Shown: one piece after another, positions 1-64,000 of the stretch
Numbering within the stretch: position 1 is the first letter of the stretch
Layout: the number at the start of each line of letters is the position of its first letter
DNA from: Albula goreensis
Lineage: Eukaryota; Chordata; Actinopteri; Albuliformes; Albulidae
Direction: 5' to 3'
NCBI GenBank assembly: GCA_022829145.1
Contig: CM040745.1
Coordinates: 37,196,841-37,260,840, forward strand
DNA: 64,000 bases
Position numbers and translations under genes: made by a program
The notes under the pieces: generated by a model
What the model was told of the DNA's origin: nothing
The model's input: only the letters and a program-made list of their open reading frames with translations
Databases searched by the model: none

Positions 1-1382
1 CGGCATCCAAGCCCAAGCTCCATTGAGATGTTGCTGGCAGGATCTGGAACAAGCATTTCATGCTTGAAAACCCACAAACGTCAGTGAGCTGAAGCAGTTC
101 TGCATGGAGGAGTGGGCCAAACTCATCCACGGTTCTGGGAGACACTGATCATTAGCTACAACAGCTGTTAGGTTCCATTCATAGGCTTTTAAGGTGGGGG
201 GAACTACTTTTGCGCCACACAGTGGCATTAGGTGTTGTAAATCTAATTTTGAAACAAATAATGAAGTAAAATTATTGTTTTTTGTGAGTGGAGGTTCCCT
301 TTTTATCTAATATTAGGATTAAGATTTGATAAACATTCAGTGTCAAAAATATACAAAAATATTGACAATAAAACAGATCTTTATGGGACTGTATATTTCA
401 TAACATGAGGTATGGGCTGGGTCTGGATTGACTTGCCGTTCGGTCCGGATGCGGACCGAGGTCCAGACTTGCCATAAATCAATAATAATCAATTATTATT
501 ACAAACACCACCCTCTGGTTACAGGGACCAATCAACACTCTCCAAAAAGGGAATCCCATGATGCATTGCTCTATTGTGTTGGCCCTGGCCTTTCAGCTGT
601 CAATCACTGTAAGGTTACCAAAGTTACTTATCTAACCTTGTATACAGTGTTAATTTAGCTATTCTTTCATGTTTTTCTTCATAATTTTTTCCACATGCAA
701 TTCATAAAAATTAGAATTACGTTTTAATTTAAAGCTCCTTAAATCTTTTGAAGAACTCAGAAAGTTAAGAATGTGTGTGAGAACTGCTCGGAACACGAAG
801 ATCCAAACCAAGTTCATCTATAAAAAGGACTCTGAACTTTGCCTTTTGCCAAGTACTTCTCTGATGTCAGTTGTGATGGGTTCCAACATTATTTTGCTTG
901 ACTCAAGCTGCACAGAAAACACTGTTGCCAAATGCTTTTGCTTATCATATAGTAGATCTTATCACAAAAGAAATATATGAATAAATGTTCACTTTAACAT
1001 CTACAGCGGAGTAGTGTTTGTGACAGCTCAATGAATAAATACTCCGCCTTGTTATATAAGAATAAAGAACACGCTATTCAGCAACAAGAAAACAAGATAA
1101 ATGGGCTTTGGTCTCTCTCTCACACGCTAAAACTTCAGATTCTTGCTGAGATCCATTTTATTTTGCATCTATTGCTGTTTTTACATTCTCAAAGGTTTAC
1201 AATATGTAAGAAAATAAAATATTCAATGCATGTGTTATAAATGAATACGAAACATACATTACTGTTGCTTCTTCACAAACACTTTTTTACATTTAACTGA
1301 TTAACTTAACTGATACCTGAAAGAAATCATTGTACAGTACAAATCCTATGTTAGTGAATCATAATGTACTGTACTCTTTCGA

Positions 1383-1408
1383 ACACACACACACACACAC
1401 ACACACAC
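1383..1408. repeat. (AC)13 microsatellite
   Basis: Uninterrupted AC dinucleotide repeat in angpt4 intron 7. Confidence 0.97.
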
Positions 1409-1885
1409 GCAGGTACCACATCAGTCTTTAATATAGACAAGATCATTAGAAAAATGACAAAATGCAAATACTGCAATATTTGTCTTGATGCTGGCACCAG
1501 GACAAATATAACGTGCCTGGTGAAAGATGTATCATGTCAGCGAAATACATCTGTCACGTTTGTACAGAGGTCGGTTACCCTAGCAGGACAAACCCATTGC
1601 ATAACTAAGGTAATATCAGGTCATAGGCAGCAGCTAGGTGCGCTAGCTCTTATATACAGCGTGGCTTTGGCGCCCACTATTCATTATGTTAGCGGTGGCC
1701 CCATCCGTCAGCACATACATGATGAATAGTCATGTGTAATGAGAAACTCCCCTCCGGGTATTTCTGCTACACAGGTGCAGCAACAGGTCAGCTAGTTTGT
1801 ATGGCTTAATTTCAAGATCAGGGAAGGAAGAACAGACTAGCCCACTGTCATACCGGAAAATGATACTTTTCCACTACACTAAAAA

Positions 1886-2070
1886 CCCTACACAAACAGC
1901 TGCACTTTTGCACACAAAATTTGGCCTACATTAAATGCTGTCATTTTGCCCTACACAAAATGCAGCAATTTTGCACACAAAATGCTGTCATTTTGCCCAA
2001 CACAAAGTTGTGTAATTTTGCATTCAAAATTTTGCCCTACACAGCACACACCATACAAAATTCTGCACTG
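1886..2070. repeat. Degenerate minisatellite, ACACAAAATGC/GCATTTTG type
   Basis: Roughly 20-26-bp units alternate CCTACACAAAATGC with TGTCATTTTGC in several diverged copies. Each unit is partly self-complementary (ACAAAATGC against GCATTTTGT). The array lies about 65 bp downstream of the exon 7 donor in transcription direction. Confidence 0.8.
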
Positions 2071-2134
2071 GGTTTATTTCTGAATTCTGGGCAGTGATTG
2101 GACAAAACACCCGAGGTAATGTGGCATACCGTAC

Positions 2135-2301
2135 CTGTATTGTTGCTTTTCGCTGCCCAGCTGGAATTTTTCATACTGTGAATAGGGAGCGTTCCCCTCC
2201 CAGTCTCTCAGCTCCACCCTCAGGGAATACTGGCCCTGACTGGTCATCTGGAATACCGCCTCGTTCCCGAGCCAGTGCTCTCCCGCGGCATCCCCAAAAC
2301 C
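2135..2301 (-). CDS. angpt4: angpt4 exon 7: fibrinogen-like domain core
   Basis: This exon is 167 bp, starting [19 protein letters not shown] and continuing [13 protein letters not shown] to [10 protein letters not shown] before donor ACAG|GTACGG. Acceptor is TTGATTGACAG. It ends in phase 2. The family's receptor-binding subdomain (the following exons, with the CXCKC calcium-site region) is not found between bases 1 and 2134, so it lies to the left of the window. Confidence 0.93.
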
Positions 2302-5300
2302 CTGTCAATCAAAAAAAATCATAACATAAATACTCTTAAAAATCATTGCTCCAAGACTCTGTCAATCAAAACAAACATATCGGCTCTCATAAATATTGTC
2401 ATAACTTGAGGTCAAATTTTCAAAAATTACTTTTAAGTTCAAAGGTTTAAAATAAAATATAGGGTAATGCAATCTTTGCATGCATTAAAAATTCAATCTG
2501 ATCAAGTTTAACTATGTCAGACCAACAGTATTGAATATAGTACCTATCTAAGAAATGGAACAACTGTACTCTAAATGACACTGACAGCCAGATGGTTTGG
2601 AACCAGTTTCTTCTCAAAGCAAACAACACAAATTACCCTTCCCGAATACTGGGCACATTGCCTCGTATCGCTCTTGTATTTTTATGGAATTAATGTAATA
2701 CAGAAAACAGCTACATGTTGGTTATATTCTTTAACTTCAACGGTGAAAACGAAAGACTCTTGAACTGATGCGTCATTCCCGATGTGATGCGTTCGTGTTT
2801 CTGTGAAGGTCGCGGGTCCTTGCCCTTTGACCTGACTGTCCCTGTTTGTTGTGACAGATGTAGCAGTCTGATATAATCCTTTAGTATAACAGCCCTCTTG
2901 GGGGGTGCGGGGTGGGGGTAGGGCTGGAGCTGAAGAAGAGATTATTAATACTAGACATCTCTGATGATAGGAATACACCATACACAGTACTGAAAAGAAG
3001 GTAAAGAAGTTGACTAACACGCACAAAAGTGCAATTCAAACTATTTTGGATCGGTCGAATAGAGTGAGCTGGTAGAAGCCCCACATGCAACTGCTGATAG
3101 GAGCGTAACTCGATTTGGTTTGTTGGCTGCCTTGATCCATCTGTGAAAAGGTGTGAGGGGATGGATGTTCTCATGTGCCTCTTTTGTCATCGCTGTAACA
3201 CTCAGCTGTTAGTTGACTGACTGTAGCTTATCAGCTCCCCTGCAAGTCCAGCCAGCCTTCAGCTTTCATCAATGGTGTGTTTCCAATCACATGACTGCTA
3301 TTGGCTTGATTTTTTTTTTTTTTTGTCCACAGTGCTGTGGACTGTTTTCAACACTCCCATGACACTGTAATGCCCCTGAAAACTCCCAAAACTGGCTGTT
3401 TCTGGTATGCTCAAACCTCTAACATACTGTGTTAAAAGACACTTCCTGATTCCCCCTGAATTGTGCACACGTTCAATCCATAGGTACACGCCTACCTCAA
3501 TTAAATAGCATAAGCTGATCATGTGATGCTTTCAGTGATTGAATGGTCTATTCCGTTGAAAGGGCATACAGGTGTACCCAATCAAGTGGGCACACTCAGA
3601 GTACACCCATAGTGTTATATATGACACATGGATTCCAGAATCAGAGAAAAATTTTGATCCAAAAATCCGCTAATCATCATGGGTGTCAGTTTTTTTGAAA
3701 AGTGCTGAGGACAACGACAGGTTCAACTAACTAAAAGGCTTTCAAAAAGTGGTGGGGAGGAAATGGGCCATGGCAAAAAGTTGTGGGGACATGTCCCCAG
3801 CGTCCCCAGCATAAATGGTGCCTATGCCATGCTATCGTGCTATCAGCAATGACCACTCCATTGGGTTACATAACCCATGTTACAACCACCAATTAAGGCG
3901 CTCATGAAAGTTCGCTCCCACCCCCTAGCCAACACCGATCCAGCATAAATGTTTACAAAACATTTCACTTTATGAAAAGGCCCAAAGGAAAAGCATACGG
4001 TGGAGACGCTGGCTAACGTAATTTGTTTTGAAAGAGCTGCTGTTGGTTTATGTGTTGTTTTTGTAGTGATGTGGTGCACTCCTCCAATTTCCTTCTACTC
4101 TGACATGCTTTCTTTATCTTGACCAAAAAAAACCTTCTGTTACAGTACAAGCCATTCCTGACAGCTGAGATTACTCCACGGTAACTTTGAGTTTCCTAAA
4201 AAATTGTATTTTATACACAACTGATGTGAATTATTTGTTAACATAAAACATGACAGCCCGTGAAGTTACATGTTTACTTTCAGTTCAAACTCTTCAAAAA
4301 TCAAGAGTATGTCTGCTAACACTATATATGGGGGCCAAGTACACAAAATATTTGGATGCAAATACATTGTACACAAATTTAATTAATTGTATTCAATTCT
4401 AATTATTTCAAGCCACACTTGAAAACGTATTGATAGCAATGTGCTGATTTCAATCTGGCAACCATGTATGCAAAGTCACTGCTAATTTTCTGCATTTCTA
4501 GATCATATTCCCTTTGTACTGATGGCAGAGTGTTTTTATTAAACCTCAAAATCTTATTTTTATATATACATGCAGGCCAAGCCATAATTAACTTTAAACT
4601 GCAGGTGCTTCGCCTTCATACAGTCAACAAATCTACATACATTTTGTTTTCTTATGTATCTGAAATGTGGTTGTTTCTAGCAGCCATATTTTTTGCCTGA
4701 ATATACAATACAAAATATAATACAATAACTACTGTGTACACAATCATGTAAACATATAATAAACATACATTAATCATATATCATATCCATATCACATATG
4801 AATGGTTAGGGAGCTGGGATTGTAGATTAGAGGTTGCAGGTTCAGTTCCAGCTCTTGTTCAATACTGCTGTACTCTCAGGTCCCTAGTAAATATCCACCA
4901 GTGTAAAAGTATAGAAATGTAACAGCGTAAGTTGCTCCGAATTTGAGCATCTGCTGAATGAAATGCAAATAACATACCGTGTTCCTATGTTATAGTATTC
5001 AAGTTATGTCTATAATAGACCAATCATGTGACAAATTTTATACCTAGAATTTAACTGGAATAATACATGAATATGACACTTAAGTGAAAATCAACTTTTA
5101 AATTCACATAAGAAAATAACTCTCTATACAATGTGGAATCAATCAAAATTGTGAAAAAAGGCATTCAAAATGCTTATCTCTAATTGAGCAAGATAAGGTT
5201 CCAAGCAGTACTGAGTGATCTGGAACACAGAATTTGGCAGATAGTCTATACTGAATTTTGCATGTGACAGCCTATTTCCCCACTGGAGATGAAAACCTGG

Positions 5301-8300
5301 CAAGTACGACCTGCAGGCCAAACAAGCTGGCTGACCTGTTTCCTCACGATTGTTTTTCCATCTCAGTGCCCACAACCATAGATGTAGGACATGGCGTTCT
5401 TACTAGATTAACATGACTGCTTGGGTCTCTTCTGCAGTCCGATCCTGACATCTGACAAATTACAAAGTTACACTAGAGAACATGGATTTTATATGAAAAA
5501 ACAAGCAATCAATTAAATAAACAGTGATTTAAAAAAATACACATCGCTTAAGCTCTTGGGATCACTCAAATGCAAAATTGTTACATTTTTCCCAAAGCTT
5601 TAGGGTGTGGAAGGGTGACAACCAACATCAAAACAATGATTTTTGCGAATGATAGTACAAAATTGATGAATTGTAGACTTGGTGCATGCCACTTGGCATC
5701 AGTCCAATCGTGAGTCCCTGAACTCTAACTATTGCTTGCCTCTGCATTTTGCATATTTGAATTCATAAAGACACACCCCCACGTTCAGTTATGCATACAG
5801 TATTACGCCTCATTGACTCCATTTATGGTTATTATTGTTGCTTGGATCATTTTTTAAAATGGAAAGAATATTCCAGAAATGGACAAGTTTGGGTTTGCTC
5901 TGAATACCATGTTATTATCTGTTTGTTACTACTATATCACCATTTCTCTGAGAGGCCAGACTTGTATCCACTGTATGCCATTAACTGAACACAACCGATC
6001 GTACTGCAATGCATACAGAACAAGTAATGGAGTTAAAGTGGAACCAGACAAATCACTGAGTCATTGAATCAGACCTTCTCATCAATCCTGTAAAGTGAGT
6101 CTCACTATCCTCCACAAGAAAAATCCCTTTGCCCTCAATCAATATACCAGATTGACACTCAAGAGCACTGTGATTCAACTCTTTGAGTCCAGGGAGAATA
6201 CATTTTTCCAAACAGTGTTTCCGCCATACAGGTAATGTAGCAATCCTTATCTGCACAAGAGCAAAGCTCCTCTGAAACAATGATGATTACCAGCTAATTT
6301 GGATAGCAACAGGAAACAATGAACGTAAAAGTAAGCCTGGGTTATATCAAAATTTTTAATGGCCGTTTGCTGAAACGGCAAGCTAACATAAAAAGGCCAC
6401 CTTTTCATTATGAAATACCACACCTTATTGTTTGCAGTACATCATTCAGACTTCATATATTCAAGAAGACTCTCTCATTTACAAACTAAATGATTGGCAA
6501 ATTTGACCCACTGAGGCCAGATACTGTATGGAAGCAATAAACTAGATTATTTTATTGCTTTGTCATTCTCATCGATATTCCTGATTATAAATGGTTGAAC
6601 GATGACATTCAAAGGAATTGGTCATGGAACATTGGCTATAACATTCAGAAAAAATCCAAGAGATTTTGGGTGATTCTTATTCACTTCATTTTAAAGAATT
6701 ACCAATGGTGGATACGCTACTGAATCCCAGATGAATACAGATTGGGCACTTGCATGGAGACTTCCCATGAGTGCAGCTGTGTTGTATTTTAAAGGTTGTA
6801 GAGAGTGAACATCTCATTCCCCAAAATGGATATTAACCGTCCTTGCCGGAAATGTCAAAAATCTTCAAAGCACTCCAAAGTTTTTGTTTGATAATTATCA
6901 AGTCATGAAGGACAAATTCATGCGAGAGTGGCCAAAACTGTGTGTCTTACACCGATGAAACGAAAAGCAATACAATAACCTGTGTAGAATATATATTCCA
7001 TTGTGTGGGTGCGTGACTCTTGTATTTGGATAAGCTTGCACAAACATGTCCGGTTATTTGGGGTAAAGCTCTGCTGCGAGATGTTGATGCCGTCTCTGTC
7101 GGTGCCGTTTTCGAACCGGGCGATCTGTCAACCCGTGTCATCCGAACATGTCAGCTCTCGGCACAGACGTCGGCTCCGAACGCATCAGCAGGAAAACATC
7201 TGCTTGTTAAAACATTTGTTGAGTCTGCTTTTCAAAAAAAAACCTTTTAAAAATAGCATTTAAAAACATTTGCTCTTGGAAATGTTTCCCCAAATTCAGA
7301 AGTGGGGGGAGGGGGTGGGTGTTCAGACTCAGACCGTTTCGATATGAACAGAGTAGCTGTGGTCATCTGCAATCCTTTGCCCTGTAGGCCAAAAAGTACT
7401 GACAGCCCAACAAAGTCTCCAAACCTAAGAATATGATGCAGCTGGTCTCTGCGCTTACCATTTTGTACTCTTTCCAGGTCCTCTGGAAATCTACACTCCC
7501 ATTAACTCTGCGCTGAAACACTGTCCATCCACCTCCATTGCTCTGCATGTCGCAGAACACCTGCGTCCAAAAAGATATAGAATTACGATCTCAATCATAC
7601 ACTGTTGGGAATAGGGGTAAACACAACTCATTAATTTACTGTACAATGTATGCTGAGTTTTTCTTTGTATGGACTAGATCTGTTTCACTTGAATGAATAT
7701 ACATTTCAATTTTAAAAACAAAAATCTGTCACAGTGTAATTACAGACTCTGGATATTGTAGCTGTTTGTTTTGTTGGCTTTTAAAATAGCACAAGATGGC
7801 TTCTGTAAAAAGAAAGCTACTATCAGGGCAATCTGAGAAGCAAGAACATACTGATTCTAAGAAAACGAAATGTTCATAGAATTATGAGAAACAATTTTAA
7901 AATAAAATCACTGGCATGAAATAGACCAATCATTCAACATCTCAAGGGTTTTTATACCCAGATAACAATGTTTGGTTGCCAGAACGTTCATAAAACGTTG
8001 TATTGATGTCACCGGGGCATACATTTGTCCAGTTTCCATGGTGTCAAATTAACGTTATTTAGCTGGAATGTTTTTACTGTTATCTTGACAGAACTTCTTT
8101 GAAACATTATGTTCTATAAATGTTTACGTGTTCTGGTGACATTTTGAGTGAACTGGGTACATATCTGTACCAGAAATGTATGCATTATAGTGTGAACAGT
8201 ATTTACCTTTGTGGGCTCCGTCATGTTGCCAATGTATATATGGTAGACTCCACTGATATTGTTTCCTGCTTTGAAAGCATCTGCACAGTCCCGAAACTTC

Positions 8301-11300
8301 TGTTCCCTCGGCAACGTCACTGGTAGCAACCAAAACACACTCTTTACATCACAGCGGAATGGAAACATATAAATCAAAGTCACATTTGAAACTTCTGTTA
8401 AATATCTCTGTCTGACATGTTTTTCCATAAGGAAGAGAAAATGAGAACACATGCTGTCAAGGTAAACAAAAGAACATAATTCTTAATCGAATATTACTTC
8501 GGTTGAGAATCTTTTGCAGTTTTAGAAATTCAAAAAAAAAAAAAAAATAAACCAGAGGGAAAAATTCTAAACACGGTTTAAAATTAGGAGATATAGTCTT
8601 TATATCTAAAGGCATCACTTTTGGATCAAGGCAAAGAAACCAAGGGCCACATGCAAGCGATATTTTGTTCCACTGAGTGAGAAATAATCACATTCTAAGT
8701 ATCACATTCTAAGTTCCGATAATATAATCACATTCTGAATCACATTCTAAGTGACCGATAATATAACAGAATACAGAGCAAGATCTATGTTTTTTCCTCA
8801 CATAAAAAGTTATGTCCCGGGGAGTTGGGGGCAAAATACAGGAAACAGCAACACTCACACATGGTGTGGGTTCTTGAAGTTAAAATGGATTTAATTATGC
8901 ACAATATTTATAAATTCCTTGCGGGTGGTAATGGATTTCCGTCTGTTTCAAATAAAAATTAATGATCCCAGTCTTTCTTCAACTGTAGCCAATTTTAAGG
9001 CAATGAAACTATTTCAGAGTGTTTTGAAATCGGCTTAATTCTCTGAACTATCACATGATGCAGTTTTTATTTGAGCTAGTTAATTTTAGGGGCGTAGCAT
9101 GACTTTTTTTATTCTACAGCTGCCATTTCAATTAGCCAAAAATATGAGTAACATATTGCAATGTTGTAAATTGGTAAAAACTGTTAAAGCAGCATATAAC
9201 GATAGTGCAATGATATTCAGAAATGTATCTGATCTACTGCAATCAACCTTCAATTAACCTAAATATGTTATTCATTTATTGTCTTGCTATGAGAAACATC
9301 TTTTTTATTCGTTTTTCCCCTTTTTTCTTTCCTTGAACTTAGGTGAATTATTTATTTCACCCAGCATCCAATTCACAAGACTGAGTTATGTGAGGACAAG
9401 CTCTCACTTGTTTTCACATGGCAGGCACACCACCAATTACATAATGTCATTGGAAGATATCATTGGCAGTATGTAACTTGTGCATTGACGTGCACCTGGC
9501 TGACCAGGAGTGGGCGCTATTGAGCAATGAGACTCACAACCTGTTATACCGGCTTTACCCTTTTCATTCCCTGGCAAGGCTGAGCCAATTATTGCCTCGC
9601 CAGGGCGGACCTTTGGCCGTAGCCAGTGGCAACACGGTGGAGAGCTGACCCTTCAGTCGCATGGCTCATATCTGCCTCTGAAACAAGTGTCTTCACTGCT
9701 TGAATTGCCCAGCGACCCCAAGAACATCTTTTGGCCTACAGTGACATCCATCCACATCACTAGGATACATAGACTCTCTTTGAGGAAGGGAAAAAAGATA
9801 AAGAAATGATACCTGGAAAAAAAGAAGAATTTTTGACTGATTGAGCGAGGCACTTTTCTCCTTCCCCAGCCACCACCGTGGATGTCATTACTCTGCAGTG
9901 TCTATGTCCAGATTTGAACGCTCCTTGAAGCGAGAACGATAAGGCCCTCCCTAATGAAGGTTCATGGATGCATTTAAGGCTCCACGTTAACGTCTCTTTG
10001 AAGTTCCAACAACATCAACATAATGAACACCATCAAGTGGGACTGAATGAGTAGTCACGACCATATCAGTTCTGGCAGAACCTTTTAAATGATCGTGTTA
10101 TCATTACGAGTGGGGTAAAATACAACGCTTTCCGCAGGTGACATCATCAAATAGGAGGGAAAGAAAACTTTTTGACAACGGACGAATTCCCTCCGCAATA
10201 GCTAATGCACAGTTTTTCATATCGTTGTCAAAGGCAGTATGTGCGGTAATTCGTTACCCAGCCGCCTACGAACATGCATTGTCTGGTTTAAGGTTGCAGC
10301 AATAAAACTAAAAGCTGCATGAACCAGAGCGACTTAATCCGCAGATTTCCATTCATGATAAATTGAGTCCCTATTGAGCCTATTTTCATTCTACAACTCC
10401 GATGTGAAGACAGACACTGGGGAGATTTCGTTGTTTCAAATTAAGAAGATGAATAAATAACATTCTTTGTTAGGGTACGCTATCCCTTTAATTTATCCAT
10501 TCATTGCTACATGAAATCAAGTGGGATAAACAAACATTTTGTCATTCTAGCCACTGTTGCCAGTGCTTTTGAAAACTGAGGATGTTTGAATGATGTTAGA
10601 AATTTTTTCTTGTGGTCCATAACAATAAATTCATGAATTAATATATCACAAAGATGATTGCTAACGGACAGTGTAAACACCATCCACTTATAATTTCCAC
10701 AAAGTATGACTCTTATGTGCAAAGCTTTATGTAATATTACACGTTTTGTGGTCAGAAATCATTATAAGTAATTCTGACAGATAACAGAATTTACATGGAA
10801 TAATCACACACACTATTCAAGTCTTCATCTTCATCCACTGTCTATGTTCGTTTCTGTCCCTTCATCATCGGGGAAAAGAGATCACTCAGTTGCAAGAGCT
10901 TCCCTGTTGCTGGCTTCCAAATAGAAAAAAGAACCATCCTTTGGGGTTTTAATTGAAAGCAGTTGTATTTGCATGTTGCGGAATGTCTGTGTAAACAGAT
11001 ATTGACACATATTCTACACAAATTAACCCTAGATGTCAGCGGGTTGATTTCAAAGTTCAGGGCGGACTTATCTAAGTGTGTGGCTCGCAAACGAGTGAAG
11101 TCGATCCAGGCCTTTCCAACTGAATGGTGCCAAAGAAATCAGTGGGAAGAAAATACCCGTATTCCTCATCGTTCTGACAATCGCAAGGGATAAAACTTGG
11201 GCTAAAAACAACATTAAATTCACATTTGAAGGGTCGCTAATCTTAGGCTAATTGAGGTTTCTAGATATACAACTAAAATAGGGCTAGATAATTCCCATGA

Positions 11301-14300
11301 GAGCCTTTTCCTGAAATGTTTGTCTTTATGTATGTTCATTCACCAAACCTGAAACGGGGTTAGGCTGGGAAACGGGTGGGAGATCATAGAATTTGTCGCT
11401 TATGGATGAAACGAAAGTCCCAAGATGGAGTTTTACTTTATCATAACACCAGAATTCATCAGGCTAAATGCTAGAGCACGCTGTGTCCATATTGACCTTG
11501 TACGAATTCCTGTAGTCACTGTTTGTTTGTCTCAGTGAGAATTTTCCTCTGCACTGTCCGAGCTGCCTGTGAGCACGTTTCACTTATGGTGAAAACCCAA
11601 TGGTCCATTCTAATCGTCTCTAGTTCAAAACGGTGCACATTTAAAACAAAATTAATTTCAAGCACCAGGAGTGGGCGCTAGAGAGCGATGAGGCTCACAA
11701 CCTGTTAGACCGGCTTTCCCCTTTTTCATTCCCTGGCAAGACTGAGCCAATTGTTGCCTCGCCAGTGCGGACCTTTGGCCATAGCCGGTGGCAACACTGG
11801 AGAGAGTTGACCTTTCGGTTGAATGGCTCATATCTGCCTGCAAAACAAGTGTCTTCACTGCTTGAACCGCCAGAGGCCCCAAAAAACATCTTTTGGCTTA
11901 CAATGACATCCATCCACAGTGCTGGAACACATAGACTCTTTTTGAGGGGGGAAAAAGATAAAGATTATGCACAGATGAAAAGGCTATATCTCAGTACCTG
12001 AGCCGCCAGACAACAGGCCGAGGAGAGACTGTACAGATTCCATTAGCTGCTGCTGTTGTCTCTGGAGGATTGTGTTATTGGTGCTGGCTGTGTGCAACTG
12101 CCTCTCCAGAGCCTCAATGGCTTCCGTCTGGCGCACCACCAGGGCCTGCAGCCGCTCCTTCTCCTCCCTCATGTCCTCCAGCTCCATCCGCTGCCGCGAC
12201 TCCAGCACCTGCACCTTCTTCTCCAGGCGGCTGGCGGAAAAAGAGGCGACGGTCACGCAAGAGCTGAGCTAAGGCTAACGGAGCTAACTTTGTGGGAGCT
12301 TGTGGAGTGCAACATTGTGACAGCGTACAGTTGTGATCTGGACCAGTTGACCATACAGCTTTGCTGGAGATTTGTGTAGGGCTGGTAAAGTCACATGATT
12401 GTGCTGTAGCTGGGTGCTTTCTGCAGCCAGGAAAGGCCAAAACCTAGGCCCTGGTTTTCCTCTACAGAAAATGTGTAGTGTTTTTCCAAGAATGCCAGGT
12501 ACACACATTCTCTAATAGCTATAAATGTTCAACGCCACGTATGAACTGTTTTGATGCTATATAATTGACTCAGAATGCATCTGCATTTTGTGTACAATAA
12601 TTGTAAAATAGGAAATTCACATGATGATAATAGTGAAAGGATTCTAATGGTACTGATATTGTAAAGAACATAGTAGGCCTTATTATCAGTCATCCACACA
12701 AAGCACTTTATTAGCATCTCAGAAAAACATTTTTGATGTTAAAAATGCCAAAGTATTTTAGCAGTTTTCCTGCAGACATATTTAGACTGGGTGGTTCACT
12801 GAGACAAAACATATCTTTGTTTGGAAAAATGATTTGGTGGATATAAGAAAAACATAAAATACATGTTGACATGGAAATACATGAAAATGATCTATTCTTA
12901 AGTCTTAATGTAGGGGTTAAATTAAGATAAAAGAGAAACGGCATGAGTGTTGCCAGCAGCAGCGATCAGTTGACAGACAGATGAATGTTTTCATGTACTT
13001 TACTTAGCTTAGCTAAGTTAAACATATGTGATATAGAACATATGCTCTCAATAAAAATTGCAACATTTTTAAGCAGACTTCAGTTGAGACAAATGATAAA
13101 ATATTGCTCCTTATCATTGTTATAACTGAAAATCTCTGACTTGCCTGTTAGCTAGATGTTGTAGTTAGTAGTGCGATAGTTAATAGAAGTATTTGTTTCT
13201 GATTCTAGGCTAAATTAAGTTATGAAAGGATTTAAAATGAAATCCTGTTGTCAGCTGTTTGAACAGTTGAAGCAATTTTTACAATAAGTAATTGTACATG
13301 TGTATATATGCAATTATTCCTTCATAAGCAAACAGATCAAAATTCATTAGATTTCATTTGTTAAATTTCCCTTTAGACTCTCATATTTATCTGAAGTGAG
13401 AGAGGAATTTTACCCTTCATCAAGGCATTGGTTTTTCCACAGATTAATCATTGCCACTGCTTGTGTCATAATAATTACTTTTTCACTAACTTTTGTGTTA
13501 TGTTACCTGTTTTTGTCTTGTAGTTTCAAAATCTCAGTGACTTGCATCAACAGCTCCTTCTCCAGTTTGTTTGTAGATAGCGAGTTCTCCAAAAGCTGGA
13601 TCTCAATTCTCGAGGTCTGGTTCATAACCTAAAATGTGCATGCACACATTAACAAATAAATCCGTACAATCACACTTGGAAAGGAACAGAGAGAGGGGAG
13701 AGACAGAGGACAGAGAAAGAGTGATAGAGGCTCCTTTAGAAACCCATTTCTATTGCTGTTAATTTATCTCAAGGAATGTATACTAAACGGTTATTCACTG
13801 CGTGGTTTGTTGCTAATAGAGATGATTAGTAATGTGAGCTGATCTATTTCCTGGCAAGAGACTGCAGTGAATGTGAAAGAGACTCAATACTGCAAAAATG
13901 TTTTGATATTTTCGCTATGCTAAAACAGTTGGCTATTTAAGACCTACAGGACATTGTTTGGAAGTATAACTGAAATAGTGCAGCAGTGATCCATTTCTGG
14001 TCTACTTGTTTTTCATAAACATATGTTTCTATACTGACAGTTTAAGTTTGTTAAATGTCATTGTTCCAGCAATTGTTCTAGAATGTCTTACCCACGCTTA
14101 CGTGCCAGATTTAGAAATGCCTGTTGCACATGTTACATTTTTTCAAATGCAATTTTAGTGACACGATTTTTGATTGGAGCAAACAAACGACCTCAACCAA
14201 TAACATGCTCTCTTTCTCTTTTTGCACCAGCGAAACAGTTTCATAAATATTAAATGCTTCAATAAATTAGGCTCTTAATCGAGCATAACTCATTCCATCC

Positions 14301-17300
14301 CTATTGTAAATCAGCATAAATAACACTGTTCGATATGGAACATTACCAAACAGAAACAACAATACTTTTTTATACCTTACAGTCAAAACATTATGGAAAA
14401 GAAATCTATTTTAGAATATATTGTGTGTGGGTGTGTGCATAGATATATACACACACACCCACACACACACTATAGTTCAGAGGTGTCAAACTCCAGGCCT
14501 GGAGGGTTGTAAGGTTTGCAGGTTTTTGTTGTTCCTTTTCAATCGGCAGCCATTTTAGGCCTTGGAAACCAGGTATGTTTCAATCAGTGAGTTAAATGTA
14601 TCAATTCAGTTCTGAAACATGAAACTAAATACCAGCAGACACTGCAGTTCTCCTGGACCTGGGTTTGACTCCACTGCTGTATTATATAATATTGCAGCAT
14701 TGTAAGGTATATGAAAGTGTTGTTGAAGATGTAAGCAGAAGTAATAGTTCTGGACCCGTGTGACGCATTCGGCCAGTCTGTGACGCATTCAGCCAGCCGG
14801 TACCTGGGCCTCCACGACGTTGAGCTTTCGTGTCTGCTCAGCAGTCTGAGTCAGCAGGTTGGTTCCTATTTCCAGCATGGTGGCCGTCTGGTTGTGCACA
14901 GCGTGGGCCTGGATCTGCACTATCTCCGTCTTGATGTTTTCTTGGATGTAATTCTCCAGCTGGAGTTAGAACAAGGGAGAATAATGACCTCAGACAAACT
15001 CCCAAAAAAAGATCACCTGTGCAGCCAACATAGTAAGCACCTCTTTTACGCAGATATCATTCTGTATTTATATTGCCAGTTGCTTTGCGAGTAAGTTATT
15101 GATGGCTGGAACAGCTTGCTGGGATAGGGGTTGGAGGCAGGAAGCCTGGTAGAGTTCAGGTCCAGATTTAATAAAGTACTAGACAATATATATTTTTCTT
15201 TTTGTATGTTACTGCTGCTCATAGGACGTTGTTTTCGTATTTTATATTCTCGTGTTATTATGGTGCACTTTCTTGGTCATTGAGCTGTAAACCTACACAC
15301 TTTGTAATACACACACACACACACTCAAAGATAACGAGCTTACTTGGGCTATATGGCTTGTTCTTGTTATAAATGTTCTTATGGAATGTTCTGCCGTGAA
15401 GCTGCATTCGCTGGTGCGTTTACCTTTCAGACCAAAAAGCATCACCCCAATAGAAAAATGCACTTAAATGCATTTTAAGCCACATAAGACTGGTTTGTGC
15501 ACAAAAATGTGCTTAAGTGCTACACAAGTCACATAATGTGGTATTCTGCCTTAAATAATCTTTTGCAGTGACAACCTAGTGAGCCAAGGAAATGTGTACC
15601 CCATCAAATGTAGTGGATGATTAGCTAACCAGATGTAGAGAGCCTAAAAAAGATGTAGTCGTCTATATTTGCAAATCCCATCTGCACAATACCCATTCAT
15701 TTTTCTTGTTTATAGACTTGTGTTTTTTTTACAGAATATCGGGCCAGTAAAACTTGGACAAGAAGCCTGAAGGCAAATGTCACCAGTGGCCATAATTTAT
15801 GAATCAATTATTTTGAGGTCAGAGCATTAACAACAGTTGTTGAAAATGAGAGGACATAAGATGAACTAAGTTCCTCAATTGCATTTTAAAATCTTTAGCC
15901 ATAGCTCAAAGCTTGAATGCATTTTGTGCGACACCCAACTCCAATTTATTTGAATTGGGAAGAGGTTGCAACAAGTTTCAACCAGCTAGTGAGTTTTCTA
16001 TCTGACTGCTAGCTCAGGACATCTGGTCATTTCCACAGATTAAATAAAGATGTAATATATTTATCATTTAAGATGATAAGTCTTTGTTTTTGGCTTAAAG
16101 CCCAAAGGCAGAAGATTGAGTACAAGCCAGTGTCATTAGGCCTAAAAAGCAATACACAATTAAGAAACCTAGGGGTGAGGTGTATATGGCCTCTGGGTTG
16201 CTAATTTGGGAAGCAGACATGATACTTATGATTAGGTATTACAGTCCCAGCCACAGTCCTTGTGCGAAATTGCAGTTTTGTCATATTTTCATCAAATCAG
16301 TACAGAGTTTTGTCCCCCAGCAATACGCAACATTTTTCCCCTCAGTTTTAATATGGTGTATTGACAGTCAGCTAATGCTGAATAGAACGTAAATGATAGT
16401 GTGTCAGCATGCAGTCTTTCCAAAGCCTGTCTGCTTTTCTAGAAGCTTCTTTTGTGACAAGTAGATCATTCACTTGAATGATTATTGAGCCACAAAGGGA
16501 TTGTTGTTTAGCCAGAGATTTCAGAAACGGCTGCAGTGAATCTGTAATATTGGGAGGAAGGAAATACTCAAAAATATTGGATTTGTGAGGGCCCTAATTA
16601 TGGACCATTCCCTGGATCACCTTGTGGATATTACATGAATACAGTAATTCCATATTTAAGACTTTAGGCCTTGCTAAATAAAACTAGATGTTGCTAACCA
16701 AGGAGCAGTGTGGTACAGTCTTTCAGTTCTATAATATAAAAACTTATTTAAAAAAGAACATGGAAAACGATGAGCAAAATATGCATTAATCTAGACAGAA
16801 ATTGGCACAAAGAAAATGAAGAAGGACTGTTAAATAAAATAAAATGAAAAAGAACTAAAAGTTGCATTGCACAACAGAATAAGTGAATCATATCACAGTA
16901 TTTAGGAAGAAAGGGAAAAATTAAAACACCTTTCTTTACCTACATAATATGAGTCACAGGAAGCAAAAATAGCTTAGAATGAGAGTTTGTCATATTTTGA
17001 CATTTTTATCCCAAATTTTTGTCAGTTGTGCCAACTGAGTCATCACTCTGCCCACATACCCTTGAAAGAAAAACTGCAACAAAAGCATTCCTACTTCTGA
17101 GATGAAAAAACCTTCAGCCAAGAAAAATTTTGCACTATTTTACACTACAGTCTAAACAGTAAAACAGCAGATCACTGATCCAAGAAGAGGTGAACAACTG
17201 GTAAATGTTGAATTTCCAAAAAATGTCAACATTTCCTTCTAATACATATTTACCAATTATGCTATTGGTTTTTATTTATGATTGAACTGGGTGATTAAGT

Positions 17301-20300
17301 GTTATTTTTATTTAATTTTTGTTTTACCCAATTTTTCAAACCCAGCTAAGCTGGTTGATCTCCTGCAGTAACCTTGCGTGCTGACCAATCACATGACTCC
17401 TCACTTCACCACAACTTCACTTCGCCTTGACAGCACACTGCCAACACACCACTGATCACATGCTGCCCATATTGTTGGAGGATGACAAAGCCAGCATGTT
17501 CTCTGTTCATGCATCTCGTGGTAACTGGCACTTCCAAGTGTGGCCACTAGAGAGCGACATAACCAACAGAACTCAATCCAATCATTCCGCAGTAAAGATG
17601 GGCCAATTGCTGGTTCCCTAGTGCAGACCTGTAACCATAGCTGGCAATGGTGCAACTGGGACTCAAACGACCAATCACAGGCTTCGTGCTTCATTTACAG
17701 AACAAGCATCTTTACAGTGTGAGCCACTCGGAGATACAGTTAAATTTAATTGAATTGTCTGGCTCTGGCTTTATTTATAATATGCTGATTATAATGTAAT
17801 TACAAATATAATTTGCCAGGTCACCCTTGTAAAAGAGAATTCACACGTCAGTGTGACTTTTTGTTTAGCCAGGAAAATCACACTAAGAAGTACTCAAAAT
17901 CAACCTGGGGTACAATTGGGGGTACTCACACCCCACGTTAAACGTATAGTTATCCAATAACAGGATTAATGTATTTTTCTAGCTAAGGACCTGCAAACCG
18001 TAACCCTGATTTTCCTTAATATGCAAAAATCTTTTTGCTAATTGTACATTCAATTTTTCTAACTGAACTACTTTCACATTCTTAATTCCCATAAAAATAT
18101 AATTTTTCCATCAAAAAAAGTGTACATTTCCCATCATAATGGGGCCAGAGATTTCCCGTAGCAACTGCTGTTTTTCCATTATTTTGGTCGGCTGCATTTC
18201 TTCACCCCGATGCTCACCCCATTAGACACAAGTTGATTGCACTTTGTTCTGCAAATATAAACATCACCCATGGCCTTCTCTAAGAAGGAAGTTATTATGT
18301 ATTTTTCCATTTTACATCTATGTGATTTATAAAGTTGAAATAGTACTGTACTCTCTCTCTCTCTCTCTCTCTCTGTTTGTGTGGGTGTGTGTATGTGTGC
18401 ATACATGAAAGGGGTAGACAAAACAGTAAAGACGCCGAATGAAAACAAACTCATGTTTTGAAGTAACTAAAGCTAATCACTAGTCGAATGTTAGCTAGTT
18501 TTGTGTCAAAAAATACAAATATTATTTTGATTGTTGGATGAATTCCAGCAAAGAGTCCCATATACTACTATTCATGTGGCTAGATCATGGTGAGGTGGTG
18601 CTTCACAGACACTAACATTGAATAGTGACCAATGAAATAATTTTTTATGTAAAGTAAATGAATAAATGTAAGATTTTCTGTTGTTTGTCTCTGCCTTTTA
18701 TTGGTTATATCATATTTTTTGTGAGAATGTATAAAATACAGTTTGCTTCTGGCATGGAGATAATTCAGGTATACAAAGGGAAAAAGAATACATGTGTCAG
18801 AATGGATAAGACATAAAATTTAAGTTACGCTTCATTTTAAGTTTTTATGTTTACATACTTAGTCTAAAAGTACAAAGACTAAGTTTCATTTAGTTTCTCA
18901 TAGACTGAAAGACAATACGCAAATATAAGTCTCAAGATTTTTTTACCATGTAGCTGCACAACTCCAAACTAAATAGTGAAATTCTACCTACAATTTAAAT
19001 ATACCTATGACTGAAATGTCATAACAAAGAATTGACAATCTGGACAAAGATACATCTTTGATTATAGCGTCAGTTTATGATGTGTTTCTTACTCCCGTCG
19101 CATCCTTTGTATAATAACAGCATGCATTGTTAATGTTAACACCTAATTTGCGTTTCTCCACCTAAAAAGGCGTGCAAAATCTTAAATAACTTTGGTATGG
19201 GCATTGGGCACAGTGTTAAGGCGCACAGAAATAGGAAACAAAAAAAAAGAGCAGGGCTTTTTAATGTTAGCTCCCCACAGACACACTGAGCCTTGACCGG
19301 TTAATTGACCCTTGCTTCCTGCCTTTGGATTAAAATTACACGGGACATGGCCATGATATGTGCTTGGGAACACAGATATACTTTCTAAGGGCCTGTTCCA
19401 TTGCTGCTAACTTAAACCAGATGTCCCGTTCTTTCTGATCTTTTACCTCATAGACTTCCACAGCGCATGGGCACGGAGCCAGTTGTCAATGAAAGAAAAA
19501 TGATTGCCGGGGAAGGGACTAATTGCAGCTGTAAAATACAGAATGTAACAAGTGGACTTTTTTAAGATAAGGTATACCTGCACAAATGGAATGGAAGCCA
19601 TGTTTATGTTAGGCACCTCATAAGAGCGGGACGTCAGGATTTATGTGCAAGAATCTCGATGTACAAGAGTGCGCTCTGGACAATACGCCATCCCGAAACA
19701 GAGCTAATTCCCTAATCTGTCTCTGTAGTACTGAGTGCCTAGGAGAGGCAGGGGCTAATGTTTAAAATATTTGTTATGACTTGTTTTTGGGATTTAACCG
19801 ATAATCAGAAGGACGTCAAGCCAGGCACTTTAACAGCTTGAGCTATCAGTCTACAGCTGACATGTACATGAGATAAAATACCATGTTAATAGATTGTACT
19901 AATAAAAAGTGCTCATGTTGTACATGATTCAACCTAACTTCTGATTAAAGAAAGACTCTGAGAGGGAAATAATAGAAATTTAATGGCATATCTGTTCCAC
20001 TTACACAAGTGTAGCCCAGTTATGTTCACTTTCATTGTCTTTCCCATTTTACAATTTTATGAGTATAATATGTTATAGTTTCATTCAAGAGACAACAATC
20101 TTTTTTATCCTCTCTTCACCTGTATGAAAGGTAAAATGTACGTCAGGGCCAAAGTGGCTGACTATAGGGAAACTATGTTATTACCTTTTACCACAGACTT
20201 ATCTAAGTCTATTTGTTTTGGATTTATCTAAGTGAAATTATTAATTTTAGATCGTCATATCAAGTACCTTTGAAGGAAGTAAAACCTAACTGAGTCTTGA

Positions 20301-23300
20301 ATGCTTGTGGCATCCATGGCTTAAATTAACGGAAACACTGACCAGCATCAACAGGACTCGCCTCTCAGAACCGATGCTTTTTCATCAGGTTTTTAAACCA
20401 ATCGTCTGAGAAATGTGTCCTGCAATTCTAATTATCTGAGGGTGCCAAGTAAGAAAATTACAATCTTTTAATTTCATTTTCACCCATTACTTGAAGAACA
20501 GGTTCACTTGGTAGAGTATGGAACTAGACTCACTGGTTACCAAAACCGGTACAGTCATAACTCAAGAAATTCATTGACAAGCACCATTTGCTAAACTAAA
20601 ATTCTAATAGATAATCTGAACAGTGGACTTTGCACTAACAGTAATATTAACATTAATATATACTGTGACAAAAACACTGGATGACCAATAAACAAATTAA
20701 TGACAGGGAATGACGATGATATTTACTGGAGCTGGCCCTTTAAATTGGCTCTTCTTGCTCCTGGATGAAATTTGACTTTAGCTGAACTGTGGTTGGTCAC
20801 TAGCCTCACACCCTATTACTAAGGCATAGACAATTTTACTTCCCGTCTGATTGTGTTATTTCCACAGAAGACCATGCCGAAATCACCCTGGAGACCGTTG
20901 CTCATGGAATAGCAACAAGGTGAGTCACCTTGGTCACTGAATCTTTCACTAACCCCACCCTCACCAACTATCTGCACATTTTCAAAAGCCATAATTATGG
21001 GGAAGGAGGCCTGTCCACCATTTTAAAACATGACCCTATGCCCGCTGGGAAACTTAATTAGCTTTTTTAGTGGCGAACCCCATCAGTGTGGCTGTGTACG
21101 ATTTGCATGTGGTTGCCTGTTGTTTACTTTGTTCGCCACCAGGGTTAGAGTATGTTATGATGTGATTTTTTTTTTTTTTAAAGCTCAAAATTGTATGACA
21201 TGAGGAAAATGCTAAATAGTTTTGAAGGTTTGCAGATTTTGAAGGTTATTCTATTCCATATATGGCACATTTTATTTTTTATTTTTGGAATTATGTTTTT
21301 AACTCATCTAACATCATGTTTCATTATTTATTCATTTTTACACTATCCTTTTGAGCAGTGCATAACTGTGATTTAAATGTTACCGCTCTCACACTAAACA
21401 GTAATACAAATAAATTAGCAAATTCTAGCTGTATTTACAAATGCCACTGGCAGTCAGCTAAAATACATTCTCACTCAATTGACTTTGGTTGAATTAGGAA
21501 TCTTGGACAAGCACATGCTCCCACAAGTCCTGCCAAATACCCTTGTCCTGAGAAGGGGGTTGAATGGCCAATAGAAAATGTTGACTTTTTCACCCTCTGT
21601 CCAATCAAGTCTCAACGTGGTCAAGGACACACTTTACTGTTCTTTTTAGACACATACTTCTCCGTCAGGGCGAAAAAATAAATAAGTCTGAAGCAGAGAC
21701 GTGTCCGAGACGAGCGGAACGCGACGCTGCCTCTCTGCCGGGGTCATGGATCTCTCCGGAATAATCTCTCACGTCTCCGGGGGTAGCTTCTGTCTCGGGT
21801 TCTACACGCACCACCCCCTCCCCCCCCGAGAAACCCAGCGTCTCGTTCTCCACCGAACAAAACAAAAACTTCCTGCCATGTCCCTCCTTCTAAATTCCCT
21901 CCAACATAACTTTCAATAATTAAACAACTTTAATCCCCTGTCTGCCGATATCTTAAATGACATCTCCAAGAAATATTATCAGAAAGGCTTAGCGTTTTCC
22001 TGCCGCCGAGCTCATTTTCAATGGGCCTATACAATTATATTTTCCCCCTCATGCGTTAAGTTATAGAGAGGATCAGGTCTGAATGTATTATTTCCTCTTT
22101 GTAATAAAGTATGGTATGAAGGAACATCTTTAAGTCTTTTGTTTCAGCTTTAGCAGGATGAGAGAGTGAACATACCAGCAATTCGGTTTAAAGGAATGAT
22201 GAACTTTAACCTCAACTGTTAGTCTGAGGGAGACAGGTCAGCCAATGAAATACTGCTTCAGTGGTATACTTCTAATTCAGACTAACATATAGTGAACCCA
22301 TTCATTTCAATCACTATATAATACCATAAATTAGAAATGAAACACAGTAAGTAGAAGCTTTTGTAATTATGCTATATTTAAAGGGGTCCGTATAAGAGAA
22401 CCTCTAACCCAATTCCTATCGTAAATTAATCTTAACTGAGAAATACTTAGTACATAGTGCCCCAATTTTGCATCCTAAATTCCAAATGAAAAGTTATTCT
22501 TTTCATCTTGGATGTCAGTCTTGTAAATCCTGAGAATTTTAGAAAAAAAATGCACTGGTTTAAGTAACCTATTTTTTTAAGTGACCATTTCTGCACATAC
22601 ATATCAAATTTCATGATCACTGGTTGATGTATTATAGGATTTTTATGATGAGGAAATATGATGGTAAAATTGCTCTGAGTAAGAACTGGTGTCTGGAGAG
22701 CTCAGGTTAATATCTCCAGGGGTATGTTCAAAAAGTCAACACTGTCTCCTTTTCTTCACTTCCACCTTCACTCCTGTGTTACCTGGAAACTGGTATTTGT
22801 GTTGCCATATTACCTGGTGTCCCAATAGTGCGGGGGATGAAAGAAACTGCTTTCAGCAGCTAATGACAGTTGCTACGGTGGAGGATATTCAGGAAGTATT
22901 TCCTCATTTCTGGGCAACACCACTGTTCTTACTCCCAGACGGACACCCAGCTAAAGGACACACAGTTAGCGGCACCACGACCGGCCCCCGAAGGCGAAAA
23001 ATCAATAGCTTTTAAGGCATCGCATAGGCTGGCCCCGAGTAACTTTTCTGAGCATGCTCCGATGGAAGAACACGAAAAAGCTGAATGAACCCTACAGACT
23101 GCTCATAAGACAGGGCATGTACACATACAGATGAAGTATCGGATAAATACATAGTATAGTGTATATAGTAAAATAAACAAATGTTGTATAAAATGTAACA
23201 CAGAAAAATCAAATACTCATATGTGTCATAAAATGTATGATGTTACATGTGCAGAAAGCAATGTCCAGACCCAGGGAAGTGAATGTTCTCATTGGTACAT

Positions 23301-26300
23301 TTGCTCATAATTTAATCATAATCAACAGACGGCTAAATCTGTTCTCTATCCCAAGATTTGAGACAGTTGGTTAGCAGTCTCAAAGTCGCATCTGTCTAGT
23401 ATGTGAGACCCATCCATAGCACATGTCAGCAAGTTCATTTTTATTGGTTGAATTTAGTAGTGGAACAGTTTACACTCTTTAAAATAAAAAGTTCTATTGG
23501 GCACCCTTAATCGTTCTTCGTTTGTCCCTCCAGGTGGACCTTTTTAAGGGTTTTTCCTATGTGCTGATATCTCTAAATGATTCCTATGAAAGCCCTCAGA
23601 ATAAAATTCTACACAGTACGATTTGAGATATCAATAAATAAGAAGATCCTTAAAGGGTTGTCTCAGGGAGACAAACAAAGAACCTGAAGGAACCTTTTAT
23701 TCTGTGAATACATTAGAACATATGGGTGGTACCTGTTGCGTGTATCAGATTGTCCATCGCTGACCCTCACCAAAATTAAACGCTTGAGCACTGGGCAGCT
23801 CCAAAGTCCAGAATTCAATTCCAGGACAAAAAAAAAAACCCAGAATGAAAAACAAGCTAAATATAATGATTGCCTGCTATAAGACCAACAGGGGACAGAG
23901 AGAGAGGAACAGATTATTTGAATGCCAGACAGAGACAGTGAAATGGAATGGTTTATGTGTTTGCTTATTTATGTTTCTTGATTTTACAGACAAAGATACT
24001 ATCTATTTGTTTTGGTCTTGTGAATGAGGGTAGACTGTGTACAGAAACTGAAATTAGATACTCTACTTAACCCAGTGGATGCCACTTAGTCGTACATCGC
24101 GGCCAGTGCAGTCTAAACCATGGTATTCTAAATTAAGCTCAAACATATTTTTATAGTTAAACAATACACTGAAACAATACTTCTCTAAACTTCATAAAAT
24201 GTATGATTGACAGGTTAAAAAACTGTTAATCCTGGGATGTTGCTAGACCTTCATCACGACTGGGGCACAGGTCCCCAGTACCCACATCCTCACACTTGCA
24301 ATTTATGATACATTTTTAAAAACTAGTTATTTTTCATGATCATTTACTAGGGCACAACAAATTATTACTGGGTCGCGTGCCCCAATGAATAGGGTCTGGT
24401 GACGCCCCTGTGTTAATCTATGACATACAGATCAATACTCCAATTCATAGCAATATTGGTATATTATCTATGGATACATCACTTACTTTATATTTCCTGT
24501 AAAACTGTTCTATTCTAAAAGCCAGAAAGTCTTACAGATATGAGTTACTGTCATTCTCAGGAAGCATTCTATGTATACAGTGTAATGTGAGGAACGGTGT
24601 ATTGGGCTCTGGCTCTGTTAACGTGTTATTTAAGTTGGCACACGGGCTCGAGCGGTGCCACCTTTCGATCACGCTGTCGTCCCGCACCGCCGAAACCTCC
24701 AGACGACCCCCGTCCGATCCCCAGCGGCCGTCGGGCCTCCTCTCTCCGTTTGAAAAATCAGGTGTAAAATGACACCTGGGTATTTTTCCATAACACAGTC
24801 GTTCCTGTTTCCATAGGGTCTGGGGTTGTGCCACACAGATTACACAGCTGCAGAGTCCTACCTACGCCAGCTGTCAATCTTCGCCATATGAAAACATTTC
24901 TCCTGCAAATTATCATTACACTCAAAGCAATGTGAATGTTGACACAAAATGAATAACAGACCCGAGTAACCAAGCTTGTTTATGTTGATACGTTAATGGA
25001 AAATTAGCGAGGTATAGCACATTTTCTTAAGGCACTGCGTCTGGAATTCAGTGACTTCCAATATGCTTACACCTTTTGTAATGGCCTTTTTACCTGAACG
25101 TTACTGTTCGGTATGGATGGATTGAGAATGGGACTGTAAGAGTTTCTATGATTCTACTCCTATGATATTATACTTTAGGCACAAATTTTGGCACACGCAA
25201 TTTCAGTGACATGATTTGTGATTGGAACAAATTAACTTCCTAAACCAATCACATGCTCTCTTAGTTTTTTTGCTCCAGCACCATTATTTAGCATGTACTG
25301 AATGCATAAGCAAAGGCCCTTTATTTATATTCATTTAACATGCTGCTTTGCGGTTCGCTTTAACTCGGTAGCTTGGCATATTAAAGCTTGCATAACCAGC
25401 AGCAAAACAACTGTAAGGGTATTGCCATGTTCTGAGTTTATCGTGCAGCTCTACACCAGCACCATCACAATTAGGTAACACCTGTTCGTCCCTTTCCCCA
25501 ATAGAACTGCTGGGACAAAGCCAAGGGGATAAAGACATGGGATGACAATACTACAGCCAAATAGTTTTTCGTGAGATGACGTACAGTGGGCATCTGCATG
25601 GTTACGACATGAAGTTCAGAGTTTGTAACTGGCAGCATTATGCAGGATGGAAAGTGCATTCACAACAAAACGTGAGAGACAAAATATGTCTATTTCAGCT
25701 TCTAGCCGGAGCTTGCAGCTCAACAGCTTGCAAAGAGGTGTGAATTGACAGTCGCACAGGTGGTTTCCTCATTTCACAACAGAACTGAGGACCATTTAAA
25801 ATAAAGGAACCATCTCTGGTTATTAGTTTTGGCTGAATGGTTTGGTATTTTTGGCCTGCAGATTATGTTCGATATTGTCAACATGGTGAATGTGTTGTCA
25901 AGGCTGTTTGATATGCCAAATCATTCTGTTCTAATTCAGAAAGGGGAGAAACTCCAGCTTCAGCAATACTACGATGCATTCATTCCTCTACACCAGTTGA
26001 TTTCACTAATCAGCTCCCTTACCTGGATGAACAGGTGTGCTAATTACAATCAGCTGGTTCAATACGTGGCTTGAGCAAATACATGGTGGTACTTGGGCCC
26101 CATCCGAAATTGCGTACTGTGCCCTGTATAGTAGGCAAAAATCAGTAAACGTAGGATGTAGTGTGTCAGAAATCTCAAATCAGTATGCAAGCCATCCCAA
26201 ATGGCCTACTGCTTCCTTCAAAATTCTATCCCACAAGGCCTTTGGGCAGATAGATACCAAAGAAGAAGACGGCTGAGACAGTTCTTTGCATATGAAGTTT

Positions 26301-29300
26301 GATGACTGAAGAAAATAGCAACCGTAGTATGTCCGATAACTTACGTACTGCACTGGATTGTAGACACTATGTTGACGTAAGAGCAGTACGCTTTTGTTCA
26401 AATTTAGTAGGCACTGATGAGTATGCGATTTCGGACGCAGGGTTGTACTTTCCTAAGCCAGGGTTTAACAACTCAGCTCTAACCTGATGGGATTTGCAGC
26501 TCTACGACCATCACGCACGACCGCATGGTGCGTGTGCCATACCACACGTGTCACATGGGGCGGCCGTCGTGGGTTTTCGGTTTCAGCTCGCCCTTTTCCC
26601 CCCTGCAATCATGTGAAATTGACAGTGGCAGTGCAAATGATCTGTAATGAGAAAAGTGCTCTCTCTCTCTCTTTGACAGAGGGGAAAGTGGGGTACGAAA
26701 GGGATATTTCCTTTTGTTTTGCTTCCTCCACGGAGGGGGGTCAACGAGGGCAAGTGTGACCCGGGCTGTTTTGTCTGTCCTGTTAATCACTCAAAGGGCC
26801 GTTATAAAAGAACAGTGCAGCACATAGCAGGTGCAAAAAAATACCATATTTCAAACAGCAATAATAACACATTAATTATTATACCATACGACTTACCAGT
26901 CTGCCAAACACCAAAAATCAGTCATCTAAAATTAAAGTCTGTCTTCAACGCGGCAACAACTATATTTCAGTCAGAAAATGACCAGGACCCCTGAGAAGAA
27001 TAAGAGCTATTTTGGCTTACAGAAGTGCTTTTGGCCTACATCTCATCTCAAATCACCATTTTCAGAAATGGGCCCCTTCCTAGTGTGGGAGATCACCACT
27101 GCAAGTAAATAAATATAGTGCATTGCATATGTATGTTATACTATATTGCATAGTATACATACAATTACATTCAAACAAGAATATGTAAACAAAGGTTACT
27201 GTACACATATCCTTATTAAAACTGTTCCATTATTTTCATAATAAAACAGTACCCTTAATCAGTGTGCTTCTGGAAATATAGACTGGTATTTTGGAAGTTT
27301 TCTTCTTCAGAAATTTTTACCCAACCTATATATAACAAAAACTGCCCAATTTATTCACAGACACAGCTTGAAGGGTGAGTCAGATTCTCATACTAATCCC
27401 CAATGTCTGTCATAGCTTTGAATAGTCCTCCAGTGTTTTGGTACATCTAATTTTAAAATATGTAGGTGTGGGAAGTATGGGAGGGGGGGGGTATTTTAAT
27501 ATAGCTCTCAAGCAGTGGCTTAATGCCATAACTCATAATGTCTTTTGATTAAAATGTGTTCTGAATAACAGATTTCACATATGAAGGAAAGCACATATGC
27601 TAATAAAGGTAATACACTGCATGAAGAACACTTACAGTATAAATGTTTGACTTTCACTGAAGCAATCTGATATTCATGGCTGGTCTGACAGTTTAAATAT
27701 ATGCTTCAACTTAACCTCAGTACTCGAAAGAAACTTGTTTAAATTAAGCTGCCATGAACAAGCGACTACTCTGATTCATGTGATGTTGAGTCCTTGTTTC
27801 TCTCCTAACTGCAAACGGACCAGTGATTTTGTGCTGCGTATATTATCAGGAAGTAACAAAATCATCTTGTGTTTAGCGGGTTGTACACCTGCATGCACCC
27901 GGCTGACCAGTAGTGGTCGCTAGAGAGTAATGAGAGTACTGAATTAGCTTTACCCCCATTATTCGTTGGTTGATATGTCACAACCAACGAATTGCTGGTT
28001 TGCTGGTCCCTTTTTCCTGCGTTGCTTTATTTTTAAAATCAAGACCCAATAATTTTAGCATGTACTGTGCAATTGTCACACATGATTACCAAAACAGAAA
28101 CGAATAACAGCCTATTCTGTGCTTTGCAAGAACTGCGTCTTGATGTAATTTTTTGGCTGCACACTACCTCTTGGTGCCTAACTCCAGTAGTTCTGTCAAT
28201 GAGGAGACCAATATCGTTCTTTAATGTTTCCATTTGCTGTTAACTAAGAAGAAATACCAAAACAGAAATATGTTTCCCTGCAACTTCCTTTACACCTTAC
28301 TGACACTACAATCTCCCATGATGCATTTCTCTCGAGTTTGCCCAAAACAATGTAGCAACCATGCAATTCAGCCTCACCAAATAAGCCAGTGAAGAAAAAA
28401 AGATGGATCACCATGTAGAGAAACCAAGTAAGAAATCTGTCTATCACATTAGCTGTCTTATGGATGTTCTGTATTTAAACTAATTGTGAGGAAAATTATT
28501 CAAAATGAATACCAATTACAGCAATATAATTTATATTAAAACAAGATTCATGTTTATCAGCTTTGATGAAAATGCACAAAGCAAACTGAACTAGAATGTT
28601 CCTCATCTTCTACTTCCTATCTGCAGGCTATACGTCTCTGGATGAGGTTTGTTAACGGTGCCACACAAACTCTTATGTATATCAGTTCCTTCTTTAGAGA
28701 AGCTCCTATGACTCCTATACATTTGACATTTGTTCTTCATTATAAGACATGACGAAATGACCAGTCCTCTATTACGTGTACACGCTGGTATTAGAAATGG
28801 GAAGGGGGTAGGGGTGCGGGTGTCCTTTGGGAGCTCTCAGAATAAAAACGGCAGTTCATGGTGCAGCTGTGAGCCCCAGCTGGGTGACCCCGCCCCCCAC
28901 AATGGAAAGGCAACAATAAGCATCTCCAGGAAGAAGTTTGACAAAGTGTCTGTGCCAATTAAAATCTTGATTCAAGAACTGATCTTATGTTGACTTAAGT
29001 ATTGCTCAAATGGCATAGACAATATGTCATTGTCTACAGTGTGGTGAGGTGAGGGCCAGTTGACACACCTTCACCTTATGAATTATTCATAGATCAGATC
29101 CAAAAATGTATTTTTTTGTCTCTAACCGCAAAAGGAATGGAAATGATACGCCTTAAAACCACTACATTTAAATTTAGCACAAGTATCTCGAGATTGCACT
29201 TTGACATAAGTACTAGAGGCCCTCATCTTGCGTACACGATGGATTTTGTTATTATTTAATACAATGCGTGACATGTCAGGAGAACAGCACACCCACGATC

Positions 29301-32300
29301 TCATAAAATAGAATTATGTGATCAAACGTGATTATTTATGCACTATTGTATCTCTCCCAGGAAATATCTTTGAAGAGAGCTGTGGGTCAAAACTGCCTCT
29401 GTTGTGATTTTCTTTGCCATGTATAAATAGTGCTAAGAACATCAATCTTGGGTTAAGCTGTGCTCAAGTTCAGGGACACTTAAAGCTAGCTACATTTGTG
29501 CACTCTGCTTGCCACAGCATAGGACAACCCACATCAACTACATGAACTAAAAGAGCAGCTTTTTACTTGTATTTAGTAGTAGTTTCTACTGTTCCTGAGA
29601 ATGGGATCTAATGGTTTTGTGAGCTAACAGCACATGTTAGCTTTTAAATCTTTATTTGTTTAACAAGAAGTTCAGCAGAAAAGTTACTCGTTCTTATCCT
29701 CCGTTTAAACCATGGTAAACAAAGCAAATAGGGAATGCATGGCATTCTGCTGTCAATAAATCATACAGGGCCAGTTTCCCGGGCATGGAGGAAGCCTAGA
29801 AAATCAGTGAAGATCTCCACTGAAGAAACGTTTTTCGTCTAGGACTCGGCTTAGTCCTCATCGGGGAAACCAACCCAGATGATTGGAATGATATAGATAT
29901 AGAATAGATTCACTCTTACCCTACATGTTGATTTGGGTTAGCAGGTCAACCATACAACACACAACATTAAGAACTAAGCCGATGGGGAGGCGTCCTCAAA
30001 CAGAAAAGTTTTGTTATCCTCACGCATAGGTAGTTATTTTAAGCCACCTGTGACACATTGTCTAAACAGGCGATGCATGTGCTACGTGCTCTGACATTCG
30101 ATAGGACACGGATCCCATCCTTAGTTTGTGACGTTACGCTCTGTGCATGTTAAAGGTGGGGGGGGGGGTGTTTAGTTATTGATTTCGGGACTGCGCCGAG
30201 ACTGTTTTCATTCTAATCCTCCATGTGTGCATGTTTTTTTTTCTTTCATGGCATGTATTTTCACTTTCGCCCTTTCGCTCTACCTTTCAAACACGGACTA
30301 CCAGGGCGGGCGGCCGTGCTTTCCGTCCCCCCGCATCCCTCGGTGCTTTTTGTTGAATCTTTGGGAAGGTCAGGAGGGCTGCCAAACCCCCGCGCTCGAG
30401 CTGCGACAAACATCTCACTCATCCAGGGCCAAATCAGGACCAGATGGGCAAAGTCAACATGGGGGAACCGCAGACAAGCTGAAGGTTTCTTTTTATGTTC
30501 TTCTTCAGGCCAGTGTATTTATTTGTTCACTTGCCTTCCCTTGTGCCCGCAGTTTCTTTGGGGGTCTTGTGTCAGACACCAATGTAATAATACATCAGTC
30601 ACGAAACGCGCTCGTCCCTGAAGTTAGCGATGGGCCCGCTCGCTTGTGCACATACGCCGAAAGTGCCGATTCACTCACTGGCTCATATTGTCGATCTACG
30701 GTTAAATTCAGATCAAAACATGACTGCTTATGTTGGATTTTAAATAAATAGCCTCAGCTGGTGCGAGAGTGTGTGCGTTTATGTGAGCAGGATGTGGTTT
30801 GCACTATCAAGGGAAATAGCATCTTGGATTCTGATATCGATAGCACTCAGTAATATGGAATCCTATTCAGTTCAAATATCTGCTGATTTACAGTTGTGAT
30901 TAAGTATGCTAAAGTGAAAATACTGTGAGTCCCATAAATTATGATTATTAAACCTAAATAAAAAAAGATTAATCACTGGTAACGTAACATGTTTACTGTA
31001 TTGGACATATACTTGTGTTTGCACATTGTTTTTAAATGAACTTTTGTAAATTGTTATCATTGTTTTGCCTAGTTTTGATAAATATAACAAGTCACAAATC
31101 ATAACCGTGCATACTTTCTATGCCCTGCCAAGGTCTGGACACAATCTTTGCATATGGGATTAAATCATAACTGTAAAACATGAGGTTCTGAAAAAGTGAA
31201 GGTTTGAAACTAGCAGTCATAGATGAATAGCACAAACATACGCTCTTCCTGGTTAGCTACATTACGGTGCTGAGACGATGATTCATTTGCAGGGATCTGG
31301 AATACATGCAGTCATCCCTTTATAAAAACTCTTCAGTCAGACGTGGTGTCTCTCCGAACTGTGTTTGTGGAAATGCTGTGTCGTTTCTGTGAGCACTGGG
31401 GAAGCCCTTCGAGGACGAACGTCTCCCAATGATCCGGGGATGCGTAGGTCAGCTCCGTCACACGTGGTTATCGCAATAAATCAATAACAGACGCTAATGT
31501 GAGGCACAGCATGGACCGTTTCGGGGGAAGGGAGGGCACAGGGGAGCAGGCAGCTAATTGATGTAATAAGTGACGGTTTTTAAAAGTTATTATTAGCATT
31601 TTGAGACTACCTGTTATGCTCTTTTAAAGAGTCCCCCCCCCCCTTTCCTTTCTGTAGCAGGAAGTGAGAGGCCGGTTGGACAGGGGCAATAAAACGGGAA
31701 TGCGGAGTTCCTTCATGGCTGAAGACGCTGGCACGGAGCCAGAAGATGGGAACGGGGGGTCTCAGGGGAGGGTTTGGGGTTGGTCTGGACCGCCTCCAAG
31801 TCCTGCTGCATGTTCTCAGAACCTTCCATGGCGGTTCCCAACTCAAAAAAAAAAACGAAAAAACTCTGCAACAGCTTTTCTTCCCCTGCTTACATACAGC
31901 ACTGATTAGTTGCCAAGTCTCATATAGATAAAACATTTTCAATAAAAAACAGGCTTCCACTTCCAAAAAACAGTGCATCCAAAATAAATATATTAGAAAG
32001 AAATAGCATGACAGTGCATTTGGAAAAATTGATGCGTTTTTTGTTTTGAATTAGCATGCAAATTAAAGTGAAACGTAATGAACAATAACTTAACTTATTG
32101 TTATATTTCCCAGGACTGGCGTATCTTACTGAAGTCATTGAAGGCTTCACCCATTAATGTGCATTAATATTTAAAAAAAAAAAATTTAGAGAGGCATGAA
32201 GTGAACATATACAAATTTAGTAGTCAATGCTCACCGCTGTCTATGTCAGCATAATAGACTAACTCAAAAAGTGGATTTTGAATCTGTACTGTTGGAAAGA

Positions 32301-35300
32301 GTTTCTCTAATGGTTAACAAAGATTGTACGACCAAAACTCGCTACCAATTCACACCTGTAGAAGAAGCTTTGTGCCCCATCTATAATAGCTTCGGCTCTT
32401 CCCTATAGAAAAATATAATATACTAAAGTATATTTTAAATGTATTGTGAAGATAATCACGCCGTTGGCTGTGGCACAATATCAGCTAATTTATATAAATT
32501 GACCTTTGACAGAAAAACACGAAGAGGTCATTTTTGCTTGTTTTTGCCTGAGGCCCAGAAACTCTAGGGTTCTGCTGTATAATGAGAGTAACAAGTGGCC
32601 ATGCGCCAATGGGGTATAGTAAAAAATGTTCCGTTTAAACTTTAAAATCTAACTTTGTATACACAATAGTTAAACCGACCTAACTTAAGTCTGACCCTAC
32701 CTACACCAGGAGTACGTAAAGTGAACACATTGCTATATCAGAAACAGCCACTTTAGCCTTCAAAAGGTGACTTTCCGCAGTAATTGAACATTAGCCTAGC
32801 CAGCTAGCCCCAACTAACGGGAGACGCGTCTCATTACTTAACCACGTATTGAATGAGATTTTGCTGGAGGTGTATTTTAATGAGTAACCTGAACGTTGTC
32901 TCTGTGCATCATAATGGTGCCATAAACATCATTTTAATTTTCCTAAAGCATAGACTGTACAGCAATGAGCCAAAGAGTACACCATTGCTGTCAGCCGAAA
33001 TTGCAGGGAAATTCAAGAGAAAATCATCCAGTTAATATCACGTTATTTGCGTACAAAAAAACAATAATGAAAATTTTACCGTTTAACGTTTATGAATATT
33101 ATAAATGAATCATGGACATTTATGAGACATAGGAAATAGCTTAAGGTAAGGAATTTTTTGATCTTCGTTTTTATTGTTCGTACATTCATAAAACATGCCC
33201 AATGAACATCTATGAGGCCTGATAGATGGATATAAGAACTATCATCTAGGGAGTAACTGCCATATCATGCCAAGCAAAGGAGAATATAGTTCAAAAGAGA
33301 GTATTTTACAGAGGAAGTCTTAAGAGTCATTTGTCTGAACATTTATGTCACTAGATTTTAAACTGGATGGAAAATCTGATAGAATCCTTGGAATAAATCT
33401 TAAATCTTGTAGCAGGTACAGTCATGTTTTAACTCTCATGAACTACACAATGTGATCGATTTAACAAGAATAAATCAACTCTCACAAGCGGTGAGAATGA
33501 CTTCTAAGGACATTATGAGATGCGCTGAAAGGAAATTTAAAATGAAATTAACATTAAAATAAAATGTTCGTATAACATTTATATTAAACTGTGTACTATG
33601 AAAAGAATAAACAGGGAGTGTATCTATACAACTTGTGAACGAAAAAAAAAAGTTTTCCCTGTTTTGAATGTTTTTTTTCCATGTAGAACTTGCTTTCGCC
33701 ACAACATTTACCTCAATTTCCGGTTAAGCAGACTCTGTGAAACCAAGTTAAACACTGCAGACTGGAGAGGCTGAAGTCAAGGGAGCAATTATCATCGATG
33801 GCGGGTCATTAATTTACTTGAGTCAAAATGCAATTTAACAGATAGTATGTTACGAATGTTAGAATATAGTTTAGAGCAAGGTCTGGTTAGACTCCGTGTT
33901 AACACTCTAGCTAAAATGTTTTCTGTGATGTTTGTTTTGGTAATTGTAACGTAGGGCTACATGAGAATGTTGTCATGCTATTTAACAACGTAGGCCTACC
34001 TGAACTACATCACATTCATCACTTTCATTTGTTTAAGTGCAAACATGCGCACGGTTTAACGAAAACCAGCTTCCCATCTGTCCGTCCATCCTTCCCCGCT
34101 GCAGTTTGTCACTTCTGTAGTATTTATATTGCTCCTGTAGGATTTACCGACAGACCCCAGATTCCGTCCCTGTTTAAGTGGTCCGATCCTGCTCTTATCT
34201 CAACGTGGAGACTGGAAGCTGCAGGATGAGCAATACCAGCTAAAGATAGCTGATTTGGTAATATCTAAAAATACATATATATCTTATGCTCAGGACTAAG
34301 GGGTTGAAAGGGGTTGTTTTTTTGCTTCAACATAAGTGTTTTTGACTAACTTGATTTCACACCAGACCATAATTTCGTGCTAGCTCTCTGATACAGAAGA
34401 ATATAACAGACGTAGTGATGTCTAAAGATAAGATGGTCTTGCCTGAGTTTCACCAGAATAGGTCTTCATCTGTTTCTGATTCCAAAGACAATCATGAATG
34501 TGAATGTCAATAACATGGTAACTTTTTCTGTTATAGCGCTGAAAATTAGCCAGCAACCCCCTTTTCCGCTTGGTATTCTTGAATATATTTTATGACATTT
34601 ATTGATAAACAAAAGAATGTCTATTCTGAAATACCCACCAGAGAAACATGCCGGACATATGCAGAGATGAGAATTCATTTCGAATGCGTAATCTCTGACT
34701 CACTGTATTTACGACTCACCCGCTTTGTATTTATGTATTTATGAATCATGCAGAACATTCTACTTTCAGTCTTATCTTAATCTTACATAAAACACCATCG
34801 ACTAATGAGATTTTTCTGCTGCGTCCTCCAAAATAAAAAATAACAAATTTGATTGTAAATACATGTAGGTAATGTAAATCAATCCGAAATGTTTAAACAG
34901 TGATTGATATCAAATGTCATTTTCAAACTCGAATCTAAAAGAAAAAAGTATAAACATTTGTCGAAATACATGCAGGCAAAACTGCAACAGCTGACCCAAT
35001 TCATTCTCTGATACCACAGAGAACAGACTTTTGTGTCCGCTGTGTTTACTTGAGAGGTAAAACTTCTTTTCAAACACAATCACATCTTATGCATGTTGTT
35101 TTAAAGGTGCACTTTAAACATTTATTTTTATTTAATTGCCTTGTCTTATCTACAGTAACTCAAACGCAACCACACACATTTTGTGTCTTGCTCAATCTAT
35201 ATTATCTGTGCCAGTGAATTCTGGGAAGCAATACAAAAAAACTGAAGTCTGAGGAAAGAAGACAACCAAGCTGTCTCACGAATAACTGTTACAGTACAGA

Positions 35301-38300
35301 ATTCATAATTGGATGAATCATCGTTATTAATTGTATTAATTTAGTCATTCAAATAGTCTTTTATCACTCTCAGTGAGTTTGGAATGGGGACATGGACAGT
35401 AGGTCGGGCTTGCCAACGGTGCATAAATTTAGCGGACAGAGGCAGTTCTGTTCTACTTCTCCTGGGGAGGGGCTGATGGGAGAAGTTTTCTTCCCGCTAC
35501 AACGGCCACGATTTTAGAGATGCGAGCGACCGTTCTCCGGGCTTTTTAACAGTTCAGTCTTGGGGATGTCAGAGGCACTTTGTCAGGAATGATAAACATG
35601 ACTGAAATGTTTGTTTTAACACAGTACGGCCCGCATCCGTGGAGTTAGGACAGGCAACACAACTCGGTTAGCCTATGGCACGCGGTTCCTCCTCCAGGCC
35701 AAGGGCCCTGCCATACCGTTAAAGTCAGAATTCTGGAAGGAGATTAGCCTTTGACTTTTTGTTTTGAAATCAAAAAGCTGCTTCATTTTACACACGGTAT
35801 ATGCATAACTTTGCGCTAAACAACATTTCGCTATGGTCTGCATATGAATACTGCCAAGCAAAATATTTCAAAACAAAGTGTGGAATATCAAGGAGTTATC
35901 ATTTAGCTACGCATTTCATATAAATAATCATTTGACTCTTTGTTGCACTTGTTATTCGCTCAACCTTCTGGGATTTCTATATCACACAGATGGTGCCCAA
36001 TGTTCCCAAAAATGGCGTTCCAAATATTTGTTTAACAAACGCTCACAAAGGGACAATGGCCACTGATGAAAGGACAGGAGCGGGTGGGAGGTCCAGAGAT
36101 ACCTCTCTTTAATCTCCTGGGTCAGAAGTTACATTTGTGAGCCTGATTGTCCGCAGGAGTTTGAACGGTTTATCTGGAGCTAAATCTGTTTTTCAAAAGG
36201 ACTTCCAGATTCGGAAACATACCTTGAGGTTTTTTTTTATCTACTACTTCACAGAAGCTCACCCAAGGTGGGGTCAGGGGACCCTAGAGTATGGCGCAAG
36301 GGGAGGGGGTATGGACTAGAACCGGCATGCTTCTAAGATAAAAGCAGGCTTCGGCGCAAGGGGTGGGTGGACAATGGAGCCGTGCGGATCTCACAGCGCC
36401 TCTTATCTGCATGGATTATTTTGTTCGCGTTCGTAGCGAAACAGATGGTCTCTGGCAACTCAGGAATCCTGACGTCCCCCCTCCGTCCACCCCAGTCACC
36501 AGGGGACAAGAGTCAAAGCCCTCCAAGTTTCTCTTTGCTTCCAACATCTCATACATGGACACCAAAGGCTTGTCGGTTATCAGTTGTCTCGAATTTCACC
36601 TCATCGTTTTTTTTTTTAATCTGGAATATATTGAGCATAACCATATTCAGGCAATGCATTGGGGACCTGAGTGGTAAACCACGGCACGTTCTCCTGTAAG
36701 CGCAAAGGGGGGGGGGGGATGGGGAGGTTATTATGGGATGGAATTTGACATCAAAGCAGAACTCCCTAACAACTAATTTTAGTGAGGACTGAGCACAAGC
36801 CCGACTATTGCCCGTAGAGATAACCATGCTCTAGGATAAGAAACACTGGCAGAAGTTTTCTTTTTTAGAAGAAACTGTCAATTGTTGGGTCATTTACTCT
36901 AACTCCCAGGCCATATTACTTAATTCTGCCTTCCAGGGAGCCTAGAATTCAAGCTTCACCTTTGAAGAAGACCGGGCTTTTGAAACGCGCTACCATATCA
37001 CCATAATACCTCTTTGGAAAACGTTCCTCGCTAGACCTACAAACGGTTGATCACGGAGACTGATATCCGCGATGAATGAAGAGCCCGTCTGTTCTCGGAA
37101 CACAGACAGGTCTTATCTCAAGAGATCTCAAGACGTTCTCAACTTCAGCGCTTACTGTAGCGATGATCATCTCAGAGGGTGGTTTGGGGAAGTGTGACAT
37201 GTTTGACATTTCACACTCCACCCAGTGTTAAACCAGAGAGTATACTGTGTCTCATGGCCGATGCTCACTCAGCAGTTTGAGCTAGCTTTTCGTTTGACCC
37301 GTCGTTTTTAAATTTATGAGATGCGAACAGATTTATAAGCTGGAGAGATGCATTTTGTTGGGCTTATGGTGGAGAGGCCCAAGACCAGCGCACAAGGCTA
37401 CCTGTCCTTGCGACGTGAATGGAGCAGAACCATGTTATGAATTGGAACTCATGAGCACTCCTTTTTTTAATTGTGATGAGTTGTTTCAAAGCATGCGTTT
37501 TCTTTTTCATCTTGTGTTTGAAATGTTGTTGTGTATTTTATCTTTGTTTTATTATGATTTAGTCTGTCATTATGTGGCTCCTACATCGATTTTTTTTTTG
37601 TGTTTTTCCTCCAGTTCTGGAGGTTTGTCTATATTGTTTTTAAGGGTTGTATTTTGAATTCACATTTACTAAAACAAATGATTAAAACCCCCCACTGTTT
37701 AGGAGACACAAGGCATGGAACTTTCCTTATTATCACTTATGGTCATAACATGCATAACATTTTAAGAGGAACGGTATATTAGATTACACAAAACATATCA
37801 ATATGTCTTTAAATCTAGCAATCATTCATTTGTTTGAATGGATGCAATTTTTAGGAGGATAGGTTTTCGCTCAGATTTATGCCATTGTTGATAGCCCTAA
37901 AATGGATACTACCTGTAGCCCACCCAGGTCCCTTTACCTTTTCCAGCCATAGGAATTACTAGTCTATATTTTTCCTCCTAAACCCAATTCCCTCAAGTGC
38001 CAGAAGATGAATAAAACTATGACAAGTTATAAGCCATAACTTATTCAGAATGACCTGAGGGAATATTTTTTTGTACTGTAATATGAAGGAAAAACACCAT
38101 CCATTAAACTGAAATCGCTGAGTAAGGTTATTCGAAGGAATTTTTATTACAGTATGCTTTCAAAATAATAAGTGAAACCTATACCATATCCAGAGTGCCC
38201 TTTCCAACCCATTTTGTTAGAATAACCCCTTTATAATGAATGGTGATTGCTAATCCAATTAAGCGCGATTAAATCTGCCGTGCAGGTCTTTTGAAGTGTG

Positions 38301-41212
38301 GACTAGCTCCAGCTGACTTCTCACATGCTGCGGAGGGTATCTTTTGGATAATTTACCTTCATGATATCCTGATGGGAAAAACTGCAATCAAACTGATCCC
38401 TAGGGAACATCTGTTGTTTGCTCCGTTTTAATTGCAATTTAAGTCACGTCTTCCGCAAACATGTTACTTGATGACAAGGCCATTCCAAGTACTCTTAAAA
38501 CTGTAGAGCTTATTACAAAAAAATTAATTTAAGAAACAAACCATTACGAAGGAATTGCATTTGTGTTCTTGACATGATGACTGAAACGGAAACTTAATTA
38601 TAATGATTTGCTTTGTGTGAGAATGACAGGGCAGTCAGGTCCACGAAAGCATTTTACTACGAATCACGTTGTATATTTTCTCCTCTGAGATAAAGATCAA
38701 AGTTTCAGAATTTTTCGCCAGGCCCTACACTTTACAGCAGTCATGTATACATCACAAAAAATGGTCCGTGCCTGTCATGTCATGGGGGAAAAGCGAATAA
38801 TTGCAGTTTGCAGGCAATTTAGGCTGGAACACAAATACAATCAAACTTCTTTTGAAAGATGTGCAATTTATTAGGTCGAGCGACTTCTGAGAAAAGCGGG
38901 TCCCCCTCCCAATCGGAGCCCCGTTATCGACGCGGGGAATCTGACAGCGTTATGCAACATTGCGTAACGGCCGCTGCAGAACCAGACCGCCGCCTCGCTA
39001 GCGAAAACCGCCTACAGATGACGCCAGGGCAGAAAACCATGCTCCTGTGAAACGAGATTAATGAATCCCAGATGTTACAGCCATATTACATGGTGAGAGG
39101 AAGAAAAAATGATAAGTTTGAATGGCACTCATCCAGCGAGAGGTTGCTAGCCTTGACAGCAGATACGCACCATGGATGCAATCTGCCGACTTGCAGAAGG
39201 AGAGACAGCGCTACACTATGAAGGACAGCTTAGACACAGAGATGAAAAATGTCACTGCAATTTGTAGGTAATACTGTACAAATTCCTCTTTTTCAGCACA
39301 TTATATTTACTATCTAATATTATTTATTAATTTATCTATTTAATACATCTCCAAGTTTATCTATCCATCCATTTTCTGTAGCCAGTTGTGAGAGGTGGTC
39401 TGGAACACATCCCATCAGCCATTGGGTGAAAGGCAGGGGGACACCCTGGGCAAGTTGCCGGTCCATTGCAGGGCAGTTTGTCAAGAACTTCGTCAAAAAA
39501 TTAAGCTATATGTCATCATATCGTTTTATATCTGTTTGCGTGAGCGGTTTACGAGGTTCCACCAGTATCTTTTTACCCTTTTTTATATTCCAAGTTCTAA
39601 TTTGGAAAACAATTTCTTTGGAATGGACAATGATTTTGATGATGTCACTACTTGCAGTGTTCTCTGCCATTTGGAAGTGCATAAATGCACATGGATATTC
39701 TGTTGGCAGTAGTTTCTTTTCATTCAGTGTGTCTACAAGCTGAGCTGCACAGTCATTGTTTCACAGGGTTCCGTGTCATGAGCAGCATGCGAACGGATAC
39801 TGTCGGTGTCCAGCTTCCTGGCAAAGCTGCTTTTGTTTGGTAAAAATGACAGCGGCCATTTTGTTCAACCATGGAGGCCTATTGGCCAAACTGACATGCA
39901 GCACAGTGACTTACACAGTCTATATTTTGCATGTGTGATTTCATTTAAAGCGATTCAGGTGAAATTCCTTGCTTAAGCGTTCAACAACAACAGGAATTGA
40001 ACCCGCAACCTTTGAATTCTAAGACCTGCTTGCTAATCATTATATCACACTACAGCCCAAAATTACACATAGAATGGACAGAGGTTTTATACCATAATAC
40101 TGAAGACACCATACACTGAACCAAAAGCGTTTTACAGGACAAGTGACTTTAAGCCCCATCCATATGGAGCATAAGAAAGAAGAGCGCAAGGAACAGCCAA
40201 AGAGAGAAGGGCACAGCAAACAGTTCCCAGTCAGCGATTTATTACGTTTGGCTTTGAATTTACATTCACCATTTGTCCTTTGCAACAGTATAGAATAGAG
40301 TTTTTTTCAGTAGCAGATTTTGTTGTATTTGTTGGCACAGTTTCAGCTTTGAGGATTTAATGGCTGAGTTAGCACTTAGTGCAGACTATAATGTGATTAT
40401 TGGCAAGCTTCGCCACAGTTTTTGAAAAAATTAGTTGGGATCATTACGCGGAGTGATTGGAGTAGCAGAGTGGTAGAAACCTTTCTTTGAACTCTTGATT
40501 TTGAGGAGTAATAATCAAGATTTTCAATTTATTTTATGTGGCTAGCAAAGGCCCCGATATCCTCTGTACCATAATTGTATGGGAAATGTTTTAGATTCGC
40601 TCATAACTTTCTTTTAGTTGATGAACCAGGCTAGCTAATCATAATCATATCTGTTAGCCAGTAATAGCACTAAAGGCTAATCCTTTTGTCTTCTGTTGGC
40701 CGTATTTTTCCATTCACAAAAATAATAGACACTGTGCTAACATTTCAGGTTCGTGTTTACTTCTGCATTGGAATATAAAATTGTTATAATTACGTAATTG
40801 GCATAATTATAATGCTACTTCTGGGTTTATAATGTGTTCAGTGAGTTGGTGTGTTCATAAATCTTGCATCTCTGAGGTTTGGCTACAAATCAAACTTAAT
40901 TCTTTCCAGGGCATAACTGGGTGGACAATTCATATAGAAGGGCAAGAGACGAATAAATACTCTCTTGCTGCAGCTTGTTAATGACACTAAAAAGCATAGA
41001 GACAAAGATATATGTCTTACAGTGCACATAAACTTGTACTGCACACCTCGTAGTGATGGTGCTGAGAAGTAATGTTAGATTCTTCAGTATACTCATCACA
41101 CAACAGATTGTGTTTCTGTGGGCTGGCTTAGCAGGGAGTATAAAGAACTATTTGAAGACCCTATTTTTTCATACTGGCCTTTCTAAATCTCTAGTTTGAT
41201 CTCTGATTGCAA

Positions 41213-41245
<33 letters not shown>

Positions 41246-43539
41246 AATATGTGGTCACCACCAAAAGTACTGCACAATTTAAAATTCCAATGCACAGCTT
41301 CTACAGTTCCAAAGACATACAGTTCAAATAAATGCTTTGAAGAACTTTTCATGGAACACTTAAAAGCCAAACGGAGCAGAAACATATCCATCCTCAATTA
41401 CATCAGAAACCACGGGGTGAGACATGGATAGAGTATGTTTAAGGCAGACATGCGGGCTGAGCGCGAAAAACATCTCCTGGAGGTTGAGGACCGTACATGT
41501 AACGTCACTTTTGGCAAATGGGCGGAAACCCTAAGTTAATGCTACCTGGGGCTCGGCGGTATCTCAAGCTGTTCTAAATGGGACATGCAATCTCGATCAC
41601 CCCGTCTTTGATGGCGCAAGACTTCTTTTCCAGAGAGTTGTTTGGTCCACAGCCATGACAAAAAAAAATAATCAGAACTTCAAATAGCTTCCTATGTATT
41701 CCCCTAAAATCAGTACTTCAATGAGAGGGCTGAAGAATCTGATATATACTTTTTGTGCCGCTCGCGATTTTAACTGAAGATCAGGTTAAAAGGTCCCTCC
41801 CACATCAAAAGAAGGACTCTTCTTTTGCAATGCCAGATATTGGTCTATTGAAACGAGCCTAATTCCAAGTCTGCCACTCAGCGTAACACTAAACAACACG
41901 AAAACTCAATGACCTCAGCAGTTTTTTATTATTTCTAATCATTCGAAAAATGATACTTGCTTAAAAGTTGTAGAAACGCAACTTCAAAAATGTTTTGTGT
42001 GTGCTCGTTAAACTGTTGTTTTGTTATTGCAAGTTAGTTACGGATCAGATGTTGTGTATCTTTTTCAGCCATGTGCTGTGATGGAAACATAGCCATTTCA
42101 ATGAATGCATTTAGCAGAAAATGAGAACCGCTTCAATTGCCAGGAGACCTGGATTTCAGTAATTCGAAGTCAGAAGCAAAACGCTCAATTTCCAGGCTTC
42201 AGAGAGGAAAGAGAAGAATGGAGGAATTCACCGGAGAACGTCCGCGGTGTTCCGTGATGACTGACGCCACCCACGTGCGCGCACAAGCCCTCCGCCGCCT
42301 CGCGGGGAGCTGGTGCTGACCCACAATGCCCCAGCGTTCAAGGGTTAAGCCTCCTCTGTCTATTAAGGTCCCGCATTCCTCGGTGCTATACCTGACCCAG
42401 ATCGCTGTCTGTCCTTTTCGACTTGGGAGGTGATAGAAGCAGCAGACAGGAACAACTACCCCCACCCCCACACCCCCGATTCGCCCCCCACAGCTCCGCT
42501 CCTCACATATTCAGCCTGTCTCAGACACAGCGCACATTCATGCCTTCAGCCGTTCTGTCTGCCCACAACTTCCGACAGACCGTCATACAAACGAACTACA
42601 CTACATTATTATTCTATGGCTAAACTAAAGTACCTTCTCGGTGGACCATCAAACATACAACCTACCCTATGTTATTTTTCTCCGGATAAAGCGCCTTTCC
42701 AATTGACAAACATATGCATAGCCGAGCATAACTAACACCATGTTATATATACAACACCAGAACAACTCTAGATGACGGTATATTTTTAAACAAAGATTCC
42801 GATCACGCCTCAGTACTGCTCATACTCAATCAATCACCGTACTTTTCAAAAGTAATATGAATTTAATGCGTGTAACTTAACCTTGTATTCACAAAATGTT
42901 TATATTTCCCACTTTTCTCAGATGATGAGCGACATCTTTACTTTAGTTATTTTTAATCAACTGTATTTGCATTACTTACGAAATGCTTATTGCCTCAGGT
43001 GCTATGCTAGTAAAGTAGTAATTGTTGCAATCTTACTACGATTGTTGTAATGATAATTCCAGTAAGTAAACTCATTTTAGATTCTCACTTACTAACTAGA
43101 GGTTTAACTCACAGCAGTGTGAGGGAAAGATCACCAACACCAGTTCATATGTCTCTTTTCAGCCTGCAACTGCTTGTCTACACGTGCGCTGTCATTCTGC
43201 CGCCTGAGCATAACCAGGGAAACAGTCTGCCCTTACCTTCTGCAGCCACTGCGTGTTGTTCTCCATGGCGATCTCCAGGTGCTGCAACTTCCTGGCGGAC
43301 CCGTCCATGCCATTAGGCGGGGGCGCGTCACGCTGCGCTGCGTTGATGTTTCCGTAGTGATCGGCGCCCGCTCTACAGCTCTCCACCTCTGGCAGGATGA
43401 AGGTGTAGCTGCAGTGGCCGTGCTGCACGCGGTGGAGCCGCTTCCGACCCTCCCCGCCTCGCCTCTGACCCCCGCCGCCCCCGCCGCCCGCCGCCGTGCC
43501 CGCCACCAACACGCTCAACGCGAGAAACGCCAGCCTCAT
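2135..43539 (-). CDS. angpt4: Angiopoietin-4-like secreted TIE2 ligand (angpt4), 3' end missing
   Basis: This is a secreted angiopoietin, whose family binds the endothelial receptor tyrosine kinase TIE2 (TEK) through a C-terminal fibrinogen-like domain. Seven coding exons join in frame with GT/AG borders and phases 0,0,2,1,0,0,2. Seen: signal peptide (1-17), glycine run (18-24), super-clustering region with CSYTFILP near residue 43, coiled coil over exons 2-4 (about 102-271), linker, then a fibrinogen-like domain starting FRDC at about 280. The reading stops at about residue 399. By comparison with the roughly 500-residue family, about 100 residues lie left of the window. ANGPT4 is preferred over ANGPT1/2 because of [37 protein letters not shown] and LESRQRMEL; the exon 2 and 3 coiled coil is less diagnostic. 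N-glycosylation sequons occur in exons 1-5. Which paralogue it is remains an inference; that it is an angiopoietin is near certain. Confidence 0.88.
3560..3835. repeat. Fragments of dispersed fish repeats
   Basis: The string CAGGTGTACCCAATCAAGTG at about 3569 resembles the terminal motif of a widespread vertebrate repeat (GTGTACCTAATAAAGTG type). The segment near 3780-3830 (GTGGGGACATGTCCCCAGCG) resembles another common fish repeat. Family names are not assigned. Confidence 0.5.
4803..4978 (+). mobile_element. tRNA-derived SINE
   Basis: A tRNA-like head has a box A-like TTAGGGAGCTGG and box B GGTTCAGTTCC at 4839-4849. It is followed by a body (TAAATATCCACCAG) and a tail like GTAAGTTGCTCC...GCATCTGCTGAATG. 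This order is typical of common teleost tRNA SINEs that share a tail with a partner LINE. Confidence 0.85.
7459..7560 (-). CDS. angpt4: angpt4 exon 6: fibrinogen-like domain, [10 protein letters not shown] segment
   Basis: This exon is 102 bp or 34 codons: [18 protein letters not shown], then [16 protein letters not shown], the most conserved signature of fibrinogen-related domains. It lies between acceptor TTGGACGCAG and donor ATG|GTAAGC, both phase 0. FCDMQS fits ANGPT4 best. The usual acidic ED/EN before GS is VN here. Confidence 0.95.
7561..8206 (-). other. angpt4 intron 5
   Basis: 646 bp. The right part (about 7960-8110) has repeated AACGTT-containing words (AACGTTCATAAAACGTTG) like a dispersed fish repeat. 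Nothing else is seen. Confidence 0.75.
8207..8319 (-). CDS. angpt4: angpt4 exon 5: linker and start of fibrinogen-like domain
   Basis: This exon is 113 bp. After a short linker (VTLPREQK) it reads [11 protein letters not shown] and then [16 protein letters not shown], the opening of the fibrinogen-like domain. The cysteine here pairs, in known family structures, with the FCD cysteine of exon 6. The linker looks a few residues shorter than in mammalian ANGPT1. Acceptor GCTACCAG, donor AAAG|GTAAAT. NIS and NMT are glycosylation sequons. Confidence 0.93.
8687..8766. repeat. Short tandem repeat of ATCACATTCTAAGT
   Basis: Four near-copies of ATCACATTCTAAGT occur, with GACCGATAATATA-type spacers duplicated between them. 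Confidence 0.85.
9500..9806 (-). mobile_element. SINE-like dispersed repeat, copy 1
   Basis: About 300 bp, closely similar to 11664-11966 in the same orientation. Shared words include CAGGAGTGGGCGCTA, TGAGCCAATTATTGCCTCG against TGAGCCAATTGTTGCCTCG, and CAAGTGTCTTCACTGCTTGA. It is related to the SINE copies near 17.4-17.7 kb and 45.2 kb, so it is read as a diverged member of that family. Confidence 0.75.
11664..11966 (-). mobile_element. SINE-like dispersed repeat, copy 2, beside exon 4 donor
   Basis: Second long copy of the family. On the minus strand, CGGCTATGGCCAAAGGTCCG followed by GAGGCAACAATTGGCTCAG aligns with the equivalent part of the 17.4-kb copy. It ends in an A-rich stretch about 32 bp from the exon 4 donor at 11996-11997. 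Confidence 0.75.
11998..12230 (-). CDS. angpt4: angpt4 exon 4: distal coiled coil
   Basis: This exon is 233 bp, reading [18 protein letters not shown] onward through heptad-rich residues to LLGLLSGGS, between acceptor CCGCCAG and donor [22 protein letters not shown] resembles the ANGPT4 paralogue more than ANGPT1 or ANGPT2. NNT is a glycosylation sequon. It ends in phase 1. A SINE-family copy ends only about 32 bp beyond its donor. Confidence 0.92.
12231..13506 (-). other. angpt4 intron 3
   Basis: About 1.3 kb of AT-rich sequence with no exon or clear repeat that I can identify. Confidence 0.8.
13507..13628 (-). CDS. angpt4: angpt4 exon 3: coiled-coil segment
   Basis: This exon is 122 bp, starting [20 protein letters not shown] and continuing KLEKELLMQ to KLQDKN before donor CAG|GTAACA. 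The acceptor is TTTTAG. It ends in phase 2 and the split codon becomes serine with exon 4. Length and phase match the third coding exon of angiopoietins. Confidence 0.93.
14135..14245. repeat. Dispersed repeat shared with 25185-25300
   Basis: AATTTTAGTGACACGATTTT...GATTGGAGCAAA...AACCAATAACATGCTCTCTT here matches AATTTCAGTGACATGATTTG...GATTGGAACAAA...AACCAATCACATGCTCTCTT at 25.2 kb in the same orientation. It is a repeat family of unknown class. Confidence 0.75.
14422..14471. repeat. TG/CA inverted repeat (hairpin-forming microsatellite)
   Basis: TGTGTGTGGGTGTGTG is followed, after CATAGATATATA, by its exact complement CACACACCCACACACA. A single GGG/CCC interruption sits at mirrored positions in the two arms. 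Confidence 0.9.
14476..14672. mobile_element. MITE-like element with imperfect 55-bp terminal inverted repeats
   Basis: The left end GTGTCAAACTCCAGGCCTGG and the reverse complement of the right end, GAGTCAAACCCAGGTCCAGG, align over about 55 bp. The CAAACTCCAGGCCTGGAGGG word is common in fish repeats. Exact ends and target duplication were not settled. Confidence 0.65.
14759..14798. repeat. 20-bp tandem duplication next to exon 2 donor
   Basis: TGTGACGCATTCGGCCAGTC is followed directly by TGTGACGCATTCAGCCAGC, ending about 5 bp from the exon 2 donor. Confidence 0.85.
14804..14959 (-). CDS. angpt4: angpt4 exon 2: first coiled-coil segment
   Basis: This exon is 156 bp or 52 codons, beginning [10 protein letters not shown] after acceptor CTAACTCCAG and ending VVEAQ before donor GTACCG. 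It matches the angiopoietin coiled coil ([22 protein letters not shown]) closely in sequence and exactly in length for the second coding exon of the family. HNQT gives a glycosylation sequon. Both borders are phase 0. Confidence 0.93.
15309..15324. repeat. (AC)8 microsatellite
   Basis: Short uninterrupted AC run in angpt4 intron 1. Confidence 0.9.
17395..17735 (-). mobile_element. tRNA-derived SINE, same family as 9.5, 11.7, 27.9 and 45.2 kb
   Basis: On the minus strand the head reads ATCTCCGAGTGGCTCACACT (box A region, 17715-17735) and GGTCGTTTGAGTCCCAGT (box B region, 17655-17672). A body follows with CTGCACTAGGGAACCAGCAA and CGCTCTCTAGTGGCCAC. This order supports a tRNA-derived SINE and defines the head of the family. 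Confidence 0.8.
18351..18400. repeat. (CT)12 plus GT-rich microsatellite
   Basis: (CT)12 at 18351-18374 runs into GTTTGTGTGGGTGTGTGTAT. Confidence 0.95.
23478..23708. mobile_element. MITE with about 60-bp terminal inverted repeats
   Basis: Left arm AAAATAAAAAGTTC...GTTCTTCGTTTGTCCCTCC aligns with the reverse complement of the right arm, AGAATAAAAGGTTCCTTCAG...GTTCTTTGTTTGTCTCCCT. No transposase is encoded, so it would be a non-autonomous DNA transposon. The AAAAGGTTCCTTCAGGTTCTTTG type is a known abundant fish repeat. Confidence 0.8.
25185..25300. repeat. Dispersed repeat shared with 14135-14245
   Basis: Second copy of the family containing GTGACATGATTTGTGATTGG and AACCAATCACATGCTCTCTT. Confidence 0.75.
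26098..26446. mobile_element. Non-autonomous DNA transposon (MITE), CCGAAAT-type ends
   Basis: Left end CCGAAATTGCGTACT (26104-26118) and the reverse complement of the right end, CCGAAATCGCATACT (26420-26434), match at 13 of 15 bases, and similarity continues inward (GTAGGC/GCCTAC). There is no coding capacity. Ends of this kind are common in fish and usually placed with hAT-like elements; the class is an inference and I could not fix the target duplication. Confidence 0.75.
27892..28015 (-). mobile_element. Truncated copy of the SINE family
   Basis: GCTGACCAGTAGTGGTCGCT followed by AGAGAGTAATGAG, then CAACGAATTGCTGG further on, matches the 9.5/11.7/17.4-kb copies. The tRNA-like head is missing. 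Confidence 0.7.
29768..29876. mobile_element. Palindromic MITE, GGGCCAGTTTCCC ends
   Basis: About 109 bp. GGGCCAGTTTCCCGGGCATG at the left is mirrored by CATCGGGGAAACCAACCC at the right, and GGAAGCCTAG by CTCGGCTTAG inside. It matches the widespread fish palindromic element whose arms carry GTTTCCC and GCCTAG words. Confidence 0.8.
39345..39480 (+). repeat. Dispersed fish repeat (CATCCATTTTCTGTA type)
   Basis: The words TCTATCCATCCATTTTCTGT, GGTCTGGAACACATCCCA and GCCATTGGGTGAAAGGCAGG, followed by CACCCTGGGCAAGTTGCCGG, follow the order of a very common fish interspersed repeat. Its class is not assigned here. Confidence 0.7.
39960..40059 (-). mobile_element. tRNA-derived SINE fragment
   Basis: On the minus strand GTGTGATATAATGATTAGCA (box A region) is followed by GGTTGCGGGTTCAATTCC (box B, 39993-40010). 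This is a tRNA-like SINE head with a short degraded body. Confidence 0.75.
41213..41237. repeat. (AC)12 microsatellite followed by AT run
   Basis: Uninterrupted AC repeat, then ATATATAAATAT. Confidence 0.97.
43237..43539 (-). CDS. angpt4: angpt4 exon 1: start, signal peptide, super-clustering region
   Basis: This exon encodes 101 codons and ends exactly after WLQK, the conserved exon 1/2 border of angiopoietins, at donor AAG|GTAAGG. The start is the ATG at 43539, which gives a hydrophobic leader [17 protein letters not shown]. Seven glycines follow, then basic residues and [13 protein letters not shown]. Two cysteines (about 43 and 55) sit in the N-terminal region that lets family members form higher oligomers. 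NNT near residue 94 is a likely glycosylation site. The glycine run comes from a CCG/CCC-rich stretch and is probably length-variable. Transcribed leftward, followed by a 28-kb intron. Confidence 0.9.
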
Positions 43540-43560
43540 AGCTAACGCCGGCCGTCACTC
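43290..43560. promoter_or_regulatory. CpG-rich segment over angpt4 exon 1
   Basis: CpG is far denser here than in the surrounding AT-rich DNA, and GC-rich codons make up exon 1. This is consistent with a CpG-island promoter reaching from the 5'UTR into exon 1. I saw no convincing TATA box on the minus strand just upstream of 43540, and the transcription start cannot be fixed. Confidence 0.55.
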
Positions 43561-43970
43561 TTCTCAGGTACCCTCACCTGTACCACAAGGTGTGCCTTAG
43601 TGACCCCCCCCTCCCCGCTCACTCACTCACTCTCCACCCCACGCATGGCTCCGTTCTACCGGGTAAAGATTCTCACTTCTTCCTCTCTTCCAAACGTATG
43701 GTTTTGCTTTCTTTTCGACTAGTTCTCCTCTCGTTTCCCCCCCTAGTTTCCTCTGAACTCTCCCTGGCCCTGGCGGTACGTGAGAGTGCAGTCGCATACA
43801 GTGACCCTTGAATAGCCAAGGAGAGCGAGGGAGCTGGACTATGTGAATCTCTCAATCTTCCTTCAAAAAAAAAAAAAAACTGAGAGAAACACTTCCCTCC
43901 TATCCCACTCCAGTGGGTCAAGTTTCAGAAATGACCAGAGTGAAATAGCTCTGCCCCCTTATCTGCTGTT

Positions 43971-44027
43971 TGGGGGGGTGGTGGGGGGTGGGGGGGGGAT
44001 GGGGGTTAGGAGGGGGAAGTCTGAGGG
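43971..44027 (+). promoter_or_regulatory. G-run tract upstream of angpt4 (possible G-quadruplex)
   Basis: At least six G runs of four to nine bases lie within 57 bp, including GGGGGGGTGGTGGGGGGTGG and GGATGGGGGTTAGGAGGGGG. The tract is about 0.45 kb upstream of the angpt4 ATG, with the G-rich strand on the non-template side relative to rightward reading. A regulatory role is inference. Confidence 0.5.
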
Positions 44028-45189
44028 AGGTCTGCAGTCACAGCACCCTGTATTCTCTCCATTCCACCCGTTTGCTCGTCCATCCTTCTCTATAGCTGAG
44101 AACAAGCAGTTCATGAATGCCTAAGATCTCCAAACTCACAACCAAATCTTTCAATCGAAAATATAGGACACCCAGAAGATTTAGCTCTTATTAAATACCA
44201 TTACATCATTACTTTTAACTGTTATAACTGATGTATGTGGTGCCATGGTTGAAGATCATACTTTTATTTATGCATCAGTCATTTTTACAACTGCGTGCAG
44301 TAAAAGCTCTTTGGTCTGTGTTTCTCTCATCGTTAAGAAAACAGAGTGGTGCAGTTGCTTTAATAGATTGCCACCTGAAAAAATGCTCTATCAGTTGTTC
44401 TCATGACAGACACTATATAAAGTTTAAATCCTCAGTGCTTCACAGACAAAAAGCTCTTTTACTCCTCCAGTTCTTCGCCACAGGAGCTCTCTTCCTCCTC
44501 CAGTTCTTCTCTTTTCAGCTCTGATATTCCATAAAACTAGATACTCTAGGGGTTGAGGCATTCATTTAACATTAATACTGACACTAATCAATTCCATTGC
44601 TCAACTTTTACTGCATTATTAGGAAACTCCCTGTGGTTGAGGAATTTACAGAAATGCACAATATCTTGAAAGAGAACCCACAGAAAGTGCAAGTCACCAC
44701 AGAGCAATGCAACGGTCAGCGCTGACCAGGGAATTTTTGCACGTTTTAACGGTTTCTTTGATATCAAGGTGCAGACGTGTAGAATGAAGCCAATCGGGAT
44801 GCGATAAGAGCGTCAGAAATCCCATAGTTCCCTTTTGAAAATGATCGACGTTATAAATATCTGACCATGAAAGCGATGAAAAGGGAGGTGGAAATACACA
44901 GTTCTATGGCTCATTGATGTAAACGATTAGTGAGAATTAGACTGGCTAAATTCCTAAACCTTATTTTAGGGGGTGCTGCCATGGTGCCAAAATGCATACC
45001 TTTGACAGTAGGGCTTATACACATATCGAAACAAACACGTTTATATCCTCTAGATGGTTGATAATGTGAATAGTAGAACAAACCTGGAGATAAGCATATT
45101 GGAGGGATTCTGGGTATTTCATGGAGTAAAAGTGCTTGTTCATGGTGCAGCTGTGCATCCCTTAGCTAGGTATTAGTGTCTCTGCAGCC

Positions 45190-45455
45190 TCATGGGGGAT
45201 GAACAGGGGATAAGGTGGTTAAAATCAGTAGTCCATAGCATGAACCCTGCAATCAGGTGTTGGAGTCCCAGATGTGCTATTGCATTGCTGGAGTACGCAG
45301 GGGGTAACCCAGCTAGCCCATGTCACTCTCCAGCACTCAAGCTGAAAACCTGCAGATGCATGAACTAAGAACATGCTGGCCTCATAATCCTCCAGTGACA
45401 CGGACAGTATGTGATTGGTTGTGAGTAAAGAAGTGTGGGTTGTTGTCATGTAAAA
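45190..45455 (+). mobile_element. tRNA-derived SINE, opposite orientation
   Basis: The plus strand shows a tRNA-like head (AAGGTGGTTAAAATCAGTAG; box B-like GTGTTGGAGTCCC at 45257-45269). The tail, read on the minus strand as GGCCAGCATGTTCTTAGTTC, matches AGCCAGCATGTTCTCTGTTC at 17.49 kb. It is a full-length relative of the 17.4-kb copy. Confidence 0.75.
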
Positions 45456-48400
45456 TAAGTGGAGTCACATGCTTCCAAAAGAAAAGGAAAAGAATGTAAA
45501 TCTCCAGTCTCATCACGCTCTTAGCAGCTTCTCTGGGCTGCTAGAGGACCAGTCAAATGGTTAATCTCCACCATCCACGACATGAACAACAAGTGATTGA
45601 AACCAAGCTATGAATTAAAACCTTAAATGAAGATCTATTCAGACAATTCATGAGTTGTGCTTTTAAAATAGAACATTACCGTGCTGAATATTAGATTAAA
45701 ATCCATTTGAGACGTCCTTATTTTCAGATAAAATGATGACGACCGTATAACTTAATAGCGGTACAATCAATATTTGATTAATAGTTCCCAAAATTAGGTG
45801 AAACCTTAGATTGCCCTTTGTACAGAAATATACGAACAAACCTTTCCAAACCCCAGTGACTGACTAACTCTGCACTGGGAAATGGAGAGGTCACATCGTC
45901 TCGATGGCTTGTTCTCATCGTTAATTTTTCAAACTGTATATCCTAATCACAGAGTTGACAAACTCTAGCGCTTTGGGAAGTTGAGTCACGGACGGTCCTG
46001 CTGCCAAACCCGGTTAAAAAAAAAAGGGAACATGCCCTGAGTGTATTTCGGGTTTAATCTCCATCCCAGTCCACCGGCACCACTGATTTGCTCCAAACGA
46101 GCTCTCCGGATCCGGACGGGGGACCCCGGCGCTCTGCGTCACCGCACCCCCCCCGCATCTGTCAGCCCGTATCCAAGCTCACATCTCCGCGACGGATCCT
46201 GTCCAAGTCGCGGGAAAATGAGGAGAAAACATTAGCTTCGTTGTTAGAGCGAAAGCCCATGAGAAAAAAAGGTTAAGTTAATGAGTGACCACATTTTTTA
46301 TTTCTGCAACACCAGCATCTGTTTTGGTCTCTAGATGACTAATCTCAGTGCGGCTTCCCAGCATTTTTCCTCTTTGAATCAAGGCAGATGCAAACTCCAA
46401 GTCTGGTTGCAAAATTAATGTAAAATTCCCCAACACTGAGGTGCAAAACACAAGTGACTAGTGAGATATCTTTCACATCTATTGCAAAAGATTTGACATT
46501 TCTTGTAATATTCATTTTGCCGTATGCAAATCTTCAAAGCTGACACTTCAGCGTCAGCCAGATGTTTGAGTCTTAAGGAGAAAGCATAGGACAAAACAGG
46601 GAAGAGGAGCAGTCGTGGAAAATTAGCTTTGTAGTCTATTTTTTTGGCTGAGAAACTTTCAACTAGAAGTCTTTTCGCTCTCTAATCCATTCATTCTTGA
46701 TTGTGAAAGATAATGTCGAAACCTGCCGAACTCCTCGTAATGTCCTACACCTGCACAAACAAAGGCTTGTGGGAAACGCACAACACCAATTGGTGGAATT
46801 TAAAGACCGCAACAGAGTGCAAACCAGTTTTACTCAGTGGAAGTGAAAGAGTTCTTTGAAGGTTGTTGTTCCTGAAGATAGCTGTTGGATCATGTCTGAG
46901 TACGCGACTGGAGAGTAATAAATCACAATTAATGGTGGTAAGTAGACAAATTAGTACCATATTCCACACTACAAGAACAGTCTCCCTTTTTACTGGTGTA
47001 AAAACACAAACACTGAAGTACACTTATAATTTCATACAATGAAAGATCTGAAATAAGCTAAACTGGATTCCCTGTATCAGATTGCTCCATCCTGAAATTC
47101 TTCCCAGTATTTTCTGACTTTGTCCAGACGGGAAGCAAGTGAAACCCGAACAAGCCAAACCTCAGGAGAAATCATGGCTATTCCCCGTCTGACAAAGAAT
47201 CTGTTTCCATTTAATTCCGCTCATTAGGTGTTGAAAAGCTCCTTACTCTCTGCAAATCATTTCCATTTTGTGTACGGACATTTAACAAACATTACCCGAC
47301 AGAGGAGTGTCTGTTTGCAGTTACTTTTAAATGCCTGTCTGAAACACTTTTTACCTGCCTCATGCTTCTACATGGAATGTCATTACAAAGCAAGATATAG
47401 GTGGCAAAATTTTTGATTTAGAGGCAAGTCAATTATTTGAGCCCGATGTTACTAAACAGTAAATGTGGTGTTTTAACTGATCGGGGATAAGTTAATTTGA
47501 ATTTGAAAAGTGAATTTTAATGTGTGTCATTCCCAAGATGTGCTTTTTAAGTTGCCGCATGGCAGTGAATTGAAATTATGCTTATTTTCACAAGATTACT
47601 GTTGAATTTATCTGTCATTTCAAAATGTAGGTCTTTTAGCCTCCCACAATCATTGTAAACCAATTATTTTAGATGTATCTCTAGAAAGAATGGTAAGTCC
47701 ATTAGCACAGTGACTAGAATTCTTCAACAACTGCTACATAGCTCCTCTAAAAAAAATTAACAATACTTTCAAACACAGCTCCAAAACGGAGTGGTTTTCT
47801 CTTTGTACTTTATTGCATGTATAAAAGCAAATAATGACTTCTCTTAGAAGCAGTTATTTCTAACTCACTTAATAGTAGTTCTGGAGCACTAATTTAACAT
47901 ATTAAACACACACCACTGAAAAAACCGAAGTGGCAAACGTGTTTCTGAATTTTCACTTTGCAATTTAATATAGCTACTTCTCGATTTATGATTTACATTC
48001 ACATGTACACTGAGGGCTGACAAGTGCAATACTGCAGTTGAAATGCATAAAAAAGTAATTTTCCAGAGGAAATAAAAGCTATAAACAACCAGTTTTCATC
48101 TCACTGGAAATTGGTGGAATGTGTAAGTCACTTCATTTTACAGCTTGCCTTTTGGCATTAGTGATAAGACGGATAAGCTAAATCTTTACAGTTTATTTCT
48201 TTAGGTGATATGTCTCATTTAATTTTTTTTTTTATTGTTTGTAGTCATTTTGCCATTTGTATGGTGAGCGAAGCTTTGCCAGATTAATAAAGTGGTTTGT
48301 GACCTGGAAGCTGACCATGGTGTCCTACATTGTGTCTTGCTTGAGTTCTTAATGGACTGTTCATGATGAAACTGCCCGGTCCCTCTCAAAAAGTACATTT

Positions 48401-50386
48401 TCAGTACATGAAAGTTAATGAAAGTTTTATGTTCCTTGGTGAAAGTTTTATATTTAACTGGAGTTTAACTTTTGACAACCGGCCTGCCCACTTTCGCATT
48501 GTCCAGGAGAATAGCCCTTTCACAACAGTCAGTGATACATTAACTACAACATGAAGAAAACAATGGGTTGCAGTGTAGTTTTTGCAATACAGTATATAGA
48601 AATTAAGCATTTAGCAACTGTTTATGCAATGGTTATCTAGCTAGCTAGGTAATAATGTGGGCAAGTTAGCTATGGTGGCATTCATGGTACGCTCCCCTCC
48701 TACTGCAAAAAACAAAACAATATTGTAAATCTGTTGGAAATTATTATGCGGATCCATTCAGATATCTTCTTATTTGTTGTGATATTAATGCATGTAGCAT
48801 GTGATGTAGCTGATTATATGGATAACTAATCTCTTACTTGTGTTTATTCTGGTGATTTAGAAAAAGACTTTGATTTGGTGAGTATTTCAGCACCCCTGAA
48901 ATGTTTAGCATTCTCTTCATTTTCTTATTTCGTTGCTACAGCTTGTGAATAATAGCTGAAATGCTAAATGGACTTCATGTGCAAGAATGTGATTTATTGG
49001 TAAATGGGGTCTTGAATTTCAAGTGAGAAGAATAGTGTTTGAATCTTGCACAGTGAAATGCAGCAATGAAATAGAAGTTTAATCGCTAACAGTTAAATCC
49101 CCAAAAACAGTTTCTAAAATTGTCTTTAACGAGCTTCTGAGTGCTTGAGATTCTTTAGGTTCAGTGTATGGCAGAGACAACTGTTTCTGTAGACTATAAT
49201 ACATTTTTCAGATAAAAATAATATTTTATGGAAGAATTATTGGCTGATAGAAAATGGGACCATGAAAGGAAAGGTTTTGACGATGGGAAATTTGAAAAGG
49301 GTTTGCCTCATGGACCATAGAAAAGTGGGAATGCCAGAACTCAAAACTAAACTCCAATTGAATGTAAAACCTTTGGTTATCGCGAAAGATTTGTATATCT
49401 ATCACTGACGCAGATAGGAGAGAGGAAGTTGGATCCTTTTCAATGTCGACAGACAGTGAGGAAATGTGTAGATCTTGAACCGATAATGCAAATAAACTCA
49501 CTTGCAGCACATGTTTTGGCACATCTCCAAGAAGATAAGTGTCTTTAATCTGTGGATTTTAGCAGCAATAGCTAGGCATTGTGTGCACAGCAGCTTAAGA
49601 AGCGAGAAACGGATAATACATAAATCTGAATTTGAGAAATGAAAGAAAATGACTGCTTTCACCAATTCTGTTATCATCTCTTTGATCCTTTGGCCCTTCT
49701 GGTGGTCGTGCAAAGAAATAAGTAGTGATGCCCACACAAGACATTTCCTTCAACATTTGGCTGAAATGAACAAAAACCCTCATGTCTTTTACATTATTAT
49801 TTGGGAATAATTTAGATTCTTTCTGAAAATATTTTGATGGATTAGGCACTCCTACGAAATTGGATCCAGCTTTACGGAGTTTAAAAGGACTTTGCACTGG
49901 AAAATGGATGACTTTGAAACTTGTTGACAGGAATGCTTTTATAGGATTAACCTAAGGGATTAATCTTTTATGACTGATGTTTTCAGGGCCTTCAAACCAT
50001 GTAGAGTTGAATGTCCTACATTATAAACATACATGTACTATACAATACCGTATGCATGCTGGTTCATTCAGCAATCCAAACGTTCTACTGTCTTACACGT
50101 CAAGTCAAGGAGGTTATGTTGAGCTCAGATTTACACTCTATGATCCTTCTTCCTAAAACTGGCTTATTTTCGTTGTTTCTTCACATATTCAGTCAGCAGT
50201 ACCATGGGCGAGAAATGTCACTTCCTTGATGTTGAATTTCTTTCCCATGTTATATAAGCTTATCAAAACCTAAATTGAATGAGCAGGAATTAAAATGATT
50301 GACAAGGTTTCTTAGTCCACATAGGTGGTACTTTCTTCTTTTGATGGGGATTCCTATCATTTATTTGATAGGTAAGAACCCATACT

Positions 50387-50414
50387 CACACACACACACA
50401 CACACACACACACA
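50387..50414. repeat. (CA)14 microsatellite
   Basis: Uninterrupted CA repeat in the intergenic region. Confidence 0.97.
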
Positions 50415-50674
50415 TCTGCATTTTTAGATGTTACTCATCTCCATCTGTCACAACTTCCAGTCACAATAAGGAAAGCAAAGTCTTGCCCCATCTTCTGCTG
50501 CAAACTGCTTTAAATTGCATCTGGTCCCATCTAACCCTTAGCTCTGAACATCTACACGTCTACCTCACACTATACTCTAGTACACTATACTCACACTATA
50601 CCGTAGCTGGTTGTGGTACTGATTACTTGGTACTGTGTTGGGTTGTTGCTCTAGTTAATTGTATACACTTCTAC

Positions 50675-50715
50675 AAGTCACTATGGATAAGAACATCTGG
50701 TAGATGCTTAAATAT
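50675..50715 (+). mobile_element. SINE/LINE tail fragment
   Basis: ACAAGTCACTATGGATAAGA followed by ACATCTGGTAGATGCTTAAA matches the shared tail of fish tRNA SINEs and their partner LINEs (AAGTCGCTCTGGATAAGAGC type). Confidence 0.65.
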
Positions 50716-51169
50716 AATATAATGACAACATTATTCTATAAATAAAGTGGATTCCGCCATTGTTTTGCTTATTGGGAAATAATCAGCATACTGAAGCTGA
50801 ATACGTAAGGTCATGTCAGAGTGGTATAAAATATACCTATAATGGTATAGAAGTTTACTTCATAGGCCACAAACTTCAAACCTACCAATGCTAGGATTAG
50901 GCAGTAAAGGCTAGCTTTGTTATTTATAGAAACTAATGGTTCTGCTTAGTTTGGCAGGAATTGGTTTGTTCCTCATTTTCCCCATATTTGGTATCATATA
51001 CCAGAGGAGTAATAAAACGAAAACTTCTTGCCCACTGGTGGAAGAGCATCATTTTCATTGGAAAGGGGAGATAGAGAGACTAAGAAAATCGTCAAACATT
51101 GTTCAGCAATGAATGCAACAAGCATGCACTAACCTATAAATAAATAGAGCCAACAAAGCAATCGGGACC

Positions 51170-51315
51170 CTGTCAAATGGACTCAGTCTCTTTAACGGTG
51201 TATGTAACTCAGTCAAAACAGACTTGTACTCTTAAAAAGGCTAAAAAATTTTTTTTTAACTGCATATATCCTGAAGGAAGTGAAGTGTGTTTGATTGAAT
51301 CCTGGGGATTTTTAA
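51170..51315. mobile_element. MITE copy (TCAGTC/CAATCAAAACAGAC family), compact
   Basis: Left end ACTCAGTCTCTTTAACGGTG...CTCAGTCAAAACAGAC and right end GTGTGTTTGATTGAATCCTG are inverted relatives. The left end matches 56375-56420 and the right end matches 56595-56620. Confidence 0.65.
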
Positions 51316-53381
51316 ACTGAAGGACTCAGAATGTCTAAAATTGTGTGTTCACCTTTCCACATCCTAAAAAAAGTCATGCAATGGTTTTAACAGTGTCTTC
51401 GACTCTTACCTTAGACTATAATCTGCACGTCCATTCAGACATAAGTGTTTGTGTGGATATTTACCGATACGTTCACATAGGAACGCGGTGATGCATCTTC
51501 TCCAGGTTAACGCTGTCAGACCCAGTTCTGACAGATCGGTTCTGACAGTCCCTGTCCAAAAAGCAGCGGCGAGCCGAGATGTCGTGGGCTGACTGATCTC
51601 GTGTTTGACATTTCAGCAGGAAGGACTACGGGGGGCGGCTGGGCCCCTAGTTGTAACTGACAGCTTTTGGGTTTTAAAGAAAACAAACAGCTCAACCCAA
51701 CCCCCAAAAGCATAACTCTTAACCTCCATCCATCTCAATTGCGCTCTCAGTGATTAAGTGTTTTGGACCCTCTCACTGTTTAGTTTAGCTTTTTTTTTTA
51801 TTTTTATCGACCAGCAGGTACTTGATTACAAATCACAACTAACGTCTTAACACCAGCAATCAGAGTGTTATCATAGAGACCCAAGGCTCCTCTTAAGGCA
51901 AATTAGGGTGTTTTTTGAAATGGCTTTGGAAAATTGCCATAAGAAATCCTGGCTGTGGTTTCTAGGCCTTCGTAAGTCCTGTCTTATCTCTGTTTTTCTT
52001 ACCGGATCGGAGCCTATTTCTATGATATCAGCTTGCTCTTGTAAACAGATTTACCACTGGTCTTGTTTTAGTTGGAGCTTGTTGCATTTTGCTGAAAATA
52101 AAAACCTCAGCCAGCTAGCGATGCTGTTTATGAAGCAAAAATTAAAACTCTCCCAAGATATACAGTTACAGACAAAAGTATTTAGGGAAAAAGTGATCCC
52201 TATCATATCTCTCTTCAGCTGAAAGATTGCTTCGAGTAGGGACCAATATTTGTTAACCGCAAAACATGATTTTGTATAAAATAATATTTGAGTTCTTGAA
52301 TACTGAAGCACGATAATTATTCATTTTTCCAGCAATGCTGACGCATGTGTACGTGTGTGTGTGTATGTGTTACCGGTGTGGTCTGATCTGATATCAGTTC
52401 TGAAACCATTTGGACTGCACGTCATATCATCCTGAAACATGATTAGCTTCTTGTGTGAGGGCTTCTGCTCTTTGAACGAGGGTAATTGTCTAATCTTGGC
52501 TCTGTCAGATGATGTCACTGCCTGTAGCAGACTCATAACCATGCTGAAAGCCACTACATCTGCATATATATGCAGACACGCACACACAAACACATTACAT
52601 GTATGCTTACAAGTGGTCAAATCAGTGTAAAACTGAAGGTTGAGTGCCATATGCAATTAAGAATCAAGACTCATTACAGTCCTTATTATCAGTGATACAA
52701 AAAGGCAAGCATTAAATGAAAGCAATTATCACTCTCCATTAATAAAACACTCAAAACACAAAAACACTTAAACAAATGGGCATGTTTTAGCACTATTGCT
52801 AAGGAATACAAAATGGCGAAATTGAAAGTGATCAATATACAGAAGGATGAGAACAAAATTGATAAACTTTAAAGAATGAAAGTTTAAGTTTGTGCTCTTA
52901 ACATAAACTAAGTACAAGTGCAATTACCAGTGCAAAATATAGTAATATAATACATAAGAAATTGATAAAATACCACAAGGCTAGCATTCTTTGTCAGTGC
53001 AAACAATTTGAGCGTTATTTTCATGGTGGAATAGTCTGTCCCAGCGAGAGAATTCTCCATGAGAGTGGCTCGGTCAGAAGAACAGGGTGAAGAGGGTAGC
53101 AGTAGCCGCCACTCATCCACCCCCATTATCTCTTCTTTTAGGGGCGTTCATATAAGCCGCGAGCCAAACATATTTTAAACCCCTGACATGACCTTTCCTG
53201 AGAGACATTCCTCCGTCCTGAGGAATGTATTCTCCTATCTATCGCTGGGACTGCGTGCTGACTCGGACGGGACTGAAGTCCTTCGTATCAGCTCCGTAGC
53301 AGAAGCGAGGAAGATGTTTCATCCCCATGCATTCCACACAGTCGCCGGATGGTGACAGCCATCCGCCCCTCCCTTTTCCCT

Positions 53382-53407
53382 CCCCCCACCCCACCCCACC
53401 CCACCCT
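53382..53407. repeat. (CCCCA)n short tandem repeat
   Basis: Five-base CCCCA units in a C-rich tract. The complementary strand carries repeated GGGG runs and could fold as a G-quadruplex. Confidence 0.85.
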
Positions 53408-55794
53408 GCCCTCTGCAACTAAAACATCTAGAAGCATTTATTAGGCCACTCTCTTGTATGTTTATGTTTTTGAGGCAGTTCGTTATTAGCTTTTAGCATG
53501 TGGAAGCATAAATGGATGGTAGAGGTCCCCTGGCACTGTGCTGTAAAGAAGGGGCTGGTTAAATATTTCTCACTGTAATGAAAAGCAGCCCTGAACACAG
53601 AGGCCAAGCTAATTAAAATACCCTCCACCCCCCTACCGCCCCTTAACTCCCACACCCCCTCTTTAAGAACACAGAATAGTGGGAGGGAAGGAGTGGATGG
53701 GGAGGGGCGGGGTGATGGTGTGGGGGGGCGGTGGTGCGTGTGAACAACTGCGCCACAGACCTCCACTGAGGAGGCCACAAGGTCAAAGGTCACCGCTGCA
53801 ATCTGACTGGGGACAGGAAGTCGCAACAGTCGGCTTTTCTGAGAACGAGAGAAAGAGACAGTAAGAGCGAGCAACTGTCCCTACGGCCTCATGGGAAAAA
53901 AGCTGGAGGGGAATGTCATCCGTGACCTCAAGAAAGAGGGAAAAAAAAAAAACAAGAGGTACTGAAGTGTCTCTTTCCAGAATTTTCTATGTATGCATGT
54001 TTATATTCAGGGTCCAGTGTGGGTGTGCTTATGTGCAAGTCACCAATCTCTGTAATAAAATATATGCTCCCTACATCAACAGGACAGCTCTTCAAAAGAT
54101 TAAATGCTTCAGTGATATTTGAACGGAGTGCATGTTGACTCAAAAAAATTGAGGAGAAGAATTCTGGACAGCTGCTATTTCAAGTACTACCCATTCCTGC
54201 ACTATTATTTTATTTTTCAAAGTCGTAAAATTTGAACTTTTTATGTGTCCACAGTGTGAATTTATATCCCCATTGTTTATACACTCATTGTGCAAACAAC
54301 CATGACCATTCTTTCCATCTGAACTGTCAGAATAGTATTGTATATTATTACATTATTATATCTCACTGGCTATGATATATGATGCTGTATATTATGTTGT
54401 TATTACCTGGCCACCCCAGCCCCCACCTGCTTGGTTCTGCTTTACAGTCATCAGGGGAAAGGGTTTGACTTTGATGCCTGGTCGTCATTTAACTCGGTCA
54501 TGTCGTTTCTGTGCCTTTTTCGCAGACTTGCAGATCTCTGAAAAGCACAGCCAAAAAAAATAACGCAATGACACTTACATATCAATAAACATGTAAACCA
54601 AAAGCATGCGTTTTGACAATGACAATTTGATTATACCACCTGCAATCAAATCAAGCATTGCACTCGTTAGGAGTGTCTATTCGTTTCGCTTGAAAGACAG
54701 AGAGACGGACAACTGCCTATAAAACTGATGTAAGAAATGCATTTCTTAAATAAATACATGTAGGCATGGTCGCATTATTTTGTTACGTACTGCACATCAT
54801 CTTAAACTTTTACCACAGTCACAAAGCTGGACATACATACAAGGTATTATGGGCTATGAGGCAGTGGTGGCTAGTGAACTCAAAACAGGGGATGAACAAA
54901 CTTTACCTTTAAACCCATCGTTATGTTCAACCTGTTCCCATTTATCCCCCTTAATTAAAAATAACACAAGTAATTCATGGAGTAATCAACATCAATTCAC
55001 GTAAATACATTAAAACATCCACGGATATAACAGACATAACACTAGTTTGCAAACAATAGCAATTCTATCACAAAATGAAATTGGTAACCATTGACTCCGT
55101 TGACGTCAGCTGGTGTTAAATCTGCGAATGATTTATTTTATTGTTTATCATGAGGAATAAATAAGAATAGGCTGAATATAATGATAGGTCTAAAACTAAA
55201 GTTTGTTCCTCCCCTGATTTGAGCTCACCAGGCGACACAGGTCTGATGATAAAGCCAGTGAAACAGAACAGCATGTGTCAAACATGGAGGATGCAGAAAA
55301 ATGGTCCTCTCCATGTGACGACATCTAACCACTGAGACCGCGGGACAGCAAAACTGTCTTGGCAGGACAGTGTGGAACGCATTAAAAAAAAACCACAAGT
55401 AAATGTAAGTTTGTATATTCCATCCCATCTATATTATTTTAACATCATTCAGTTGGCCAAAACCATGATCCAATATCACACAATTGTTGTCATGCCTTAT
55501 ATCGCTGTAATTATTGTGTCATTAAGTTGTTAAAAAGACAATGACCATGAACCAAACTAAACACAGTCACTTATTTTAGACTGCACTTTTGTGCATTTTC
55601 AGCCTAAGTCTCAAGTCTTTCAGTGTTGCGTTGCGAGGAAAATTTGAGCACAGGTCTCTCTTAGGACATGGCAACTTTTTAAGGTTATATGTTATTCTAT
55701 TTTAGAATGAAACAACCACATTCCCAAGGACACATCTCCTTGTCTTACGTAAATGACAAAAAAGTCAGAAAAAGAAAATGATGTCGCAATATAA

Positions 55795-55855
55795 TGTCTG
55801 TTTTGATTGAATTGCATATGCCTTTAAGTGCATTTGACTGAATCTCTGCCAATAT
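55795..55855. mobile_element. MITE end, same family as 51.2 and 56.4 kb
   Basis: GTCTGTTTTGATTGAATTGC followed by ATATGCCTTTAAGTGCATTT is the inverted form of the 56395-56420 end. Only one end is recognised, so this is a fragment. Confidence 0.6.
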
Positions 55856-55967
55856 AAACCAATAGCAGAGGACCAAAAATATGATAAGCAGTGTGACTTG
55901 GCTATAATAATGAAGTTACAGCAGTAGTACTAGACGATATGAGAAACATCATAATACAATCTGTTGC

Positions 55968-56111
55968 ATGGCTCTGCCTCCTAAGGCACTGTTCCAGTAT
56001 GTGGATAGGTCCATTATGGCTCCGCCTCCTAAGGCACTGTTCCAGTATGTGGATAGGTCCATTATGGCTCCGCCTCCAACGGCACTGTTCCAGTACATGG
56101 ATTGGTCCATT
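55968..56111. repeat. 3 x 48-bp minisatellite
   Basis: Three units start at 55968, 56016 and 56064 with ATGGCTCTGCCTCCTAAGGC, or one to a few changes. Because 48 is a multiple of three, the array is open in frame on both strands. No gene model around it is convincing. Confidence 0.93.
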
Positions 56112-56359
56112 GTCTGGTGCAGATTTTACTACGCATGTTATGTTTTGAGGAACACTAGTCACCTGGGACATTATGATTTCATTGACAGTACTATCTTTTG
56201 GTCTCTTGAAAAAGCTTTTTTTACTGGAGTCGTTAGAATCCCTCTGCAGTGCGCTTTACAGGGACTTCCCCACTGTCTTGACTCTTAACATCTGTTATGG
56301 TAAAAGCCACCAGCCAAGTGCAAGTGCTTTCCTAATCACCATTATTCCCACAAAGACTC

Positions 56360-56622
56360 TGGCCTTGACCCAATCGAATACGCTGAGTCTCTTTAAGCGC
56401 ACATGCAACTCAATCAAAACAGACGTTTGTGTTTTTAAGGGCGTGTGCTCTTCTCTTTTAAAATGAAAAGCACATATTCCAAATGGCGTGATCGCTCATC
56501 TCCAACAAATATAGTATTGTCGATGAAATCATCTCAAAGAAACACATGAGGTAATGGAAAGTCTTGATTAGACTGAATCAGAAATGCCTTTAAAGTCTAT
56601 TTGATTGAATCCCAGCCTTTCT
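56360..56622. mobile_element. MITE with about 45-bp inverted ends
   Basis: Left end CTTTAAGCGCACATGCAACT followed by CAATCAAAACAGAC. The reverse complement of the right end reads GATTCAATCAAATAGACTTT then AAAGGCATTTCTGATTCAGT. There is no coding capacity. Confidence 0.7.
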
Positions 56623-57117
56623 TGTTTCCCCTATATAATTTGGCTATATTACACCCTAGTCAGATGAACAATTTTGATTTACGAAACATGTGTCTTCCCA
56701 CAATGCTCAGAATAGCTGTGCACCCACTCACGTTCATTTACAACAATTTTCACATTGTTTACATCTGTGAATCATTGGCACAAGATATGATAGGCTAATA
56801 ACCTACGTAGTATATACGCAGGGTAAAAATAGCATTGATATTGATTTTTAATGATTGTATTTCGTTTGTTATAAAGCTGGATATTGTCTTTACAGGATGG
56901 GAGACACATTTTCTGAATAGTCCTATGGACTGCGTGATACTGCATAACATAATTTGAATAACGTGATGCCTTCTGGATGTAAGTGTGCTACTTCCGTCAG
57001 GTACTTGACACACAACCTGACTTGCTGGTCATCATCACATATGTCTGATTTGCCAGTCAGGAATGACATTAATGTGCTGGTAGAGAAGGGAACCAATCAG
57101 CTGATTTTATTAACGAT

Positions 57118-57235
57118 AATATAACCACACCCACAGTTAATCTGTTCTTTCAACCAAACCCACCAGTTATTCACTCTTATAAAGAAATCCACTGTTAAGT
57201 TATTCTTTTAACCAAACACACAGGTTATTGTAGGA
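57118..57235. repeat. Degenerate direct repeat, about 56-bp unit
   Basis: CACAGTTAATCTGTTCTTTC...CAACCAAACCCACCAGTTATT recurs as CACTGTTAAGTTATTCTTTT...AACCAAACACACAGGTTATT. Confidence 0.7.
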
Positions 57236-58879
57236 CTGGTTAAAATTGTCCAATTCTAGTCTTGTATGCAGCCTCTTTTATAACACTTGTCACTGAGATG
57301 GACAAGTTTTAATTCATGGCCGTCCCAAAATAAACCTGAGCTTCTTACCATCGTATCCTTAGTATGAAAGTAGAGGCCCTGTCGTGTGGCCAATCACAGG
57401 TAACGTGTGAGCACAGCATGCTACGTCACGTTATGAAACGAAGCAAAACATTAGCCATACTCTGCTAAGATCACAATGAGCCATCCTGCCATCCATTACC
57501 TACCAAAGATTGATGTCAACGTCAACTGGAAATGCTAAATTAGCTATTGTTCTAGAAGGAAAATGTATAACACGACGACATGAGTGTGACATACTGGTAC
57601 GCTGTAAGTGGCAGGGGGCTGGCTAAAGAAGGCTACACGTGACTCCATATGGAGCGGCCCAATGCCTGCCTAGTGTTAAGCCATTGGCCATTAATCCTCA
57701 GAAATGCTAACATGCTTCCTGCCGCTAACAACACAGCTCTCTCTGGGGGACTGGAATTTATGGGCTTATTGCGCAATTGGAGCATGAATTTTCTGTCTCT
57801 CGAAAGTCTGTCACCCCAAGGAAAGGGGCAACTCCTTAGTGGTTCTTTACTCGCAAGCATATTTTGGTGACTTCAGTCCCTTGGAGAGATGTCTGCTGTA
57901 CATTATGTCTTGACAAACAGCACGGCGATTCTGTGTTTCTGCAGATGTATGGGCGAGAGCCCCATGGGGCACAGAGAGAGGACGCTGAACCGGTAAGGAC
58001 GAGGTCATGCCTCTGGCAAGACTGGGGGAGAGGGGGGCGTCTCTCTCCGTCAAGTGATATTTAAGCGTATAAGTCATTCGTTACACGCAATGGAGGAACA
58101 TGTTGACCTCATTCTTTGCAAAATGAAAGTACATTTATCTCATCTGTCCAAATCCTGTGCCATAGTGCTCTCTCCCAGCTCGTGGTCTGAGCATTTAGAA
58201 TGGTCCCGATGAAACAGTCTTACACACAAACCACTGAAACTAATGCAAAATGAAAAAAAAAATGCAGAGGCTGTGACCCAATCAAATGACCTTCGCATCT
58301 CAAAATAGACATAAAATTACAGCATAATTTTCTTTGAGTATTTTCTGTTTTATTGAAGACATGCAAACATATACTTTGGAATGTGTTCCTTTTCAATTCC
58401 ATTCTAAAATAGCTTAGCATATACCCTTATAAGGACTAAAGTCTGTTTTGATTAAACTGATTATGTTTTTTTCATAAATGTGCTAAATAATAAAGGAAAT
58501 GTGAACTATCCCATTGGTAAACATGAAAGGTCTGCGTTAACTTCTTACATATCGGTTTCCTGATGTTATCGATGTTTACGCAACTTTGTTTTCTGCGTCC
58601 AGTTTTCTGTGCCTCGGCCTCAGAAAAGTTTATTGTTGAACTTGAAACAGTTGTTTGGCAGAGGCGTTTCCAAGGAGATCCATACATAATTACCCATAAA
58701 CAGCCAAATCATGCGTGTCCATTTCGGTCACCTGACCTCTTAGTCCCGCCTCCTCCATATCTTCCACATCTCCTGCCCAAAGTTATGAGCTAATTCTGTT
58801 CGGCCTTTGCTGACTCATCACTGTCCTACTGTTGGTTTGTCAGCATCATTTCTTCTGCATTGTTTTAGTTTAAGTACAG

Positions 58880-59040
58880 TATAATGGTTTGGGAGCTGAC
58901 CTTGTAAATTGAACCCACCCAGGGGACTGTTATTGGACTTTTCCGCCAGGTTCCTCACCAAAAATAGCTTATGTAAATATCCAGCTGTGTAAACAGATTG
59001 TATGTCAACTGTGTGAAGTCTTCTGGATATGAATGCCTAA
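58880..59040 (+). mobile_element. Degraded tRNA-derived SINE
   Basis: AATGGTTTGGGAGCTGACCT (box A region), a damaged box B zone, then TAAATATCCAGCTGTGTAAA and a tail GTCTTCTGGATATGAATGCC match the order in the 4.8-kb SINE. Confidence 0.7.
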
Positions 59041-59474
59041 TATATATATTTTGTATTTGGTAGTAAAGTCATACCTGAAACATTGTTGCATCAGTTCTTT
59101 TTGTAACCTATGTTGCATGTACCAGGTAGAGGGACACACAGAGTAGATTTTGTGGGATTTTTCTTGCAGGAAAGAAACTTTGAAAGGAGGAGCAGCAACT
59201 ATCTGTGGCGCTGTTAATGAACGAACTCAACCGTTGATGTGTCAATAAAAAAGAAAAATGCATGCTGAGTAGAAAACATGCTGCTTTTCAACGCAAACCA
59301 TAAATGTGTGAGTTTTTGAAGTTATGGGGCGGTTTATTTGGAGTCTTTAACAATGGAACATGACGCTGTTTGCATCTTTGAGGTTCTGTTGTGCGTATGC
59401 AAATACAGAGTCTCTACCCAGGATTTCCTGGATGCAAATTGACAAATGCAATGGATTCAAACTGGCCAATGAAC

Positions 59475-59950
59475 ACCTTGCCACTCTCCTGTCCATTGCA
59501 GCTACTGCTCACAGTCAGTGCACAGAAACACTGGGAGGCGGGGCAAGCTGTTTGTGCAAACATATTGAAATTAATTAGGCTTGATTATATTTTGACATTT
59601 ATATAAGGGGCGCTTTCAATGTCCTTATTGATTGTTTTAGCTGGGTTTTTTTTAGTTCAGACAAAGCTGTAAATTTATACATACCAAAAAAAATTGTTGA
59701 TTGAATATTTAAATGGTCCATTGACTGATTTAAAGATACCACAAGTGTTGAGATGATGTGAAAGTCACGTACCAAGAATTACATTCGTCAGAAAAATGTG
59801 ATGAGACAACTTCACCCTGCAGAGCTGCAGAGCCAAAAGCACCCTTTTATTCTGAATGTACGAGCATGCCCTCTTTCTTATCGGTTTAAGAGTTCCTCTT
59901 TCTTCAAAATGGTGTCAAAAAAGCACCAGCCTAAGAGAGAGCTACAGAAA
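59475..59950 (-). pseudogene. Inverted, decayed copy A of the cathepsin promoter-to-ATG segment
   Basis: Read on the minus strand, ACTCTTAAACCGATAAGAAA (59874-59893) matches the cathepsin promoter word ACTCTTAATCTGATAAGAAA (63227-63246) at 18 of 20 bases. CTCTCTTAGG (59930-59939) also matches 63202-63211. Further on come GGCTCTGCAG, like exon 1, and an exon 2-like stretch TAGCTGCAATGGACAGGAGA with ATG at 59496. The spacing from CTCTCTTAGG to ATG is about 443 bp, against 386 bp in the gene. Similarity to the cathepsin coding sequence fades about five codons after the ATG, so it is not a working cathepsin. It could be a relic of a duplicated gene 5' end, or part of a repeat family that also gave rise to the gene's leader. 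Confidence 0.6.
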
Positions 59951-59989
59951 TTTTTCACAGGGTGGCAGCAATACCTACATCAACGCGTT

Positions 59990-60300
59990 ATCGCAATCAG
60001 CTCTGCCACTCTCCTTTCCATTGCAGCTACCGCTCTCAGTCAGAGAACAGAAACAGACAGGCAGAGGCTAGCTGCTTGTGCAAACGTAATGAGATTAATC
60101 AGTTATGATCATACAAAAAAATTACGTTATGAGACATCAAAGCACTCGCCTGCCACACTCTCCGAAGATGCAGCCAGTTCACCGCACAGCTTGTAGGCCC
60201 TTTTAATTTTGTATTGATGAGCCATAACTATTTTTTATTGGTCAACAGCGTTTTTGAATGTTCCTCTTTCACTAAAGATAGCACCATATTGAGAGAAGAC
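59990..60300 (-). pseudogene. Inverted, decayed copy B of the cathepsin 5' segment
   Basis: A 30-base stretch at 60006-60035 is identical, in reverse complement, to 63574-63603 of the cathepsin gene, from 14 bases before the ATG to 13 bases after it; the ATG lies at 60019-60021. Similarity reaches back through the leader (CAGCTAGCCTCTGC, TTTCTGTTCTCTGAC) to TCATTACGTT. Reading then hits a stop codon a few codons after CTGATTG. Weaker promoter-like (about 60280) and exon 1-like (about 60170-60200) similarity lies upstream. Copies A and B are head-to-tail, with ATGs 525 bp apart. Confidence 0.6.
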
Positions 60301-60867
60301 CAGAGATGTACCCTTATTCAAAACTGAAATGAAACTTTTATGCATAGGACATTTTGTAAATTCATGTTTCCTTACCTTGCACACCAAAACATCAAGAGAA
60401 GCACCAAACTCTTGTCTGTTTTTAAACTCAAGCATCCTTTGTGTTTGACCACAACCAACAGCCATATCTGTTCATCGTCAGGAAAGACGAGAGAGAATAA
60501 CCAGAGCACATGCTCCACATACAAAAACACAGCTCTATTTAAATAGCCTAATCTGTTTTTAGTGCTTTTCTGCTCCTGAAAACATGTAGACTTTCTGGCT
60601 GTTGCTCTAGCCTCCAGTAACAGTTCAATTTGTCTATTCAGTATGGCTTTCTGGGAGTTCTTACAGACAGATATGACACAATAATCTCATTTGTGGAATT
60701 TATTTTTAAAATGATTCCACACATAATTTCAGACTTCTTCTGAATACTGGTCCCTTAGTTTGGGCCTTGTCTGCATAAGCCAGGATCTGGCTGTGCTGCA
60801 CTGCAGCCATTTTGGATTCAGTAGAATTCATTTTTCAGACGACGAAATGCATTTGAAAGGGTTTATT

Positions 60868-61423
60868 TGTCAGGGTTATTGCTGTGTTTGTTATATTGTT
60901 TTCGGTTTTGTTGGACTGTGTTCGTGTGTTTTTATCTCCTTCGTTTCCCCGGTCCATGTGCTTTTGTTTTCATTTTCCCTCGTGTCTGCCCCTCCTTCCT
61001 CATTACCTGATTGTCGATTTGCTCCACCTGCCCTGTTCTCACCTGTGACTCGTTTGCTCGTTAGTCCTCTGTGCATTTATACCCTGCCTTGTCCTTTGTT
61101 CTGTGCGAGTTTGTCTCAGTTTGTTGCCACTCTGTTGCGCCACAAGCCTTTTTTTTTCTCTTTCTTCTTTTTTTTCTTTTTTTTTTGTACTGTTGCCCTG
61201 TTTGTTTTCTGTTTTTTTGTACTGTTGCTGTGTTTTCTGGTTTTCAAACTTCACCTGACTTTTGACCATTCTTGTGGATTGTGTTTTTGTGCTTTTGCTG
61301 AGACTCCCCAGTCATGACCATTGCCTGTTTTTTTGACTATGTTTCTGGATTTTGGACTTTAGCTGCTGTTAATAAAATCCTTAAGAATTATGTCCGCATC
61401 TGAGTCCTACCTGAGCCTTGACA
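60868..61423 (+). mobile_element. Solo LTR of a retrotransposon, 556 bp, with 5-bp target duplication
   Basis: The element starts TGTCAGGG and ends CTTGACA, giving TGTCA...TGACA inverted termini. It is flanked on both sides by TTATT (60863-60867 and 61424-61428). A polyadenylation signal AATAAA lies at 61371-61376, and a TTTATACCCTG word near 61075 could be a TATA-like box. There are no internal gag/pol genes, so it is a solo LTR left by LTR-LTR recombination. The length, ends and 5-bp duplication fit Ty3/Gypsy or BEL/Pao better than a DNA transposon. The superfamily is not decided. A long open frame inside it is not taken as a gene. Confidence 0.85.
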
Positions 61424-61428
61424 TTATT

Positions 61429-62920
61429 GAATGTAAGAGTTGGACATCTGAACATGCTTTAGATCTTGGGCTTGGAGTCCTAAGGGGGTGACTCTATGTT
61501 GGACAGCCGAGTCCAACATTTTGGAAAATACATTTTGAAAGTTTGAGATGGGGGGTATGTGGCATTTTTACATCTGAGATGTGTATTCTGGTTTGACTGG
61601 TGGAGTATATTAGGTGAGGGTTGTCTGAAAAATATATCACCCAAACTTTTGTTTTAACGCCAAACTGTGACAAGAAAATGACTCCAATGTCATTTCATCT
61701 AAAACTAAACTAGTAAGGAGTTAACTAGCACATCCATTTTGTATTTTAATTTTTAGGATAGAATATAATTAACAATGTTGTCTGTAGCAAAACTTGTTTT
61801 CTTTTAAGTTCTTTTCCAAGTATAACGGTAGTTTGCACACTTCACTGTGTAAACCGCAGGTGCTGGTGACGTGCAAGTGCCAGTAATCGCTGGCTGTTTA
61901 GTTCTTTAAAAACCTCTGTGGTTCTCTTAGGTCGGTCGACCAGAAGATCACAATGACATGATGCGCTGGCGAAATGTGGCCTCGTACACAGATTAGATCG
62001 ATTACGCCACTTGTGGTCATAAGGGTGGGAGAACCCTGGGTTATTTAGGGTTAAAAGTCCCTGGTTCATTTAGGGACAAACAAGTCCCGACCCAGCAGGT
62101 TTAAAACTACAACAGCTGATATGGTTAAAATGTTCTTTATTGCACAAACGTATTAAAATACAAAGGATAGTTAGGTCACACTCATAGTACATTGTTGCAC
62201 CAAAGAATTAAGTATTGCACTGGCCCTTATATTGCACCAATCGATTACATATTGTACCAGATGATTAAATATTGCACCAGCCCATATGTTGCACTAAAAT
62301 GTAAGATATTGCACAAGCCCATATATCACACCAACTATTAATTATTGCACTAACTCATGACCTGAGCTTCCCAAAAGAAATTAAAAGGAAAATAGGTTTT
62401 CCCACACTACCATCAATTAAGGCACATTACTCCATACATCATTATTGACAACACATATTCTTATTCTTGGTCATAGAGGATAAACACAGAATAAAAATCT
62501 AAGTGGGAAAAACAGTGGTGCCCCCCTTCCCCCCCAAAACTTGGATGAACACCACCGGCAGAGCAAGTCACCTTCTTTCACTCTTCCCTGTCCCAGGAAT
62601 CAGGGTCCAAATATACTTCAGCCACCACCCTGAACTATTCTGTTTGTCCCCGCAACAATAATCTTGTCTGTAGCCCTGTTCCCCCTGGAACTCGACCCTC
62701 GCCGAACAAATCCTTAATTACCGTACAGGTGAACTTTAAAAGTCACGTGCGACCGGTAGGGCGGACACACCACTGACGTTTTTCCCCATCTTCCTAAAAC
62801 CCAGCAGGACCCTAAGCATCACATCACTCGAATGTCATAGAGCAAATAAAACAGAGCACCAAGGGGAAACTGTTCGTATTGCATATGTACATGTACATGC
62901 TCAGTGCAGAGGTCTGGGCG
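61429..62920. other. Intergenic DNA between the solo LTR and the cathepsin promoter
   Basis: It contains a 37-bp tandem array (62192-62350). On the minus strand a CAATAAAG word lies just outside the array (about 62137-62144), like the 3' end of a retroelement. No exon was recognised. Confidence 0.6.
62192..62350. repeat. Degenerate tandem array, about 37-bp unit (ATTGCACCAGCCCATAT)
   Basis: Units begin near 62213, 62250 (shortened), 62270 and 62308, with ATTGCACTGGCCCTTATATT, ATTGCACCAGCCCATATGTT and ATTGCACAAGCCCATATATC. Confidence 0.8.
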
Positions 62921-63052
62921 TTTTAGAACCGTTTTCTTGTTCCCGTGTGGAGGGATTTTAAAAAAACTTGTGTACTGTGGATGTGATCCTTTTCAAAACT
63001 GACGCGAAAAAGTGTGTTTTTGAAAATACCCGGCTTTGTGTAGACAAGGCCA
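62920..63052. mobile_element. Fragment of a MITE (TTTTGAAAATACCCGGC type)
   Basis: GTTTTTGAAAATACCCGGCT then TTGTGTAGACAAGGCC matches the end of a common fish element with CGTTTT/AAAACG arms. GGGCGTTTTAGAACCGTTTT at the left could be the other end. Moderate support only. Confidence 0.5.
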
Positions 63053-63199
63053 CGGACCAAGCCAGAACCTGCATGAGGATGGCGGCGCTCTCAGATAAGG
63101 GAAAAAAAGCTGCTATGACAGTTATAGCGGTGACGGACTTAACACCGCGGTACACTTCCTATTACTGTGGTGTGGTGGTGCTATTAAAAGCCCCAGTGG

Positions 63200-63290
63200 T
63201 TCTCTCTTAGGGTGGTGTTTTTTAACACTCTTAATCTGATAAGAAACAGCGCGCGCTTATAAATCCTGAATACTGTCTCTACTGGGTCTG
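63200..63290 (+). promoter_or_regulatory. Core promoter of the cathepsin-like gene
   Basis: A TATA box (TATAAAT, 63258-63264) lies about 25-30 bp before the likely start of transcription (about 63285-63292). Upstream are CTCTCTTAGG and ACTCTTAATCTGATAAGAAA (which contains a GATAAG GATA-factor core), both also present in the inverted copies. Confidence 0.65.
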
Positions 63291-63325
63291 CAGCAAAGCT
63301 AAAGTTCTTGGCTTCATCCACTGAG
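63288..63325 (+). other. Non-coding exon 1 of the cathepsin-like gene
   Basis: It lies just after the TATA box and ends at a strong donor CTGAG|GTGAGT (63325/63326). Cathepsin S and K genes in vertebrates usually have a non-coding first exon. The 5' end is estimated. The following intron would end at the acceptor TTGCACAG (63531), giving exon 2 from 63532. Confidence 0.6.
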
Positions 63326-63587
63326 GTGAGTTATTAGTTATTAATTTTTTTAATTAATTTTATATTTCTATATTTTCAGATTGTTTGATGCAAAAATCCA
63401 TTTAGACGATCGGTAAGAACGTTGGTTGTGTCCCTGACATGCATGTCAGCTGTAAGGAGGCAAAGTATTGCACGTTTTTTTTGTCCGATACTCTAAGAAT
63501 CATGACGAATTCATTTCATTACGTTGCACAGACAGCTAGCCTCTGCGTCCGAGTATTTCTGTTCTCTGACCGGGAGCGGTAGCTGCA

Positions 63588-63713
63588 ATGGAAAGGAGAG
63601 TGGTGGTGCTGATTGTGTGTGCTGTTGGGGTCTCTTCCCTCCATGCGTTGGATCACACCTTGGACTCTGTGTGGAAGGACTGGAAGAGTCTGCATGGTAA
63701 AGAGTACACTCAG
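63588..63713 (+). CDS. Cathepsin S/K/L-like cysteine protease, first coding exon (partial gene)
   Basis: This exon encodes 42 residues of a papain-family (C1A) lysosomal cysteine protease precursor, which is made as an inactive proenzyme and digests proteins in lysosomes. Seen: hydrophobic signal peptide MERRVVVLIVCAVGVSSLHA, then LDHTLDSVWKDWKSLHGKEY, the start of the I29 inhibitor prodomain with its W-x-x-W (W29, W32) and HGKEY. The exon ends TQ at donor CAG|GTAAAA in phase 0, the same place as the first coding exon of cathepsins S and K. The start is the first ATG of the exon (exon begins about 63532). The catalytic Cys, His and Asn lie beyond base 64000. Cathepsin S, K or L cannot be told apart from 42 residues. 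Two inverted relics of its 5' end lie about 3.5-4 kb upstream. Confidence 0.82.
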
Positions 63714-64000
63714 GTAAAAAGCACGGGACCGCTGTCAGTCAGGAGATAATTACAATGCAATAAAAACACAATTCAAATGAAAATGGCAAATTGTATGCAC
63801 ATATATTTTAGCACTGTTCTTGTTTTATGCTCATTTCCAGCCCATATGCCGGCTGTTCTTTGCTAATATTCTTGTTCTTCTATTGCTTTGATGTACGTCG
63901 GACATACCTTGCTATGAGTTTCTCTGACTATATACACTTCTGATTAAATGATCGTTTCCGTAATAAAAATGTGACAGCTTGAGAGCATGCTCTGCGTTTT
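63714..64000 (+). other. Cathepsin-like gene intron, partial
   Basis: This starts at the donor GTAAAAAG and runs to the window edge. No second coding exon (ERFNIN region) is seen. Confidence 0.75.

What the first reader, a model, noticed from the sequence alone, without database searches (positions are those of the whole stretch)
59475..60300. Two inverted, head-to-tail relics of the cathepsin promoter and start-codon region
Thirty bases at 60006-60035 are the exact reverse complement of 63574-63603, spanning the cathepsin ATG. A 20-base promoter word matches at 18/20 (59874-59893 vs 63227-63246). Order is kept: CTCTCTTAGG, GATAAGAAA word, exon 1-like, exon 2-like with ATG. Both copies lose similarity shortly after the ATG and repeat about every 525 bp. 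So only the promoter-leader part has been copied and inverted, while the protein part has not. It may be a remnant of a cathepsin tandem cluster, a divergent promoter array, or a repeat that was adopted as the gene's 5' end.
Basis: seen in the sequence. Interest (0 to 1): 0.72.

Follow-up and report, generated by a model that had tools for sequence, protein, structure and literature searches.

The report
Dead 5' ends of cathepsin genes
The two inverted look-alikes beside this cathepsin gene are most likely the leftover front ends of sister cathepsin genes that lost their protease parts, and they belong to a small gene family whose front and protease parts have been reshuffled.

Summary
Relic B (59467-59965, minus strand) and relic A (59994-60357, minus strand) carry promoter and intron pieces and the beginning of the ATG-bearing leader exon of cathepsin gene G (63181 onward). 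Similarity ends about 28 bases after the ATG in A and 16-30 in B. The 932-Mb genome was held. The relic region matches 8 other places, all 5' ends of cathepsin genes; the G leader finds 10 places: 8 genes and the two relics. So this is gene debris, not a dispersed or adopted repeat. Relic A is the counterpart of gene gA and relic B of gene gB, a head-to-head pair in a cluster on C20. Leaving out a repeat inserted at 61930-63180, the C5 spacer runs collinearly into G's promoter as into gB's, so relic A is the dead head-to-head partner of G; relic B is a second gB-type front end behind it. G has a gB-type front end (split support 99) but a gA/g6-type protease part (100), so front ends and bodies have been reshuffled. 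In the C20 cluster the leader exons are (nearly) identical while protease exons differ between classes, pointing to gene conversion (inferred).

The parts
59467..59603 (-). Relic B, leader part: end of intron 1, 5' UTR and start codon (ATG at 59496 on minus strand), similarity ending 16-30 bases after the A of ATG; frame reads MDRRVA, then unlike the signal peptide
   Evidence: 86% over 138 columns to gB leader C20:23390894-23391028; K2P 0.12 and translation
59825..59965 (-). Relic B, promoter part, with a CAGAATAAAAGG TATA-like word also present in g5, g6, h1 and h2
   Evidence: 73% by BLAST to gB promoter C20:23391109-23391242; gB-only profile hits 59950-59787 with 62 bits; alignment
59994..60113 (-). 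Relic A, leader part: 5' UTR and start codon (ATG at 60021), similarity ending 28 bases after the A of ATG; frame MERRVAELIAITR then stop
   Evidence: 83-92% to five C20 leaders by BLAST, 84% to G; translation. A profile match running to 59964 includes the first 28 bases and is not borne out beyond them (433/500)
60114..60357 (-). Relic A, promoter, exon 1 and shortened intron 1, counterpart of gene gA
   Evidence: 59994-60357 matches C20:23392778-23392409, 78% over 381 columns, E 2e-81; tree A+gA support 99
60562..60813 (-). Intergenic spacer of the head-to-head pair, gA side (two blocks, 60562-60674 and 60703-60813)
   Evidence: 87% and 76% to C20:23392376-23392265 and 23391823-23391725
60814..61423 (.). 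610-base insertion in the C5 spacer (its flanks are contiguous on C20); repeat nature not tested
   Evidence: C20 match goes from 23391725 to 23391721; genome search not answered
61424..61930 (.). Intergenic spacer, gB side, running into the start of G's promoter (promoter word about 61903-61930), with one stretch of about 90 bases not present at gB
   Evidence: 61424-61814 to C20:23391721-23391259, E 3e-67; collinear extension
61930..63180 (.). Fragment of a multicopy repeat (61930-61977 plus 62891-63180) with a second element nested in it (about 61978-62890), lying in the start of G's promoter between similar words of about 26 bases
   Evidence: 53 matches listed for 61815-63170, self included, 40 of 60 candidates scored; in 7 of 8 fetched copies the two outer parts lie within about 15 bases of each other, 1 of 8 shows only the right part
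63181..63326 (+). Promoter and exon 1 of cathepsin gene G (gB-type)
   Evidence: 61400-61930 joined to 63210-63330 aligns with the gB upstream region, score 501, best of 100 shuffles 52; split {G,B,gB} support 99
63498..63713 (+). Leader exon of G: 5' UTR, ATG at 63588, signal peptide and start of propeptide; the gene continues beyond the window to about C5 37263020

Best explanation
The stretch 59467-60357 holds the decayed 5' ends of two former cathepsin S/L-like genes. Relic A is the dead head-to-head partner of the cathepsin gene G: the same pair of diverging front ends with the same spacer between them exists on C20 as gB and gA, with G in gB's place and relic A in gA's. Relic B is a second gB-type front end, on the same strand as relic A and about 30 bases behind it. 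Both lack everything after the first few codons. The leader part stands out because it changes slowly in the living genes, while introns change on both sides. SHOWN: homology, partner assignment, spacer collinearity, restriction to cathepsin loci in the genome searches, no recognisable protease exon on that strand. INFERRED: that whole genes once stood there; that the leader exons of a head-to-head pair, being near-identical inverted repeats, let promoters and bodies be exchanged (by inversion or strand switching), which would explain why G has a gB-type front end on a gA/g6-type body and why a gB-type front end lies behind relic A. Most likely the relics have no present function.
For: Relic query: 9 places in 932 Mb, the 8 non-self ones all at cathepsin 5' ends (genes placed). 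Leader query: 10 places, 8 genes plus relics A and B. A to gA E 2e-81, B to gB E 6e-38, spacer blocks in order. Spacer plus G promoter collinear with gB upstream. Trees: A+gA 99; {G,B,gB} against {A,gA,g5,g6,h1,h2} 99; bodies {G,gA,g6} against {gB,g2,g5,h1,h2} 100. K2P of A/gA 0.17, B/gB 0.12-0.175, spacer 0.14-0.15: the relics differ from their partners about as much as the spacer does. Best minus-strand match of the window to three recalled human cathepsins or G's exon 2, apart from relic A itself, has E 0.18.
Against: The two relics stop within about 12 bases of each other relative to the ATG, which two independent deletions would not predict. G's introns (K2P 0.21-0.23 to gA/g6) and promoter (0.24 to gB) are more diverged than spacer and relics (about 0.15), so G may be an older paralogue rather than the direct counterpart. 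The relation of B, G and gB is unresolved (support 47). Exon 7 of G is closer to h2 (76%) than to gA (72%). Window 1-59466 has 8 short matches (41-145 columns) to the C20 cluster, two of them to gB intron sequence at 23388400-23388588; I take them for repeats, untested. No relatives' genomes are held, so nothing can be dated or polarised by an outgroup, and no expression data exist here. Relic B keeps a TATA-like word.
Confidence: 0.88

Rival explanations
1. A dispersed repeat whose copies include the gene's 5' end (exaptation): the cathepsin gene adopted a repeat as promoter and leader.
For: Two extra copies beside the gene; another repeat has inserted in the same spacer.
Against: 9 and 10 places genome-wide, self included, all at cathepsin 5' ends or the relics, against 53 listed matches for a repeat in the same spacer with the same tool. 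The leader peptide aligns with recalled human CTSS from Met 1.
Confidence: 0.02
2. The relics are live alternative leaders or a divergent RNA gene sharing a bidirectional promoter with G.
For: Head-to-head layout on two chromosomes; relic B keeps CAGAATAAAAGG; relic A keeps most of gA's promoter region.
Against: Relics differ from their partners about as much as the spacer; frame of A is 13 codons, frame of B is 49 codons but unlike the family after six residues; no downstream cathepsin exon recognised. No transcript data.
Confidence: 0.07
3. Leader fragments copied by template switching or gene conversion from live genes, never whole genes: an inverted copy of the gB-spacer-gA cassette was made at C5, with relic B and relic A as its seams.
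For: Relic A ends about 30 bases from the start of relic B's promoter (59994 vs 59960-59965), G combines a gB-type front with a gA-type body, and both relics stop near the same codon.
Against: B and G are less alike (81%; score 76) than each is to gB (86-90%; scores 151 and 124), and the trio is unresolved; B's loss of its body would still need a further deletion.
Confidence: 0.3
4. Assembly artefact (misjoined or duplicated contig).
For: Inverted and tandem similar blocks within 4 kb.
Against: The relics differ by about 8-22% from each other and from the other copies compared, so they are not one sequence placed twice.
Confidence: 0.01

Closest known systems
Truncated (duplicated, non-processed) pseudogenes in a multigene family
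   Same: Homology to the parent gene including promoter and intron (so not retrocopies), loss of most of the coding part, location next to a family member
   Different: Two 5'-only remnants ending near the same codon, one of them still holding its place in a head-to-head pair
Head-to-head gene pairs with homogenised parts, e.g. silkmoth chorion genes (recalled; PMC4639761 seen only as a search listing with the start of its abstract)
   Same: Diverging paralogues around a spacer, pseudogenes in the cluster, signs of gene conversion (recalled)
   Different: Here the near-identical part is exons 2 and 3 and the protease exons diverge; promoter activity untested
Fish cathepsin L/S expansions (PMC13095802, PMC9409823: passages seen)
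   Same: Duplicated cathepsin genes, including a tandem duplication of ctsl.1B in carp
   Different: The passages seen do not describe 5'-only relics, leader-exon identity or exchange of front ends

Membership tests
Cathepsin L/S-like gene family (source of the relics) | Papain-type Peptidase_C1 exons in the source genes | tested here: met
   PF00112 above its cut-off at C5:37261847-37262143 and at the C20 genes
Cathepsin L/S-like gene family (source of the relics) | Assignment to cathepsin S rather than L or K | tested here: inconclusive
   Exon 2 of G prefers recalled human CTSS (E 5e-7; CTSL 0.003), the active-site exon prefers CTSL (E 1e-30; CTSS 1e-26)
Non-processed truncated pseudogene | Homology covers promoter and intron, not just exons | tested here: met
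   A to gA over promoter, exon 1, intron 1 and leader; B to gB over promoter, parts of intron 1 and leader
Non-processed truncated pseudogene | Coding sequence disabled or missing | tested here: met
   Similarity stops 16-30 bases after the A of ATG; no recognisable cathepsin exon on that strand of the window
Non-processed truncated pseudogene | Not expressed and not under selection | not testable with these tools
   No transcripts and no related genomes; divergence like that of the spacer is only indirect support
Dispersed repeat / transposable element | Many copies at unrelated places | tested here: not met
   8 of 8 non-self places at cathepsin 5' ends; counts are lower bounds by the tool's own note
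Bidirectional promoter pair | Two diverging transcription units around one spacer | tested here: inconclusive
   Layout met for gA/gB (ATG to ATG 1.83 kb) and for relic A/G (3.57 kb with insertions) by sequence; transcription not testable

The most novel reading that the evidence does not exclude
The family is built of a constant leader cassette (exons 2-3, kept near-identical within a cluster by gene conversion) and variable protease bodies. Because head-to-head neighbours carry the leader as inverted repeats, the promoter-spacer-promoter segment can flip or be copied between them, giving protease bodies new promoters; relics A and B and the gB-front/gA-body gene G are the scar of one such event on C5.
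Probability: 0.3. Interest if true: 0.6.

Novelty: new member of a known kind. Interest (0 to 1): 0.38.

Why it matters
The relics themselves are ordinary gene debris. They matter as a marker: with the C20 cluster they show that front ends and protease bodies of these cathepsin genes have separate histories. In the C20 cluster exon 2 is one sequence in 5 of 5 genes and exon 3 has two versions in 5, while exons 4-7 have 5 versions in 5. If head-to-head leader repeats let promoters be exchanged among proteases, that is a simple way to rewire expression, and it can be tested in long-read population data.

Tried and rejected
Rejected: a 525-base tandem unit (only the leader part keeps the period; promoter spacing is about 358). 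Rejected: dispersed repeat. Rejected: inversion of the spacer relative to G's own promoter, my first reading; once the inserted repeat at 61930-63180 was recognised, spacer and G promoter proved collinear with gB. Rejected: sequence shared by A and B after their truncation points (375/500). Rejected: a weak continuation of relic A to 59964 (profile match includes the strong first 28 bases; beyond them 433/500). Remains of gA/gB bodies left of 59467: 8 short matches between window 1-59466 and C20:23375001-23410000, none in a recognised cathepsin exon, two in gB intron sequence; taken for repeats without test. Tried without result: scans of genome contigs and viral contigs (prokaryotes and viruses, so of little weight) for the leader word, 0 matches; Pfam scan of ten frames, one of them G's 42-residue exon, no family over its cut-off. 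Paper searches, seen as listings with starts of abstracts, in which I saw no description of 5'-only cathepsin relics or leader homogenisation; of PMC13095802 and PMC9409823 only passages were seen. Rows dropped: g2 from the 5'-flank tree (long insert); g1 and exon 8 from the body tree (missing exons). A crude joined model of G's coding sequence had wrong exon edges and is not used; only its last-exon comparison is.

Full report
WHAT WAS CLAIMED.

IT IS THERE. A self-comparison of the window gives 59994-60109 against 63615-63499 (84%, E 7e-28) and 59481-59586 against 63603-63498 (81%, E 3e-20). The promoter blocks 59848-59893 and 59918-59960 match 63227-63272 and 63181-63223 in reverse complement. 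In dinucleotide shuffles the G-B promoter, G-B intron, G-B leader, G-A leader and A-B leader scores were each reached by 0 of 200; the G promoter against the sequence upstream of relic A was not significant (154 of 200), nor was G exon 1 against relic B's presumed intron region (127 of 200). A profile made from the G and B promoters finds a promoter in front of relic A, at 60306-60183, with 18.1 bits; the best score in 30 shuffled windows was 6.6 and in the reversed window 6.1. The 525-base period is true only of the leader part.

THE GENE. The peptide at 63588-63713 aligns weakly with the start of procathepsin L in the solved-structure library (E 0.018) and with recalled human cathepsin S from its first residue (E 5e-7). 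Beyond the window the gene continues with propeptide-like and Peptidase_C1 exons to about C5 37263020. Whether it is best called S, L or K is not settled. Its last exon carries a one-base insertion relative to gene gA, so G itself may be damaged, or the assembly may hold an error.

NOT A REPEAT. The window is C5:37196841-37260840 of a 932-Mb genome. The relic region finds 9 places: itself and 8 others, all at the 5' ends of cathepsin genes: gA, gB (two pieces), g2, g5, g6, h1 and G (genes placed). The G promoter-leader finds 10 places: eight genes (G, gA, gB, g2, g5, g6, h1, h2) and the two relics. The tool skips very common words and scores only the best candidates, so these counts are lower bounds; but the same tool listed 53 matches for the repeat in the neighbouring spacer.

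WHO THEY ARE. On C20 at 23.377-23.407 Mb lies a cluster of cathepsin genes that I call g1, g2, gB, gA, g5 and g6; gB and gA stand head to head, ATG to ATG 1.83 kb. Relic A matches gA continuously over 59994-60357 (78% by BLAST over 381 columns, E 2e-81), relic B matches gB (86% over the leader, 73% over the promoter), and three further blocks at 60562-60674, 60703-60813 and 61424-61814 match the spacer between gA and gB in order. In the 5'-flank tree A joins gA with support 99 (g2 left out because of a long insert).

THE HEAD-TO-HEAD PARTNER OF G. The stretch 61930-63180 is a fragment of a multicopy repeat with another element nested inside: in 7 of 8 fetched copies the parts matching 61930-61977 and 62891-63180 lie side by side or within about 15 bases, and 1 of 8 shows only the right part. 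Similar words of about 26 bases flank it (about 61903-61930 and 63182-63209). When it is left out, the spacer runs into G's promoter and aligns, with gaps that include one stretch of about 90 bases present only on C5, with the region upstream of gB as far as the end of exon 1 (score 501; best of 100 shuffles 52). So G stands where gB stands and relic A where gA stands. Relic B is then an additional gB-type front end, whose promoter (from 59960-59965) begins about 30 bases beyond the point where relic A's leader stops (59994).

MOSAIC ANCESTRY. G's front end groups with gB and relic B (split support 99), but its protease exons 4-7 group with gA and g6 (100). By exon, G is 83% to gA and 66% to gB in exon 4, 81% and 73% in exon 5, 92% and 72% in exon 8; exon 7 is an exception, closest to h2 (76%; gA 72%). 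In the C20 cluster exon 2 (126 bases) is one sequence in 5 of 5 genes and exon 3 has two versions in 5, whereas exons 4-7 have 5 versions in 5; gA/g6 and g2/g5 are close pairs in their bodies (82-99% over the exons compared), and between the body classes exons 4-8 are 48-83% alike. Between gA, gB and g2 there are 0 synonymous differences at about 50 synonymous sites in exons 2-3, against dS 0.53-1.09 in exons 4-6. In 5 of 7 C20 pairs examined, part of intron 2 between the identical exons drops to 37-77% identity; in gA-g5 and g5-g6 the alignable intron stays at 85-98%. The pair h1/h2 at C20 12.48-12.49 Mb shows the same: identical exon 2, exon 3 99.2%, other exons 67-81%. Identity within clusters and less between them (exon 2 91-96%) points to gene conversion rather than constraint (inference).

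HOW IT MOST LIKELY AROSE (INFERENCE). A cathepsin segment with a gB-spacer-gA layout came to lie on C5. Its head-to-head leaders are inverted repeats. Recombination or strand switching between them can exchange which promoter serves which body; G, with a gB-type front and a gA-type body, is what that would leave. The bodies behind relic A and relic B were lost. Relic A stops just before relic B's promoter begins, which looks like a repair junction. Differences between relics and partners (K2P 0.17 for A, 0.12-0.175 for B) are like those of the spacer (0.14-0.15), as expected for sequence without function.

WHAT DOES NOT FIT WELL. Both relics stop within about 12 bases of each other relative to the ATG, unexplained by independent deletions. 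G's introns and promoter are somewhat more diverged from C20 (0.21-0.24) than the spacer and relics, so G may have a longer separate history. B and G are less like each other than each is like gB, and the trio is unresolved in the tree (support 47). Relic B retains a TATA-like word, so transcription cannot be excluded. No related genomes and no transcripts were available.

VERDICT. Observation confirmed, with corrections. The relics are new examples of a known kind, truncated non-processed pseudogenes in a gene family. The more interesting point, leader exons homogenised and front ends exchanged among diverging protease bodies, is supported by trees and exon comparisons, but its mechanism is inferred.

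Noticed in passing
C20:23381530, 23390921, 23392751, 23398033, 23403477 (L011-L013); h1/h2 at 12485351 and 12493974 (L016, L018): Leader exons 2-3 (signal peptide and start of propeptide) are identical or nearly so within each cathepsin cluster while exons 4-8 differ strongly between body classes; intron 2 is diverged in most pairs.
   Followed up: partly
C5 window-equivalent 66083-66183 (L009): Last exon of the window's cathepsin gene has a one-base insertion relative to gA, shifting the frame after the SWG motif; the gene may be damaged or the assembly wrong here.
   Followed up: partly
C20:23377086-23378168 (L011): g1 is the reverse case: exons 4 and 5 only, with no leader found in the 12 kb upstream and no exons 6-8 in the 3 kb downstream, and Ser in place of the active-site Cys.
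   Followed up: partly
C20:23381280-23381334 (L011): A second, partial copy of the leader 5' UTR lies about 170 bases upstream of g2's own, so duplicated leader pieces occur elsewhere in the family.
   Followed up: no
61930-63180: Multicopy repeat fragment with a second element nested inside (about 61978-62890), lying at the start of G's promoter between similar words of about 26 bases.
   Followed up: partly
60814-61423: 610-base insertion absent from the C20 spacer, with an AATAAA stretch near its right end; its genome search did not complete.
   Followed up: no
55677-55821, 56369-56490, 58300-58460: Short repeat family with copies in both orientations in the window and near C20:23379772-23379967; the first bases of 58400-59466 match many places.
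   Followed up: no
43195-43554: Minus-strand open frame containing [14 protein letters not shown].. that resembles the first exon of an angiopoietin (resemblance recalled, not tested; frame).
   Followed up: no
9503-9804 and 11664-11964: Direct repeat of about 300 bases, 86% identical.
   Followed up: no
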